The translations under genes and the position numbers were made by a program. This document shows, in pieces, positions 1 to 64,000 of a stretch of DNA of 64,000 bases. Source of the DNA: Anderseniella sp. Alg231-50 (GTDB lineage: Bacteria > Pseudomonadota > Alphaproteobacteria > Rhizobiales > Aestuariivirgaceae); assembly GCF_900149695.1 (NCBI RefSeq), contig NZ_LT703005.1, forward strand, positions 310,013 through 374,012, written 5' to 3'. The notes beneath the pieces were generated by a model. That model searched no databases. It was not told where the DNA came from and was given only the letters and a program-made list of their open reading frames with translations. How positions within the stretch are numbered: position 1 is the first letter of the stretch; each line of letters starts with the position of its first letter.

Positions 1-146
1 GCACTCATATTGATGTTTGACACTGATATTCCTCGTCTGGTTGCGCCATCACGAAGCCAGGAGCCTGAACCGCCCGCTGATGACTACAATCAAGGAGATT
101 AAAATCCCACACAACATGTTTGAATTCGATTCCGGTAAACCGGGGT

Positions 147-1517
<1,371 letters not shown>

Positions 1518-1521
1518 TTAG

Positions 1522-1644
1522 TGGTCGAACAGCTTGTCCGCCTTCGGCGGGCCGTTCTTTTTGCTGGTCGAACAGCTTGTCCGCCTTCGGCGGGCCGTTC
1601 TTTTTGCTGGTCGAACAGCTTGTCCGCCTTCGGCGGGCCGTTCT
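1522..1644. repeat. 43-bp tandem repeat, three copies
   Basis: Three direct copies start at 1522, 1565 and 1608 with an exact 43-bp period. Each begins TGGTCGAACAGCTT and contains the hairpin CCGCC-TTC-GGCGG. The first two hairpins are followed by GTTCTTTTT, which resembles an intrinsic terminator for rightward transcription; the third copy runs into a longer dispersed repeat instead. The block lies in the 351-bp gap upstream of eno. No spacers of independent sequence exist, so it is not a CRISPR array. Confidence 0.9.
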
Positions 1645-1768
1645 CCGTTCCTGAACGACCGTAGTGATGAATTCCTCCGAAGCACGTAAGTGCTGAGACA
1701 AGGCCGACCGGCCGCCGCACGAAGTGCGCCCCCGCGGAGCGCAGCCGTCAGGCTGCTGGCGTGAGCGC
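1608..1768. repeat. Dispersed palindrome-rich repeat, copy A
   Basis: This stretch matches 21906-22072 closely. It begins TGGTCGAACAGCTT, passes through a GTTCTCCG..TCCTGAAC segment and a TGATGAATTCC segment, and ends in a chain of small hairpins (AGGCCGACCGGCC; GCACGAAGTGCG; GCAGCC..GGCTGC) and GCGTGAGCG. It stops about 5 bp before the stop codon of the minus-strand gene ending at 1773, just as the second locus abuts the secG stop codon. Small ORFs in it are by-products of the repeat. Confidence 0.8.
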
Positions 1769-1772
1769 CAAA

Positions 1773-2399
1773 CTATGCCCCGAGCTGGTTATCGAATTCG
1801 CTGGTGAGCGCTTTCAGCGGCCATGGATCGGCTTCTTCGGCCAGGTCCTTCAGCGGCAGTGCCATGACACCGGAAACTCCGGCGGAATAGTCAGCCTCAC
1901 CCAGTGCCGCCTCGACCAGGTTTTCCGCTGCAAGGCTGTAGTCTTCGGCGCGTTCGTCGTCCCACTCATCAAGACCGATGGCAATCTCTGCCTTGCCCTG
2001 ATGCACTTCCAGCACGAACACGGCCTCGCGGATGTCGATTTCACCGCCACCCGGCAGGGCCACCTGGTCACTCAGCTCTTCACGTTCGCGCAGTGCCTTG
2101 ATCTCCCAGTTCTTGAATTCTGGTGCAATTTCCACCAGATCACGCGCCGCCAGCAAGGCTTCGCGGTCTCCCTCGGCGGTGATCAGCAGTACAGGCGAGC
2201 CATCCTCAGCAACACCAAGTTCGGCAAACAATCGGTCATCAACGTCATGAATCTCCAGCGCCAACTCGTCCAGAACAGGCTCCAGTTCGTCCATTGTCAT
2301 GTCATCAAGTTTGATGGCCATTTCGGCCAGCACGGCCTCGTTATCTTCAAACCAGGCCCAGAAATCAGCCGCTTCCGGCTCTTGCTTCACCGCCAACAT
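1773..2399 (-). CDS. Hypothetical acidic protein
   Basis: A 208-residue, strongly acidic, soluble-looking protein with no signal peptide or membrane segment. It is rich in Asp/Glu pairs (WAWFEDNE, DDMTMDELE) and has no catalytic motif I recognise. The ATG at 2399 is preferred over one at 2417 because a GGAG element lies 8 nt upstream of it. The gene is divergent from the nitroreductase and its stop codon abuts dispersed repeat copy A. The even codon usage and long open frame support a real gene; the function is unknown. Confidence 0.75.
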   Translation of the reverse strand: MLAVKQEPEAADFWAWFEDNEAVLAEMAIKLDDMTMDELEPVLDELALEIHDVDDRLFAELGVAEDGSPVLLITAEGDREALLAARDLVEIAPEFKNWEIKALREREELSDQVALPGGGEIDIREAVFVLEVHQGKAEIAIGLDEWDDERAEDYSLAAENLVEAALGEADYSAGVSGVMALPLKDLAEEADPWPLKALTSEFDNQLGA

Positions 2400-2586
2400 A
2401 CAGGTGTCTCCACACATTACGCTACACTCACACGCGCATTACCAGGCGAGCTGGATACCGGGTCTTTGGCCCCGAAATGCGACCGAAATAATGCCGAACG
2501 ATGCCGCAACAAGGTTAACGCCCGGTTGCGGCTTTCGGAAAAATTTGCATGAGTCGCGGTTCGACCGACACAGGAATTCACCCGCC

Positions 2587-3279
2587 ATGTTCTCCAAAGA
2601 CACTTTGAAATACGAAGCCGTTCCACTGGTCAGACGTGATCCGCTGGACGATGCCGACAGTCTTGCGGCGGCCCGCTCCTTCCTGGAAACCATGAAGACA
2701 AGGCACACCATAAGGGACTTCGCAGACACATCGGTAGCGCGCGAAGTCATCGAAACCTGTATCGCGGCGGCTGGCCGCGCGCCCTCCGGTGCCAACCATC
2801 AGCCCTGGCATTTCGTGGCAGTTGCCGACCCGTCCATCAAGCAGCAGATCCGGCGCGCGGCAGAAGCAGAAGAACGAAATTTTTACGGCGGCACCGCCGG
2901 TGACGAATGGATAAACGCACTGGAGCCCATCGGCACCGGCCCCGACAAACCACATCTTGAGATCGCTCCCTGGCTGATCATCGTGTTCGCCCAGCGCTGG
3001 GGCGAGTTCGACAACGGCTCGCGCTACAAGAACTATTACGTGCCCGAAAGCGTCGGCCTGGCCACCGGTTTCCTGATCACTGCATTGCATATGGCAGGAT
3101 TGTCATCACTCATCCACACACCAAATCCAATGAAGTTCCTGAATCCTCTGCTCAACCGGCCGGCATCAGAAAAACCGGTCATGATCATCGCAACCGGCCA
3201 TTCCGCCGCGCACGCGACCATCCCGAAAGCGGCGACGATCAAGAAGCACATGGGTGAGATATTGACTGTGCTGGGCTAA
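2587..3279 (+). CDS. Nitroreductase family flavoprotein
   Basis: A 230-residue FMN-dependent nitroreductase-fold protein. The phosphate-binding segment RHTIRDF (39-45) and PSGANHQPWHF (66-76) are typical of the subgroup that includes iodotyrosine deiodinase-like and BluB-like enzymes; the usual C-terminal segment with a conserved Gly/Pro-rich stretch is also present. It would reduce a small organic substrate using NAD(P)H in the cytosol, but the substrate cannot be read from sequence. The ATG at 2587 gives the normal family length; a longer open frame to 2299 lacks family similarity and overlaps the divergent gene. It converges on the GNAT gene with 4 bp overlap at the stops. Confidence 0.88.
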   Translation: MFSKDTLKYEAVPLVRRDPLDDADSLAAARSFLETMKTRHTIRDFADTSVAREVIETCIAAAGRAPSGANHQPWHFVAVADPSIKQQIRRAAEAEERNFYGGTAGDEWINALEPIGTGPDKPHLEIAPWLIIVFAQRWGEFDNGSRYKNYYVPESVGLATGFLITALHMAGLSSLIHTPNPMKFLNPLLNRPASEKPVMIIATGHSAAHATIPKAATIKKHMGEILTVLG

Positions 3280-3983
3280 GCCACCAGCGTTGCAAGGCTA
3301 ACCTTCTGCACCCCGCTCTCATCAAAGTTCGCCGGGTCCAGCCACGCTTCATAGGCACGTTCCAGCGCAGGCCACTCGGTGTCCAGTATCGAGTACCAGC
3401 TGGTGTCCCGATTGCGGCCCTTGTACATGGTTGCCTGGCGGAACCGGCCTTCATAGGTGAAACCAAGCCGCCCTGCGGCAGCGCATGAGCCTGCATTGAG
3501 CGCATCGCATTTCCACTCGTACCTGCGGTAACCCAGTTCGGCGAACACCCGGCGCATCATCAGGTACATGGCTTCCGTCGCACCCCGCGTTTTCTGCAAG
3601 GCCGGTGCATAATTGATGTGACCTACCTCGATCACACCGACCGCAGGCTCGATACGCAGATAGCTGGCCACGCCAACTGCCCTGCCCGTTTCGCCGTCAA
3701 TGATCGTGTGAAACAACGGATCATCACCAAGGCAGGTGCTCTCTATCCAGGTCCGGCACTCATCGACGCTCGCAAACGGCCCGTATGGCAGGTAAGTCCA
3801 GATGCGGTTTTCACCATCGGCCGCAAACGCCTCGAACAGGTCCTGCGCATGGTTTTCCGCACTGACCGGTTCCAGCCGCACATAGCGGCCCTGCATGGGA
3901 TCGCGCGGAGGCCTGGAACAGGGCTTCCAGTCCGCCACCTCAAACCCGATTGGCTGTCCGAGTTCATTCATCCGATCATTCAT
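3276..3983 (-). CDS. GNAT-family N-acetyltransferase (RimJ/RimL type)
   Basis: A 235-residue acetyltransferase of the RimJ/RimL-like class. It has the early segment LEPVSAENHAQDLF, the strand VIEVGHINYAP, the acetyl-CoA loop region around KTRGATEAMYLM, and the C-terminal motif NAGSCAAAGRLGFTYEGRFRQ typical of the family. It transfers acetyl from acetyl-CoA to an amine, possibly a protein N-terminus or small molecule. The start at 3983 overlaps the upstream flavoprotein stop in a TGATG arrangement, which suggests translational coupling. A second ATG at 3971 is possible. Confidence 0.85.
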   Translation of the reverse strand: MNDRMNELGQPIGFEVADWKPCSRPPRDPMQGRYVRLEPVSAENHAQDLFEAFAADGENRIWTYLPYGPFASVDECRTWIESTCLGDDPLFHTIIDGETGRAVGVASYLRIEPAVGVIEVGHINYAPALQKTRGATEAMYLMMRRVFAELGYRRYEWKCDALNAGSCAAAGRLGFTYEGRFRQATMYKGRNRDTSWYSILDTEWPALERAYEAWLDPANFDESGVQKVSLATLVA

Positions 3984-5197
3984 CAATCCCATCCCGATTC
4001 TGCTATGGCAGTGCCGGCCGCCCAGCCCGACGACCATGCCCACTGGAAATTATACCCGCCCAGCCAGCCGGTCACGTCGACCACCTCACCGATAAAATAC
4101 AGGCCCGGCACGTCCCTGGCCTGCATGCTGCGCGAACTCAGCGCGTCAGTGTCCACACCGCCAAGCGTCACTTCCGCCGTGCGATAGCCTTCCGTGCCGA
4201 CCGGGTAAACCTGCCACTGTCTGATGGCGGCTGATATAGCCACTAGGGCCTTGTCGGGCAGGTCCGCCAGGTTACCGGCAACGCAGGTCTGTTCGCAGAT
4301 GTATGCCGCCAGCCGGTTGGGCACAAACTCCCCCAGCACCGTTGCAATAGCCTTCCTGCCACGGCTCTTTCGCATAGCCTTCAACTCGGCGAATACGTCG
4401 CGCCCGGGCAGCAGGTCCACCAGCACAGGCATTGTTTCTCGCCAGTACGACGATATCTGCAGGATTGCCGGCCCGGACAATCCGCGATGCGTAAACAACA
4501 GTGCTTCGGCAAAACTTGTCTTGCCGCAACTGACCACGGCGTCGGCGGACACACCGGCCAATGGCTTAAACCCCGCCAGCATGGTTTCGGAAAACGTCAG
4601 CGGCACCAGTGCGGCCCGCGTCTCGGTGACCGCAAGTCCGAATTGCTCGGCAATCCGGTAGCCGAACCCCGTCGCCCCCATTTTGGGGATCGACTTGCCG
4701 CCACATGCCACCACGAAGTTGCGGCACGACACCAGAGTCGATTGGTCTTGCGTCGAGAGCTCGACGTCAAATCCGATGTCAGACTTGGTCACTGAATTGA
4801 CGCTTGTCTGCAATCGCAGTTCAACGCCGACCTGTGCCATTTCCGCCAGCAGCATGTCGATGATTTCCGTTGCCGAACCATCGCAAAACAGCTGCCCCAG
4901 GGTCTTCTCATGAAAGGCAATGCCGTGCAGGCGCACCAGGTCAGTGAAATCATGCTGGGTATAGCGTTTCAGTGCCGACTTGGCGAAGTGTGGATTGCCC
5001 GAGATGAAGTTCTGCGGTGTGGTATTTAGGTTGGTGAAATTACAACGCCCGCCACCGCTTATGCGGATCTTCTCACCCGGTTTGCGGGCATGGTCGATGA
5101 TCAGCACCCGGCCCCCGCGAGCCGCCGCGTGGATCGCACACATCATGCCCGCCGCACCGGCTCCCAGCACGAGCGCGTCTACCGTTGCTTCAGACAT
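3983..5197 (-). CDS. HI0933/BaiN-like NAD(P)/FAD-dependent oxidoreductase
   Basis: A 404-residue flavoprotein of the HI0933 family. The N-terminal dinucleotide fold GAGAAGMM and the family signature ISGGGRCNFTN are visible, as is the C-terminal FAD-binding stretch FIGEVVDVTGWLGGYNFQWA. Family members are predicted aminoacetone oxidase-like or reductase enzymes, and the substrate is unknown. ATG 5197 was chosen over the GTG one codon upstream. It heads a run of minus-strand genes and is coupled to the GNAT gene at its 3' end. Confidence 0.9.
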   Translation of the reverse strand: MSEATVDALVLGAGAAGMMCAIHAAARGGRVLIIDHARKPGEKIRISGGGRCNFTNLNTTPQNFISGNPHFAKSALKRYTQHDFTDLVRLHGIAFHEKTLGQLFCDGSATEIIDMLLAEMAQVGVELRLQTSVNSVTKSDIGFDVELSTQDQSTLVSCRNFVVACGGKSIPKMGATGFGYRIAEQFGLAVTETRAALVPLTFSETMLAGFKPLAGVSADAVVSCGKTSFAEALLFTHRGLSGPAILQISSYWRETMPVLVDLLPGRDVFAELKAMRKSRGRKAIATVLGEFVPNRLAAYICEQTCVAGNLADLPDKALVAISAAIRQWQVYPVGTEGYRTAEVTLGGVDTDALSSRSMQARDVPGLYFIGEVVDVTGWLGGYNFQWAWSSGWAAGTAIAESGWD

Positions 5198-5224
5198 CAC
5201 AGTACGGGTCGGGCTGATCGGCGC

Positions 5225-5653
5225 TCAAAGGATCATGCATGTGCACGACCCGTGTGCCAACAGCCTGCCGTTTGCATCCTCCAGCCGGGCATCCGACGTG
5301 GCCACCCGGCGGCCCAGGTGGATGACGGCGCCACGCGCGCTCACCGGCCCGGTCTGGTCCGTCAGGGCGCGCACCATGTTGATCTTGAGTTCCACCGTCG
5401 TATAGCCCTGGCCCGCTTCAAGCCGCGAGTGAATTGCACAGCCCAGGGCACTGTCAAGTATCGAGGAAATCCATCCGCCGTGTACCGTGCCTGCCGGGTT
5501 GTAGTGCTTGGCGCCGGGATTGCCTTCAAACACTGCAAACCCGTCGCCGACATCAACGAGCCGGAAATCCATCAGGCTGCCGAGCGGCGCCCGCCCGCCT
5601 GCATCACGCAGGCGTTCGAGGTTCTGCATCCCTGTCAGTTTCGGATCCAGCAT
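5225..5653 (-). CDS. PaaI-family hotdog thioesterase
   Basis: A 142-residue hotdog-fold acyl-CoA thioesterase. The signature region AGTVHGGWISSILDSALG matches the PaaI/YdiI-type motif, and the core strand VELKINMVRAL follows. Such enzymes hydrolyse small aromatic or short acyl-CoA esters in the cytosol, usually as homotetramers. The gene is packed between the VOC gene upstream (5 bp gap) and the flavoprotein downstream (27 bp), which suggests one transcript. The specific substrate is not predictable. Confidence 0.88.
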   Translation of the reverse strand: MLDPKLTGMQNLERLRDAGGRAPLGSLMDFRLVDVGDGFAVFEGNPGAKHYNPAGTVHGGWISSILDSALGCAIHSRLEAGQGYTTVELKINMVRALTDQTGPVSARGAVIHLGRRVATSDARLEDANGRLLAHGSCTCMIL

Positions 5654-5658
5654 TGCGG

Positions 5659-6528
5659 TCAGAAAACCTCTGAGAACGCCATGACGGCGCCTGATGCGAC
5701 ATCCGGCCCGATAGCATGTCCCGATGGCGTGTCGCGCCAGGCAACATGCGCCGCGTCAAGCTGGTTCAGGGCCACCTCCCGGTTTTCCACCTCGATCCGG
5801 TAACCGGCCAGTACCGGTCCGTCGGTGAGCGACGGCGCTGCAAACCCGTAAGCTGCTTCAAATGCGGCTGGCGTGTACATGGCCACATCGCCACGTTGTG
5901 TCCTGATCCGCACCATATTGTCGGCTGACACGACTGTCTCGCCCTGGCTCAATTTTTCCAGGAAACCTGCATAGTGCAAAGGCTCGCTCGCGACCATCGC
6001 AACCTCTCCAATGGCAGTGGCGGTGTTGGCGTGGCGCTGATATTCGGGTTTCCAGAAATACTGCGGTGCATGCTGCTGGCAGTAGAAAAACGCCGCCTTG
6101 GGCATATCCGCATGGGTCGCAAAAGCCAGCGAGAACCCTACCGTCACCTCTTCACCGTCAGGCTGCTTCGCCAGTCTCGAGAAATCAAATGTCTTGTAGG
6201 TGTCCAGGCCCTCCTGCTCAAACCGGGCTTGTTCAGCAGCCGCATCAGCGGTTTCAAACACCAGCATTGATATGCCTTCACCACTGTCTTGCAGGTAATC
6301 GGCATTATGGGCCGCAAACCCGAATTCACCGTCCGCCAGCTGCGGCAGCAGATGCGGGTTTGGCAAATGCAGGAATTCCAGAAAGAAGCCATCGAGCTGA
6401 ACCAGCGAATTGCCGGTGCCGAACGTGTGTTCGGCAGGCGGCGTCAGGGTAAAACCGATCTGGGCCATAGTCGTGCGCAAGCCTTCGAAATTGCCTGTGC
6501 AGTGAACCACGTGATCAAGACCAGCCAT
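5659..6528 (-). CDS. VOC superfamily (Glyoxalase_3-like) protein
   Basis: A 289-residue protein that starts with the vicinal-oxygen-chelate pattern GLDHVVHCTGNFEGLRTTM and contains the later strand GISMLVFETADAAA, both typical of two-module glyoxalase-like proteins annotated as Glyoxalase_3. Candidate metal ligands include His6 and Glu residues of the paired modules. The catalytic role is unknown; relatives are often simply labelled VOC proteins. It starts 2 bp after the mechanosensitive-channel gene ends and is followed by the thioesterase, so these genes likely form an operon. Confidence 0.83.
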   Translation of the reverse strand: MAGLDHVVHCTGNFEGLRTTMAQIGFTLTPPAEHTFGTGNSLVQLDGFFLEFLHLPNPHLLPQLADGEFGFAAHNADYLQDSGEGISMLVFETADAAAEQARFEQEGLDTYKTFDFSRLAKQPDGEEVTVGFSLAFATHADMPKAAFFYCQQHAPQYFWKPEYQRHANTATAIGEVAMVASEPLHYAGFLEKLSQGETVVSADNMVRIRTQRGDVAMYTPAAFEAAYGFAAPSLTDGPVLAGYRIEVENREVALNQLDAAHVAWRDTPSGHAIGPDVASGAVMAFSEVF

Positions 6529-6530
6529 AC

Positions 6531-9062
6531 CTACCCTTTCGGTTTCGCTTTGCGCGCAGGTTTTGCTTTTACCTGGACCGCTTCAGCAACAGTTTCATGC
6601 AAGCCGCGCACATTGATGTCTCGCTGCGGGAACGGAATCTCGATACCTGCTTCCTTGAGCGCCTTGTGAATTGAAAACCGCAGTTCACTGGCGACAAAGG
6701 CCACCCAGTTCACGTCATTGATAAACACCCGCAGCTCAAAGTCCAGCGAACTGGCCCCGAAATCCTTGAACAGGACTGATGGTTGCGGATAGGCCATGGC
6801 GCGCGGGTGGTCATGTGCGCACTTGACAAGTATGTCGTGCACCTGTTGCGGATCAGCATCGTAGCTTACCCCCACCGCCACCTTGCAGCGCCCCATCAGG
6901 TCACCATGGGTCCAGTTCTGGACCGCATCTGAAATCAGGCTGGAATTCGGCACGATGATCGAACAACGATCAAAGGTTTCGATCTCGGTCGCGCGCACGT
7001 TTATTTTCGTTACCGTCCCCTCACCGGCCGTCACCGCCACCCAGTCGCCCACCTTGATCGGGCGTTCCGCCAGCAGGATAAGGCCGGATACGAAATTGTT
7101 GACGATGGATTGCAACCCGAAACCGATACCGACCGACAACGCACCGGCCACGATGGCGATATTGCCGAAGTTGACGCCGGCAGCCGCAAACGCTACCAGA
7201 AGCGCCAGAATAGTGGCAGTGTAGCTGGCACCGGTGCGGATCGAATTGCGCACGCCCGCATCCATGTCCGTGGCCGACAGAATGCGCCGGTCCAGCCATC
7301 CGGTAACAAACCGGGTCAGCACCAGCCCGATAACAAACACGCCGATCGCCAGCAGGATAGACGACAGCGATATGGTGATATCACCGACATCAAATCCGAA
7401 GAACGCCGTGGAGAACCAGCCGCGCACGTCAACCCATGACAGGGCGGTCAGGCTCAGCAGCAGTGGCAGGCCGAGCAGCAACAGGGTGAAATCGACGATC
7501 GCGTTGAGAGCAATACCCGACCGCTTGATGCCCTGCTCCGACATGGAAAATGCATTTTTCAGGGTATTGGATATTCGGCTGCCTTCAGAAATACTCTGCG
7601 CCACAAAGGCATCTGCAAGGCGTCGTATGCAGTACAGGAAGCTGACCACGACGCCAATCACGACAATATTGCCCAAAATATAGGTAGCCAGCGTTATATA
7701 ACCGGCGATGAGCGCCAGTCCCGTCGCAATCACCAGCAGCCAGATCGGCTGCACCAGGTAGCTGGCCCAGGAAAAATAGACCGTGCTGAACTGCTGCGCT
7801 TCCTCACTGCGCCGGTCACGCTGCGCAACCAGGATCAGCCTGACGAGAATGATCATCAGCACCGGCAGCACGATCGCCTGACGCAGGGCGGTCAAATCGT
7901 TTGACAGGTTGATGACCACTAACAATTCATTGAACAGGTAGCTGGCCGCCATGATGACAAATGCAATGGTCAGCAGGTTGAGCCACTTCTGGGACGCCTG
8001 GGTCGACAGGTTGGCGATCCGCCAGTCGGGTTGGGTCGGTGACAGGATGGACCGGGCCAGGCCGCGGGTGAATGCAAACATCACCATCATCAGGGCGAAT
8101 GCTTCGTAGAACTGTTCAATTCGCGACGACTCGGCTCCAAGCCCAAACAGCAGTACGCCGAAGATGATTGTCGCGACAGCGGCAACCAGTGCGTAGCCTA
8201 TGGGCACTGCAACGACCCGAACCAGTTTGCCCAGTTCTCCGTTGGGTGCCTTGCCGGCTCGCACCCGATGAGCCAGCATGCGACAAGCTTGGTAACCGCC
8301 CGTGGCAAGTGCAACGAACGCGGCCAGCAGGAACCACACCACCCAAGCGCCGTTATTGTCCGCGATCAGCTTGTAATAGCCCGACGCCAGCCTTTCCGAA
8401 CGCACCCAGATATCGGAAACCTTTGCAATACCGTCAGACCACAAGCTTGGCGCAAGAATTGATTTTTCGTGCTTGAACAACCGATCGAAATAGCGTGTCC
8501 GCTCAATCTGCCCGGCCTGGCTCGCCAATTGATCAGCCGCACCTGCCGCCAGTGCCAGCTGGGTACGGGCACCAAGCAGTACGCCCCGGACCCTCTCGAG
8601 TTCGGCGCGCTGGTTGGCAACGGTTTCAGGTTCTGTCTGGCCATCCTTTGGCGCAGGACCCAACCTGCTCACCTGTGCATCCATCTGCGCAAGCGGAGAC
8701 GCCAACTCCAGATCAACAAGCTTGGCGCGTTCCCTGACAATCTCCAGTTGCTCGCGCGTCTTGGCAAGTTCACCTGCCGGCAATGACGGGTCTGCCAGCT
8801 TGACCTTCAGGTCCTGCAGGGTCTTGGAGATGTCGGCGGCAACCCGCCTGGCCTTGCCGGCGGCTTCCTTGATGCCGGCGGGCAAGGCAGCCGCTGCCAC
8901 AACCGGCGCAGCCTTGGGCGCAGCAGTTTTTCCGGCATCAGCGGGCTGCTCGGTGGTAGCGTCGCCTGTCTGGCCACCAGTTTGTGCCGATGCAGGCACC
9001 GAACCTGCCAGCAGCAATGCCAGCACAAGCCAGACATGAATGAATGACCGAACAATATTCAT
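6531..9062 (-). CDS. MscK-like mechanosensitive channel with DUF3772 domain
   Basis: An 843-residue inner-membrane protein. It has a signal peptide (LVLALLLAGSVPASA), a periplasmic Ala/Lys-rich helical region with coiled-coil character (about 65-215), many transmembrane helices (about 230-600), and a C-terminal MscS channel domain containing GLQSIVNNFVSGLILLAERP and VGDWV at about 660-700. MscS-type channels open under membrane tension and release osmolytes on hypo-osmotic shock. The large N-terminal extension places it with MscK/DUF3772-type channels rather than minimal MscS. It lies 13 bp downstream of pyrG. The C-terminus is Lys/Ala-rich. Confidence 0.92.
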   Translation of the reverse strand: MNIVRSFIHVWLVLALLLAGSVPASAQTGGQTGDATTEQPADAGKTAAPKAAPVVAAAALPAGIKEAAGKARRVAADISKTLQDLKVKLADPSLPAGELAKTREQLEIVRERAKLVDLELASPLAQMDAQVSRLGPAPKDGQTEPETVANQRAELERVRGVLLGARTQLALAAGAADQLASQAGQIERTRYFDRLFKHEKSILAPSLWSDGIAKVSDIWVRSERLASGYYKLIADNNGAWVVWFLLAAFVALATGGYQACRMLAHRVRAGKAPNGELGKLVRVVAVPIGYALVAAVATIIFGVLLFGLGAESSRIEQFYEAFALMMVMFAFTRGLARSILSPTQPDWRIANLSTQASQKWLNLLTIAFVIMAASYLFNELLVVINLSNDLTALRQAIVLPVLMIILVRLILVAQRDRRSEEAQQFSTVYFSWASYLVQPIWLLVIATGLALIAGYITLATYILGNIVVIGVVVSFLYCIRRLADAFVAQSISEGSRISNTLKNAFSMSEQGIKRSGIALNAIVDFTLLLLGLPLLLSLTALSWVDVRGWFSTAFFGFDVGDITISLSSILLAIGVFVIGLVLTRFVTGWLDRRILSATDMDAGVRNSIRTGASYTATILALLVAFAAAGVNFGNIAIVAGALSVGIGFGLQSIVNNFVSGLILLAERPIKVGDWVAVTAGEGTVTKINVRATEIETFDRCSIIVPNSSLISDAVQNWTHGDLMGRCKVAVGVSYDADPQQVHDILVKCAHDHPRAMAYPQPSVLFKDFGASSLDFELRVFINDVNWVAFVASELRFSIHKALKEAGIEIPFPQRDINVRGLHETVAEAVQVKAKPARKAKPKG

Positions 9063-9075
9063 CTGCTGATGATAC

Positions 9076-10716
<1,641 letters not shown>

Positions 10717-10882
10717 TTAGCTGGAGTCGTGCAGCGTGGGAAGCGTTAAATTAGGCGCTGAGTGACTTATCTACAGGCCCTCAATCCATACTGATCGGCA
10801 AGCGGCGTCCAAAGGCCTGATCTCCAGACTGCCGTTGGCCCGACCCGACCTGTGACGTCAACAGGCAAAAACCGCAAACGGC

Positions 10883-10896
10883 TTGATGCAGGTCAA
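10883..10896 (+). promoter_or_regulatory. Fnr/FixK-type box upstream of the fnr-like gene
   Basis: TTGATGCAGGTCAA is a perfect TTGA-N6-TCAA site. Its centre (10889.5) is about 41 bp upstream of a plausible start near 10930, with a candidate -10 GATAAG at 10918-10923, as in a class II Fnr promoter. This implies autoregulation of the downstream regulator. The rest of the 10705-11046 gap holds nothing else I recognise. Confidence 0.7.
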
Positions 10897-11046
10897 CAGC
10901 CGGCGGGTTCGACATCGGATAAGCACATGCCACCCAGGATCAGGGCAGCAGGCATGCGCGCACTGCAAGTAAAATTTTCCTCCGCAGAGGGAGTATCAAG
11001 TGTACACTCTGCGCCAGATGTTCAAGCACTGTGAGAGGTGGTGCGA

Positions 11047-11790
11047 GTGCCCGAACTGGAACCAGACTTTGAAACGGACCTGCGATGTGCGCAATGCCCG
11101 GTGCGCCATCATGCAATTTGTGATGCCCTGGGCACGTCAAACATCGGAGAACTGTCCGACATAATGACCCACCGGACCCTGTCTGCCGGTGATGTAATCC
11201 TGCACCAGGGCGAAAGCAGCCAGCTGTTCGCCGTCATCATGTCCGGTGTCGTCAAGCTGACCCAGATATTGCCGGACGGGCGCGAGCAGATCGTGGGATT
11301 GCTGTCGGCAGCGCACAGCCTCGGCAATCCGGTAACCTCCGTCAGCAATGAAAATGCCGAATGTGTAACCGACGTGAAACTGTGTTGCTTCCGGCGGGCT
11401 CAGTTCGGTTCTGTCCTCAGGGCCAATCCGGAACTGGAACACCGTTTGCTAGAACAGACGGTCAACGACCTGAAGCAGGCAAGACAGTGGATGACTGTTC
11501 TGGGCAAGCTGGGCGCGCAGGAGAAAATGGCGCGATTTATCCTGTGGCTGTGGAAGGAAAACCGCAATGTCTGCCCTCACAGGGACCAGCGCGAGCCCGG
11601 ATCCGTTATCTATTTCCCGCTGAAACGCGAAGAGATTGCCGGGTTGTTGGGCATGACCATCGAGACCGTCAGCCGCAACATCAGCAAACTCAAGGCCGAC
11701 GGGATAATCGATCTGCTCGATGCGAAATCCATAGCGCTCCGCAACGTTCCCCGCCTGCAGCAGATCGCCCAGACCTACGAAGACGAATAG
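11047..11790 (+). CDS. Fnr/FnrL-type Crp-family oxygen-responsive regulator
   Basis: A 247-residue Crp/Fnr protein. The N-terminus carries Cys14-x2-Cys17-x7-Cys25, the spacing of FnrL/FixK-type [4Fe-4S] sensors, and a further Cys pair (113/114) sits where E. coli Fnr has Cys122. The cyclic-nucleotide-fold region follows (about 40-145), then a C-terminal winged helix with EEIAGLLGMTIETVSRNISK; the E..SR residues are those that read TTGAT half-sites. The start is a GTG at 11047, chosen because GAGAGG lies 8 nt upstream; GTGs at 11038 and 11041 are alternatives. It should activate micro-oxic genes, with boxes at its own promoter, hemerythrin and phaC. Confidence 0.92.
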   Translation: MPELEPDFETDLRCAQCPVRHHAICDALGTSNIGELSDIMTHRTLSAGDVILHQGESSQLFAVIMSGVVKLTQILPDGREQIVGLLSAAHSLGNPVTSVSNENAECVTDVKLCCFRRAQFGSVLRANPELEHRLLEQTVNDLKQARQWMTVLGKLGAQEKMARFILWLWKENRNVCPHRDQREPGSVIYFPLKREEIAGLLGMTIETVSRNISKLKADGIIDLLDAKSIALRNVPRLQQIAQTYEDE

Positions 11791-11817
11791 AATCGCGACG
11801 CGTCACAACCGAACCGG

Positions 11818-12336
11818 TCAATCGGCCACCCGCAGATGGCGATGCTGCAAGCTGCGATTCCTGATCAGACCGGCTTTAAGAGCAGCCTGGTCGACGCTTT
11901 CAACGGCATATTTGGTTCCATCGAAAAATATGGCGTCTTCCCAGCGCAGATGCTGGCGGATGTATTCAAAACTGCTTCTCAGCAAATATCCGGTTGCATC
12001 GACGTTATTGGTTTTGCTGCCCGCGCATATTTCTCCAATCGGCTCAGCAAGTTCCAGCGCGTGGGATGCTATGGCGGTATGTTCCGTTTGGGTGAGGTTT
12101 ACGCATCTGGCAAGCAGGGCGTCATCCGGATTGCGGTCCTTGAGCAGGGTGAAAAACACCTCCTCGTCCTGCTGGTGTTGCAGCAGATCAACCAGCAGCC
12201 GCGACAACACGGACCTGCACAACCGGATGTCGATGGAGCCGCCAAGCTGATCGGCTATTCGTTCCATGTCGTCACAAATCTCGTACAGGCCGGCCCGATC
12301 ACGCTCAATTACAGACAATGGGTATTGGTCTTCCAT
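11818..12336 (-). CDS. Hemerythrin-like HHE-domain protein
   Basis: A 172-residue all-helical protein with the pattern of an HHE cation-binding domain: His54-QQD-Glu58 in LLQHQQDEEVFF, TEH at 84-86, and His129..Glu133-Asp134 in YIRQHLRWEDAIFF. These would bind a di-iron centre for oxygen, NO or redox sensing. The first-helix histidine usual in the family is not obvious (DRAGLYEICDDM instead), so the metal site may be modified. It is convergent with the Fnr-type gene, and a perfect Fnr box lies 131 bp upstream of its start. This fits a micro-oxia or nitrosative-stress role. Confidence 0.82.
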   Translation of the reverse strand: MEDQYPLSVIERDRAGLYEICDDMERIADQLGGSIDIRLCRSVLSRLLVDLLQHQQDEEVFFTLLKDRNPDDALLARCVNLTQTEHTAIASHALELAEPIGEICAGSKTNNVDATGYLLRSSFEYIRQHLRWEDAIFFDGTKYAVESVDQAALKAGLIRNRSLQHRHLRVAD

Positions 12337-12466
12337 CTGAGTTCACTTGAGTTGTTCACCGTCAGCAGTATTTGTTGACCCAACTACATTCACCAGACGC
12401 CCCTCAGAACAACGTCCGGCGTCAGGTCGCCAGGTTGAATGATCGCAACAAAAACAGGTCTTCACG

Positions 12467-12480
12467 TTGATCTTCATCAA
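12467..12480 (-). promoter_or_regulatory. Perfect Fnr box upstream of hemerythrin gene
   Basis: TTGATCTTCATCAA is the full palindromic consensus TTGAT-N4-ATCAA. It lies between phaC (whose 3' end is at 12505) and the hemerythrin start at 12336, so the only gene it can serve is hemerythrin. A class II start would fall near 12432, leaving a leader of about 95 nt; the -10 match there is poor, so the exact architecture is uncertain. Confidence 0.75.
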
Positions 12481-12504
12481 TTGAACTCATGCCTGAAGCC
12501 GGGC

Positions 12505-14427
12505 TTAGGCCTGAAAGACGTACGTGCCCGGCGCATCGCAGATTGCTTTGAGCTCGGGAGTTACTGTGCCAACAGGCGGTGGAGTAACCAACTCACCGGA
12601 CCGGCTTTTCAGCCAGTTGGCAAACTCCGGCCACCATGATCCCTGTTTCTCGCCGGTCTGCGCCGTCCAGGTGTCGGGATCCATGTATGGGTCATCATGT
12701 GCTGCCGTGGTAACCCTGTAATGACGCCGCGGATGACCGGGCTCCGACACAATGCCGGCATTGTGCCCGCCGTTCGTAAGCAGGAAAGTCACCTCGGTGT
12801 CTGCGAGCAGGTGAAACTTGTAGACCGAATACCACGGCGCCACATGATCGCGTTCTGTGCCGACGACAAACGTCGGCACCCGGATATCGGACACCGTGAC
12901 CGGGCGGCCCGCCACCTGATAACGCCCTTCGGCAAAGTCATTGTTGAGGAACAACTGGCGCAGGTATTGCGAATGCATCTTGTAAGGCATACGGGTTGCA
13001 TCGGCATTCCATGCCATCAGGTCGCTCAGCCCTGCCCTGTCTCCCATCAGATAATCATGCACCATGCGCGACCAGATCAGGTCGTTCGACCGCAGCAACT
13101 GGAACGCGCCGGCCATTTGCTTGGTGTCAAGGAAACCTTGCTCCCACATCAGGTCTTCCAGGAACGCCACCTGGCTTTCATTGATGAACAGCATCAACTC
13201 GCCTGCTTCGGTAAAATCCACCTGGGCTGCAAACAGCGACAGGCTTTTGAGGCGGCTGTCACCATCGCGCGCCATGGCGGCTGCTGCGATCGACAACAAG
13301 GTGCCGCCCAGGCAGTAGCCGACGCCATGTATGTGCTCACCGCCAGTGATTGTCTCAACCACATCCAGTGCGTGCATCACACCCAGGGTGCGGTAATCGT
13401 CCATGCCCAGATCACGATCATCCGGATCAGGGTTTTTCCATGACACCATGAATACCGTGAACCCCTGTTCAGTCAGGTATTTCACCAGCGAATTGTGAGC
13501 CGACAGGTCTAGGATGTAGTATTTCATGATCCATGCCGGCACGATCAGGATCGGTTCGGCGTGCACCTTTTCGGTTGCCGGGGAATATTGGATCAGTTCA
13601 ATCAGCCTGTTGTGGTAGACAACCTTGCCGGGTGTCGCCGCCAGGTCCGTTCCCACCTGAAAGCCTTCTGCACCTTCGGGCTTGCGGCCACTGACGGCGT
13701 GATCCCAGTCTTCCATGAAATTCTGCCAGCCGCGCACCAGGTTCTGCCCACCCTGCCTCAGCGTGGCGTCGATGACTTCAGGATTTGTGAAAGCGTAGTT
13801 GGAAGGAGAAAACACGTCGAGCATCTGCCTTGTAGCAAACTCAACAACGTTCTCATGTTGTTTTGTTACGCCGCGAACACCGGTGGTTGCATTATGCCAC
13901 CACTGCTGGTTCAGCAGGAAAGACTGGTACATCAGGTTGAAGGGCCATTGTTGCCACGCCTTGCCGCGAAACCGGCGGTCCTGGGCAAGCGGCTCTATGC
14001 ACAAGGAGGCATGATTCCGGTGATCCACGCATTTTGCGGCATATTGCGCCAGCCGCTGTGCCTTCTTGGCAGCCTTTTCCGTGAGCTGGACCTGCTTGCC
14101 GGGAGAGCTCATGAGATGAACCGCCCAGTCGGCCCAGGCTCCGGCCAGCGCACTGGGTGAAAGGCCGGCGGTGGAACGGGCCGCAAATGCGTGAAACGAA
14201 CGATCCAGTATTTCCTGAAACGCGGTCGAGGCATAGGAGTCGCGCTCAAACAGGTGCAGTTCTTCCGCTGCGAATCCGGCATGACCAGGTGGTGCTGACG
14301 ATACCGTTTTGTCGGCTGGAACACCGGCCGCGTTGTCGGCCGGACACGCCCCCTTCCCGTTACCGGCAACCTGCGAGCCGGCCAGCGAGTGTCCTTCAAT
14401 AGCCTGTGAACACATGACATTATCCAT
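12505..14427 (-). CDS. phaC: Class I poly(3-hydroxyalkanoate) polymerase
   Basis: A PHA synthase of about 640 residues, joining hydroxyacyl-CoA units into the storage polyester on granule surfaces. The lipase-box-like nucleophile motif GVGYCLGGT (Cys), the Asp of GTERDHVAPW and the His of NGGHNAGI form the expected triad, and the PhaC N-terminal domain contains WWHNATTGVRGV. The N-terminal 60 residues are low-complexity. The start is unsure: ATG 14427 was taken, with TTG 14439 and ATG 14415 as alternatives. No phaA, phaB, phaR or phasin gene lies nearby. The promoter carries a near-consensus Fnr box. Confidence 0.95.
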   Translation of the reverse strand: MDNVMCSQAIEGHSLAGSQVAGNGKGACPADNAAGVPADKTVSSAPPGHAGFAAEELHLFERDSYASTAFQEILDRSFHAFAARSTAGLSPSALAGAWADWAVHLMSSPGKQVQLTEKAAKKAQRLAQYAAKCVDHRNHASLCIEPLAQDRRFRGKAWQQWPFNLMYQSFLLNQQWWHNATTGVRGVTKQHENVVEFATRQMLDVFSPSNYAFTNPEVIDATLRQGGQNLVRGWQNFMEDWDHAVSGRKPEGAEGFQVGTDLAATPGKVVYHNRLIELIQYSPATEKVHAEPILIVPAWIMKYYILDLSAHNSLVKYLTEQGFTVFMVSWKNPDPDDRDLGMDDYRTLGVMHALDVVETITGGEHIHGVGYCLGGTLLSIAAAAMARDGDSRLKSLSLFAAQVDFTEAGELMLFINESQVAFLEDLMWEQGFLDTKQMAGAFQLLRSNDLIWSRMVHDYLMGDRAGLSDLMAWNADATRMPYKMHSQYLRQLFLNNDFAEGRYQVAGRPVTVSDIRVPTFVVGTERDHVAPWYSVYKFHLLADTEVTFLLTNGGHNAGIVSEPGHPRRHYRVTTAAHDDPYMDPDTWTAQTGEKQGSWWPEFANWLKSRSGELVTPPPVGTVTPELKAICDAPGTYVFQA

Positions 14428-14461
14428 CTGTCGAAACAAAACATTCCTGACTTGCGGTCAC

Positions 14462-14503
14462 AGAATACGTTCAACCCGACGTCGTTTCATTGACTTGGGT
14501 CAT
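14462..14503 (-). promoter_or_regulatory. Predicted Fnr-dependent phaC promoter
   Basis: TTGACTTGGGTCAT (14490-14503) matches TTGA-N6-TCAA at 7 of 8 bases. Read on the minus strand, TATTCT at 14462-14467 is a possible -10 hexamer, placing the box centre 41.5 bp from a start near 14455, which is class II Fnr spacing. The leader to the phaC start would be about 20-30 nt. The same intergenic region also precedes the divergent gene at 14719. Confidence 0.55.
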
Positions 14504-14718
14504 GGCATCCCTTCAATCAGCGACAGACCCGGTTGTCACTGGGGTATTTTGAATCACACCGCGTTGGTCCATACTGGTACTCAGGCCGCAACCCATGCCT
14601 CCCCCCTCCATCCGGGAAAGTACGCAACATATGGGGTTTCGCTTTCATCGAACCGACTGTTCGGGCAACACGCATAAGGAGGGAGTGTGAAAACCGCCCG
14701 CACCAGGAGGTTGTTAAC

Positions 14719-15444
14719 ATGAAACTGTCTGCTCCCATCCATCACCTCAAGCGGCGTGCCAGGGCGCTTTCGCGCAAGGAAGCTGTTCCCCTCAGCAAGG
14801 CGCTGGACCGCATCGCCGCGCAGGAAGGTTATTCGAGCTGGAGCCTGCTTGCCACGCGCGCGGCTGCAGCAACGCCATCTGCCAAATTGCTGGCCCAACT
14901 AACACCCGGAGACCTTTTGTTGCTGGGCGCACGTCCCGGCCACGGCAAGACGCTGATGGGCCTTAAGCTGATCGTCGAAGCCATGAAACTTGGCCGCCGG
15001 GGCGTATTTTTCACACTGGAATACAGTGCGGCCGATGTTGTGTCCCGCCTCGAAGCCGTCGGTGGCGACATGGCAATGTTCACCGACCTTTTTGACTTCG
15101 ATAGCTCCGACGCAATCAACGCTGACTATATCATGGAGCAGCTGGCGTCTGCGCAACAAGGTACTGTCGTTGTCATAGACTATCTGCAGCTTCTGGATCA
15201 CAGGCGCAGTAATCCGGACCTGTTGGTCCAGGTTCGTGCACTGAAAGCATTCGCCCGCGATAAAGGCCTCGTCATCGTGTTCATTTCGCAGATCGACCGG
15301 TCCTATGATGCAAACACCAAACCGTGCCCGGATCTTGCCGATGTGCGCCTGCCTAACCCCCTGGACCTGTCCCTGTTCGACAAATCCTGCTTCCTGAACG
15401 ATGGCCGGATGCAGGTCGAAACGGCAAATCAGCACCCGCCGTGA
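14719..15444 (+). CDS. Small DnaB-like RecA-fold ATPase with N-terminal helical domain
   Basis: A 241-residue protein. The first ~50 residues (HHLKRRARALSR..ALDRIAAQEGYSSW) form a helical segment resembling the 'SHSEALE..A...GY..W' domain seen in some stand-alone proteins. Then comes a RecA/DnaB-type ATPase: Walker A GARPGHGKT, the DnaB-like FFTLEYSAADV, Walker B VVVIDYLQLL, and FISQIDRS, which resembles the DnaB sensor motif. The terminal DnaB arginine-finger region (K.R.G) is absent and the DnaB N-terminal domain is missing, so it is not a replicative helicase. A strong AGGAGG lies 8 nt before the ATG. It is divergent from phaC. Function unknown. Confidence 0.8.
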   Translation: MKLSAPIHHLKRRARALSRKEAVPLSKALDRIAAQEGYSSWSLLATRAAAATPSAKLLAQLTPGDLLLLGARPGHGKTLMGLKLIVEAMKLGRRGVFFTLEYSAADVVSRLEAVGGDMAMFTDLFDFDSSDAINADYIMEQLASAQQGTVVVIDYLQLLDHRRSNPDLLVQVRALKAFARDKGLVIVFISQIDRSYDANTKPCPDLADVRLPNPLDLSLFDKSCFLNDGRMQVETANQHPP

Positions 15445-15644
15445 GAAGCGGGTTCAAATTCGATCAAGCGTTCCGGCGACCTTGCACCGTAATGGATAAA
15501 GTCTGTCCACATTGTTGTCCATATTGCGCTGGATTGTTGCAAAGACGGCTTGCGACTTAACCTTGAGCATTCACAACTTGTGCGGCGGAAACAGTAGTCG
15601 CACAAGTTCCGGAGAATGTCTGGTCGTTCGCCTGGTTGTTGTAA

Positions 15645-16760
15645 TTGCCCTGGGTAGGACGGCACTTGAGAGTTCTTATTGTAGCAACACAGATCCTGCT
15701 CCCGGACACTCATGGTGGCTCCACCCATACCACCGAGGTTGTCGCCTGCCTGCGCAAGCTGGGCCCGGTCTGCTGTCTGGCGCAGCAAGGCTCATCAGGT
15801 GCGGACATTGCCGGGATCGGCAGCCCCGCAAGACATGCCCCTGTCATACGGACTTTGATGTCTGCTCTCAACTTGCCCGCGGCACTGAACACTGCCCGGG
15901 AATTTAAACCTGACGTGGTGTATGAGCGGGGGTCCTCCTATGGGCTTGGCGCCATGATCGCGATGCGTTTGAAGCTTCCGTTGATCACCATGGTGCTGGA
16001 TGAACAAGTCAGCCGCCTGTCCCTGCATCTTGCCAATACCCTTGTCGCAACACATCCCGGTCTTGTGCCCGCGAAATACCGCGACAAGGTTGTGCAGGTT
16101 TCCTGGGGCGCAAACTCCACACTGTTCCATCCCGACTGCCCGGCATCAAAATTACCCGATGGGATGGGCGGCAAGGCTCCGCTCCTTGTCTACGTGGGAT
16201 CGTTCAAGAAATGGCATGGGCTGGACCTGCTATTGCAGGCAATGTCGCAGCCATCACTGTGTAACGCCTGCGCATTGCTGGTCGGTGACGGGCCGTTACG
16301 CCGGGGTCTGCAGCATCGCGCGAAGGAAATGGGCATTGCCGGGCGGGTGCACTTCACCGGTGCAGTTCCCTATGCCAGTGTGCCGGGATTTGTGGCCGCG
16401 TCTGATGTGTGCATCGCCCCGTTTGATCCGCACTCTCACCGGCCTTCAGGTGAAGGTTTTGTACTGGATCCGTTGAAGATCTTTGAGTATCTGGCGATGG
16501 AAAAGCCCACTGTGACCATTAAATCTGAAAACATCGAAGCGCTGTTTGAGGACCATGTACACCTCCGCCTGTACCACCCTGGCCATCTGTTCGGGCTGGT
16601 TGAGGCAATCAGTTCTCTCCTGACCGAGCCGGGCAAGGGCCGGACAATGGCGGGAGCCGGACGTAAAAAGGTGCTGGCCTCGCACACTTGGGAAAAACAT
16701 GCCGACCATCTTTATCGTCTTTTTGCTGAAGCGGCCGACAACCGGCATGCAGGCAGGTAG
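15645..16760 (+). CDS. GT4-like glycosyltransferase
   Basis: A 371-residue GT-B glycosyltransferase. The N-terminal half begins RVLIVATQILLP..HGGSTHTTEV, and the C-terminal donor-binding half has LLVYVGSFKKWHGLDLLLQA, LLVGDGPLRRGL, VHFTGAVPYASVPGFVAASDV and the E-x7-E-like region PLKIFEYLAMEKPTV. It probably adds a sugar from a nucleotide-sugar to a lipid or polysaccharide. The start may be TTG at 15666, which has TAGGA upstream, rather than ATG 15645. The 200-bp gap after the ATPase gene is AT-richer and contains no other gene. Confidence 0.85.
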   Translation: MPWVGRHLRVLIVATQILLPDTHGGSTHTTEVVACLRKLGPVCCLAQQGSSGADIAGIGSPARHAPVIRTLMSALNLPAALNTAREFKPDVVYERGSSYGLGAMIAMRLKLPLITMVLDEQVSRLSLHLANTLVATHPGLVPAKYRDKVVQVSWGANSTLFHPDCPASKLPDGMGGKAPLLVYVGSFKKWHGLDLLLQAMSQPSLCNACALLVGDGPLRRGLQHRAKEMGIAGRVHFTGAVPYASVPGFVAASDVCIAPFDPHSHRPSGEGFVLDPLKIFEYLAMEKPTVTIKSENIEALFEDHVHLRLYHPGHLFGLVEAISSLLTEPGKGRTMAGAGRKKVLASHTWEKHADHLYRLFAEAADNRHAGR

Positions 16761-16815
16761 ACCAGGTGTCGCCAAGCGTTCAAAACAACATCACTGCCCC
16801 CTGATCGAGCCGGGT

Positions 16816-17793
16816 TCAACCGGGCTGGGCGCGTTCTTTCCGCATTCCTGCAGCAATCAATCCATAGATGGCTACGACTGCTATCAGGAACGCGACAACC
16901 TGATGGTTTTCTATCCGGTCACCCAGGAAGATCACGGCCAACACCATGGTCAGCGCCGGCCAGGGTGCCGCAATCGAACTGGCCAGCGAAACATCGATGT
17001 GCCTGACTGCGTAAAACCAGACCACCAGCTCGAGGTAATAGACCAGCCCCATAACCGCTGCAAAAACCTGCAAGTCCGCACGCGTCAGTGTCTCCCGGAA
17101 ATTGCCGGGCCCGGCCAACGCCGTGACGCAAGCCAGAAACACTGCGGAAATCGCAACACGAAACAGTGTAACCTGAGCCGGTGTTATGGCAGTGCGTCCC
17201 AGTTCCTCCTTGATGAGCACATGAGCGATGCTCCACAGAAATGGCACGCCAAGTGCGGCCAGGAACCATGGAGAAAACCCGTCAATTCGCCAGCTTCCTC
17301 CGGTACCGAGATAGTACAGCGTGCCGACAAGCGCCGCCGTCAGCGCAAGCTCCACAACCGTCTTGCGGCGCTTCAGGAACAATGTCTCCCACAGGATCGC
17401 AAACAGCGGATACGCCTGGATAGCGATGGCGGCACTGACGGCTCCGGCCTTCTCGACGCCGAGGACATAAAGATATGTCGACAGTCCGAACATCATGCCG
17501 GTGAGCAACGTCACAGTGACGGTTCGAAACGTTCCATGCTCCCGCCCGCGCGCTGAAAAAATGCCACCGTTGCCTGACCTGATCTCCCACAGGAACAATG
17601 GCAAACCGAACAATACCTGCCAGATGGACAGGAACAACGCGAAGCTGAGCGCACTGAATTCCACAGGCCGGCTGTTGGCGATGATCGGCATTGCACCAAG
17701 AATGCACAGGCACACCAGCGCCAGCATTGTCCCGCGTCCTGTTCCCGAGTTCAAAATGCCGTCCTCCCGTGTAACTGGGTGCAGCAGCTGCAT
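16816..17793 (-). CDS. EamA/DMT-family transporter
   Basis: An integral membrane protein of 325 residues with about ten hydrophobic helices and the duplicated EamA (DUF6) architecture; the second half ends with ALTMVLAVIFLGDRIENHQVVAFLIAVVAIYG, typical of drug/metabolite transporters. The transported compound cannot be inferred. Start uncertain: the ATG at 17793 adds 22 polar residues before the first helix, and ATG 17727 begins directly at MLALVCLCI. It is convergent with the preceding glycosyltransferase. Confidence 0.83.
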   Translation of the reverse strand: MQLLHPVTREDGILNSGTGRGTMLALVCLCILGAMPIIANSRPVEFSALSFALFLSIWQVLFGLPLFLWEIRSGNGGIFSARGREHGTFRTVTVTLLTGMMFGLSTYLYVLGVEKAGAVSAAIAIQAYPLFAILWETLFLKRRKTVVELALTAALVGTLYYLGTGGSWRIDGFSPWFLAALGVPFLWSIAHVLIKEELGRTAITPAQVTLFRVAISAVFLACVTALAGPGNFRETLTRADLQVFAAVMGLVYYLELVVWFYAVRHIDVSLASSIAAPWPALTMVLAVIFLGDRIENHQVVAFLIAVVAIYGLIAAGMRKERAQPG

Positions 17794-18005
17794 CGCCGGA
17801 CAAAGGATCCGGGGGCCGTTTGAAACGGCACTTCCTGGAACTGCAGCGTGGCGTCACCGGATACACTGGAATCTATTACCGCGATCGCAGCAGGGTCTGC
17901 CGTATGGCGGGTTCCAATAAGGCAAAAACATCAAACTGCCGTGTTATTCAGCAATTTGATCTGCGCTGCATCTTTCCGTTTGTGTTGGTTGCAAAAAGTC
18001 GGATT

Positions 18006-18941
18006 TCAACCGCGGTGCTGTTTCATATGCCGCCAACCGGCCATGACGTCTTTCCAATTCTCTATGAATGCCTGCTGTGACGTGTTTTGCTCAATCCAGC
18101 CACGGGGGTTGCAGGAGGTCTCACCCAGGCGATCGAGAAATGAGCCGACACACTCTATCAGCCCTGATCGGCGGCCATAGACTTGCCCGACGTCGACAAT
18201 CCCGACATCCAGCGGTTCGCCATCCCGCATCAGGCCGACACGGGTAAACAGACACGGAAGTCCCATGGCCATCGCCTCATTACAGACAATGCTGTTGCCT
18301 TCATAGCGGCTCAGATGCATGAACGCACAGGCCTTGCGCATGCGCTCGGGCACTTGCGCCGGGCAGCAGGAAAGCGGCTCGAATGTCCAGTCAGGCAGAG
18401 CTGCGCGCAGGACGGGATAAATATCACGGCCCTTGTGTCGTGAACGCCCGTCGTGAAGAACCAGTTTCGACCCATGGTTGTCCAGCCTGCCGTCGAACAG
18501 GTTTATGTCGACCGCATGATAGACGACGTGCTGCGCCTGATTACCGTATCGTCTTGCGAACTCGTCTGAAATCCATCTGGCGCAGGCAACCCAGAGTGTG
18601 GATGGTCGCCGTGCAGCCCGCGCCTGCTGGCGCGCCAGCGACCAGTCCGTCCACGACCTGGTGATGAATTTCTTCTCAGCCGCCACACCGTGCTGAAATC
18701 CGATCACCGGGTATCCGTCCGGCCAGTCCAGAACCAGGTGATTGTCACAAACCACCGGCAAACCGTCCGCCACTGCCCGCTGCATGGCCTGCGAGCCGGG
18801 GCCGTCGCTGCGGCTGTCGAGGAACTGTACATCCTCGAAGGCGAGCTTCAGGCTCCTGGCGAATGCCTCTACCCCACCGGTCCGGTGCTCCGGGTTGAAA
18901 CGCCCATAATGAATGAGGGTGCCTGGAACTTTTCTTATCAA
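18006..18941 (-). CDS. Glycosyltransferase (GT4-like, group 1)
   Basis: A 311-residue protein with a C-terminal GT-B pattern: HVVYHAVDINLFDGR, LVLHDGRSRHKGRDIYPVLR and the donor-site segment MHLSRYEGNSIVCNEAMAMGLPCLFT. The N-terminal acceptor domain is short and divergent (LIHYGRFNPEHRTGGVEAFA). The only in-frame upstream start is TTG 18941 (after AGGCGG, 5 nt spacing), preceded by an in-frame stop. With the FkbM gene upstream it forms a small glycan-modification pair. The acceptor is unknown. Confidence 0.8.
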   Translation of the reverse strand: MIRKVPGTLIHYGRFNPEHRTGGVEAFARSLKLAFEDVQFLDSRSDGPGSQAMQRAVADGLPVVCDNHLVLDWPDGYPVIGFQHGVAAEKKFITRSWTDWSLARQQARAARRPSTLWVACARWISDEFARRYGNQAQHVVYHAVDINLFDGRLDNHGSKLVLHDGRSRHKGRDIYPVLRAALPDWTFEPLSCCPAQVPERMRKACAFMHLSRYEGNSIVCNEAMAMGLPCLFTRVGLMRDGEPLDVGIVDVGQVYGRRSGLIECVGSFLDRLGETSCNPRGWIEQNTSQQAFIENWKDVMAGWRHMKQHRG

Positions 18942-19018
18942 GTCAACCGCCTGCCATCACTTCGGAAACTGCCGCTCACCTGGCATGAGTTGGTCCCCGG
19001 ACTCCAGAACAATGTGTA

Positions 19019-19702
19019 TCACGGGCGAATGAAACCGTACTCACGCCCGCTCTGTGACACATGGAATATGCGGTATCCGGCATTCTTCAGGCTGGCCACC
19101 GAGCGGGCTGTGTCGCTGATGTCAAATCCGTACTTTCCATGGTGAAACTCAACCAGCAGCTGCGCCGGCCGGATCGGACCCGACAGGATGTCGGCAATCA
19201 CCCGATATTCGAAACCCTCGACATCCAGCTTCAGGATATCCGGCAGTGCGCAAGCAAGATGGCTCACGATGGATTCAAGCCGCATGACATTGGCGGTAAT
19301 CGAAAACTGCCCCTCAGCAGACGGCGCGGGGTTAATTGCAAATGAGACATGCTCAGGATCGGGAGGTGAATATAGTTGCACCTCTCCGTCGGCCTGATCG
19401 ATCCCGATCGGATGAAACATCAGCTGTTCAGGCAGGTTCAGGCCTTTTATCCAGGCCACACTCTTTGGCGTAGGATCAAACACCCACACATTGCAGCCAA
19501 ACCGCTCGATTGCAGCCAGGTCGAAACTGATGTCGGCACCCGCGCCAAAGGAAAAGACTGTTGTGCCTGGGCCAACGTCACTGACTGCGACAGGCCAGCC
19601 GCCGTAATCGCTGCCAAGCACTTCATACTCAACGGAAATATCGGTTTTCGACCATCGCCGCTGCGACCGGCCATCGGCAAAGCGCTTTAACCTCGAAAAC
19701 AT
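19019..19702 (-). CDS. FkbM-family methyltransferase
   Basis: A 227-residue SAM-dependent methyltransferase. It shows the FkbM pattern: TTVFSFGAGADISFDLAAIERF (SAM loop), VWVFDPTPKSVAW, the substrate segment LPDILKLDVEGFEYRVI, and a C-terminal YRIFHVSQSGREYGFI. Such enzymes often O-methylate sugars of surface glycans or polyketides. ATG 19702 was chosen, with AGGAAAG upstream; the open frame reaches 19819 but the extra residues are not family-like. It lies about 80 bp upstream of a glycosyltransferase on the same strand. Confidence 0.85.
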   Translation of the reverse strand: MFSRLKRFADGRSQRRWSKTDISVEYEVLGSDYGGWPVAVSDVGPGTTVFSFGAGADISFDLAAIERFGCNVWVFDPTPKSVAWIKGLNLPEQLMFHPIGIDQADGEVQLYSPPDPEHVSFAINPAPSAEGQFSITANVMRLESIVSHLACALPDILKLDVEGFEYRVIADILSGPIRPAQLLVEFHHGKYGFDISDTARSVASLKNAGYRIFHVSQSGREYGFIRP

Positions 19703-19824
19703 GCAGCCACTTTCCTGGCTTCGGGTGATTGAATGCAAACTGAATTTCGAAACGCTAGATAAGTCCACCCAATACGTGCAAAATAATGGCCGTGACGGTA
19801 CACGCATCCGTAAAGGCAAATCAC

Positions 19825-20199
19825 ATGCAACTCAACCGGCTCGACCACGTGAACGTCAAAACGGCAAACCTCGAACAGATGATAAAATGGTACGAGGACG
19901 TCCTTGGCATGACGTCAGGTGCCAGGCCGCCATTTCCGTTTCCGGGCGCCTGGATGTATGCAGGAGAGTATCCGGTTGTGCACCTTGTCGGCGTCGACAG
20001 CGAGCCGGCCGGGCATGACCCCAGACTTGAGCATTTTGCACTGTCCGCGACAGGCTATGCATCATTCCTGGAAAATCTCGACACCCGGAATATCGACTAC
20101 AAAGTCGTCCAGGTGCCGGGGATTGACGTCACTCAGGTCAATGTTTTCGACATTGACGGCAATCACATCCATATAGATTTTCAAAGTCAAGAAACCTGA
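19825..20199 (+). CDS. VOC-family (glyoxalase/bleomycin-resistance-like) protein
   Basis: A 124-residue single VOC module pair. It begins LNRLDHVNVKTANLEQMIKWYEDVLGM and ends QVNVFDIDGNHIHIDF, the normal pattern for small dioxygenase- or lyase-like VOC proteins, with candidate ligands His7, His73-region and Glu/His near the C-terminus. ATG 19825 with upstream AAGG (8 nt) is preferred to an ATG at 19786. Transcribed divergently from the FkbM gene. Substrate unknown. Confidence 0.85.
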   Translation: MQLNRLDHVNVKTANLEQMIKWYEDVLGMTSGARPPFPFPGAWMYAGEYPVVHLVGVDSEPAGHDPRLEHFALSATGYASFLENLDTRNIDYKVVQVPGIDVTQVNVFDIDGNHIHIDFQSQET

Positions 20200-20224
20200 T
20201 CGTTTCCATAAAGTCACAATAGGA

Positions 20225-20560
20225 TCAGGCGCCTGTTTTTGCCTTGGCCGGCTTTGCCTTGATGTGCATCCAGTTCTTGCCGACTGGGCCGAAACAGGAC
20301 ACGCCGTCCGGCCTCGTGATCAGCATGGTCCAGGAGCCTTCCTCGGACATGTACAATTCCATCATCTGGCCGGCATTTATCAATCCCATGCCGATCCTGG
20401 TTTCCTTGTACTTGTTTCCGAGAAATGCCACCACGTCCTTGTGGCTGCCGCACCTGGCGGTCCGGGCATCGGCGTCTTCGGACATGAAGGACGTTGCCGA
20501 CAGCAGTGTTGTGGCGGCAATCGCCGCCAATGCAGTGTTTCTGAGAATATTGTCAGTCAT
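20225..20560 (-). CDS. Small secreted hypothetical protein
   Basis: A 111-residue protein with an N-terminal signal peptide-like stretch (ALAAIAATTLLSATSFMSEDADA) followed by about 85 exported residues containing two Cys (in TARCGSHKDVVAFL and GVSCFGPVG) that may form a disulfide. The C-terminus is Lys/Ala-rich. No enzymatic motif is seen. ATG 20560 was chosen because the signal peptide starts there; an upstream ATG at 20608 adds 16 polar residues. The 277-bp gap upstream has no other gene. Confidence 0.72.
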   Translation of the reverse strand: MTDNILRNTALAAIAATTLLSATSFMSEDADARTARCGSHKDVVAFLGNKYKETRIGMGLINAGQMMELYMSEEGSWTMLITRPDGVSCFGPVGKNWMHIKAKPAKAKTGA

Positions 20561-20837
20561 AGTGATCTCCTTGGTCAGGCTGTTGAGGCCAGCGGAAGAT
20601 CCTTTCAAGCATCAGCCACTGTGCGGCCACGCGAGCCGGTTTTTGCTAATGTGGGTCAATTCTCGCCTCCTGCTTTTCTGGCTTTGACCGATTTGAACTG
20701 ATCATAGCGGAGCGGGCACCCGGCTGATGTGTGAATTGTCACAAGCCAGGTTTGCACCTTCCGAAACAACGGTCGAGCGAAGCAACTTCCGTTACTCCGC
20801 TCGCAAAATTGGTGATTGCCATGAAGCCCTGTCAGGC

Positions 20838-21335
20838 TTAGCTGCCCTGCATTTCGGCCAGCATTTCGTCCATGATGGCAAAGCCGCTTTCCCAGCCCTT
20901 GCTCATATTGCCCATGACATTGGCAAAGCAGGCCATCTCGGCCTCGCTGGCATCCATCGGTGTCCAGGTCAGCCTGACTTTAGTTTGAGAACCGGCATCC
21001 TCGAACGTCACGACGGTCAGCAAAACACGCGGCCAGTCTGCCATCATCGGATTGGAGACAATGTTCCAGTCGGCATCCGTGGACGAGTGGTGCCAGACCA
21101 TTTTTTCTTCTTGCACGACTTCCTGGAACACCGCCTTGCTGAGATCGGACTTGTCGCCCCACTTCATCTCGTTGAGCCACTCACCGCCGGGTTTCAGGTC
21201 AAACTTGTGGATGATTGTGTCAACACCCGGACCGTACCAGCGTGCCAGCAGTTCAGGGTCAGTCCATGCCCTCCAGACCATGTCGCGCGGTGCATCGAAC
21301 ATCCGCTCGACAATATATTCAGGTACGTCAGTCAT
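20838..21335 (-). CDS. SRPBCC/AHSA1-family protein
   Basis: A 165-residue START/AHSA1-like domain protein: VERMFDAPRDMVWRAWTDPELLARWYGPG at the start, GGEWLNEMKW in the middle and the terminal helix KGWESGFAIMDEMLAEM. Family members bind hydrophobic ligands in a central cavity. The start overlaps the end of the ArsR-type regulator gene by 8 bp, so the two are translationally coupled. This ArsR-AHSA1 pairing is very common, but the ligand is usually unknown. Confidence 0.9.
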   Translation of the reverse strand: MTDVPEYIVERMFDAPRDMVWRAWTDPELLARWYGPGVDTIIHKFDLKPGGEWLNEMKWGDKSDLSKAVFQEVVQEEKMVWHHSSTDADWNIVSNPMMADWPRVLLTVVTFEDAGSQTKVRLTWTPMDASEAEMACFANVMGNMSKGWESGFAIMDEMLAEMQGS

Positions 21336-21699
21336 GGCCTTTATCCTTCGCTTCGGTTTGTTTCATATGAACTAGAATGTCGTCGAGCTGATCGAAGCTC
21401 TTGCCCCAGAAAGCCCTGAACTCGTCCAGCCAGTCGACGGCAGCGGCCATATTGTCAGCTTTCAGCCGCGCAGGACGGCGCTGTTCGACTATGTCGCGCT
21501 CGATCAGACCGGCGCGCTCCAGCACCTTCAGGTGCTTCGAGACTGCCGGCTGGCTCATCTTGAATGGCGCTGCAATCTCGTTGACCGATGCCTCGCCGTC
21601 GGCAAGCCGTGACAGGATAGCCCGGCGCGTCGGGTCTGCCAGTGCCGAGAAGATCGCATCGAGATCGGGTTGTGATTGCGTATAACCTATTTGTTCCAT
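21328..21699 (-). CDS. ArsR-family transcriptional regulator
   Basis: A 123-residue winged-helix regulator. The N-terminal region IFSALADPTRRAILSRLADGEASVNEIA and the recognition helix segment MSQPAVSKHLKVLERAGLIERD match the ArsR/SmtB fold. The Cys ligands used by metal-sensing members are absent, so it is likely a non-metal member, commonly paired with an SRPBCC protein as here. It probably represses its own operon. The region upstream is AT-rich (TTATATTAATATAC) and likely includes its operator and promoter. Confidence 0.9.
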   Translation of the reverse strand: MEQIGYTQSQPDLDAIFSALADPTRRAILSRLADGEASVNEIAAPFKMSQPAVSKHLKVLERAGLIERDIVEQRRPARLKADNMAAAVDWLDEFRAFWGKSFDQLDDILVHMKQTEAKDKGHD

Positions 21700-21810
21700 A
21701 ACTAAATGGTTATATTAATATACAAACTTGTCAACGGCATTTTTCACGCAATCGCAATCAGGGTGTCAGAATCAGAAAACCGGACGGCAATGAGCGATGG
21801 GTTTGAATTG

Positions 21811-22171
21811 TTTCGCTCACGCATGCAGCCTTCGGCTGCGCTCCGCTGGCCGGGCCTGGCTGGGAGTTCATCACTCAGGCGGGTGCCGGTTGTGATGCAT
21901 TGTTCTGGTCGAACAGCTTTACCCGGCACTGCGTGCTTCGCGCCGTTCTCCGATCCTGAACACCCGTCGTTATGAATTCCCACCGAGGCACGAAGTGCCG
22001 AGGCAAGGCCGACCGGCCGTCGCGCGAAGTGCGCCCTGGCGGAGCGCAGCCGCAAGACTGCTTGCGTGAGCGGAATAATCCCCGGCACGCAGTGCCGGGG
22101 CAAGGCCGACCGGCCTTCGCACGATGTGCGCCCTGGCGGAGCGCAGCCAAAGGCTGCTTGCGTGAGCGAAA
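21811..22171. repeat. Palindromic repeat element with 36-bp inverted ends (MITE-like)
   Basis: This 361-bp region is bounded by inverted 36-bp termini: 21811-21846 and 22136-22171 agree at 34 of 36 bases (outer end TTTCGCTCACGCA). Each terminus itself contains a hairpin GCAGCC..GGCTGC. Inside are a 21906-21983 segment matching 1608-1680 and two tandem copies (21984-22072, 22081-22168) of the ~88-bp hairpin module also seen at 1681-1768. Small hairpins include GGCAC-GAA-GTGCC (21987-21999). No transposase or coding capacity is evident. The element occupies most of the 476-bp gap between the ArsR and secG genes and ends 5 bp from the secG stop. Confidence 0.82.
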
Positions 22172-22175
22172 TGGA

Positions 22176-22544
22176 CTACTGCGTAGGAACTGCAGGTTCC
22201 GTCGGCGCAGGCGGAGTGCCTGGAAGTGTCGGCAAAACCGATCTGCCGTCGCCGTCCTGTCCACCCTGTGACTGGGTGGGCGCGACCTGATCCAGCACCG
22301 AGCTGCCGCCGGAGTCGCCGCGCGACAGATAAGCCAGGGACAACGAAGTCACGAAGAAACACACTGCCAGGATAGCCGTGGTCTTGGTCAAGGCGCTGCC
22401 GGCACCGCGAGAGGTGAACATGCCGCCGCCGCCACCGCCGCCGCCGCCAATGCCAAGCGCACCGCCTTCGGAGCGTTGCATCAGCACGACGCCGATGAGG
22501 GCCATAACGATCAACAGGTGAACCACGGTGATAACGGCTATCAT
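22176..22544 (-). CDS. secG: Preprotein translocase subunit SecG
   Basis: A 122-residue inner-membrane protein of the SecYEG channel. It has helix 1 (VVHLLIVMALIGVVLMQ), the loop with RSEGGALGIGGGGGGGGGM, helix 2 (TTAILAVCFFVTSLSLAYLS) and an unstructured Pro/Gln/Thr-rich C-tail typical of alphaproteobacterial SecG. A nine-Gly run is prominent. Adjacent to tpiA on the same strand, as in Rhizobiales, but separated from pyrG by an accessory region. Confidence 0.95.
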   Translation of the reverse strand: MIAVITVVHLLIVMALIGVVLMQRSEGGALGIGGGGGGGGGMFTSRGAGSALTKTTAILAVCFFVTSLSLAYLSRGDSGGSSVLDQVAPTQSQGGQDGDGRSVLPTLPGTPPAPTEPAVPTQ

Positions 22545-22623
22545 GGGATGTCTCGAACCTTGTCACGAATAGAAAATAACAACTGGCGCTCATGTAGGCG
22601 TTTGGGGCGCGAATGTAAACCGT

Positions 22624-23367
22624 TCAGAACGCCGCGATGATGCCGGCAAAATCATCAGCCGCCAGGCTTGCACCGCCGACCAGTGCGCCATCCACATTAT
22701 CGATGGCCATCAATTCGGCTGCATTGGACGGTTTGACTGAGCCGCCGTATAGAATGCGGATTGAATGGGCTTCTTCCGCACTGGTCAGTGCTGACAGCCC
22801 TGCCCTGATCGCCTGGTGCACTTCAGCCACCTGGTCGGCAGTTGGAGTGAGTCCGGAACCGATCGCCCACACCGGCTCATAGGCGATGACGGTGGTCGCT
22901 CCGGTCGCTCCACCGGGCAGTGATCCGTTCAATTGCGCGTGAACGACACTCAGCGTATCACCAGCTTCGCGTTCAGCCAATGTCTCACCCAGGCACACAA
23001 TCGCCGTCAGGCCCGCGGCGATGGCCGCTTCAGCCTTGGTCTTCACCAGTTCACTGGTTTCGCCATGATCAGCACGCCGTTCAGAATGCCCCACGATCAC
23101 TGCTGCAGCCCCGGCATCCTTTAACATGGCAGCCGAAATATCGCCCGTATGGGCACCGGAAACGGCAGTATGGCAGTCCTGCGCGCCAATCTGGACAGCG
23201 CTTCCCGCTGCTGCGTCTGCCAGCGGCAAGACCAGTGTTGCCGGCGGGCAGATCATCACGTCACACGCAGGTGCCGCGCCGTCGAGACTGTCTTTCAGTG
23301 CGTTAATTTCGGAAACCGACGCCTTCAGGCCGTTCATCTTCCAGTTCCCTGCCGCCAATGGCTTCAT
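22624..23367 (-). CDS. tpiA: Triosephosphate isomerase
   Basis: A 247-residue TIM-barrel enzyme interconverting dihydroxyacetone phosphate and glyceraldehyde 3-phosphate. The substrate Asn/Lys motif NWKMNG, catalytic His of IVGHSERR, catalytic Glu of AYEPVWAIG and the phosphate-binding [10 protein letters not shown] are all present. The ATG at 23367 ([13 protein letters not shown]) gives family length; an upstream open frame to 23424 adds 19 residues without similarity. It precedes secG on the minus strand. The upstream gap to ppiD contains no gene. Confidence 0.97.
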
Positions 23368-23610
23368 GGTGCGTTTATCCCTTGCTATTGCATCTGCCGG
23401 TGTTACCAACACCAGTGTTACCAAAACTTAACTTACGCCCATAGCGCAACATGGCTTCAATAGAACCCATAAAGTTGCTCTAGCGCCCTGAGAGCGATCA
23501 TTTTTATGATTTTTGATTGGCGCGATCAAATATCATGGTGATCTGTACGCTTGCGGCGCATGATTCACGTTATATATAGGTAATACCAGAAACGTTACGA
23601 GGAAGATTTC

Positions 23611-25518
23611 ATGCTTACCGCACTGCGCAGCAAATCCGGCGGCATCATCGCCAAGGTATTCATCGCCCTGCTGGCCGGCAGTTTTGCCGTGTGGGGCATT
23701 GAAGACATGCTGCGTGGCGGCAACTCGGAAACGCTGGCGAAAGTCGGCGACCGTGAAATCGGTTCCTACGAATTCTCCGAAGCCTTCAACCGGCAATTGT
23801 CGGTTTATTCACGCCGCCTCGGCGAGACCATAACCCCGGACCGCGCCCGCCAGCTTGGCATTGACCGTCAGATCCTCGGCGACCTGATGCGCGATGCAGC
23901 GCTGGACAGCCAGGCCGCCGCACTCGGCATCACAATGCCCGAGCGTGTCGTTGCCCAGCGTGTTGCCGACAGCCCGCAGTTCCAGGGTGCCGACGGCACC
24001 TTCAACGCCAACAGCTTCCGCAACCTGCTGCGCCAGAATGGCTTCAGCGAGCAGCAGTTCTTCGCGGTAGAGCGCGAGAGCATGACCCGCCAGGTTATCT
24101 CGCAGCCGCTGACCACCCAGGCAGTCGTGCCCAACACGCTGGTCGAACTGGTCTGGAAGCATCGCACCGAGCAGCGCGATGCCACCTATTTCGAGTTCAC
24201 ACTGCCTGAAGAGACGAAACAGCCGACCGATGCCGACCTGAGATCGCTGTATGATGAAAACAAGGAATTGTTCAGGGAACCGGAACGCCGCACCATGTCC
24301 ATCGTCGCCCTGACGCCAGAGGCGATCATGGCCGGCATCCAGGTCAGCGAAGACGACCTGAAGCGCCAGTATGAAGCGACCAAGAAACAATTGGCCGCGG
24401 CGGAGACCCGCACCGTGCTGCAGATCGCGTTTGATAATGAGGCGGACGCAATAGCCGCCGCGCAGAAAATCAAGAACGGCACCAGCTTTGAAGACATTGC
24501 CAAGGAACAGGGAAAGACCGAGTCCGATATTTCGCTGGGTACAGTGGCGAAATCCGCCATTCCCGATCCGGCCGTTGCCGAAGCCGCATTTGCGCTCGCT
24601 GACGGTGCCGTGTCCGACCCGGTGAAGAGCCGGTTTTCAACCGTCCTGCTCAAGGCAAAGATTGTCGGCACCAGCGGTGCACGGTCGCTGGATGAAATGC
24701 GCGACGAACTGGCAACGGCTGTGCGCGCGACCAAGGCCCGTGATCAGCTGCTCGATCTGCACGACAAGTTTGAAGATGCCCGCGCCAGCGGCGCATCACT
24801 GGAAGAAGCCGCCGCGGAAATCGGCGTCAAGGTCGCCAATGTCGGCCCGGTTGCCCTTGACGGCACCGGCAACGACGGCAAGTCGGTTGTGGTCCCCGGC
24901 CATTCCAACTCGCTGGCCACAGCGTTTGAGACCGAAATCGGCCTGGAAATCTCGCCGCTGATCGACGGTGATGACGGTTTCACCTGGCTGGAAACCCGCG
25001 ACATCGTTGCAACGGCCGTGCCCGCCTTCAATGATATCAAGGACAAGGTGTCCGACACCTGGAAAGCGCGCGAGGCGGCAAGTGCGACACGCAAGAAGGC
25101 AGAAGAACTGGTCGCAAAGCTGCGCTCCGGCACCCCCATTGCCGACCTGGCAAAGACGGAAAATGCCGAAGTCAAAACCGTCAACGGCGTTCGGCGCAAC
25201 CGGACTGCCGCCAACTTCAACACCGCCGACATAGCAGCGCTGTTCTCGGTCCCGGAAAACGGCAAGGCATTCGCCATTGCCAATGACGGCAAGTCGGCCA
25301 AGATCATCGCCTCGACGCCGGTCCTCGGCACCGGTTTCAATTCCAGCTCCGAAGAGGCCAAGGCGATTAAACAGGTGCTGGAAACCAACCTGTCCAACGA
25401 CCTGTATGCCGAATATGTCAACGCCCTGCAGGAACAGATCGGCGTGACAATCAACGACACCGTCTGGGCAAGAATAGCCAGCGGCGCCCCTGCACCTGTG
25501 CAGCATAGCAATTACTAA
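23611..25518 (+). CDS. PpiD-like peptidyl-prolyl cis-trans isomerase
   Basis: A 635-residue periplasmic foldase anchored by one N-terminal helix (about 12-31, IIAKVFIALLAGSFAVWGI). A SurA-N-like chaperone region follows (about 35-160), then a parvulin PPIC domain (about 245-355, with RTVLQIAF and SFEDIAKEQGKTESDISLG) and a C-terminal chaperone half. It helps outer-membrane and secreted proteins fold near the Sec translocon. SD-like GAGGAAG precedes the ATG. In related genomes it is followed by trpE; here about 9.8 kb of accessory genes intervene. Confidence 0.92.
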   Translation: MLTALRSKSGGIIAKVFIALLAGSFAVWGIEDMLRGGNSETLAKVGDREIGSYEFSEAFNRQLSVYSRRLGETITPDRARQLGIDRQILGDLMRDAALDSQAAALGITMPERVVAQRVADSPQFQGADGTFNANSFRNLLRQNGFSEQQFFAVERESMTRQVISQPLTTQAVVPNTLVELVWKHRTEQRDATYFEFTLPEETKQPTDADLRSLYDENKELFREPERRTMSIVALTPEAIMAGIQVSEDDLKRQYEATKKQLAAAETRTVLQIAFDNEADAIAAAQKIKNGTSFEDIAKEQGKTESDISLGTVAKSAIPDPAVAEAAFALADGAVSDPVKSRFSTVLLKAKIVGTSGARSLDEMRDELATAVRATKARDQLLDLHDKFEDARASGASLEEAAAEIGVKVANVGPVALDGTGNDGKSVVVPGHSNSLATAFETEIGLEISPLIDGDDGFTWLETRDIVATAVPAFNDIKDKVSDTWKAREAASATRKKAEELVAKLRSGTPIADLAKTENAEVKTVNGVRRNRTAANFNTADIAALFSVPENGKAFAIANDGKSAKIIASTPVLGTGFNSSSEEAKAIKQVLETNLSNDLYAEYVNALQEQIGVTINDTVWARIASGAPAPVQHSNY

Positions 25519-25531
25519 GGTTTGAGTTTGC

Positions 25532-27025
25532 TCAAGCGGCGCTTGTCTGGATCCAGATTGTCTTGGTCTGAAGGTATTGCTCCAGGGCCTCGGTGCCGTT
25601 GTCGCGGGCAAGCGAACCCGATTGCTTGTAACCGCCGAACGGGGTTTTGATATCACCCTCCGAAAAGCCGTTGACTGAAACAGTGCCGCACGGAAGTGAC
25701 CGGGCCATGTGGATCGCACGATCGATGTCTTTCGTGAACACTGTGGCATGCAGGCCGTAATCTGTGTCGCTGGCAACAGCCAGGGCCTCTTCAGTGGTTT
25801 TTACCGGCATGATGCCGAGGACCGGACCGAAAATTTCTTCACGCGCGATCTTCATGTCAGGTGTGACGTTTTGAAAGACGGTGGGTTCGATGAAGTATCC
25901 GGGCAAATCACTTCCGCCGCCCGTCAGTTTTTCCGCGCCTTCGTCCATGCCGGCCTGAATGTAGTCCATCACCATTGTCTTGTGGTCTTTCGTGATCATT
26001 GATCCGATATCCGTCGCCGGGTCCAGCGGATCGCCCAGCTGGAACGCCTTGACCCTGTCAATGATGCGTCCGGTAAACTCCTCGACCAACGGGGCTGCAA
26101 TCAGCTGTCGCATATTGGCAGAACAGTTCTGTCCACCGTTCCAGAATGCCGACATGGCTGCATGTTCAATCAGGTCGTCGTTGATCGCGGCGTCTTCAAG
26201 CACGATGAACGGGCTCTTGCCGCCCATTTCAAGCCCCACACCCTTGAGGTTGCTGTCGCCGGAATAGCGCATGAACATGCGACCCACTTCGGTTGAACCT
26301 GTGAAGGACACAGTGTCGATATCATTGTGCATGCCGATGGCTTTGCCGGCGGTTTCCCCGAAGCCCGGCACGATGTTGATGACACCTTCGGGCACGCCGG
26401 CCTCCTGCATCAATTCGGCAAGGCGGATCGTGGTCAGCGGCGTCTGTTCGGCAGGTTTGATAACCGCCGAACACCCAACTGCAAGGGCCGGAGCAATTTT
26501 CCAGGCAGCCATAACCAGTGGAAAATTCCACGGCAACACCGCACCAGCGATGCCGGCAGGCTCCTTGGTGATCAGTGCCAGTGCGTCGGGACCGGTGGGG
26601 GCAATCTTACCGAACGTCTTGTCGGCCAGTTCCGCATACCACTGGAAGAAATTCGGCACTTCCGTGCCTACCTCATGCAGGCAGTCGGTGATGGACTTGC
26701 CCGTGTCGAGACTTTCGAGAACTGCCAGCTCGTTGCTGTGCTCGCGCACCAGTGCCGCAATCTTCAGCAGAACGTCTTTACGATGCTCGGGCTCCGCCCG
26801 CGACCAGGTACCGGCATTGAAAACCCGGCGCGCCGCCGCGACGGCTTTGTCCACATCGGCGGATTTGCAGTAGGCAACGCTCGTCAGGACCTGGCCCGTT
26901 GCCGGGTTGACGGTTTCGAACTTTTCGCCATCAACCGCATCACAGAATTTTCCGTTGATATAGGCTTGGCCGCGTGGTTTCAGCTTGTTTGCAATGGCCT
27001 GAAATTCGGCATGGGAAAGGGTCAT
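25532..27025 (-). CDS. NAD(P)+-dependent aldehyde dehydrogenase (PuuC-like)
   Basis: A 497-residue ALDH. Asn167 (LPWNF), Glu266 (LEMGGKSP) and the nucleophile Cys301 (GGQNCSAN) are present, as is the NAD-binding FTGSTEVGR (241-249). The overall pattern (GKSITDCLHEVGTEVPNFFQWYA) is closest to the gamma-glutamyl-gamma-aminobutyraldehyde dehydrogenase subgroup, so an aminoaldehyde or omega-amino substrate is plausible. ATG 27025 gives family length; an upstream open frame adds 90 non-homologous residues overlapping the next gene. Near a MocR regulator and a TRAP transporter. Confidence 0.92.
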   Translation of the reverse strand: MTLSHAEFQAIANKLKPRGQAYINGKFCDAVDGEKFETVNPATGQVLTSVAYCKSADVDKAVAAARRVFNAGTWSRAEPEHRKDVLLKIAALVREHSNELAVLESLDTGKSITDCLHEVGTEVPNFFQWYAELADKTFGKIAPTGPDALALITKEPAGIAGAVLPWNFPLVMAAWKIAPALAVGCSAVIKPAEQTPLTTIRLAELMQEAGVPEGVINIVPGFGETAGKAIGMHNDIDTVSFTGSTEVGRMFMRYSGDSNLKGVGLEMGGKSPFIVLEDAAINDDLIEHAAMSAFWNGGQNCSANMRQLIAAPLVEEFTGRIIDRVKAFQLGDPLDPATDIGSMITKDHKTMVMDYIQAGMDEGAEKLTGGGSDLPGYFIEPTVFQNVTPDMKIAREEIFGPVLGIMPVKTTEEALAVASDTDYGLHATVFTKDIDRAIHMARSLPCGTVSVNGFSEGDIKTPFGGYKQSGSLARDNGTEALEQYLQTKTIWIQTSAA

Positions 27026-27042
27026 GGCTGATCTCCGTCGTG

Positions 27043-28248
27043 TTAGCGGCGCAGGGAACGGGCAAATTTGCGAATATCTTCCAGAAGCAAGCCGGGTTCT
27101 TCCATCGCGGCGAAATGGCCGCCTCGCGGCATCTGCGTCCAGTGCTGTATGTTGTAGATGCGCTCGGCATAGGATCTGGGTGGCCAGTTCAGCATTTCCG
27201 CCGGAAACACGGCGCAACCGGTGGGAACCTCGACACGTTTGCCGTCGGGAGACAAAATGCGCCCGCCCTCTTCGCGCCGTCCGTAATAGATCCACGACGC
27301 CGTATTGAAAGTCCGGGTGGTGATGTAGATCATGATATTGGTCAGAAGGTCATCCTTGCTATGGACGGCTTCGATATCGTTGTCCTTCACATCCGACCAG
27401 GAATTGAACTTCTCGACCAGCCAGGCAGCGACGCCGACGGGACTGTCCATCATTGCATAGCTTAGCGTCTGCGGCCGGGTCGCCTGTTGCGTTCGATAGC
27501 CGTTCTGCATGATCTGGTCATGATCGAATTGCGCTGCCCATGCCTCTTCGTCCGGGGATTGCGGCCCGTCGGGATGGCGCATCGTCAGCACGTTGATATG
27601 AATGGCGGAGCATGCCGGCGCATGTTCAAAACCCAGCCAGGAACAGATCGCTCCGCCCCAGTCACCACCTTGTGCCAGGTAACTGTCGAAGCCCAGCGTA
27701 TCCGTCATCAGCGAATTGATGACATTGGCCATTTTCCGGGGGCCATAAGGGCGCGGAGGACGCCCGGAAAAACCAAATCCCGGCAGCGACGGGGCGACCA
27801 CGGTAAAGGCGTCTTCAACATTGCCGCCAAAGCGTTCGGGATGGGCAAGCGGCTCGATCAGGTCATAGAACTCCGCCACGGATCCGGGCCAGCCATGACT
27901 GATCATCAAGGGCATTGGCTCGGGGCCACTGCCCTGTTCGAGAATGAAGTGCATGTCGATGCCGTCGACAGGCGCTATGTAGTTGGAAAAACTGTTGATC
28001 CGCGCTTCCTGTGCACGCCAGTCGAACCCATCGATCCAGTAGGCGCAAAGCTGTTTCAGGTAATCGAGGTTGGTCCCGTATTCCCAGCCGCCGTCATCCG
28101 GCATTTCATGCCAGGGATAATCTGCAACCCGCGCAAGGATGTGTTCCAGCGTCTCGTCAGCAACGAGGAACTGGAATGGCCTGACTTGCTGATTGGGGTT
28201 TATCAAATTATTCAAAAGGTCAATTTCCCAGTTTGAATGTTGGCGCAC
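27043..28248 (-). CDS. Epoxide hydrolase-family alpha/beta hydrolase
   Basis: A 401-residue protein with the epoxide hydrolase N-terminal (EHN) region and an alpha/beta hydrolase core. HGWPGS (118-123) is the oxyanion-hole motif, Asp196 of GGDWGG is the expected nucleophile, and His378 of RGGHFAAMEEP is the base. Two Tyr residues that would polarise the epoxide are plausible in the cap region but not assigned. Reaction: hydrolysis of an epoxide to a diol, substrate unknown. It overlaps neither neighbour and sits 17 bp upstream of the aldehyde dehydrogenase gene, suggesting co-transcription. Confidence 0.9.
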   Translation of the reverse strand: MRQHSNWEIDLLNNLINPNQQVRPFQFLVADETLEHILARVADYPWHEMPDDGGWEYGTNLDYLKQLCAYWIDGFDWRAQEARINSFSNYIAPVDGIDMHFILEQGSGPEPMPLMISHGWPGSVAEFYDLIEPLAHPERFGGNVEDAFTVVAPSLPGFGFSGRPPRPYGPRKMANVINSLMTDTLGFDSYLAQGGDWGGAICSWLGFEHAPACSAIHINVLTMRHPDGPQSPDEEAWAAQFDHDQIMQNGYRTQQATRPQTLSYAMMDSPVGVAAWLVEKFNSWSDVKDNDIEAVHSKDDLLTNIMIYITTRTFNTASWIYYGRREEGGRILSPDGKRVEVPTGCAVFPAEMLNWPPRSYAERIYNIQHWTQMPRGGHFAAMEEPGLLLEDIRKFARSLRR

Positions 28249-28363
28249 AAGAGCACCATGACCAAGGCGTCCCTGGTTTCAGCTAACTCAAATTTTTCGA
28301 TTGCGACGAGAGACAGGTGCCTCCATTCGAAGGGACAGATGGACCGGTGACCCGCTCGTGGTG

Positions 28364-29824
28364 TTACAGCATCGCGCGAACTTCTTCGGCGATCACTTTC
28401 ACACCAGCCTCCAGTTTGGACACCGGCACATAGGCAAATCCGAGGCGGAAGCTCCTGTTGTTGTTGTAGTTCAGGTAGTAGTCCCGTCCCCTGTCCACCA
28501 ACACGCCCTTGTCGCGCAGACGCGCGGCCAATCCAGCTGCGTCAAACCCTTCAGGGCCAGTCAGCCAGAATGAGGTTCCGCCCTCAGACTCCGTATGCTG
28601 CAACATGCCAAGATGTTTTGTGAGCGCGTCGTTCATGGCATGCCAGCGTTTCTTGTAGCGCCGTTCGATATTGCGAAGATGGGCATCGTAGTGGCCAAGG
28701 CGGAAGAACAGCGCCACGATCTCCTGCACAATGGTGGGCGGATGCCGCATCATCACTCCACGCGCAATTCGCGCCTCACGAATGATGTCCCGGTGGGCAA
28801 CGATGAACCCGAGCCTGATACCCGGCGAAACGGTCTTGGACAGGCTCCCCACGTAGATAACCCGGCCTGCCTTGTCCATTGATCGCAACGACGGCGAGGA
28901 TTTCGCGACATAGTTCATCTCGGCTTCGTAGTCGTCCTCGATGATCATGAAATCCTTTTTGCCGGCAGCTTCGATCAACTCCTCCCGGCGCGATTGGCTC
29001 ATGGTGACCATTGTCGGAAACTGGTGACTGGGTGTTGTGAACACCAGCTGGCAACCTGTTGGAATGGTTGATGGTATCAGCCCTTCACCATCAATCGGCA
29101 CACCGATCAGTTCGTTGCCCGAAAGCCGGAACGCGTTGCGCGCGCCGAAAAACCCGGGATCCTCCAGCGCAACCGGTTTGCCGGAGCGCGAAAAGATCGT
29201 GCCCAGTATGAACAGTGCGTTCTGTGATCCGAGGGTAATAAGGATTTCATCATCCTCGGCATAGATGCCGCGGGTGTTCAACAGGCGTTGCCGCAGCTGT
29301 TGCACCAGCTGCGGGCTGTCGCTTTCGACTGAATCGCTGGCCCAGACCGGCATTTGCTTGCGGCCCAGCGCCTGCCTGGTGCACTCGCGCCACCCGTCAA
29401 CCGGAAACAGGTCGGGATCAATCTGGTTGTAGATGAATGGATAGGGATAGGCGTTCCAGTCCAGCGGATTGACCACAGGCATCAAATCGTTGGCCTGGAA
29501 GCTCACAGGGCAAGGGACAGTATCTTCACCTTGGGCGTCGTTGCTGTCCAGTTTTTGCAATGGAGCGATCTGCGGATTGACGAAATAGCCGGAGCGGTCG
29601 CGCGAGACCAGGAGCTCCAGATCCACCAGACGATTGTACGCAGCGAAAACCGTGTTCCGGGAGACACCGAACTGGTCCGCCAGTTCGCGGCACGAAGGAA
29701 GCGGGCGGTCATGAGCCAGCGACTTGGAAGTGATTGCCGCGCTCACCACTTCGCATATCTGGTCGCGCAGGCTCAGGTTGGAGCTGCCGGGCAGTTTCAG
29801 GAATTGGGGCGTGGTCAAGCTCAA
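28364..29824 (-). CDS. MocR/GabR-type PLP-dependent transcriptional regulator
   Basis: A 486-residue chimera: N-terminal GntR winged helix (SCRELADQFGVSRNTVFAAYNRL, about 40-65) and a C-terminal fold-type I aminotransferase-like domain (about 115-486) with the PLP lysine region YVGSLSKTVSPGIRLGF. MocR regulators respond to PLP plus an amino compound (GABA, taurine and others). Start TTG 29824 has GGAG 7 nt upstream; no ATG in frame gives the N-terminus. It is divergent from the TRAP genes and upstream of the epoxide hydrolase and ALDH genes, so it probably controls both directions. Confidence 0.9.
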   Translation of the reverse strand: MSLTTPQFLKLPGSSNLSLRDQICEVVSAAITSKSLAHDRPLPSCRELADQFGVSRNTVFAAYNRLVDLELLVSRDRSGYFVNPQIAPLQKLDSNDAQGEDTVPCPVSFQANDLMPVVNPLDWNAYPYPFIYNQIDPDLFPVDGWRECTRQALGRKQMPVWASDSVESDSPQLVQQLRQRLLNTRGIYAEDDEILITLGSQNALFILGTIFSRSGKPVALEDPGFFGARNAFRLSGNELIGVPIDGEGLIPSTIPTGCQLVFTTPSHQFPTMVTMSQSRREELIEAAGKKDFMIIEDDYEAEMNYVAKSSPSLRSMDKAGRVIYVGSLSKTVSPGIRLGFIVAHRDIIREARIARGVMMRHPPTIVQEIVALFFRLGHYDAHLRNIERRYKKRWHAMNDALTKHLGMLQHTESEGGTSFWLTGPEGFDAAGLAARLRDKGVLVDRGRDYYLNYNNNRSFRLGFAYVPVSKLEAGVKVIAEEVRAML

Positions 29825-30003
29825 CTGGATGCTCCGGGGGTGTCGTAGCCCTTGTCTTACACCGGATCCTAGCCGTTTCTAAGTGCTGGCGTCAGCGGCA
29901 ATTTTTGTCTGTCCCCCTCATTCGATCCATCTGTCACTTTCAATGAGCGGGCACGCGGTAAACACTGACAGGCAGAAAAACTCATCAATGGGAGATGAAG
30001 CCG

Positions 30004-31044
30004 ATGAGAATAAAGTCTGTAGGGAAGATACTATGTGTTGCCGCAGCCATGACCATGTTCGCTCAGTCAGCTGTTGCCGAAAAGGTTCTGAAACTGGGAA
30101 CCGTGGGCTTTTTGGGAATGCCGATCGGCGATGCGATCGATCAGGCACTGATCCCGACATTGAAGGAAGCGTCCGGCGGAAAGCTGACCATCGAACCGCA
30201 CTACCGCAAGTCGCTGTGCAGCGAACAAAGCTGTGGCGAGCAGGCCAACCAGGGTCTCTTGCAACTGTGGACCAGCTCCACCGCGAATTTCGGTAACTTC
30301 GGCACCGCCCTGGCAATTTTCGACCTGCCGTACATCTTCAAGAGCATTGAGGACGCAGATCGCATTTCATCCGAGTGGCTGGCCAAAAAGCAGTGCGATA
30401 TCGCCGCAGAAGAAGCCGGCCATGTCTGCCTGACCGTCTATTCCAGCGGTGGTTTCCGGCAGCTTGGCAATGCCCATGGCCCCGTGCATGTCCCCGCCGA
30501 CATGAAAGGCATCAAGTGGCGCGTCACGAAAAGCCCGATCGAATACACGCTAATCAAGAACTGGGGTGCCGTGCCGGTGCCCTATGACTGGGCGCAACTC
30601 TATCAGGGCCTGCAGACCGGGGTCGTCTCCGGCCAGTATGTTGCAACACCCTGGCAGCACGTCGCAAAGCTGCACGAGGTTGCAAAATACTACACCGAGA
30701 TAGGCGGTTCCTGGTCAGGCAACCAGTTGTCGATGGACAAACGCCAGTATGATGCGCTGACCGATCAGGAAAAGGAATGGCTGCACGCTGCCGCCAAGGC
30801 ATTTGGCCAGAAGGTGCAGGAGCTTGATCGCGACTGGGTTGAATCCGGCGAAAAGGCCATCAAGGCAGACATCAAGGAATGGTACGTGCCGAATGATGAA
30901 GAATTGAAACTCTGGCGCGCAGGTGCGATCGATGCCTGGCTCAACGCCAAAGGCAGCTTTGACCCGGCAACCGCCGAACGGGTCCTGAAAGAACAGGGCA
31001 TGACAGACTTCATTGCCCAGCTCAAAAAGGCGGGCGCGCTGTAA
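30004..31044 (+). CDS. TRAP transporter substrate-binding protein (DctP)
   Basis: A 346-residue periplasmic receptor. A signal peptide (SVGKILCVAAAMTMFAQSAVA) is followed by a DctP fold: KVLKLGTVGF, ANQGLLQLWTSSTANFG, ADMKGIKWRV, and the C-terminal WRAGAIDAWL. It captures a carboxylate-type solute for the membrane permease encoded downstream. The start at 30004 has GGGAG 9 nt upstream, whereas ATG 29995 directly abuts it. Three Cys in the mature part (around LCSEQSCGEQ and KKQCDIAAEEAGHVC) are unusual. Solute unknown. Confidence 0.93.
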   Translation: MRIKSVGKILCVAAAMTMFAQSAVAEKVLKLGTVGFLGMPIGDAIDQALIPTLKEASGGKLTIEPHYRKSLCSEQSCGEQANQGLLQLWTSSTANFGNFGTALAIFDLPYIFKSIEDADRISSEWLAKKQCDIAAEEAGHVCLTVYSSGGFRQLGNAHGPVHVPADMKGIKWRVTKSPIEYTLIKNWGAVPVPYDWAQLYQGLQTGVVSGQYVATPWQHVAKLHEVAKYYTEIGGSWSGNQLSMDKRQYDALTDQEKEWLHAAAKAFGQKVQELDRDWVESGEKAIKADIKEWYVPNDEELKLWRAGAIDAWLNAKGSFDPATAERVLKEQGMTDFIAQLKKAGAL

Positions 31045-31174
31045 TACCAACTGCTCTGTAGAATAATCGGGGCTGGCGCGGAGTTGTCTCCGCGCCATTC
31101 TCTGTTTCTTTGCTAAGGTACACCCTGCGGTGGGGTCAAACCGCTCCGTCACGCGGTTACAGGACAAAGCAAAA

Positions 31175-32464
31175 ATGGAAAGCATTGCGCTTCTTATAAT
31201 TCTCGTGGTGCTGATAATGCTGGGCGCCCCAGTTGGCTTTACCCTGATCCTTATCCCGGTTGTTTACATCGTAATCACCGACGCAGCCCCGATGATCCTG
31301 ATCCCCAGCCAGATGTTCAGCGCCATCGACTCGGTGCCGCTGACCGCAATTCCGTTTTTCATGCTGACCGGCGAACTCATGACCAGCGCCACCATTACCG
31401 ACAGGCTGGTGGAGTTGAGCCAGCGCCTGATCGGGCGCATGCGGGGCAGCATGGCGCAGGCGAATGTACTGGTCAGCATGTTCTTTGCCGGTATGAACGG
31501 TTCGGTCGTGGCCGACACGGCGACTGTCGGATCACTGTTGGTTCCGTCCATGAAGCGAGCCGGTTACCCGCCGGCCTTTGCTGCAGCGATCACTGCGGTC
31601 AGCTCGACCATCGGCGGGATAATCCCGCCGTCTATCATGATGATTGTGCTGGCCAATGCAGGCGGTATTTCGGTAGGTGCCCTGTTCGCCGGCGGCATCG
31701 TGCCGGGCATCATGATCGGTATCGTGCTGATGGTGATCAATTACATCATCGCCAGGCGCAACAATTTCGAGCGCAGCGAGGAGCCGTTCAGTCTGAAGGC
31801 GATTGCAGTTGTCGGCTACAAGTCATCGTTTGCGCTGCTCATTCCCATCGTATTGGTGGGTTCGGTCGTGTTCGGCATTGCCGGCGTTGTCGAGGCAGGA
31901 GCGCTGACCGCAACCATCGCACTTTTCATCGGGCTGTTCATTTATCGCACCATCACCTGGACCAACTGCAAGAGCGCGTTTGTCCGCGCATTCCGCAATT
32001 CCGCGATGGTGTTCATCATTATCGCCGCCTCCGGTCCGTTCAGCTGGCTGCTGACCTCTCTGGGCGCAATCAACCAGTTGGAGCAATGGCTGCTGAGTTA
32101 CACCTACAACCCGGTCTTGTTCGCTCTGGTGCTGGTGCTGTTCATCTGCCTGCTCGGAATGGTCATGGATTCAGCCGCCAACATCATCGTGGTCGGTCCG
32201 GTCCTGGTGGATGTGATGGTCAAGGCGGGATACCCGGATGTTCAGGCCGCGCTGGTCGTGGTGGTCGGGTTCCTGATCGGATCGGTCACGCCGCCGGTCG
32301 GGGTAGCCTTTTTTACCGCCGGTGCAATCGCAAACGTGCGATTGGAAAAAGTCGCCATGGCGATGTTGCCGTACCTAGCCGCACTGTTTGCGTTGTTGTT
32401 CGTCCTGATCGTCGTGCCGGACTTCACCATGTATCTTCCCAAGGCATTCGGGTTCGTGAAGTGA
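31175..32464 (+). CDS. TRAP transporter large permease (DctM)
   Basis: A 429-residue integral membrane protein with about 12 helices, including GGIIPPSIMMIVLANAGG and FLIGSVTPPVGVAFFT, the duplicated conserved motifs of the DctM family. It forms the substrate channel driven by a sodium or proton gradient. ATG 31175 (MESIALLIILVV) begins immediately before the first helix and gives family length. It precedes the small permease gene, so the order is P-M-Q rather than the common P-Q-M. Confidence 0.95.
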   Translation: MESIALLIILVVLIMLGAPVGFTLILIPVVYIVITDAAPMILIPSQMFSAIDSVPLTAIPFFMLTGELMTSATITDRLVELSQRLIGRMRGSMAQANVLVSMFFAGMNGSVVADTATVGSLLVPSMKRAGYPPAFAAAITAVSSTIGGIIPPSIMMIVLANAGGISVGALFAGGIVPGIMIGIVLMVINYIIARRNNFERSEEPFSLKAIAVVGYKSSFALLIPIVLVGSVVFGIAGVVEAGALTATIALFIGLFIYRTITWTNCKSAFVRAFRNSAMVFIIIAASGPFSWLLTSLGAINQLEQWLLSYTYNPVLFALVLVLFICLLGMVMDSAANIIVVGPVLVDVMVKAGYPDVQAALVVVVGFLIGSVTPPVGVAFFTAGAIANVRLEKVAMAMLPYLAALFALLFVLIVVPDFTMYLPKAFGFVK

Positions 32465-32540
32465 TGGGGAGCAAATTGCATAACAACCGGCATGGCGGCG
32501 CATCGGACAAGGCAACAGAAATTTGCGAGGAGCTTTCGTA

Positions 32541-33119
32541 ATGCTGGCATATGCAAAGTTTGTCGACAGCGCTGTCAGGAAAACCCTGACCGCTTTTTGC
32601 GCGGTTCTGCTGCTGCTGATGGTGGCTTTCACGGTCTATTCCGTCGTGATGCGCTACGTCTTTGAGAACCCGCCGGTCTGGGGTGACCTCCTGACGGTTC
32701 TCAGCAACATCTGGCTGGTGTTCTTCGCACTGGCCCTGACGGTCCGCGACAAGGATCACATCGCGTTGGACCTGATCTATTCCTGGCTGCCGCTCAAGGC
32801 TTCCTTTTTTATCCAGCAATTCTGGTCACTGGTGATATGCGCACTGGGCGTCGTGATGATCGTCTATGGCATGGAGGCCGTTTCAACCATGGGCGGCAAA
32901 TACTGGGAGATGTGGTATTTTGCATGGGAAGATGGCGGCTTCGTCTTCAAGCCGAATTACATGCCCAAGAAATATGCCATCGCAATTGTGCCGATCTCGG
33001 GCTTCCTCGTCAGCATCGCGGCCCTGGCGTCGGTTCTCGAAGACAGCATGCGCCTGAAGGCAGGCACCTTTAAGCAAGCCAGGGACATGGATGTTCCAGC
33101 GGACGCTGATCAGCCATAG
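32541..33119 (+). CDS. TRAP transporter small permease (DctQ)
   Basis: A 192-residue membrane protein with four predicted helices (TLTAFCAVLLLLMVAFTVYSVVM, WLVFFALALTV, IQQFWSLVICALGVVMIVYG, YAIAIVPISGFLVSIAALAS), matching the DctQ family, including RDKDHIALDLIY between helices 2 and 3. It partners with the DctM permease upstream. The start at 32541 has GAGGAGC about 9 nt upstream. The polar C-terminal tail is not conserved. Ends convergently with the Cys-rich gene. Confidence 0.93.
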   Translation: MLAYAKFVDSAVRKTLTAFCAVLLLLMVAFTVYSVVMRYVFENPPVWGDLLTVLSNIWLVFFALALTVRDKDHIALDLIYSWLPLKASFFIQQFWSLVICALGVVMIVYGMEAVSTMGGKYWEMWYFAWEDGGFVFKPNYMPKKYAIAIVPISGFLVSIAALASVLEDSMRLKAGTFKQARDMDVPADADQP

Positions 33120-33174
33120 TCAAGCAATGTATTGAATGCGGCATTCAAATCCTGAATTGAACGCATTAAGGCAC

Positions 33175-34101
33175 CTACCCCGAGAAAGTTGAACAGACGA
33201 AGCGATTGGTTGGGAAGTCGATGCCCACAAGCACGCTGCCGCCAGGACAGGCGTGCATGCCACGGTCCACCGTGTTTCGGTCCAGGGTCGGTGGGCCCAG
33301 GGCTCCCGAGACCCGCATGCAGGTGAAGGTGTTTCGTCCGGCATGAACACCGGTAACAACATGACTGTTGCCGCACCAGTTAATCGCTGCTTCTCCAGGA
33401 ACCGGGAAAGGCGCAATGTCGATTCTGGTCGGGTCCCTCAGTGCCACGAACAGCGGGCGGATCGTCGGCCCGAAACATAGCAGGTCATTTCGGTCCCCGT
33501 GCACGCCTGCAACAACGAACCCGGACGGACAAGAGTGCATGCTGTCTCTTACGGTGGGGTTTGTCCCGGCATCAATTATGCGGGATCGCGAAATTGAGGC
33601 AGGTCCGCAAGCAATAAGCGTCTTGTTATCACACTGGCGGCCGGCACAGGTCATGCCGCGTGCGACCTCGCCCGCAGGTACCTGCAGCGATCCATTCTCT
33701 TCCGAAACCGAGCCTGTTTGACCACAGCCAATGAAGTTCTGACCGGACGCCCTTGCGCACATGATGGAGAGATTGTCGCAATTCGAACCCTGGCAAGTCA
33801 GTCCCACGATTGCCTCACCGGGCAGGCAATTGCTTTGTCCAGGCGTTTCATCTGAAAAATACGCCCTCGGTGTTGGGCCAGTAGCCCAGCTTGCGCCACC
33901 GGGACGCGTACAGGTGATACCGACATTGTCGCACCTGCTGCCGGTGCATGTGATGCCGGTCACAAAAGTGTTCAAAGGACAAATGACCGGGGGCTGTTCA
34001 TCCGAAGTGAAGCTTTGGGCACCTGCAGATTGGGCAAAACCAACCAACAATGCAGCGATTGCGAGGAGAGCTGATATTGCACTCCGGAAGGGCATTCTCA
34101 T
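33175..34101 (-). CDS. Secreted six-repeat Cys-rich protein
   Basis: A 308-residue exported protein: signal peptide MRMPFRSAISALLAIAALL..AGA, then six ~25-40-residue modules each opening CPxGxxVxGI/V-like and closing with a Cys. Modules 1-3 have GITCTGSRCDN, GLTCQGSNCDN and GMTCAGRQCDN; modules 4-6 have GVHGDRNDLLC, GVHAGRNTFTC and VGIDFPTNRFVC, lacking the middle Cys pair. This suggests ancestral triplication and then divergence. No known enzyme motif is seen; binding or surface function is possible. Start ATG 34101 has AGGAGG upstream; the other in-frame ATG is at 34095. Confidence 0.82.
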   Translation of the reverse strand: MRMPFRSAISALLAIAALLVGFAQSAGAQSFTSDEQPPVICPLNTFVTGITCTGSRCDNVGITCTRPGGASWATGPTPRAYFSDETPGQSNCLPGEAIVGLTCQGSNCDNLSIMCARASGQNFIGCGQTGSVSEENGSLQVPAGEVARGMTCAGRQCDNKTLIACGPASISRSRIIDAGTNPTVRDSMHSCPSGFVVAGVHGDRNDLLCFGPTIRPLFVALRDPTRIDIAPFPVPGEAAINWCGNSHVVTGVHAGRNTFTCMRVSGALGPPTLDRNTVDRGMHACPGGSVLVGIDFPTNRFVCSTFSG

Positions 34102-34261
34102 TATATCATCCTCCTTCAGTCGACCCAACAGATGACAACGGTGCTTCATCTCCCAATGCCGGCCAAGGAGGCTCAATGACGACTGTGCGATTTTGGCAAG
34201 AATATTTGAGTTGAGCCGGTCACACTGTTAACTTACGCTGGGTCAAAAAGGAGAACTGAAG

Positions 34262-35221
34262 CTGTTCAACAACCACCCCATCCTGAGGACAGACAGCCTT
34301 CACGTCAGCCAGTCGGCTCATTACGCCCAGACCTTGGACCTCGTTCCTACGCAAGCCGTCGGTACTAGAGCGAAAGTAAGGACAGTGGCGAATGTGCATA
34401 CCGGACCATTACTCGACTGCTATTATTTCAGCTACTCACACAACATGAAGCTGAACGCGGTCACCGAAAACCCGCACTACTGGATTGCCGTCGCAGTGCA
34501 GGGGAACGCCGCAGACAGGTTGAGCGCAGTGCCGATTTTGACGCGCCTCGCATCACCCGGGGCTGAAGACCCATTTATCGTGAGGGAAAACCAGGGCATG
34601 CTGGGCGTTCGGCTTGATGGCTCAAAATTTCACTGCTTCGCGGAAGATTGGCTGGGAACGCATTTGAGCAGGTCCATTTCTTTTACACCCGACTTTCGGC
34701 TGCGCAATCCTGCAGAACGCGGTGTCGCCAATCTCTTGTTGAGGGCCGCACAGCGCGACGACGAGGATCCATTTGCGCTTTCGGAAATGCAGGTTCAGAC
34801 AAACCTGTTTCAGTCCATAGCCACTACCCTGCTGGCGCTTCACCCGCACTCAGCCTCGCAGCGGATTCCGCAACTTCGACAGGGTCCGTCATCAAAAGAC
34901 ATCAGACGCGTCATCGATTACATCCGGGCCAACTTGGATACGGACATGACGCTTTCCAATCTCGTCGAAGTGTCAGGTGTTCCCGGGCGGACGCTCAATC
35001 ATCATTTCCAGCGCTTTGTGGGGCAGTCACCAATGGCCTATCTGCGCGCCGCCCGGCTGGAAGCCATTCACAACGGGTTGGTGCTGGGCAGGTTCGACAG
35101 CGTCGCCGCTGCCGCAACCAGATACCGCTTCGGTGCCTTGGGGCGCTTTTCCCGCCAGTATTATTGCCGGTTCGGCGAATTACCGTCCGCCACACTGGCC
35201 CGGCGCGGCTGGCACGCCTGA
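34262..35221 (+). CDS. AraC-family transcriptional regulator
   Basis: A 319-residue AraC/XylS protein if it starts at the CTG at 34262, which has AAGGAG 8 nt upstream; otherwise TTG 34334 (295 aa) or CTG 34256/34238. The N-terminus HPILRTDSLHVSQSA resembles the start of AraC-binding-like domains. The C-terminal ~100 residues carry two HTHs: LSNLVEVSGVPGRTLNHHFQRFVGQSPMAYLRAARLEA and ATRYRFGALGRFSRQYYCRFGELPSA. It is divergent from the Cys-rich gene across a 160-bp gap and may regulate it. Confidence 0.85.
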   Translation: MFNNHPILRTDSLHVSQSAHYAQTLDLVPTQAVGTRAKVRTVANVHTGPLLDCYYFSYSHNMKLNAVTENPHYWIAVAVQGNAADRLSAVPILTRLASPGAEDPFIVRENQGMLGVRLDGSKFHCFAEDWLGTHLSRSISFTPDFRLRNPAERGVANLLLRAAQRDDEDPFALSEMQVQTNLFQSIATTLLALHPHSASQRIPQLRQGPSSKDIRRVIDYIRANLDTDMTLSNLVEVSGVPGRTLNHHFQRFVGQSPMAYLRAARLEAIHNGLVLGRFDSVAAAATRYRFGALGRFSRQYYCRFGELPSATLARRGWHA

Positions 35222-35366
35222 CACTCAGGTTGTCGCACAAGCGGGTCCGGGCGATTTCGCCCATAGACCTAAAAAACCCCCTCACCAATCCCAAAACGGC
35301 TTCACATCCCTCCCCAAACCTGCTCTAAACCCATTTCGCTAAAGCCTCTTTTGGAAAGTTCACCCG

Positions 35367-36887
35367 ATGCAGATCGCTCCCGACAGCGACAGCTTCAATG
35401 CCTGTTACCAGGCCGGCAAGGCGCAGGTCGTCTATACGCGGCTGGTGGCGGACCTGGAAACTCCGGTTTCCGCGTTCATGAAGCTCACGCGAAATGCACC
35501 CTACCGGTTCCTGCTGGAATCGGTGGAAGGCGGCGCCGTGCGCGGCCGTTACTCGATGATCGGCATGAAGCCTGACCTGATCTGGCGGGTAACCGGGGAC
35601 AAGGCTGAAATCAACACCCGCGCCCTGATCGACGCAGACGGCCCGTTCGTCGCCGATGATGCAGCGCCCTTGCAATCCCTGCGCAACCTGCTGGCCGCAA
35701 ACCATTTCGACGTGCCCGCCGACCTGCCGCCCATGGCCGCGGGACTGTTCGGCTATATGGGCTACGACATGGTGCGGCAGATGGAAAAGCTGCCTGATCC
35801 CAATGAAGACGTGCTCGGCGTGCCCGACGGCATCATGATCCGCCCGACCATCATGGCCATCTTTGACGCGGTCAAGGACGAGGTTACCGTCATCACCCCG
35901 GTGTTTCCGGACGCCGATGTTTCGGCAAAGGCGGCTTACGCGCGCGCCTGTGACCGGCTCGACGCGGTTGTCGATGCATTCGACCGGCCCCTGGAACTGC
36001 AGGCTTTTGACGATCCGGACGCCGCCCCGATCAGCGACCCGAAGTCGGACACCACGCCTGAGGACTACAAGGAGATGGTGCTGAAGGGTAAGGAGTATGT
36101 TGCCGCCGGCGATGTCTTCCAGGTGGTCCTGTCGCAGCGCTTCGAGACCGAATTCACCCTGCCGGCATTTTCACTGTACCGGGCCCTGCGCCGGGTCAAT
36201 CCGTCGCCGTTCCTGTACCACCTTGAGTTTGACCGCTTTGCCATTACCGGATCCAGCCCGGAAATCCTAGTCCGGGTGCGCGACGGCAAGGTGGAAATCC
36301 GCCCGCTGGCCGGCACCAGGCCGCGTGGCGCAACACCGGCGGAAGACCGCGCCCTGGCCGAAGAATTGCTGGCCGATCCCAAGGAACTGGCCGAACACCT
36401 GATGCTGCTCGACCTGGGCCGCAACGATGTCGGGCGTGTTGCCAAGATCGGTTCGGTCAATGTCACCGACCAGTTCATCATGGAATACTACAGCCAGGTC
36501 ATGCACATCTCCTCCAATGTTGAAGGCGAACTGGACGACAAGTATGACGCCATCGACGCACTGAGCGCAGGCTTTCCGGCGGGTACCGTGTCGGGCGCCC
36601 CGAAAGTCCGCGCCATGGAAATCATCGACGAACTGGAAAGCACCAAGCGCGGCATCTATGCCGGCTGTGTCGGGTATTTTTCAGCGACCGGCGAAATGGA
36701 CACCTGCATTGTCCTGCGCACCGCACTGGTCAAGGACGGCAAGATGTTTGTGCAGGCAGGCGCCGGTGTCGTAGCCGACAGCGTTCCGCAGGCTGAACAG
36801 GACGAGTGCATCAACAAGGCCAAGGCGCTGTTCCGCGCGGCTGAAGAAGCGGTCCGCTTTGCTGGCCGCGCATCGAGGGGGCAATAA
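35367..36887 (+). CDS. trpE: Anthranilate synthase component I
   Basis: A 506-residue chorismate-utilising enzyme making anthranilate, the first tryptophan step. The N-terminal region contains the Trp-feedback LES segment (FLLESVEGG), and the catalytic half has [21 protein letters not shown], the metal-binding [13 protein letters not shown], and [18 protein letters not shown]. It is a stand-alone TrpE, not the TrpEG fusion of many rhizobia. It begins the operon trpE-trpG-trpD-trpC-moaC-moeA. The 145-bp leader has a GGGCGATTTCGCCC hairpin but no evident Trp-rich leader peptide. Confidence 0.97.
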
Positions 36888-36892
36888 CTTCC

Positions 36893-37483
36893 ATGATCCT
36901 GCTCATCGACAATTACGACAGCTTCACCTGGAACCTGTACCATTTTCTCGGCGACCTGGGCGCTGACACCGAAGTCATCCGCAACGACGCTGTTACGGCT
37001 GATCAGGCAATCGCCATGAAGCCCGAGGCCATCGTCCTGTCGCCTGGCCCGTGCACGCCGAACGAGGCAGGCATCTGCCTGGAACTGGTTGAAAAAGCCG
37101 CCGGCAATATCCCGCTCATGGGCGTTTGCCTGGGCCACCAGGCCATCGGACAGGCCTTCGGCGGCACAGTGGTGCGCGCCCAGCAACTGATGCACGGCAA
37201 GCTGTCGGATGTCGCTTCAACCGGCAAGGGTCTGTTCGAAGGCCTGCCGGAAACCTTTCGGGCGACCCGCTATCATTCTCTGGTGGTTGAGCGCGCCTCC
37301 CTGCCCGATTGCCTCGAGGTTACCGCGTCCACCGGCGACATTGTCATGGGGCTGCAGCACAAGCAGCTGAACGTTCACGGCGTACAGTTTCACCCCGAAA
37401 GCATTGCATCGGAGCACGGCCATGCGATATTGCGTAACTTCCTGAAACTGGCAGACGCCTACAAAGAAGTTGAAACGGCTTGA
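36893..37483 (+). CDS. trpG: Anthranilate synthase component II (glutamine amidotransferase)
   Basis: A 196-residue class I glutamine amidotransferase providing ammonia to TrpE. The nucleophile loop [11 protein letters not shown], the region [12 protein letters not shown] and the His-Glu pair in [13 protein letters not shown] are present. It starts 5 bp after trpE and ends 4 bp before trpD, so the operon is tightly coupled. The same subunit may also serve PabB, as in other bacteria, but the context here is tryptophan. Confidence 0.97.
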
Positions 37484-37487
37484 GACC

Positions 37488-38501
37488 ATGGCTGATCTGA
37501 AACCGCTGATTGCAAAAATTGCCGACGCCACGCCGCTGTCCGTGGATGAAGCGCGCACCGCGTTCGACATCATCATGTCGGGCGACGCCACACCGTCGCA
37601 GATCGGCGCGGTGCTGATGGGTCTCAGAGTGCGCGGTGAAACCGTTGACGAGATCACCGGCGCCGTCATGACCATGCGCGAAAAAATGCTGCCCGTTACC
37701 GCACCAGAAGGTGCCATCGATATCGTCGGCACCGGCGGCGATGCATCCGGTTCCTACAATGTGTCCACATGTGCGGCCCTGGTCACCGCGGGCGCCGGTG
37801 TTCCAATCGCCAAGCACGGCAACCGGGCGCTGTCGTCGAAATCCGGCGCCGCCGATACGCTGGCAGCCCTCGGCGTCAACATTGAAGCCAAGCCGGATAT
37901 CATTGCGCGCTGTATTGCCGAGGCAGGTTGCGGGTTCATGTTCGCGCCAGCCCATCATGCCGCCATGCGCCATGTCGGACCGTCCCGCGTCGAATTGGCG
38001 ACGCGCACCGTGTTCAACCTGTTGGGACCGATGTCCAACCCGGCCAGCGTGAAGCGCCAGGTCATCGGCGTGTTTGCCAGGCATTGGGTGGAACCGCTTG
38101 CCCATGCCATGAAGCAGCTCGGCTCGGACGCCGTCTGGGTAACCCACGGCGAAGGCGGTCTTGACGAAATCACCCCGACCGGCACCACCTGGGTGGCCGA
38201 GTTGAAGGACGAAAAGGTAACCACGTTCGAGATCGAGCCGGAAGACGCCGGGATCACACGCCGCTCGCTTGACGAGTTGAAGGGCGGCGATGCGGAACAC
38301 AATGCCGAGGCCCTGCGCGGTGTCCTGTCGGGTGACAACAATGCCTTCCGTGATGCCGCTGCCATGACCGCAGGCGCTGCCCTGCTGGTGGCCGGCAAGA
38401 CCAAAGACCTGAAGGCCGGAACGCAACAGGCCGAAGCGGCCATCGATTCCGGCGCGGCTATGAAAGTGCTCGACAAGCTGGTTGAGGTATCGAACGTATG
38501 A
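37488..38501 (+). CDS. trpD: Anthranilate phosphoribosyltransferase
   Basis: A 337-residue enzyme adding PRPP to anthranilate. The PRPP/Mg motif region [17 protein letters not shown], the Lys-rich [21 protein letters not shown] and the C-terminal [23 protein letters not shown] match TrpD. The ATG at 37488 matches family N-termini; the frame opens earlier at a TTG overlapping trpG. It overlaps trpC by 4 bp (ATGA). Confidence 0.97.
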
Positions 38502-39325
38502 CCGGCACCATCCTCGACAAGATAGCAGCCTACAAGCGCCAGGAAGTCGCCGTGGCCAAGGCAAGCGTGCCCGAAGCCAGCCTGGTTACCAATGCCAGTC
38601 TGAACCAGGCCAACAGCGCGCCGCGCGGGTTCTTGAGAGCGCTTGAAAGCAAGCTTGCCGATAACAAATGGGCGCTGATAGCCGAGGTCAAGAAGGCCAG
38701 CCCGTCCAAGGGCCTGATCCGCGAGGATTTCGATCCGCCAAGCCTGGCAAAGGCTTATGAGGAAGGCGGCGCGGCCTGCCTGTCGGTGCTGACCGACACG
38801 CCATCGTTTCAGGGCGCACCGGAATTCCTGATGCAGGCCCGTTCGGCAACCGCACTGCCCGCACTGCGCAAGGATTTCATGCTTGACCCATACCAGGTTC
38901 TGGAAGCCCGCGCCTGGGGGGCCGACTGTATCCTGCTCATCCTGGCGATGATCGACGATACCCTGTGTGCCGAACTGGAAAAGACCGCGTTTGAACTGGG
39001 AATGGACGTGCTTGCCGAAGTGCATGACGAAGCCGAACTGGAGCGCGCACTCAAACTCAAGACTCGCATGATCGGCATCAACAACCGCAACCTGAAGACG
39101 TTCGAGACCAGCCTCGAGACCACCGAACGCCTCGCCCCCATGGTGCCGGCTGACCGGCTGATAGTCGGTGAAAGCGGCCTGTTCGCCCCGGCAGACCTGG
39201 CCCGGCTGGAACGCACCAATGTTTCGACCTTCCTGATCGGTGAAAGCCTGATGCGCCAGCCGGATGTGGCCCGGGCCACAAGCGCCATCCTGACAAAGCC
39301 GGACGGCTTGCGGGCAAGCGCATGA
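38498..39325 (+). CDS. trpC: Indole-3-glycerol phosphate synthase
   Basis: A 275-residue TIM-barrel enzyme converting CdRP to indoleglycerol phosphate. [18 protein letters not shown] carries the catalytic Lys, and [38 protein letters not shown] and [12 protein letters not shown] are present. It overlaps both trpD and moaC by 4 bp (ATGA junctions). trpF, trpB and trpA are not in the window; in related genomes they lie elsewhere. Confidence 0.97.
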
Positions 39326-39813
39326 GCAGTGGCAAGCTCACCCATCTCGATGATGCGGGCAACGCCCACATGGTCGACGTGTCGGAAAAACAGGTGACCA
39401 CTCGCATTGCCGTCGCCGCAGGCCGCGTCTCAATGCTGGCTGAGACCGTGCAACTCATCAAGTCCGGCATGGCCAAGAAGGGCGACGTGATCGCAACCGC
39501 GCGCATTGCCGGCATCATGGCAGCCAAGCGCACCCATGAGCTGGTCCCGTTGTGTCACCCGCTGGCGATCTCGAAAATCACCGTAGACCTGGAAATCAAC
39601 GAGCCCGACAATGCGGTGGATGTCACCGCCAGCGTCAAGGTTGAAGGCAAGACCGGTGTTGAAATGGAGGCCCTGACCGCCGTGTCGGTGGCCTGCCTGA
39701 CGGTCTATGACATGGTCAAGGCAGTGGATCGCGGCATCATCATTTCCGACGTCAAGCTGATCGAGAAGCAGGGCGGCAAGTCCGGCCACTTCAAGGCAGA
39801 TACCAGCTCATGA
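39322..39813 (+). CDS. moaC: Cyclic pyranopterin monophosphate synthase
   Basis: A 163-residue MoaC, which makes cPMP from the MoaA product in molybdenum-cofactor synthesis. [15 protein letters not shown] and the later [21 protein letters not shown] and [14 protein letters not shown] are characteristic. It overlaps trpC and moeA by 4 bp each. The trpC-moaC-moeA linkage is standard in alphaproteobacteria and no moaA is present here. Confidence 0.97.
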
Positions 39814-41015
39814 GCCTGCTTCCGGTCGATGATGCACTGGCGCAGATTTTAAAGGGCGTCAAACCGCTGGGCGCGGTAGACGTGCCGCTGTCCAATGCAC
39901 ACGGTCGGGTGCTGTCCGGGCCGTTGAAGGCGCAGCGCGCGCAACCGCCGTTTGCAGCGTCGGCCATGGACGGATATGCGGTACGCGCTGCAGACATTGC
40001 CGAAATCCCTGCCACACTGAAGGTAATTGGCGAAGCGCCTGCCGGACACGGCTTTTCCGGGCGTGTCGGCAAGGGCAAGGCGGTTCGCATTTTCACCGGT
40101 GCGCCGATGCCCAGGGGGGCTGACACCGTCGTCATCCAGGAAAACACGGAGACCAGCGGCAAGGACGCGGTGATCGTGCTGGAATCGTCCACACCGGGCA
40201 GCTTTGTCCGCCACGCCGGGCTCGACTTCAAAAAGGGTGAAACACTGCTTCCCCGGCACACTGTGCTGGGCGCCCGGCAGATTGGCCTGGCGGCGGCCAT
40301 GAACCATGCCCGCGTGCCGGTCGTGCGTCGCCCGTCCGTTGCCCTGCTGGCCACCGGCGATGAGTTGGTCGAACCCGGCAGCAACCCCCGCGATGACCAG
40401 ATCATTTCATCAAATGCTCTGGCCATTGCCGCCATGATTACCCGCCATGGCGGCGAACCGGTTGACCTCGGCATCATCCCTGACAAGACAGCCCGCATCG
40501 AAAAGGCCATCGAACGCGCCGCCGGGTCCGACATTCTCGTCACTATTGGCGGAGCCTCTGTGGGTGATCACGACCTGGTGCAGGCGGCCATGGAAAAATC
40601 CGGCATCAAGATCGGCTTCTGGAAAATCGCCATGCGCCCCGGCAAACCGTTGATGTTCGGCAAACGCGGCGACCAGCGCGTCATCGGCCTGCCCGGCAAT
40701 CCGGTCTCCGCCATGGTGTGCACGAGGCTGTTCATCCTGCCGCTGATTGCAAAGATGACCGGTGACACGCGGTCCTTTGATCCCGTTGCCGCCGTTCTGG
40801 ACACAGGCATGGCCCGCAATGACCAACGCCAGGATTACATCCGCGCCACGCTCGCCCGCGGCGACAAGGGCCAACTGGTCGCAACGCCCTTCCCCAGACA
40901 GGACAGCTCCATGCAGCGCGTCTTCGCCGAAGCCGACTGCCTGGTAATCCGCCCTCCCCATGCACCCGCGGCAAAGGCGGGTGAGCAGGTTCAGGTGCTG
41001 TTGCTGGATTTTTAG
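39810..41015 (+). CDS. moeA: Molybdopterin molybdenumtransferase
   Basis: A 401-residue MoeA inserting molybdate into adenylated molybdopterin. Landmarks: [61 protein letters not shown] and the nucleotide-site [21 protein letters not shown]. Four domains in the usual order and a normal length. Last gene of the trp-moa operon. It is followed by a 353-bp stretch (41016-41368) where no gene is seen. Confidence 0.97.
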
Positions 41016-41368
41016 GAGCCTGCAAACAGCCACCTGGGTTGCGAAAGAATCAGTGCCATAAAGTTGACAAACGTTATATTCGGTCGAAGCGACAGGCTGG
41101 TCTCGTACCAGGCATGGGAAACGAATACGGTCATTCGACCAGGGGATAAGACTTCATTCCGATATCTCGTTCAGAAAGTGTTCAGGACTGCTGTGGTTTC
41201 ATGAGCCGCAGGACTGTGTGAGTTGTGTTACCGGACAGGACGGTGAAAACGCCAACATTAACACAAGATGCTTGTACAATTACGCATCGGTTAACACGGT
41301 TGAACTCGCAAGTCCGGGCCTGCAGACTTTTGGCATAAGCACATTCGTTTACTTATTGGAGTGAGAGA
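41016..41368. other. Intergenic stretch without recognised gene
   Basis: Noticeably lower coding character than its surroundings, with AT-rich patches such as TTGACAAACGTTATATTC. No ORF with a good ribosome-binding site, tRNA-like fold or convincing terminator was found; an RNA gene cannot be excluded. Confidence 0.5.
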
Positions 41369-41509
41369 ATGACAGTCAGACAGCGCAACCGCATCGCAGC
41401 AAGCGAACCTTCATTTGTGGGTTTCAAACCGACCTCGCGCAAATCTGGGTTCAAGGATTTCCCGGACGTGCCTCAGCATCCGCTGGACGGACCGATACCG
41501 ACAGACTGA
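41369..41509 (+). CDS. Candidate 46-residue small protein
   Basis: A 47-codon frame with GGAG about 8 nt upstream of its ATG, in the gap before lexA. The product is basic at the N-terminus and ends PLDGPIPTD; the segment VGFKPTSRKSGFKDFPDVP is Pro/Lys-rich with no membrane segment. The function is unknown. Its position before the lexA promoter, codon use and ribosome-binding site argue for translation, but it is short and could be chance. Confidence 0.45.
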   Translation: MTVRQRNRIAASEPSFVGFKPTSRKSGFKDFPDVPQHPLDGPIPTD

Positions 41510-41654
41510 CCGCGTTTTCAATATGGCGCTTCAACCCGTGGCCGCCATCATGGGTTGCCATCGGAAACAACATTGGATCTGTTCGTATATCAGCGTCGGG
41601 TCTCCCTGAAACGCTGGAAAACTCCGCGAAATTCAACAATTTCCCACCCACCCC

Positions 41655-41683
41655 TTGCCGAACATAGCAGGAACATGTCATAA
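41655..41683 (+). promoter_or_regulatory. lexA promoter with embedded SOS box
   Basis: GAAC-ATAGCAG-GAAC at 41660-41674 is an exact alphaproteobacterial LexA box (GAAC-N7-GAAC). It lies inside a promoter with -35 TTGCCG (41655-41660) and -10 TCATAA (41678-41683) separated by 17 bp, so bound LexA would block RNA polymerase. Transcription would begin near 41690, about 70 bp before lexA. This indicates SOS autoregulation. Confidence 0.8.
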
Positions 41684-41761
41684 AGGTTTCGCATTTGTTC
41701 TGATTCTGGTTGGCACAACTTTTGTTCAAGCCATCCTGACAAACGGCAAGGAAAACACCTG

Positions 41762-42478
41762 ATGCTGACCGCCAAGCAACACGAACTGCTCATGCTGATC
41801 CACGACCGGCTGAAAGAAACCGGCGTGCCGCCATCGTTTGAGGAAATGAAGGAAGCGCTTGATTTGCGGTCCAAATCCGGCATTCACCGGCTGATCACGG
41901 CGCTGGAAGAGCGCGGTTTCATCCGCCGCCTTCCGCATCGCGCACGGGCGCTTGAGGTACTGAAAATGCCGGACTCATCCGCCGGGCCCGCCGTCATGGG
42001 CAAGCCGGAGCGCAAACCATTCAATCCAAGTGTCATCCAGGGCTCGCGCGGCATGGCCGAAGACAAGGCCCCTGCTCCGGCCGCACCGGTTGCAGCGACA
42101 ATCGACGTGCCGATGATGGGCCGCATTGCCGCCGGTGTGCCGATTGCCGCCATTCAGGATCATACCACCAACGTACCTGTGCCGCCCGACATGCTGCGCC
42201 CCGGCGAGCATTTCGCGCTGGAGGTCAACGGTGATTCAATGATCGAAGCCGGTATTCTGGACGGCGACACGGTGCTGATCCGCAAGGCCGACACGGCCCG
42301 CAATGGCGAGATCGTGGTTGCCCTGGTGGAGGATGAGGAAGCCACCCTTAAGCGCTTGTGGCGCAAGGGAGATTCCATTGCGCTGGAGGCCGCCAATCCG
42401 TCCTACGAAACCCGTATTTTCGGCCCTGACCAGGTGCAGGTACAAGGAACGCTTGCCGGCCTGTTGCGCCGTTACTGA
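41762..42478 (+). CDS. lexA: SOS repressor LexA
   Basis: A 238-residue repressor with the alphaproteobacterial N-terminal winged helix ([23 protein letters not shown], 23-45), a Pro/Ala-rich linker and a C-terminal S24 autoprotease domain. The cleavage bond is Ala124-Gly125 in RIAAGVPIA, with catalytic Ser159 (NGDSM) and Lys197 (ATLKR). On RecA activation it self-cleaves and SOS genes are expressed. The gene's own promoter carries the SOS box at 41660-41674. Its 3' end overlaps comEC convergently by 7 bp. Confidence 0.97.
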
Positions 42479-44808
42479 CCGGTTTGGGTCTTGGGAGTTG
42501 AACCGGCAGCGGGCTTTTCAACCCACGGCCCCGGATCGACCAGCAGTATCTTGCGCCGCGCCACCGGCGCATAGACCCACGCGCGGGAACCGGAAGCCCC
42601 GCGTGCTGTTGTCACCTCAGGCTTGCCGTCGGTGGTGATGTGGACGGCATGCGCGCCATTGCGCCACACGTCGAACCTGTCGATATGGAGTTGTCGGGAC
42701 GTCGGATATCCGCATGTCCGGCGCAGAGGATTGGCGGACACGACGATGTCAGCTGCCCGGCAATCCGGTGGCGGCTTGGCCTTGCGCCCAAGCCACAGCA
42801 CGGTTTTACCTTTCACCTCGCTCCGGCACAAATCATCGGCACATCTCCAGCCTGCACGCTTCGCTGCCTGTGCCAGGTCGGCGCCGTCACCGTCAGCCAG
42901 CAACCAGCGCTCGACGGCAAACCTGCCACGGCGCCCATAAACCGGTACCAGGCCTCCTTCCTGCATCCTGCCCGCCATGGTTGCCGCGGTGCGCTCGATC
43001 AGTATGTCCGGCCGCGGCCCGAGCGCAATCGCTGCAAACCCCGCCACGACCGCCAGTCCACCGCCGGCCCGGCGCAGGCTGCCGCGCCACAGCGCCAGGA
43101 AACACAGCCCCATGCCGGACAGGAAGGCCAGTTCGGGCATCATGGCGCCGGCAACCTTGGTCGCCCCCGGCCAGCCCGATACCATGACCGCAATCGCCTG
43201 AACTGCCTCAAGCCCCAGGGACATGGCCTGCAGCGGCCAGTGTTCCAGTCCGAACGGCATCAGGCAGACGCTGGCCACCGCAGCGGGCATTACCAGGAAT
43301 GTAACGACGGGCATGGCCAGCAGGTTGGCGGGTAGCGCCCAGGCCGCAAACCGGTTGAAATGAAACGCGGCCGGCAGAGTCGTGAAGGCACTGGCGATAA
43401 TGGTGGTGGTGGACAATCCGAGCAACATCAGCAGGGCGTAAATCAGCACCTTCTGGTAAAGCGGTCTGGCAGCCAGCCCGGCCCGGAACCCTGTCTGCCA
43501 GCCTCCCAGAATCTCGTACCCGGCGATCAGCCCCATGACGGCCAGGAACGACATCTGAAAGCTCGGAGTCAGCACGGCCTGCGGCGCGATCAGCAAGACG
43601 ATGATGGCAGCAACCGCCAGGTTGCGCATGGAAATAGCCGAGCGGCCCAGCAGCACCGCCAGAAACATCACCGACAGCATGATGAATGCCCGCTGCGTGG
43701 CAATCGCCTGGCCGGAAATCATCAGATAGAAACCGGCCGCTCCCAGGGCTGCCATGGCGGCAAACTTCTTGACCGGATAATTCAACGCCAGCATTGGCCA
43801 CAAGGCCAGCAGCGCGCGCACCAGCCAGAATACACCGCCGGCAACCAGGCTCATGTGCAGGCCGGATATCGCCAGAATATGGGCAAGGCCCGACAGCTGC
43901 AGCGCTTCGCGCATGTTCCTGTCGAGACCGGATCGCTCGCCGGTGATCAGCGCGACGGCAAACCCTGCTTCACGTTGCGGAAGATGGGTGCGCATGCGAT
44001 CGGCAATGCCCGCCCGCAGCTCCGCCAACCTGTCCGACCAGCGCTGCAGGTCCGGTTTGGTTCCGGGTTTTGCAAGCGGCGATGCAACCCGTCCGCCGGC
44101 ACCGATTCCATCAAACCAACCGACCCGGCCATAATTCCATCCGCCAGGAATGGCGGGCGTCAGGGGCGGATAAAGCCACGCCTGAAATGTTACATAGTCC
44201 CCGCGCACAAGGGACCCGATGCGATCTGCGGACACAGACAATCGCACCTTGCCCGGCCAGTATTCAGTCTTGACCTCCTCAATCGCGTCTATCGCAACAA
44301 CCATTCGCCGCCGCTTGCCGGTCACCGGTCCCACTTCGTCAATCCAGCCACTGACAGTCACCTTTCCGGTGGAGGCCGGCAGGACTTTTGTCCCCGTCGC
44401 AGCCGTCCCCGCCTGCCCCAGTACAAATCCGGCAAGTGCGAAGCCCACCAGCACCCCCACAGCTCCAGCCCGGCCCGCGCGCGCAGCCAGAAGCAGCCCG
44501 GCCGCCATCAACACCATGACCAGTCCCGCCACGACAGGCGGTTCAACCGGCAAGGAAAAGTAAGCCGTAAGCCCGCACACCAGGCTGACCGGTGCCCAGA
44601 CCACGGCGCGGCCCTGTTGCAATTGAAGTTGGCTCGCCCGGCGGTTGCCCGGGCGACCCTGATCGATCACGCCTGCAGTTCGTTGAACGCTTCCGGCATC
44701 GCCGCTGTCCTCACCCTTTCGGGTGGAATGTGTCCGGCCGGCATGTGCAGCAAACCAGTCCATGTACCTAATCGCCCCGGGCCCGTTGTCAGGCCTTACA
44801 AACTCCAA
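42472..44808 (-). CDS. comEC: ComEC/Rec2-family DNA-uptake membrane protein
   Basis: A 778-residue polytopic inner-membrane protein with a DUF4131-like periplasmic region (about 165-290) and the competence channel core (about 290-600, [39 protein letters not shown]). It would pass single-stranded DNA across the inner membrane. The long metallo-beta-lactamase domain of Gram-positive ComEC is absent; the C-terminus is a shorter ~150-residue region. Start at 44808 or 44763. It is divergent from gltX. Confidence 0.9.
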
Positions 44809-44881
44809 TTCGCTATGCTAAACGGGCAGCAACGCTGATTGAAAGCCTCAACTCATCATACGGATTATTTGGAGACTGGCC

Positions 44882-46300
44882 ATGACCGCGCCTGTCGTGA
44901 CGAGATTTGCCCCATCGCCCACCGGATACCTGCACATCGGCGGCGCCCGCACCGCCCTGTTCAACTGGTTGTTTGCCCGTGCCAACGGCGGCACGATGCT
45001 GCTGCGCATCGAAGACACCGACCGGGAACGCTCAACCGAAGATGCCATCCAGGCTATCAAGGATGGCCTGACATGGCTGGGTCTCGACTGGGACGGCGAT
45101 GCGGTTTCACAATACTCGCGCGTTGACCGCCACCGCGAGGTGGTGCAGCAACTGCTGGATGCCGGTCACGCCTATCATTGCTACTGTTCGCCGGAAGAAC
45201 TGACCGCCATGCGCGAACTGGCCAATTCGGAAGGCCGCCCGCCGCGCTATGACGGCCGCTGGCGCGACCGGCCCGCCAGCGATGCACCTGACGGCGTCAA
45301 GCCGGTGGTTCGCTTCAAGTCTCCGCAGGATGGTGAAACCATCATAGCCGACCGGGTTCAGGGCGAGGTCACCTATGCCAATGATCAGCTTGATGACCTG
45401 ATCATCCTGCGCTCAGACGGCAACCCCACGTACAACCTGTCAGTTGTCGTGGATGATCACGATATGGGCGTTACCCACATTGTGCGCGGTGTCGATCATT
45501 TGACCAACGCGGCGCGCCAGAGCCAGATCTACAAGGCAATGGGTTGGGACGTACCTGTCATGGCCCACATTCCCCTGATCCACGGTGCCGACGGCGCCAA
45601 GCTCTCCAAGCGCCATGGCGCGCTTGGCGTGGAAGCTTATCGCGACATGGGGTACCTGCCGCAGGCCATGCGTAACTACCTTGCCCGCCTGGGCTGGAGC
45701 CATGGCGATGATGAGGTATTCTCAACTGAGCAGATGCTTGAATGGTTTACGCTGGACGGGATCGGCAAGTCGGCGGCCCGGTTTGATTTCGCCAAGCTGG
45801 AAAACCTGAACGGCCTCTATATGCGCGACACGGCGGACAGCGAACTGCTGGACGCCCTGGTGCAGGTATTGCCGCATGTGGAAGACGGATCAGAGATGCT
45901 GGCGGCACTGGATGAGCACGGCAACAGGGAAAAACTGCTCGCAGCCATGCCGGGGCTGAAAGAGCGGGCCAAGACCCTGATTGAGTTGCAGACCTCGTCA
46001 CGGTTCCTGTTCGCCAAACGGCCGCTTGCCATGGAGGAAAAGGCAGTCGGCCTGCTGGATGATGGCGGACGCGCGGTCCTTGCAGGGCTGCTGCCTGTGC
46101 TCGAGGCGCAAGCCGAGTGGCGGGTGGAACCGCTGGAACAGGCAGTGCGCGATTTCGCCACCGAACAGGAGCTGAAACTGGGCAAGGTCGCCCAGCCCTT
46201 GCGGGCCGCATTGACCGGCAGCACACAGTCTCCGCCGATATTCGACGTGCTGGCTGTACTGGGCCGCGAGGAAGCACTGGGCCGCCTCAAGGACCTGTGA
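44882..46300 (+). CDS. gltX: Glutamyl-tRNA synthetase
   Basis: A 472-residue class I aminoacyl-tRNA synthetase charging tRNA-Glu. The HIGH-like motif [16 protein letters not shown] and the KMSKS-like motif [12 protein letters not shown] are present, as is the central region [15 protein letters not shown]. Length and domains match bacterial GltX. In many alphaproteobacteria GltX also charges tRNA-Gln as a non-discriminating enzyme, which cannot be decided here. Followed by a 368-bp gap and gltA. Confidence 0.97.
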
Positions 46301-46340
46301 ATCCACTCACTTTGCCTGTGCAATCTACCCGGTGACTTGA

Positions 46341-46408
46341 AAATTGCTGCAATGCAAGGTAAACAAATTGCGCATTGCATTCTGACGCTGCAAATTGCAG
46401 ATTGCAGC
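46341..46408. promoter_or_regulatory. TGCAA/TTGCA repeat cluster upstream of gltA
   Basis: In the 46301-46668 gap, this 68-bp stretch has several overlapping inverted and direct copies of TGCAA/TTGCA, including CTGCAA-A-TTGCAG (46388-46400), TGCAATGCAA (46348-46357), GCATTGCA (46372-46379) and ATTGCAGC. This density suggests a multi-site operator for a regulator of gltA. The remainder of the gap (46409-46668) has no gene; a promoter of gltA is likely there. Confidence 0.45.
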
Positions 46409-46668
46409 ATGACACGCCAGTGTTAAACGCAGACAAGGTGACTGGGCGGGAACTGTGAAGCAGACAACCTGAGGGTAAACTGTCACAATCTACCGCTAGA
46501 GCGATTTGTGTTCCTTCAACACATTTCTGTTGCTCATGACACCCTACAAGCGATCAAAGTATTTCCAGACAGGTGATTCCACCTGACCGGGATCTGATCT
46601 GGCGGCTGATACCCCGATCGGGAGCTTCGGCAGCCTTGAATTCATCCGCTTGCGAGAGGAAATAAAAA

Positions 46669-47973
46669 ATGACGGAAACAAACCGCACCGCCAAACTCAG
46701 CCTGGATGGCAAAGATTATGAACTGGCCGTTCACAAGGGCAGCATCGGGCCAGAGGTTATTGATGTGTCCAAACTCTACAGCAGCACCGGCGCATTTACC
46801 CTGGACCCCGGCTTCACCTCCACAGCGAGCTGCGAATCAACCATCACCTATATCGACGGTGACGCAGGTATGTTGCTGTACCGCGGCTATCCTATCGACG
46901 AATTGGCCGAACACGGCGATTTCATCGAAACCTGCTACCTGCTGTTGTACGGCAACCTGCCGAATGCCGCCCAGCGCAAGGAATTTGAGACCGCAATTAC
47001 CTATCACACCATGATCCACGAGCAGATGAACCGGTTCTTTGCCGGCTTCCGCCGTGACGCCCATCCAATGGCCGTGATGGTCGGCGTGGTCGGTGCTCTG
47101 TCCGCTTTCTATCACGACTCAACCGACATTGCCGATCCGGCCCAGCGCGAAATAGCCGCGCGCCGGATGATTGCCAAAATCCCGACCATTGCCGCAATGG
47201 CGTTCAAGTATCACATTGGCCAGCCGTTCGTTTACCCACGCAATGACCTGGATTTTGCCTCCAACTTCCTGCGTATGTGCTTTGCTGTGCCGTGTGAAGA
47301 CTACAAGGTGAACCCGGTTCTGGCCCGCGCCATGGACCGCATTTTTATTCTTCATGCCGATCATGAACAGAATGCATCAACCTCGACCGTGCGCCTGGCA
47401 GGCTCATCTGGTGCCAATCCGTTTGCCTGTGTCGCAGCCGGCATTGCCTGCCTGTGGGGCCCGGCTCATGGCGGTGCCAACGAAGCTGCTCTTGAGATGT
47501 TGAACGAGATCGGCACGGTCGACCGTATTCCGGAATTCATCGATCGCGCCAAGGACAGGAACGATCCGTTCCGTCTGATGGGCTTCGGTCACCGGGTCTA
47601 CAAGAACTACGACCCGCGCGCCAAGATCATGCAGAAGACCGCGCATGAAGTTCTCGACGAGCTTGGCATTACCGATGATCCGCTGCTTGATGTTGCCCGA
47701 GAGCTGGAAAAGATAGCGCTCGAAGACCCTTACTTCATCGAGAAGAAGCTGTACCCGAATATCGACTTCTATTCCGGCATCACCCTGCGCGCGCTCGGAT
47801 TCCCGACCTCGATGTTCACTGTACTGTTCTCGGTCGCCCGCACGGTGGGCTGGATTGCCCAGTGGAAGGAAATGATCGAGGATCCAACCCAACGCATCGG
47901 GCGCCCGCGCCAGCTCTACACTGGCCCGACCGAACGCGGCTACGTTCCGGTCACGGAGCGCAAGGACGACTGA
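46669..47973 (+). CDS. gltA: Citrate synthase
   Basis: A 434-residue type II citrate synthase of the TCA cycle. Key regions: [37 protein letters not shown] with catalytic His, [15 protein letters not shown] with catalytic His, [16 protein letters not shown], and [21 protein letters not shown] with catalytic Asp-equivalent region. SD GAGAGGA precedes the ATG. In Brucella, Sinorhizobium and relatives gltA borders the lpxB end of the lpx block; here it converges directly on fabZ. Confidence 0.98.
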
Positions 47974-47997
47974 AGAGTATTTGGCAATTAGTGCTGG

Positions 47998-48459
47998 TCA
48001 GCTGTCGCTGGCCAGCATGGCCCCGATGTCGGCCTGGGCCACCTTGACGCCATCCACTTTCGCTTCACACGAGAATTTGTAGACAGGCCCGCGCTTCTGG
48101 GTTTGCTCAACGTGGAAATGCACCACATCACCGGGCCCGACGGGCTTGCGGAACTTGGCGTTATCGATGGTCATGAAGAACACCAGCTGGCCAGCCGCTT
48201 CAACCCCCATATGATCCAGCGCCAGCGCACCAGCGGTCTGGGCCATGGCCTCGATCAGCAACACGCCCGGCATCACCGGCCGGGCCGGAAAATGCCCCTG
48301 GAAAAACGGTTCATTGATGGTGACGTTCTTGATGCCGATACACGACTGATCGCCATCCATGTCGACGATCCTGTCGACCAGCAGAAACGGATAGCGATGC
48401 GGCAAAAGCTGCATGATGCGCGCGATATCTGCGCTCCTGAGTGTCTTTGTGTCTGACAT
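47998..48459 (-). CDS. fabZ: (3R)-hydroxyacyl-ACP dehydratase
   Basis: A 153-residue hotdog-fold dehydratase of fatty-acid synthesis. The catalytic His is in [14 protein letters not shown] and the Glu in [28 protein letters not shown] is typical. Start ATG 48459 (MSDTKTLR) is chosen on family length; the frame opens at 48546. It lies between bamA and convergent gltA. In related genomes lpxD precedes it and lpxA, lpxI and lpxB follow it; none is present here. Confidence 0.96.
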
Positions 48460-48486
48460 GGTTTGCCCCGGCAAGTTGACAATAAC

Positions 48487-48514
48487 AAAGGCGGCACCGT
48501 ACAGCGCCGCCTTT
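48487..48514 (-). terminator. Hairpin terminator between bamA and fabZ
   Basis: An inverted repeat AAAGGCGGC..GCCGCCTTT with a 10-nt loop sits in the 110-bp gap. It ends in TTT on the minus strand and can act in both directions. It would stop bamA transcription, so fabZ likely uses a promoter of its own. It sits where lpxD would be expected. Confidence 0.65.
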
Positions 48515-48569
48515 TCAGTATTAGGTACAACAGCTTGCGGGTACAAGCTGAATCAATCCCCCAGAAACC

Positions 48570-50957
48570 CTAGAAGCGTGTGCCAACCGAGAAACGCACA
48601 AGCTCGGTTTCGTCGAAGCTTTCCTTCAGGATCGGATACGCCACATCAAGGCGCAACGGACCGAACGGTGATTTCCAGATCACGCCGGCACCGACGGCGG
48701 CACGGAACGCGATGCTTTTGCCAACGACATCACAATCGGCAATTGCGGCAACGTTGCTTGGAGGCCCGCTATTAGCCAGACAACCATTTCCGTCACCTTG
48801 CGTTCCGCTACTTTCAGGTGCACCGAATGCTGTACCGAAGTCGGAGAACACGGATCCTTCAAGACCAAATGATTCCGGCAGGCCAAGCGGGAAGGTCACT
48901 TCCAGCGTGCCGATGGCATAGGTCGTACCCCCGAGCGAATCGAATTCACCATCAAACTCGTTGCGCTGACGTGGTCCGATACCTGACCGGGCAAAACCGC
49001 GCAGTGTGTCGCCACCCTTGAAGAACCGGTCAAGGATCGGCACATCGTCACCGCCCGGGAACGGTTCGATGTGACCGGCATTGCCTTCAACTTTCAGCAC
49101 AACCCCGTCAAACAGCAGCGGCATGAAATAGTGGGCTGACGCATCGACGCGTGCCCATTCCACATCGCCGCCAAGGCCGGCAACCTCGACATTGACCTTG
49201 GCCCGGACACCGGACGTCGGCTGGCTTGGATGGTCAAGATCCGAATACACATAGGTCAGACCGACCTTGGAAATGATATCCGTGCCTTCGGAATCGCGGA
49301 TTGCCCGCGACGCATCCTCAACTCTTCCAACATCAATGTCGCGATAGGTCAGGGAGTACTTGCCGAAAATCGAGTTGTAATCGTCCAGCCGCGTGCCAAG
49401 CCGCAGGGCGCCACCGACCTGTTGGGTTGTAAACGACGACTCGTCCTCAATATCGGTACGGCTGCCGAACACATCGACACCGGCCGAGATATCGCGATCT
49501 AGGAAATACGGATCGGTGTAACTTGCGTTGACCGATTGCCGCTTGAAACTGAGTGAGGTGGAAACACTCGCCCGGTTACCGGTACCCAGCAGGTTCCGCT
49601 CGGATACCGAAATCGAGCCGATGGCCTGTTCCGTGGTGGAATAACCGGCTGAGAAGTTGATCGTACCAGTGGATTTCTCGACGACATCAATCACCACGAC
49701 AGCAAGGTCAGGCGCACTGCCTTCTTCCTGGCGGATGTCAATCTTCTCGAAAAAGTCCAGGCCTGTCAGGCGGCGCCGCGCGCGGTCGATGAGGATGCGG
49801 TTGTATGCATCGCCTTCGACGATGTTCAGCTCACGCCGGATCACCTCATCGAGGGTGCGGACATTGCCCACAATGTCGATCCGCTCAACGTAAACCCGCG
49901 GGCCTTCATCGAGGTTGTAAGTGATGCTGAGCTGGCGGCTGACCGCATCCCGCTCAATCTTCGGCCGGGCACGTGCAAACGCAAAGCCGGACTTGCCGGC
50001 TTCCAGCGTCATCTTCTCCACAGACTTGTCGACCTTGCTGGCATCGTACACGTCGCCAACCGTCTCCTGCACTGCGCCTTGCAGCGCCTGCGGATCAATT
50101 GAGGTGTTGCCGGTGTTCACAGCCACATTGCTGATCGTGTACTGGGGACCTTCGTTGATCACGAATGAGACCGCAAAGTTGGTTCCGTCCTGAAGCAGTT
50201 GCGCATCAGCGGAAAGTATTTCCACATCGGCAAAACCATTCTTCAGATAATGACGGCGCAGCAACTCCTTGTCGAAGTTCAGCCGGTCCGGGTCATATGT
50301 GTCCGTGGTCGAGAAAAACTTCCACCACGCAGACTCTGACGTCGTGATAACCGAACTCAACTGGCTGTCGGAAAAAGCCTGGTTGCCCTGGAACTGAATG
50401 CTCTCGATACCGGTTTCGGCACCTTCATTGACGACATAAACCAGGTTCACCCGGTTCTGGCCGAGCCGGTCGAGGCGTGGCGATACGGTTGCGTTGAAAT
50501 AACCGGAGCGGCGATACAGGGTCTGGATGCGCTGCACATCCTGCTGGGCACGAGCACGGGTATAGATCGTGCGTTCCTTCAGCCTGATTTCAGTTTTGAG
50601 CTTCTTGTCATCCAGTTCGTCGTTGCCCTGGATCTTGACCTCGTTGACGAGCGGATTTTCGTCGACCTGCACCACAACCGCAGAACCGCGACGGAACATC
50701 CGCACATCCGAGAAAAATCCGGTCTGGAACAATGCTTTTACAGACGCATCAATCTGGGCGTCGGTAACCTGCTCACCCGCATTGAACTGCATGTAGGCCC
50801 GGACTGTATCGGGCTCAACACGTGCATTGCCTTCGACAATAATGCCGGTGATGGCTTGCGCAAAGGCCACCTGCGGCGCTGCCAACTGCACAGCGGCCGG
50901 CAACACAACTCCCATTGCCAACATCAGTTTGGCTGTTTTTACTAACGAATTGCCCAT
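48570..50957 (-). CDS. bamA: Outer membrane assembly factor BamA
   Basis: A 795-residue outer-membrane protein of the Omp85 family. A signal peptide (LMLAMGVVLPAAVQLAA..AFA) is followed by five POTRA domains (about 30-410) and a 16-strand barrel with characteristic VFGSRTDIEDES and the terminal ELVRFSVGTRF. It folds other beta-barrel proteins into the outer membrane. The start at 50957 gives the correct signal peptide; the frame extends to 51005. It follows rseP on the same strand. Its presence shows the cell has an outer membrane. Confidence 0.95.
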   Translation of the reverse strand: MGNSLVKTAKLMLAMGVVLPAAVQLAAPQVAFAQAITGIIVEGNARVEPDTVRAYMQFNAGEQVTDAQIDASVKALFQTGFFSDVRMFRRGSAVVVQVDENPLVNEVKIQGNDELDDKKLKTEIRLKERTIYTRARAQQDVQRIQTLYRRSGYFNATVSPRLDRLGQNRVNLVYVVNEGAETGIESIQFQGNQAFSDSQLSSVITTSESAWWKFFSTTDTYDPDRLNFDKELLRRHYLKNGFADVEILSADAQLLQDGTNFAVSFVINEGPQYTISNVAVNTGNTSIDPQALQGAVQETVGDVYDASKVDKSVEKMTLEAGKSGFAFARARPKIERDAVSRQLSITYNLDEGPRVYVERIDIVGNVRTLDEVIRRELNIVEGDAYNRILIDRARRRLTGLDFFEKIDIRQEEGSAPDLAVVVIDVVEKSTGTINFSAGYSTTEQAIGSISVSERNLLGTGNRASVSTSLSFKRQSVNASYTDPYFLDRDISAGVDVFGSRTDIEDESSFTTQQVGGALRLGTRLDDYNSIFGKYSLTYRDIDVGRVEDASRAIRDSEGTDIISKVGLTYVYSDLDHPSQPTSGVRAKVNVEVAGLGGDVEWARVDASAHYFMPLLFDGVVLKVEGNAGHIEPFPGGDDVPILDRFFKGGDTLRGFARSGIGPRQRNEFDGEFDSLGGTTYAIGTLEVTFPLGLPESFGLEGSVFSDFGTAFGAPESSGTQGDGNGCLANSGPPSNVAAIADCDVVGKSIAFRAAVGAGVIWKSPFGPLRLDVAYPILKESFDETELVRFSVGTRF

Positions 50958-51127
50958 GAACGAGCTATCTACCCCAAAAAAAATTGCGTCTGACCCTATA
51001 CCCACTCGTCACCAGAAGCATACCGATGTTTAACGCTGATTTGCAACGTTTTAGATGCCTTGAGCACCTGTTTTTTTCATGGCTTTAAGGCGAAATTCAG
51101 ATAAATTTCAGGCCACTGGCTTCACAA

Positions 51128-52246
51128 TCAGGTCAAGTCATTCCATGTCGCGAAGACCATTAGCGCAATAACAAGCGCGAATCCCACCTTATATCCAAAT
51201 TCCTGCGCCTGTGCGCCCAACGGCTTTCCCCTTACCGCTTCGAAAAAATAGTACATAAGATGCCCGCCATCCAGCATCGGAATGGGAAAAAGGTTAATCA
51301 AACCTATAGAGACCGACAGCACAGCCGCCAGGTGAATCAGTGCTAATATGCTTATTGAGGCCGCTTCGCCCGCTATCTGGGCTATTTTAATGGGTCCCGA
51401 CAGCTGATCTGCCGCTTCATGGCCGACTATCACGCCCTTCAAATATCCCAAAGATCGGGTGATAATGAACCAGGTTTCATCCGCAGCCCTTGCCACGGAC
51501 GCACCGAATCCCAGTTTTTCGACGCGTACCACCTGGTTCGAACCGCGCGAGACACCCAAAAGGCCGATGCGCATCTTGTTGCCCGACGGATCGTCGATCT
51601 CGGTGGATTTGGGTGTGGCGCGAAGTTCGATTGATTCTCCGGCACGGTCGACTTTGAACACCAAAAGCGTGCCTGCGGAAACCGAAACGATCCGCTGAAC
51701 GTCTGTAAACGATTCGATCTTGCGGCCGTCAATCTCGGTAATCAGGTCGCCTGTCTGGAACCCGGCCTCAGACGCCGCCGAATTTTCCACCACAGAGGCA
51801 ACTTTCGGCTGGGTAATCGGAATGCCTGCCAACATGAACATCAACGCGAAAATCACGATGGCCAGTATAAAGTTGGCCACAGGTCCTGCCACCACGATCA
51901 ATGCCCGGCGCCACAGAGTAGCCGCATGGAAATCGCCCGGTTTGGATGCGGCCATTGCTTCTTTCGACGGCATGGACGCCGCATTGGCATCACCGGCAAA
52001 TTTAACGTAGCCCCCCAATGGCAGCCAGCCGATTTTCCAGTGAGTGCCGTAGCGGTCCATAAACCCGCCGATGGACCGGCCAAAACCGATAGAGAAAGTT
52101 TCGACTCTCACACCACACAGTCGCGCCGTTTTGAAGTGCCCGTACTCGTGCACGAAAACGATAACCGACAGGACCCCGATGAAAGCGACGACTGCCAAGA
52201 CGACTTCAAACACCGAACCAGTCAAAAAAGCACCGAAATCCATCAA
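51128..52246 (-). CDS. rseP: Site-2 zinc metalloprotease RseP
   Basis: A 372-residue inner-membrane protease. HEYGH (33-37) in the first helix and the second motif PMLDGGHLMYYFFE form the zinc site; a PDZ domain lies at about 125-215 (VVENSAASEAGFQTGDLITEIDGR). It cleaves transmembrane anti-sigma factors in envelope stress. Position between bamA and dxr is standard. ATG 52246 or 52243 are both usable. Confidence 0.95.
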   Translation of the reverse strand: MMDFGAFLTGSVFEVVLAVVAFIGVLSVIVFVHEYGHFKTARLCGVRVETFSIGFGRSIGGFMDRYGTHWKIGWLPLGGYVKFAGDANAASMPSKEAMAASKPGDFHAATLWRRALIVVAGPVANFILAIVIFALMFMLAGIPITQPKVASVVENSAASEAGFQTGDLITEIDGRKIESFTDVQRIVSVSAGTLLVFKVDRAGESIELRATPKSTEIDDPSGNKMRIGLLGVSRGSNQVVRVEKLGFGASVARAADETWFIITRSLGYLKGVIVGHEAADQLSGPIKIAQIAGEAASISILALIHLAAVLSVSIGLINLFPIPMLDGGHLMYYFFEAVRGKPLGAQAQEFGYKVGFALVIALMVFATWNDLT

Positions 52247-52411
52247 TCAATCTCCGTTAATCCGGCGCGTCCGCGCTCATCGTGTTTCTGTAGCAGTGCT
52301 GTTGGGCAATGCAGGCTGTGACCCACTCAAAACCGTGTTCTAAAACCTGTGTCCCGCATGTCTTCGTCCGCTGAACTTTTTGCACCTATGCCAAATTGGC
52401 TCAATGCAAGC

Positions 52412-53599
52412 TTAAGTGTGCAAGCGGCTTGCCAGTTCTCCCGCCTTGGTGCGCGCATATGAATCCGCTTGCCATACGTCGTCAAGTGAAGACATTGAAA
52501 CAATCATGTTTTCGCGCTCGGCCTGGTCGATTGTATCGGCTACGAGCCGAGTTATATCAAGAAAACGCAGCTTTTCCTGCAAAAATGCCGCAACCGCGAT
52601 TTCATTTGCGGCATTCAGGATGGTGGTCGCATTGCCCCCCCTGGCCAGTGCCGAGCGGGCCAGGTCAATCGCGGGAAACCGGTCATTATCCACCGGCTCG
52701 AATGTCAGGCTGCCGATCTGTGCCAGATCGAGCCGGTCGACGGGTGCCGAAATACGCGCAGGATGAGCCATTGCATAGGCGATCGGCGTGCGCATGTCCG
52801 GCATGCCCAACTGCGCAATAACCGAACCGTCCACGTAAGACACATAGGAGTGAATGATCGACTGTGGATGCACGACCACATCGATTTTTTCAAGGGCAAC
52901 CGGAAAAAGGTGATACGCTTCAATGAATTCCAGTCCCTTGTTCATCAAGGTAGAGCTGTCGATTGTTATTTTCTGACCCATCGACCAGTTGGGATGTTTC
53001 AACGCTGATTGCAGCGTTGCTGTCTCCAACTGTTTCATGGACCAGGTGCGAAACGGGCCACCCGACGCGGTCAGTGTCAACCGGTCAACACCATCGGTGT
53101 TGTGTTCTTCAAAACACTGGAACAAGGCGGAATGTTCGCTGTCCACCGGAATAACCGTGGCGTCATGTTGCGCTGCAGCCCTGGTAAACACTTCAGCACC
53201 TGAAACAAGGCATTCCTTGTTGGCCAGGGCAATCGTGGTGCCCTGCTCCACCGCAGCCAGGGTCGGTTTCAGTCCGCTCGCTCCCACAATTGCGCCCATC
53301 ACCATATCGACAGGGCGCGCCGCAGCTTCAATTACGGCACTCTCGCCTGCTGCAACTTCTATTCCGGAACCGGCCAATGCATCTTTCAGGTCACCCAGCA
53401 AGGAATCATCCGCCGTTACCGCCAACTTCGCATTGAACTCGCGCGCATCCGCCGCCAGTTGCGCGACATTGCGGTTGCCCACCAGTGCATCAATAGTGAA
53501 GGTGTCCCGGTGGTGGCGCACGATGTCAGTTGTTGACTGGCCCACGGACCCGGTGGAGCCAAGAATACTGAGGGACCTGGTGCCCGATGAATTACTCAT
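52412..53599 (-). CDS. dxr: 1-deoxy-D-xylulose-5-phosphate reductoisomerase
   Basis: A 395-residue NADPH enzyme making MEP in the non-mevalonate isoprenoid pathway. ILGSTGSVGQSTTDI binds NADPH, VDSEHSALFQCF and TASGGPFRT contribute the active-site, and KITIDSSTLMNKGLEFIEA is present. Isoprenoids from this pathway feed the adjacent uppS. Gap to rseP is 166 bp and to cdsA 55 bp. Confidence 0.97.
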   Translation of the reverse strand: MSNSSGTRSLSILGSTGSVGQSTTDIVRHHRDTFTIDALVGNRNVAQLAADAREFNAKLAVTADDSLLGDLKDALAGSGIEVAAGESAVIEAAARPVDMVMGAIVGASGLKPTLAAVEQGTTIALANKECLVSGAEVFTRAAAQHDATVIPVDSEHSALFQCFEEHNTDGVDRLTLTASGGPFRTWSMKQLETATLQSALKHPNWSMGQKITIDSSTLMNKGLEFIEAYHLFPVALEKIDVVVHPQSIIHSYVSYVDGSVIAQLGMPDMRTPIAYAMAHPARISAPVDRLDLAQIGSLTFEPVDNDRFPAIDLARSALARGGNATTILNAANEIAVAAFLQEKLRFLDITRLVADTIDQAERENMIVSMSSLDDVWQADSYARTKAGELASRLHT

Positions 53600-53654
53600 G
53601 CGTTGAAACTCTCACCCCGGTTCAATGTAAGAAAGTTGTCAATATCGGGACTGC

Positions 53655-54509
53655 TTACCAGACCACAAGCCCGCTGGCCACGGCTTCCTGCCCTCCGCGG
53701 GCATATCCAAATGCCGCAGCCGCAACAGCGGCGAATATCAATCCGTCAACTCTGTCCAGAACCCCGCCGTGACCTGGAATGATCCGGCCGGAATCCTTGA
53801 CCCCAAACCGGCGCTTGGCTGCAGATTCAAAAAGGTCCCCGAGTTGTTCCAGAACTGCAAGCACGGCACCGGCCACCAGCAATGGCCATAACGTCGGCAG
53901 AGCCGAATACCATCCCATAAAGGCACTCGCGACCACACCACCGGTAACGGCACCAAGCAGTCCTGCCCAGGTCTTGTTGGGTGAAATTGTCGGTGCCAGC
54001 TTTGGCCCGCCAATCAACCTGCCAAATACGTAAGCCAGCGTATCGGCACTCCAGACTACCGCAAACAGCCACAACACCGCAAACAGGCCGTACTCCGGAG
54101 ATTGCCGGATCAGAATCAGGGCCAGGCCGGGCAAGGCGATATAGGGAACTCCCCACCAGGCCCAGCGTGACCCGGATTTACTTCGCAAGACTTCACTTGC
54201 CAGACTCATCGCCCAGCACGCCGCTATGACCTGGAGAGCAGTTGTGGTGTCGGAGCGTGACACCACCAAAACGGCACCAATTGCCGCCAGCGCATGCAGT
54301 GCAAACTGAAACTGTGACCCGCGATGCACAATCCGGCACCATTCAGCAGCCATGATTGCCGCTATCATCGCAATACCCAGCTCGAACCATACACTTCCCG
54401 CCCAGACATCAAGCAATGCGATTGGAATCAGCACCAGGGCCGCTGCAACCCGCACGGCGAGTTCACGTGTTATGAAACGCCCGGCGGGTTTGTTCGCGGA
54501 TGACATCAT
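53655..54509 (-). CDS. cdsA: Phosphatidate cytidylyltransferase
   Basis: A 284-residue polytopic membrane enzyme making CDP-diacylglycerol for phospholipid synthesis. About eight helices are seen, and the signature region SPNKTWAGLLGAVTGG..DLFESAAKRRFGVKDSGRIIPGHGGVLDRVDGLIF includes the CDP-alcohol-site residues. Starts are ATG 54509 or 54506. It sits between uppS and dxr, in the usual order. Confidence 0.95.
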   Translation of the reverse strand: MMSSANKPAGRFITRELAVRVAAALVLIPIALLDVWAGSVWFELGIAMIAAIMAAEWCRIVHRGSQFQFALHALAAIGAVLVVSRSDTTTALQVIAACWAMSLASEVLRSKSGSRWAWWGVPYIALPGLALILIRQSPEYGLFAVLWLFAVVWSADTLAYVFGRLIGGPKLAPTISPNKTWAGLLGAVTGGVVASAFMGWYSALPTLWPLLVAGAVLAVLEQLGDLFESAAKRRFGVKDSGRIIPGHGGVLDRVDGLIFAAVAAAAFGYARGGQEAVASGLVVW

Positions 54510-54572
54510 CTGTTCAGTTGCTTGGGGCCTGCCCCCGAACGGCCACGGCCGAAATTCGCAAGCCGGTTAATG

Positions 54573-55358
54573 TCAAGCCAGCGCGGCGGCATTGACACAT
54601 CCGCCGTAACGACGTTGGCGGTGGGAAAATTCGGCAATGGCGCGTTTGTAGATTTCAGCATCAAAGTCAGGCCAGTGCTCATCAACAAACACCAGTTCGG
54701 TATAAGCCATTTGCCACAGCAGGTAATTTGAGATGCGCTTTTCGCCGCTGGTGCGGATTAACATGTCAGGTTCGGGCACGTCAGGAACGTACATGTGCGC
54801 TGCAAAACACGCTTCATCGATCTCTTCCGTCGACATCTCGCCACGGGCGACTTTCTCCGCGATCGCCCGCGCGGTCCGCGCGATCTCCGTGCGTCCGCCA
54901 TAGTTGAATGCAACCACGAGGTTGAGCCGGTTGTTCAACGCCGTGATCTTCTCGCATTCCTCGATCATCTCGACGATGTCGTCATCCAGCCGGTCGCGTT
55001 CCCCAATCACCCGGATACGCACACCTGCCGAATGCAGTTCCGCGACATCCTGCCGGATGAACCGTCTAAGCAGGGAGAACAAATAAGTGATTTCAGCTTT
55101 GGGCCGGCGCCAGTTCTCGGATGAAAACGAGAAAACCGTCAGATACTCGGTGCCTTGTTCTATTGCTGCTCGCACCAGCCGCCTGACGGCATCCACACCA
55201 TGGCGATGGCCTTCGGTTCGCGGCAACGACCGCTGCGTGGCCCAGCGGCCGTTTCCATCCATGATAATCGCGACATGACGCGGATCAGCAGCAACCGACG
55301 GTTCCTCACCTGCCGGGCGGGGTGCAACCACATGGTCCAGAACAGCTTTTTCCTGCAT
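54573..55358 (-). CDS. uppS: Undecaprenyl pyrophosphate synthase
   Basis: A 261-residue cis-prenyltransferase producing C55-PP, the lipid carrier for peptidoglycan. IIMDGNGRWA binds the diphosphate, FSFSSENWRRP and AFNYGGRTEI are further motifs, and the Glu of LIRTSGEKRISNYLLWQMAY is seen. ATG 55358 is taken; GTG 55370 adds four residues. The 168 bp to frr contain no gene. Confidence 0.96.
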   Translation of the reverse strand: MQEKAVLDHVVAPRPAGEEPSVAADPRHVAIIMDGNGRWATQRSLPRTEGHRHGVDAVRRLVRAAIEQGTEYLTVFSFSSENWRRPKAEITYLFSLLRRFIRQDVAELHSAGVRIRVIGERDRLDDDIVEMIEECEKITALNNRLNLVVAFNYGGRTEIARTARAIAEKVARGEMSTEEIDEACFAAHMYVPDVPEPDMLIRTSGEKRISNYLLWQMAYTELVFVDEHWPDFDAEIYKRAIAEFSHRQRRYGGCVNAAALA

Positions 55359-55538
55359 CAAAGTCTTCACTCAATCTGCCCCTGGATCAGGATGGTTTTT
55401 GTCTGGATCAACCAAAATCCATAAACCTGATCACTTCTAAAGTGTTAGACCAACTTTATCGGTTCCGCGAACCCGTGGTACTCTAATCTTTCCCGCCCCG
55501 CATGTTGCGAACAAGCGCGGCCTCCGCATGCTGACACC

Positions 55539-56099
55539 TTAGACCTGCATGATCTCGCCGTCTTTGTGATTCAGCAAGTCATCAACCGCCTTGATGATTT
55601 CATCCGTCAGGGACTGGACCTGATCGGACTGCTGGCGATGTTCGTCTTCAGAGATATCGCCGTCTTTTTCCATTTGCTTCAATGTGTCCATGCCGTCACG
55701 CCGGACATTGCGCACTGATACGCGGGCTTTTTCGGCATATGAATGAGCAACCTTGGTCAGATCGCGCCGGCGGTCTTCGGTAAGTTCGGGAACCGGGATG
55801 CGAATAACAGCTCCTTCCGCCATTGGATTGAGACCAAGGCCGGAATTGCGAATGGCCTTGTCCACGGCAGGTGCAAGGGTCTCGTCCCATACCTGCACCG
55901 ACAACATGCGCGGTTCCGGCACGGACACGGTTCCAACCTGGTTCAACGGCATGGACGCACCGTAGGCATCAACCATCACAGGCTCCAGCAACGCCGCAGA
56001 CGCCCGGCCCGTTCGCAACCCGGAAAACTCCGTCTTCAGGGCATCAACAGCACCGTCCATGCGGCGGCGCAGGTCTTGTAAATCAATCGTGGTGCTCAT
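55539..56099 (-). CDS. frr: Ribosome recycling factor
   Basis: A 186-residue two-domain protein that, with EF-G, splits post-termination ribosomes. [26 protein letters not shown] and the C-terminal [20 protein letters not shown] are typical. It lies 63 bp downstream of pyrH in the conserved pyrH-frr-uppS order. Confidence 0.97.
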
Positions 56100-56162
56100 T
56101 GTTCAATCTCTTTGCAATCGAATTGGCATGCCCTGGTGGGTCGGCATGGCAGGACGCTCGTT

Positions 56163-56882
56163 TCAAACAGTCACCTCGGTGAAGGTGCCGTTACCATTCA
56201 ACACCTTGTTGAACTCTCCACTCTGGCGAATGGAGAACACGAATACCGGAATTGCGTTGTCGCGCGCAAGGGCTATGGCAGCACCATCCATAACACGCAG
56301 GTTGCGGGCGAGCATCTCATCATAGGTCAGTGTTTCAAAACGCTCGGCATTCCGGTCGGCTTTTGGATCGGCGGAATAGATCCCATCAACGCTTGTGCCC
56401 TTGAAAAATGCATCGCATTTCAGCTCGGCCGCACGCAGGGCCGCAGCCGTGTCAGTAGTAAAGAACGGGTTGCCGGTACCAGCCGCGCACAACACCACCT
56501 TACCCTTGTTGAGATGCGACAGTGCCCTTGCCCTGGTAAAGGATTCGCACACTGTCGGCATGTGGATCGCCGACATTGCACGCGCATCAATGCCTTTCGA
56601 AATCAGCACGTCCTGCATTGCCAGGGCATTCATCACAGTTGCCAGCATGCCCATCTGGTCCGCATTGGCACGATCCATCCCCGACGCCGCACCGGCAACA
56701 CCGCGGAATATATTACCGCCGCCAATAACCAGCGCCACCTGCACACCACCCTTGACGGCCTGTACAACTTCGTCGGCGACGCGCCCTGCCATGTCGAGGT
56801 CGATGCCGAATTCCTTGCTGCCCATGAGCGCCTCGCCCGACACCTTTAGCAGGACTCTGGAAAAAGAAGGGGCGGTTCCCAT
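56163..56882 (-). CDS. pyrH: UMP kinase
   Basis: A 239-residue hexameric UMP kinase: [27 protein letters not shown] and [17 protein letters not shown] are present. GTP usually activates it and UTP inhibits it. It is downstream of tsf, as in most bacteria, with a 190-bp gap. Confidence 0.97.
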
Positions 56883-57072
56883 GCTGCAACTTCCTCAAAA
56901 AGAAACGGAGCCTGCCTGCGCAAGCCCCGTCTGTTGTCGTTCAAATTGCCGATTCGCGCCAGACCGACGTCACTTCACCCGAACTCCAATAAGGTGTTCT
57001 AACGCATTAGAAAAGATCAGGTTTATGACTTTTAGGTGATTCAACCAAAAGTCATCGTGATCCATCAATGCT

Positions 57073-58002
57073 TCAGGCGCCGCCAGCGGCCTTGGCAACT
57101 TCTGCAGCAAAGTCATCGGCTTCTTTTTCGATGCCTTCACCAAGTTGCAGACGCACAAATCCGGTGATCTTCATATCTCCGCCTGCTTCCTTGCCCGCTT
57201 CTTCAGCGGCCTTGGCGACAGACAGGTCGGGATTGATCACGAACGCCTGGCTCAACAGTACCGATTCTTCATAAAACTTGCGGATACGGCCTTCGACCAT
57301 TTTTTCGATGATATTGTCCGGCTTGCCGCTCTCACGGGCCTGCTCGGTGAACACAGCGCGTTCACGCTCGACAATGTCTGAACTGATTTCTTCAGGCGTC
57401 AGAGCAAGCGGCGCGGCAGCCGCCACGTGCATAGCCACCTGCTTGCCGAAGGATTCTGCAGCGGCTTTGTCAGCACCGGTTTCAACTGCAACCAGCACAC
57501 CGATCTTGCCAACACCCGGGGCTACCTGGTTGTGGACGTAAGACGCCACGATACCGTTGGAGACACTCACGGAAGCCGCGCGGCGCAGGGACATGTTTTC
57601 GCCGATCGTGCCGACCAGCTCGGTGATCTTGTCTGCGACGCTCTTGCCCGCACCGGGAAACTCGGCGCTGTTCAGCTTGTCAACATCGCCACCAGCAGCA
57701 GGCGCCAGGGATGACACGGTCGTCACCAGACCCTGAAACTCTGGGTTACGGGCAACAAAATCGGTTTCGGAGTTCACTTCTACCGCAGCACCAACAGTGC
57801 CATCGACACTGACACCGACAAGTCCTTCAGCAGCAACACGGGACGCCTTCTTGGCAGCCTTGGACAGGCCTTTGGCCCGCAGCCAGTCAATCGCTGCTTC
57901 CATGTCGCCGTCAGCTTCGGTCAGCGCATTCTTGCAGTCCATCATACCTGCGCCGGTAGCGTCGCGCAGTTCTTTCACCATCGCAGCAGTAATCTGTGCC
58001 AT
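57073..58002 (-). CDS. tsf: Elongation factor Ts
   Basis: A 309-residue nucleotide exchange factor for EF-Tu. N-terminal UBA-like domain [19 protein letters not shown], then [12 protein letters not shown] and the C-terminal [25 protein letters not shown] 58002 ([11 protein letters not shown]) is the family start; the frame opens at 58017. Cotranscribed with rpsB, 97 bp downstream. Confidence 0.97.
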
Positions 58003-58099
58003 GACAATACCTTTCAATAAGTCGTTACAGCTTCATTTGAAGCCAATACCAGCGATTGTGACGTCCGCATCACAAGATGCCGACGTCCTCTAATCACAC

Positions 58100-59170
58100 T
58101 CAGCCCGCGAGCAGGCCCTTGGCCTGACCGATCCAGTCTTCACGATCGATACGGCCCTTGAAGTTGAGCTTCTCGTCAATGTCCGCCACCTGTTCAGGTG
58201 TCAGAGCGGCAATCTGTGACAAGGTTGTGAACCCGAGCTCTTCCAGCTTGCCGCTGAGAACAGGACCCACACCGGAAATCCGGGACAGATCATCAGCCTC
58301 GCCCGCAGCGGGCGCGGTTTCAGCAGGCACCGCTTCAGCGGCGGGTGCGGCCTCAGCAACAGGTGCAGCTTCGGCCGGGGCTGCTTCAGCAGGGGCTGCT
58401 TCAGCGGCGGGTGCCGGCTCGGCAATGGCCATTTCAGCAGCAGGCTCTTCGGCCGCGCCGAGGTCGACACCGGCACCGGCAGCACTTTCAGAAATACCGT
58501 CAATGGCAGCGCGGGCAACCAGATCGCAATACAGCGCGATGGCACGGCCAGCGTCGTCATTGCCCGGAATCGGAAAATCAATACCGGCAGGATCACTGTT
58601 GGAATCGAGGACCGCGATCACCGGAATACCAAGACGGTTGGCTTCCTTGATGGCGATGGATTCCTTGTTGGTGTCGATGACGAACAGGATATTGGGAACA
58701 CCGCCCATGTCCTTGATACCGCCCAGGGCCAGTTCCAGCTTGTCCCGCTCACGGGTCAGCGTCAGCTGCTCGCGCTTGGTAAAGCCTTGCGCACCGCCAT
58801 CAAACAGTTCTTCCAGTTCACGCAGCCGCTTGATCGAATTGGAAATGGTTTTCCAGTTGGTCATGGTGCCGCCGAGCCAGCGGGAATTGATGAAGTACTG
58901 CGCAGAACGCCGGGCCGCATCAGCAATCTGTTCCTGCGCCTGGCGCTTGGTGCCGACGAACAACAGCCGTCCTCCGCCTGCAACCGTGTCGCGCACGGCC
59001 AGCAGGGCCTGGTGCAACAGCGGCACTGTTTGCGACAGGTCCATAACGTGAATGCCGTTACGTGCGCCGTAAATATATGAACCCATCTTGGGGTTCCAGC
59101 GGTGTGTTTGGTGTCCAAAGTGGACGCCAGCTTCAAGCAGCTGGCGCATAGAATAATCAGGCAAAGCCAT
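58100..59170 (-). CDS. rpsB: 30S ribosomal protein S2 with C-terminal extension
   Basis: A 356-residue S2. The core (about 1-240: [50 protein letters not shown]) is complete. It is followed by an Ala/Pro/Glu-rich linker (about 245-290) and a C-terminal helix-hairpin-helix-like domain ([20 protein letters not shown]) that ordinary S2 lacks. Such extensions are known in some alphaproteobacteria; the role is unknown. It precedes tsf. Confidence 0.95.
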
Positions 59171-59330
59171 GTGCCATGTTCCTTTTCCGGTTGTTCCTCC
59201 GTGACAGAAAGTGACCGCTTGACCGGCACCGGATGGTACTGCCTCTATGTGGCGGGAACCCCGCGTGAGACAGACCGCTCTGACACGTGTGAATTATTCG
59301 CTGAAAGACCATCTCCCGGCGAACGGGCGG

Positions 59331-59359
59331 CTTATAGGGCGCATTCGGCTGTGATGCAA
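59331..59359 (-). promoter_or_regulatory. Predicted rpsB promoter
   Basis: On the minus strand TTGCAT (59354-59359) and TATAAG (59331-59336) are 17 bp apart, a good sigma-70-like promoter. Transcription would start near 59324, leaving a leader of about 150 nt ahead of rpsB that could carry ribosomal-protein feedback control; a specific fold was not established. Confidence 0.5.
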
Positions 59360-59398
59360 GCCCTTGCGTGCACTGAACGCCACTCTATGGTGGCGCGC

Positions 59399-59563
59399 AT
59401 GACAAAGCTCATCGCGCTCTTCATGGCCATGCTGGCCCTGATCCAGTTTATCAAGCCGCTCGGCCTGCCCGGCCTCAAGCGCCGCCAGGACGCATGGAAA
59501 CTGGCAGTGGCCGGCGTTGGCCTGATGTTTCTGTTCATCCTGCTGACCGCAGGCTTCAAGTAG
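59399..59563 (+). CDS. Small two-helix membrane protein
   Basis: A 54-residue protein with two hydrophobic segments (LIALFMAMLALIQFI and AVAGVGLMFLFILLTA) around a Pro/Arg-rich turn GLPGLKRRQDAWKL. An ATG at 59387 would add four residues. It is the only plus-strand gene here, divergent from rpsB and overlapping the end of the DUF2339 gene by 8 bp. Similar short proteins occur in Rhizobiales to my knowledge; function unknown. Confidence 0.6.
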   Translation: MTKLIALFMAMLALIQFIKPLGLPGLKRRQDAWKLAVAGVGLMFLFILLTAGFK

Positions 59564-62267
59564 CCGTCTGATCTTCTGGTTGATGGACGAAGCGCTGATA
59601 GATGAAGCCGATGCCGACCAGGCACAGGCCCAGTCCCAGGAATGATGCGACCCTGAGCAACCCTTCAAGGTCTGACAGGTCGACCAGGAACACCTTCAAC
59701 ACTACAAGCACCAGCACCGCCAGCGATGCATAACGCAATTGCGCAACCCGTGCCGCTATCCCGGCGGCCAGCAAAGCCAGCGCGAACAGCAGCCACACGG
59801 CGGAGTAGCTGTAATTTTCCGGCGTGGACATGAAGGTTGCATCCAGATCATCCGGCGCGTGGAAGAAGCGCCGTATCTCCATCGACAGCCACACCAGTAC
59901 AAGTCCCAGGCTGGCCGGTGGCCATACGGTGCGCCACAGCGGCAGCGTGGAATGGTTTCTCAGCACGTATCCGATAAATGCGATCAACACACCCGGCAGC
60001 AGATAGGCAGGTGCCAGGGCGTTGGCCAGCGGCCAGTTGCCGACCATTTGCCGGTCAAACAGCGGGTTCAGGCCCAAAATCGGTCCGGCAACAAGAAGGC
60101 CACAGGCCAGTGCCGTCAGTATCCGCCCTGCCCACAAGTCGATAAAGCCACCGCGTATGGACCAGCGCCGCCAGCATGCTGCCGCGCTCACCAGCCAGCT
60201 TGTGATGTGCAGGCCGGCTTCCAGCAGACCGAGCCGCTCGCTGCCCAGCGAACCGGCAACCACGACCCGGATCAGGGCAGACACGAACATGGTCACGAGC
60301 GCAATTCGACCTGCCTCGAGAACCTTGGACAACAGGTCCCGGGTCTCATCCTTGCCAAACTGCAGCCAGGCCAGGTGGAACATGACCAGCGGCAGGCCGT
60401 ATCCGTAGATCACCCAGTAACGCCCCAGCCAATGGGTGTCTGAATAGTCCAGCACATGCAGGTTAAGCCCGAGGCGCGCCAGCACAACAAGCGCAATTGC
60501 GATGGCAGGCCAGCGCAGTTGCGGCAGGCTCAGGGACCGCGAAATGTAACCGGTTGCGGCCAGAAGCGCCGCCAGCGAGGCTGACAGCCAGGCATCACGC
60601 AACACGAAACTCAGGGCCATGGCGATACTGGCACACGCCGCCATGGCATAGATGCCCAGCGCCAGGCGCGGCGGCTCATCGGCCGCGACACTGCGCAGCC
60701 GCGAGCCCAGGAAGACGAATACGGCAGCAAGACCAAGGGCTGCGACGGCCCATTTCTGGCTGGGCTCCAGCGAGCGCAAGGTTGCATAGGCCGCCACCAT
60801 CAGGCCGATCGGGACCACCGAGCCGAGTGTCGCCCATACCCATGGCCGCACCGAGCGCCACAACAAGGCATGTCCCGCCAGCAGCGCAACTGCGCCGAAC
60901 ACCGCGCTGTATTGCAAGTAGGCGCCAGCCTCTGCGGACGGTTCCGGTCCCCAGGCAATCTGGCCGGGCACCAGCCAGCCGTCGATCCAGCCTTCGACAT
61001 GCAGTCTGCCGCCCCACTCGGCAAACCCCAGCAGGACGCCGAGGCCGGCAACCAGCGCCAGGAAATCGAAGCGCTGCGCCCGCATGGCGGCACCGCACGC
61101 CGCTATCGCAAACAGGCCCAACGCAATCAGGGCGCCATTGCCGTATCCGTCGCGCATCAGCACCACCAGCAACAACAGCATGGCAACTGTTCCGGCGATC
61201 GCAGCGGCCACCTGCAGCGTGTCCTTCGGCCACATCGGTGGGTGCCACAAGGCAGGTTGATCATCTTGCGACACCGCCCCGCCTGCAAACGCAAACCCGG
61301 TGCCGATCAGCACGGAGAACAGGCCAAGGGTCAGGCCGTCGCCTGTTGCGAAAAACGCGTTTGCCCACAGGACCACCCAGCAGCTTGCCAGAGCTGTCGC
61401 CGAGACGGCCAGCCACAAGGCAGGCCGCCATCTCATGACGGCGCACACTGCCGCAAACAACAGTCCGAGATAGGCGAACAATCCAGGTGCAAACGGATCC
61501 GCACTACCGATCAGAACCGGCAGCACAAACCCGCCCAGCAAACCGACAATTGCCACCAGCGGCCCCTGCACCACCGACAATGCAAATGCAACAAGAGCAG
61601 TACCGGCCAGCCCGACGAATGTAAATGTAGGCCCGATGAACCCGTAAAGCGCATTGGCTGCATATATGCTGGCAAAAACCGTAGCCAGACCGCCTGCGGT
61701 CAGTGCCTGCGGAACATAATCCGGCTTCAGGGCCGCAAACCGTTGTTGCGACGGCTTGCGTCGGAGCCATTCACCGGCAACTGCCAGCCCAACCCCGCAC
61801 ACCAGCCCCAGGACGATGCGGATACCCGGGCCAAGCAGTCCGGCGTCGGACATGTACTTGACCAGGAACAGACCGGCCAGGCCGATGGCCACGGCGCCGA
61901 TCCAGATAAACCATGTACCTGCGAGGTTTTCTTCCAGGCTGGATCGCGCGGCTTTCGCCACCGGCTCAGCAGTGGTCTGCTCGCTTTCATTCGTGTTGCC
62001 GGCAGCCATTGTGGTGGCGGCGGCAAAGTCCTCTTCCGGCGCTGCAACCGTCTCCGGTTCTTCCACGGGCACAGTGTCAGCCACGACAGTGGACGTATCC
62101 TGCACGGTCGGCTGAACCCCCGTCGTGCGCAACAGGTTGACTTCATTGCGCAGTTTGAACAACTCGCGCGATACTCTTTCGGCCTTGTTCATGGCAACAA
62201 CGGCCAGGATGATCGGTATGGCGAAGATGCCAATTACCACAAATGCAATCCAGATCAGCTCATCCAT
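59556..62267 (-). CDS. DUF2339-type large multi-pass membrane protein
   Basis: A 903-residue protein with an N-terminal helix (LIWIAFVVIGIFAIPIILAVVA), a cytoplasmic or periplasmic variable linker (about 45-125) and more than 20 hydrophobic segments thereafter, ending with two more and a polar tail. The composition matches the DUF2339 family, whose function is unknown. It follows dnaE and overlaps the small membrane protein gene at its end. Confidence 0.8.
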   Translation of the reverse strand: MDELIWIAFVVIGIFAIPIILAVVAMNKAERVSRELFKLRNEVNLLRTTGVQPTVQDTSTVVADTVPVEEPETVAAPEEDFAAATTMAAGNTNESEQTTAEPVAKAARSSLEENLAGTWFIWIGAVAIGLAGLFLVKYMSDAGLLGPGIRIVLGLVCGVGLAVAGEWLRRKPSQQRFAALKPDYVPQALTAGGLATVFASIYAANALYGFIGPTFTFVGLAGTALVAFALSVVQGPLVAIVGLLGGFVLPVLIGSADPFAPGLFAYLGLLFAAVCAVMRWRPALWLAVSATALASCWVVLWANAFFATGDGLTLGLFSVLIGTGFAFAGGAVSQDDQPALWHPPMWPKDTLQVAAAIAGTVAMLLLLVVLMRDGYGNGALIALGLFAIAACGAAMRAQRFDFLALVAGLGVLLGFAEWGGRLHVEGWIDGWLVPGQIAWGPEPSAEAGAYLQYSAVFGAVALLAGHALLWRSVRPWVWATLGSVVPIGLMVAAYATLRSLEPSQKWAVAALGLAAVFVFLGSRLRSVAADEPPRLALGIYAMAACASIAMALSFVLRDAWLSASLAALLAATGYISRSLSLPQLRWPAIAIALVVLARLGLNLHVLDYSDTHWLGRYWVIYGYGLPLVMFHLAWLQFGKDETRDLLSKVLEAGRIALVTMFVSALIRVVVAGSLGSERLGLLEAGLHITSWLVSAAACWRRWSIRGGFIDLWAGRILTALACGLLVAGPILGLNPLFDRQMVGNWPLANALAPAYLLPGVLIAFIGYVLRNHSTLPLWRTVWPPASLGLVLVWLSMEIRRFFHAPDDLDATFMSTPENYSYSAVWLLFALALLAAGIAARVAQLRYASLAVLVLVVLKVFLVDLSDLEGLLRVASFLGLGLCLVGIGFIYQRFVHQPEDQTAT

Positions 62268-62299
62268 GCTTCAGGCGCTCCAGATCCAAGTTTCAGCGG

Positions 62300-64000
62300 T
62301 CACAAATCCCGTACTTCCACAACACCCGGAACGGCTTTTATCGCCGCCTTGATTTTCGGGTTCACGGTAAACTTTTCCCCCAGCCGGAAGCGGACTTCCA
62401 GTTCATCCGGCAATTTCAGGTTCAGAACCACCGACGAGTTGCCGCCATTGGTCAATCTTGACTGAACCAGCGTCAGTGGCTTGGTGTCGTCCAGGAAAAT
62501 TTCCAGCCCCTGTTCAACCCGGTCGGCTCTTTCATCCAAGAGGTCAACGCCCTGCAGCCGCAGTTTGACATCTTCGCCTTCAACATCCGCCTCGACGCGG
62601 ACCATCAGGGGCTTGCCGGCTTCCAGCAGGTCACGGCAGGCATTCAGGGTTTCAGAGAAACAAACACATTCATACTGGCCGGTAGGATCGGAAAACCCGA
62701 TGAACGCGAACTTGTTGCCGGACTTCGCCCGGCGCTCCTGCTTGTAGGTCACAGTGCCGGTAAGACGCGCGGCAGAGGCACCACGCAATGCCTTGACGCG
62801 AAAACCTTCCCAGCTGTCAGCGCCAAGCTTTGGCAGGATCGAAAGATACTCATCCAGCGGATGGCCCGACAGGTAGAACCCGACCGCCTCGAATTCCTCT
62901 GCCAGCTGATCCATCGGCAACCATGGTTCAACCGCCTGCAACGGCAGTTCTTCAGCGCCGTGATCGCCGCCACCGCCAAAGAAGTCGTTCTGCCCGATCT
63001 CGGCTTCGGTCGAAGTGCGGTTTGCCATTGCGAGGATTGCTTCCACACCCCTGACCACCTGCGCCCGATTGGGGTTCAACTCGTCAAATCCACCGGACCT
63101 GGAAATCGATTCCAGTGCCCGCTTGTTCATCATGCGTGGATCGATGCGCCGGGCAAAATCACCGAGAGACTTGAACGGACCGCCCTCTTCCCGCACAGCA
63201 ATAATATGCTCAACCGCCTGCTCGCCGACATTTTTCAGTGCTGCCAGTGAATACTGGATGGCGCCGTCCTCAACCGTGAAGTCGATGCCTGACTTGTTGA
63301 TGCTCGGCGGGTTGATGACCACTTTCATGCGGTCAGCCTCGCGCTTGAATACCAAAAGCTTGTCCGTGTTGCCGCTGTCCAGTGACATCGAGGCGGCCAG
63401 GAATTCAACCGGATGATTGGCTTTCAGCCACGCCGTCTGATAGGCGACCACACCGTAGGCGGCAGAGTGCGCCTTGTTGAAACCGTAGCCGGCAAATTTG
63501 TTCACCAGTTCGAAAATCTGTTCCGCCTGGCCCTGATCAACGCCGTTTTCAACAGAGCCGGAGACAAAACGCGCCTTTTGCGCATCCATCTCGGCCTGGA
63601 TTTTCTTGCCCATGGCGCGGCGCAACAGGTCAGCCTCGCCCAGCGAGTACCCGGCCAGAACCTGGGCAATCTGCAGCACCTGTTCCTGGTAGATGATGAT
63701 ACCGTAGGTGTCCTCGACCACATGGGTCAGTTTTTCGTGAAGAAATTCAGGCGCTTCCTCGCCTTTCTTCGAGGCGACATATTTGGGAATGTTCTCCATC
63801 GGACCTGGGCGATACAACGCCACCAGAGCGATGATGTCCTCGATATTGCCCGGTTCCGCCTTGCGGATCAGGTCACGCATGCCGGAACTTTCAAGCTGGA
63901 ACACACCAACCGTCTCAGCCCGCTTCAGCATATCGTAGGTCGCGGTGTCGTCCAGCGGCAAGGCCGCGAAGTCCATTTCAATCCCGCGCTGGGCCAACAG
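62300..64000 (-). CDS. dnaE: DNA polymerase III alpha subunit (3'-terminal part)
   Basis: The last ~566 residues of the replicative polymerase; the gene runs off the right edge so its start is not visible. The visible part begins in the fingers (VGVFQLESSGMRDLIRKA), then GYGFNKAHSAAYGVVAYQTAWLKANHPVEF, and ends in an OB-fold with ARLTGTVTYKQERRAKSGNKFAFIGFSD and a C-terminal domain. It elongates DNA with the beta clamp. The 32-bp gap to DUF2339 suggests cotranscription. Confidence 0.97.
   Translation of the reverse strand: MLAQRGIEMDFAALPLDDTATYDMLKRAETVGVFQLESSGMRDLIRKAEPGNIEDIIALVALYRPGPMENIPKYVASKKGEEAPEFLHEKLTHVVEDTYGIIIYQEQVLQIAQVLAGYSLGEADLLRRAMGKKIQAEMDAQKARFVSGSVENGVDQGQAEQIFELVNKFAGYGFNKAHSAAYGVVAYQTAWLKANHPVEFLAASMSLDSGNTDKLLVFKREADRMKVVINPPSINKSGIDFTVEDGAIQYSLAALKNVGEQAVEHIIAVREEGGPFKSLGDFARRIDPRMMNKRALESISRSGGFDELNPNRAQVVRGVEAILAMANRTSTEAEIGQNDFFGGGGDHGAEELPLQAVEPWLPMDQLAEEFEAVGFYLSGHPLDEYLSILPKLGADSWEGFRVKALRGASAARLTGTVTYKQERRAKSGNKFAFIGFSDPTGQYECVCFSETLNACRDLLEAGKPLMVRVEADVEGEDVKLRLQGVDLLDERADRVEQGLEIFLDDTKPLTLVQSRLTNGGNSSVVLNLKLPDELEVRFRLGEKFTVNPKIKAAIKAVPGVVEVRDL

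Follow-up and report, generated by a model that had tools for sequence, protein, structure and literature searches.

Genomes of Anderseniella and its family point to the loss of lipid A and its probable replacement by sphingolipids

As read from their genomes, Anderseniella and its family have lost the Raetz pathway of lipid A synthesis, and sphingolipids probably make up the outer leaflet of their outer membrane. The window analysed here is a stretch of 64,000 nucleotides from Anderseniella sp. Alg231-50, and it holds the bamA-fabZ-gltA junction at which relatives carry a block of lpx genes. We are fairly confident of the reading as a whole, in which lipid A was lost, sphingolipids took its place, and LptB2-F2G2 exports them over LptC, LptA and LptD.

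In the window the genes run rpsB, tsf, pyrH, frr, uppS, cdsA, dxr, rseP, bamA, then fabZ and gltA (Table 1); rpsB, tsf, pyrH and frr were named by look, and uppS, cdsA, dxr, rseP and bamA by Pfam. This is the order that a preliminary description of the same DNA had given for rseP-dxr-cdsA-uppS-frr-pyrH-tsf-rpsB. Its account of the junction, with a gap of 110 bp and a hairpin between bamA and fabZ and with fabZ converging on gltA at 24 bp, was likewise confirmed by the open reading frames, the sequence and a scan. The start of fabZ was assumed at 48459, the longest ORF starting at 48546. The terminator-like hairpin inside the bamA-fabZ gap has 12 pairs and lies at 48514-48487 (minus strand); the scan counted 4 sites of this type, where shuffled sequence gave 3.3 on average. 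The convergent gene gltA is the same neighbour in lpx-bearing relatives. When the whole window was searched by tblastn with eight queries (two sets of LpxD, LpxA, LpxI and LpxB, their identities confirmed by Pfam), none of the four genes was found, the best E value being 0.14.

Table 1 Features of the bamA-fabZ-gltA region and the LptF/LptG pair. Positions are those of the window, except for the pair, which is given by genome, contig and position.
Feature	Position	Strand	Basis and remarks
gltA, citrate synthase, convergent edge of the lost block	46669..47973	+	ORF; Citrate_synt
fabZ-gltA junction, 24 bp; site of lpxA-lpxI-lpxB in lpx-bearing relatives	47974..47997	.	sequence; controls, e.g. 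L131
fabZ, 3-hydroxyacyl-ACP dehydratase	47998..48459	-	ORF; FabA-like domain (Pfam); matches fabZ of the relatives' lpx block
bamA-fabZ junction, 110 bp; lpxD site in lpx-bearing relatives	48460..48569	-	sequence, scan, comparison
bamA, outer-membrane protein assembly factor	48570..50957	-	ORF; Omp85 and POTRA domains (Pfam)
rseP, conserved neighbour upstream of bamA	51128..52246	-	ORF, Pfam; used in the species tree
dxr	52412-53599		ORF, Pfam
cdsA	53655-54509		ORF, Pfam
uppS	54573-55370		ORF, Pfam
sole LptF/LptG pair of the window genome	G000:C1:2050378-2052623		inside the ceramide cluster

The family meant here (f1) is that of the genome taxonomy and includes Anderseniella, Taklimakanibacter and Thermopetrobacter. 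The genome that holds the window (G000) measures 4.6 Mb in 8 contigs, the window being on contig 3, and is 99.39% complete. The closest named bamA, at 91% identity, comes from a MAG called Anderseniella sp. NCBI places Anderseniella in Parvibaculaceae. In a seven-protein tree, the window genome groups with the family members G012 and G007, away from Parvibaculum, and Parvibaculum has the full lpx block.

In 32 further family genomes, the stretch 3' of bamA gave no lpx match better than E 0.11 by tblastn; together with the window, the lpx block is missing in all 33 family genomes readable at the junction. Three others (G003, G019 and G028) were unreadable there, and for G008, G011, G016 and G035 the readable stretch was just 0.9 to 1.3 kb. 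fabZ follows bamA in 30 of the 33, none being recognised there in G006, G015 and G027, and in some genomes, G012 and G022 among them, fabZ and gltA are 2 to 3 kb apart, with other sequence in the gap. The same tblastn queries recovered the order bamA-lpxD-fabZ-lpxA-lpxI-lpxB at the control loci L023-L026, and this order was also found in G037, G054, G055, G059, G062, G066, G067, G068 and G127. The full block is present in f7 and in most other families read (lpxB was not recognised in G065). The stretches from f5, f36, f37, f38, f47 and f15 have bamA-fabZ without lpx, and one genome of f36 (G070) has bamA-gltA. The earlier impression that the lpx genes were precisely excised fits these data, the lpx-free junction recurring in many relatives.

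We searched 60 genomes with profiles, 36 of the family (the window genome included) and 24 from other families of the order, one per family. No family genome had a match above the curated cut-off for LpxC, LpxB, KdtA or LpxD (0/36 for each), against 22, 19, 19 and 21, respectively, of the 24 other order genomes, and the same profiles match the E. coli and Caulobacter controls. Matches below the cut-off appeared for LpxC in G014 (20.6 bits against 27) and for LpxD in G012, G022 and G030 (21-22 bits against 30.8). All four proteins are also missing from the genomes of f5 (G039) and f15 (G049). BamA relatives were found in 57 of the 60. The preliminary description had spoken of loss or relocation of lipid A synthesis; the four profiles, run over 60 genomes, support loss, and relocation of the lpx genes was rejected on the strength of these searches.

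The Lpt export machine was kept. LptF/LptG family matches occur in all 36 family genomes, LptC in 35 and LptD in 34 (absent from G003 and G020). The window genome encodes LptB, LptC, LptA, LptD and one LptF/LptG pair; in it, lptC-lptA-lptB stands before rpoN, and lptD-surA-pdxA-ksgA adjoins pepA. Among the genes that had been proposed for a genome-wide check, lpxB, lpxC, lpxD and kdtA are thus absent, in favour of loss, and lptD is present. The expectation that lptD would go with the lpx genes did not hold, since lptD, lptC, lptA, lptB and one lptFG pair were all retained. In all five family genomes read at this locus (G000, G007, G012, G022 and G025) pepA abuts lptD, without the standard lptF-lptG in between, and G049 of f15 lacks that standard pair there as well. 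G041, which holds both systems, has pepA-lptF-lptG-lptD. A second LptC (LptC2) is absent from the window genome, whose single LptC match is in the lptCAB-rpoN locus. The check that the LptF/LptG pair is the sole pair covered f1 and G039; more than two LptF/LptG matches occur in five family genomes (G008, G009, G021, G025 and G029).

The remaining pair of the window genome stands next to genes for a fatty acyl-AMP ligase, an epimerase-family reductase, an acyl carrier protein, a serine palmitoyltransferase (SPT) and a phosphoesterase, and further by those for the acyltransferase P0001, an ABC exporter and an Asp/Arg beta-hydroxylase family protein. At 569 bits the SPT clears the NCBIfam equivalog cut-off of 500, and the solved protein chains closest to it are serine palmitoyltransferases; the acyl-AMP ligase is also above its NCBIfam cut-off. 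From their kind and place, we take the cluster reductase to correspond to CerR of Caulobacter and P0001 to the ceramide synthase of that organism, although neither is given such a name by a curated model. P0001 has a marginal GNAT match in Pfam and nothing in NCBIfam. This ceramide-synthase-like protein is found in 34 of the 36 family genomes; no match was obtained in G014 (82% complete) and G031 (98% complete), which counts against the sphingolipid reading. In the 13 family clusters read, SPT lies inside the stretch in 11 (outside it in G007 and G010), a lipid kinase match occurs in 11 (absent from G000 and G017), and a CDP-alcohol transferase match occurs in 8. Within its cluster, the window genome is without the kinase, CDP-alcohol transferase and nucleotidyltransferase genes typical of most relatives. 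LptG2 with no recognised LptF2 was seen in the clusters of G017, G025 and G034. LptF2/G2 adjoin the P0001 gene in the stretches read from f1, f5, f15, f36, f37, f38 and f47, all of them LpxC-less, and also in the lpx-bearing f7; the sequence covered for f15, f37 and f47 did not include SPT.

Judged by a tree of LptF and LptG, the pair of the window genome is not of the standard, lptD-linked type. In this tree of 76 rows, which does not include Caulobacter's own proteins, LptF and LptG each split into lptD-linked copies and sphingolipid-cluster copies, and every cluster copy from the family belongs with the sphingolipid-cluster copies. The LptF and LptG of the window genome also fall short of the NCBIfam equivalog cut-offs, LptF with 187 bits against 230 and LptG with 195 against 240. 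Two additional LptF-like rows from G025 and another from G041 have long branches, and their placement is uncertain; G049 (f15) also has an LptG that clusters with the standard copies. A charge reversal at the basic pair after the first membrane helix of LptG was considered as a substrate switch and rejected as alignment-dependent; when LptG was aligned pairwise with solved LptG chains, a shift by one residue was enough for the basic pair to be conserved. Because the lipid A genes and the standard LptFG are gone, LptB, LptC, LptA and LptD most likely serve the sphingolipid-linked LptFG.

Among the 60 genomes, which like those of the larger sample below are not independent of one another, P0001 relatives were found in 36 of the 38 without LpxC and in 2 of the 22 with LpxC. 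In a sample of 199 genomes drawn evenly across the order, LpxC was found in 167 and missing in 32. With an identity floor of 48%, P0001 relatives were seen there in 22 of the 32 LpxC-less genomes against 3 of the 167 others, all three belonging to f7; at E <=0.001 the counts are 24 of 32 against 25 of 167, many of the weaker matches possibly being paralogues. Neither LpxC nor any P0001 relative was found in f51 (5/5 sampled) and G100, and therefore lpx loss is not always tied to sphingolipids. Two LpxC-less genomes are incomplete MAGs, G193 (58%) and G155 (56%), the former of which does carry the lpx block.

In the seven-protein tree, at least four changes are needed for the 30 LpxC-less rows among 60. 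A single loss for all LpxC-less families was not supported: placing the 18 main-group rows, a group chosen after the tree had been seen, as a clade without f7 was rejected (AU p 0.0016). f51 and G100 join the tree on long branches and their placement is unsure. The f7 genome G127 has the full lpx block together with the sphingolipid cluster, as expected for a state before the loss. G143, which adjoins the lpx-bearing G068 in the tree, has an lpxD relic matching residues 110-282 of 347, lpxA, lpxI and lpxB being gone, and both G143 and G068 carry a sphingolipid cluster with LptF and LptG. That close relatives still bearing lpx (f7 and G068) already have the cluster suggests that replacement preceded loss. 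G041, with LpxC and KdtA and without LpxB and LpxD, was rejected as a half-way stage; its block was probably left unassembled, because BamA is also missing and its family mate G127 has the full block.

An assembly or binning artefact, by which the lpx block would be missing from the assemblies only, might be suspected where many of the genomes are MAGs, and G041 indeed lacks LpxB, LpxD and BamA together, and G193 (58% complete) lacks LpxC despite its block. However, the window and many relatives, G012 and the single-contig G022 among them, carry bamA, fabZ and gltA on a single contig that has no lpx gene in between; for the window genome this intact junction refutes an artefact, and we give this explanation practically no weight. 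It is also very unlikely that the profiles overlooked lpx genes, moved elsewhere or much diverged, with which lipid A is still made. The genome-wide profiles were limited to those for LpxC, LpxB, LpxD and KdtA, and four family genomes gave the weak matches mentioned above, but four separate steps are missing in 36/36, each of these profiles has a match in 19 to 22 of the 24 other order genomes, and LpxC is present in 167 of the 199 order genomes.

Another explanation accepts the loss of lipid A and concerns what the bridge carries: the cargo may be a glycolipid or a lipid-linked polysaccharide, sphingolipids being minor or taking another route. In favour of this stand the glycosyltransferase genes in the window at 15645-16760 and 18006-18941, the window genome's cluster being without phospho-head-group genes, and f51 and G100, which live without lpx and without a relative of P0001. 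We nevertheless consider it unlikely, though worth keeping in mind, since the sole LptFG pair of the window genome is encoded within the ceramide cluster, LptF2/G2 stand beside the P0001 gene in all seven LpxC-less families read, and the cluster copies of LptF2/G2 form clades of their own.

If sphingolipids did replace lipid A, as we favour, ceramide would be made at the inner membrane and then given a head group, and the resulting lipid might be flipped by the cluster's ABC exporter. LptB2-F2G2 would pull the sphingolipid out of the inner membrane, and it would then reach the cell surface by way of LptC, LptA and LptD. The sphingolipid system and the second LptFG probably came first and the loss of lpx later. 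The loss of lipid A synthesis in a cell that still has an outer membrane, one of the two possibilities named in the preliminary description, is supported; a bare membrane is improbable, and the outer lipid is more likely a sphingolipid. With somewhat less assurance, we also lean towards a wider view in which Lpt is not bound to LPS: LptB2-F2G2-C-A-D would export sphingolipids here and perhaps in six more families, lipid A would have been discarded more than once, and G143 would stand just after its loss. A lineage with only the sphingolipid-linked LptF/LptG next to LptD, LptA, LptC and LptB amounts to a natural, LPS-free genetic test of how sphingolipids reach the outer membrane. Lipid A genes were lost in several lineages of one order whose genomes are of normal size, and the named strains of the family offer material for lipid chemistry. 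LPS should not be assumed in Anderseniella's group.

The replacement of LPS by sphingolipids is already known in Sphingomonas. Sphingomonas is described as lacking LPS, sphingolipid synthesis seems essential in S. koreensis, and orthologs of the Caulobacter cluster occur in S. wittichii and Z. mobilis (PMC11324152). In gene content, the genomes studied here resemble the Sphingomonas type, combining the absence of the Raetz genes LpxC, LpxB, LpxD and KdtA with genes for ceramide synthesis. Sphingomonas and Zymomonas belong to another order, Sphingomonadales, and their genes are spread over 6 or 10 regions (PMC11324152), whereas here they mostly form one cluster. Wolbachia and its relatives are Alphaproteobacteria without lipid A genes and live inside cells (PMC3087551); unlike them, the family described here has genomes of 2.0 to 7.2 Mb, has kept the Lpt genes, and includes some records with strain names. 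What appears to be new is a family-wide natural replacement in Hyphomicrobiales, together with six more LpxC-less families that have a similar cluster; the exchange of LptFG while the other parts of the bridge stayed; the repeated removal of genes around fabZ; and more than one loss, including a recent one with an lpxD relic. In the literature searched, from which subscription journals were mostly absent, we found no earlier report of a family-wide replacement, an LptFG swap, the excision around fabZ or the lpxD relic.

The closest known counterpart is Caulobacter crescentus, in which the sphingolipid region CC_1168-CC_1152, with LptC2/F2/G2, combines five ceramide genes with a second LptF and LptG; export by LptC2/F2/G2 analogous to that of LPS is a suggestion of the authors, who describe the way that sphingolipids take between the two membranes, inner to outer, as unknown (PMC11324152). 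Its ceramide kinase was shown biochemically (PMC10331486), and the species makes lipid A, although a mutant survives without LPS (PMC11324152; PMC10331486). Like Caulobacter, compared here by its published description, the genomes described here have LptF and LptG homologues inside a ceramide cluster; the lipid kinase and CDP-alcohol transferase matches of other family clusters, absent from that of the window genome, resemble the Caulobacter genes for a phospho-head-group. Unlike Caulobacter, the window genome yielded no LptC2. Here lpx is gone and so, in the family genomes read, is the standard lptFG, leaving the second set alone. This natural genomic pattern fits, and would extend, the export proposal made for Caulobacter LptC2/F2/G2.

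In one genome of family f34 (G143), a relic of lpxD covering residues 110-282 of 347 is still present between bamA and fabZ, while lpxA, lpxI and lpxB are gone from the locus (L190) and LpxC is gone too. The sister genome G068 keeps the lpx block, and G143 is read as a case of recent lipid A loss.

Neither LpxC nor a relative of P0001, the ceramide-synthase-like acyltransferase of the sphingolipid clusters, was found in five genomes of family f51 (G085, G121, G154, G182 and G206), and the same was the case for G100 (f21, 1.4 Mb); the lpx-free bamA-fabZ junction was seen in the three of these that were read (G085, G121 and G100). The bamA-gltA junction also had no recognised fabZ in G006, G015 and G027 (f1, the family of the window genome) and in G070 (f36). 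At locus L189 (G065), lpxD-fabZ-lpxA-lpxI are in place and lpxB was not recognised ahead of gltA. The single-contig genome G022 encodes two LptD (G022:C1:3056798 and G022:C1:5299692), just one of which is adjoined by surA, pdxA and pepA. In the seven-protein species tree, L035, from a record titled Rhizobium sp. Q54, lies on a long branch outside the remainder of the order, and its label is possibly wrong.

Many Rhizobiales have the order pyrG-kdsA-eno. Among the ORFs called and scanned from pyrG to eno (window 147-10704), kdsA was not recognised; besides the lpx genes, the window may have lost another gene for LPS, one that serves Kdo. Glycosyltransferase-like genes and their neighbours perhaps form a small surface-sugar region.

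Features discussed in the text
Feature	Position	Context
eno	window 147-1421 (-)	
pyrG	window 9076-10704 (-)	
Two glycosyltransferase-like genes, EamA transporter, FkbM methyltransferase	window 15645-19819	
lpxD relic	L190:7452-7955	between bamA and fabZ
Fatty-acid hydroxylase family gene	L057 2032-2859	near sphingolipid cluster
Asp/Arg beta-hydroxylase family gene	L057 14799-15596	near sphingolipid cluster

The sphingolipid cluster of the window genome (L057 3907-15596) has no gene for a lipid kinase, a CDP-alcohol transferase or a nucleotidyltransferase, genes that most relatives carry, so its head group may differ from theirs. The ceramide may be hydroxylated by the products of the two hydroxylase genes at L057, one of which belongs to the Asp/Arg beta-hydroxylase family, which includes LpxO.
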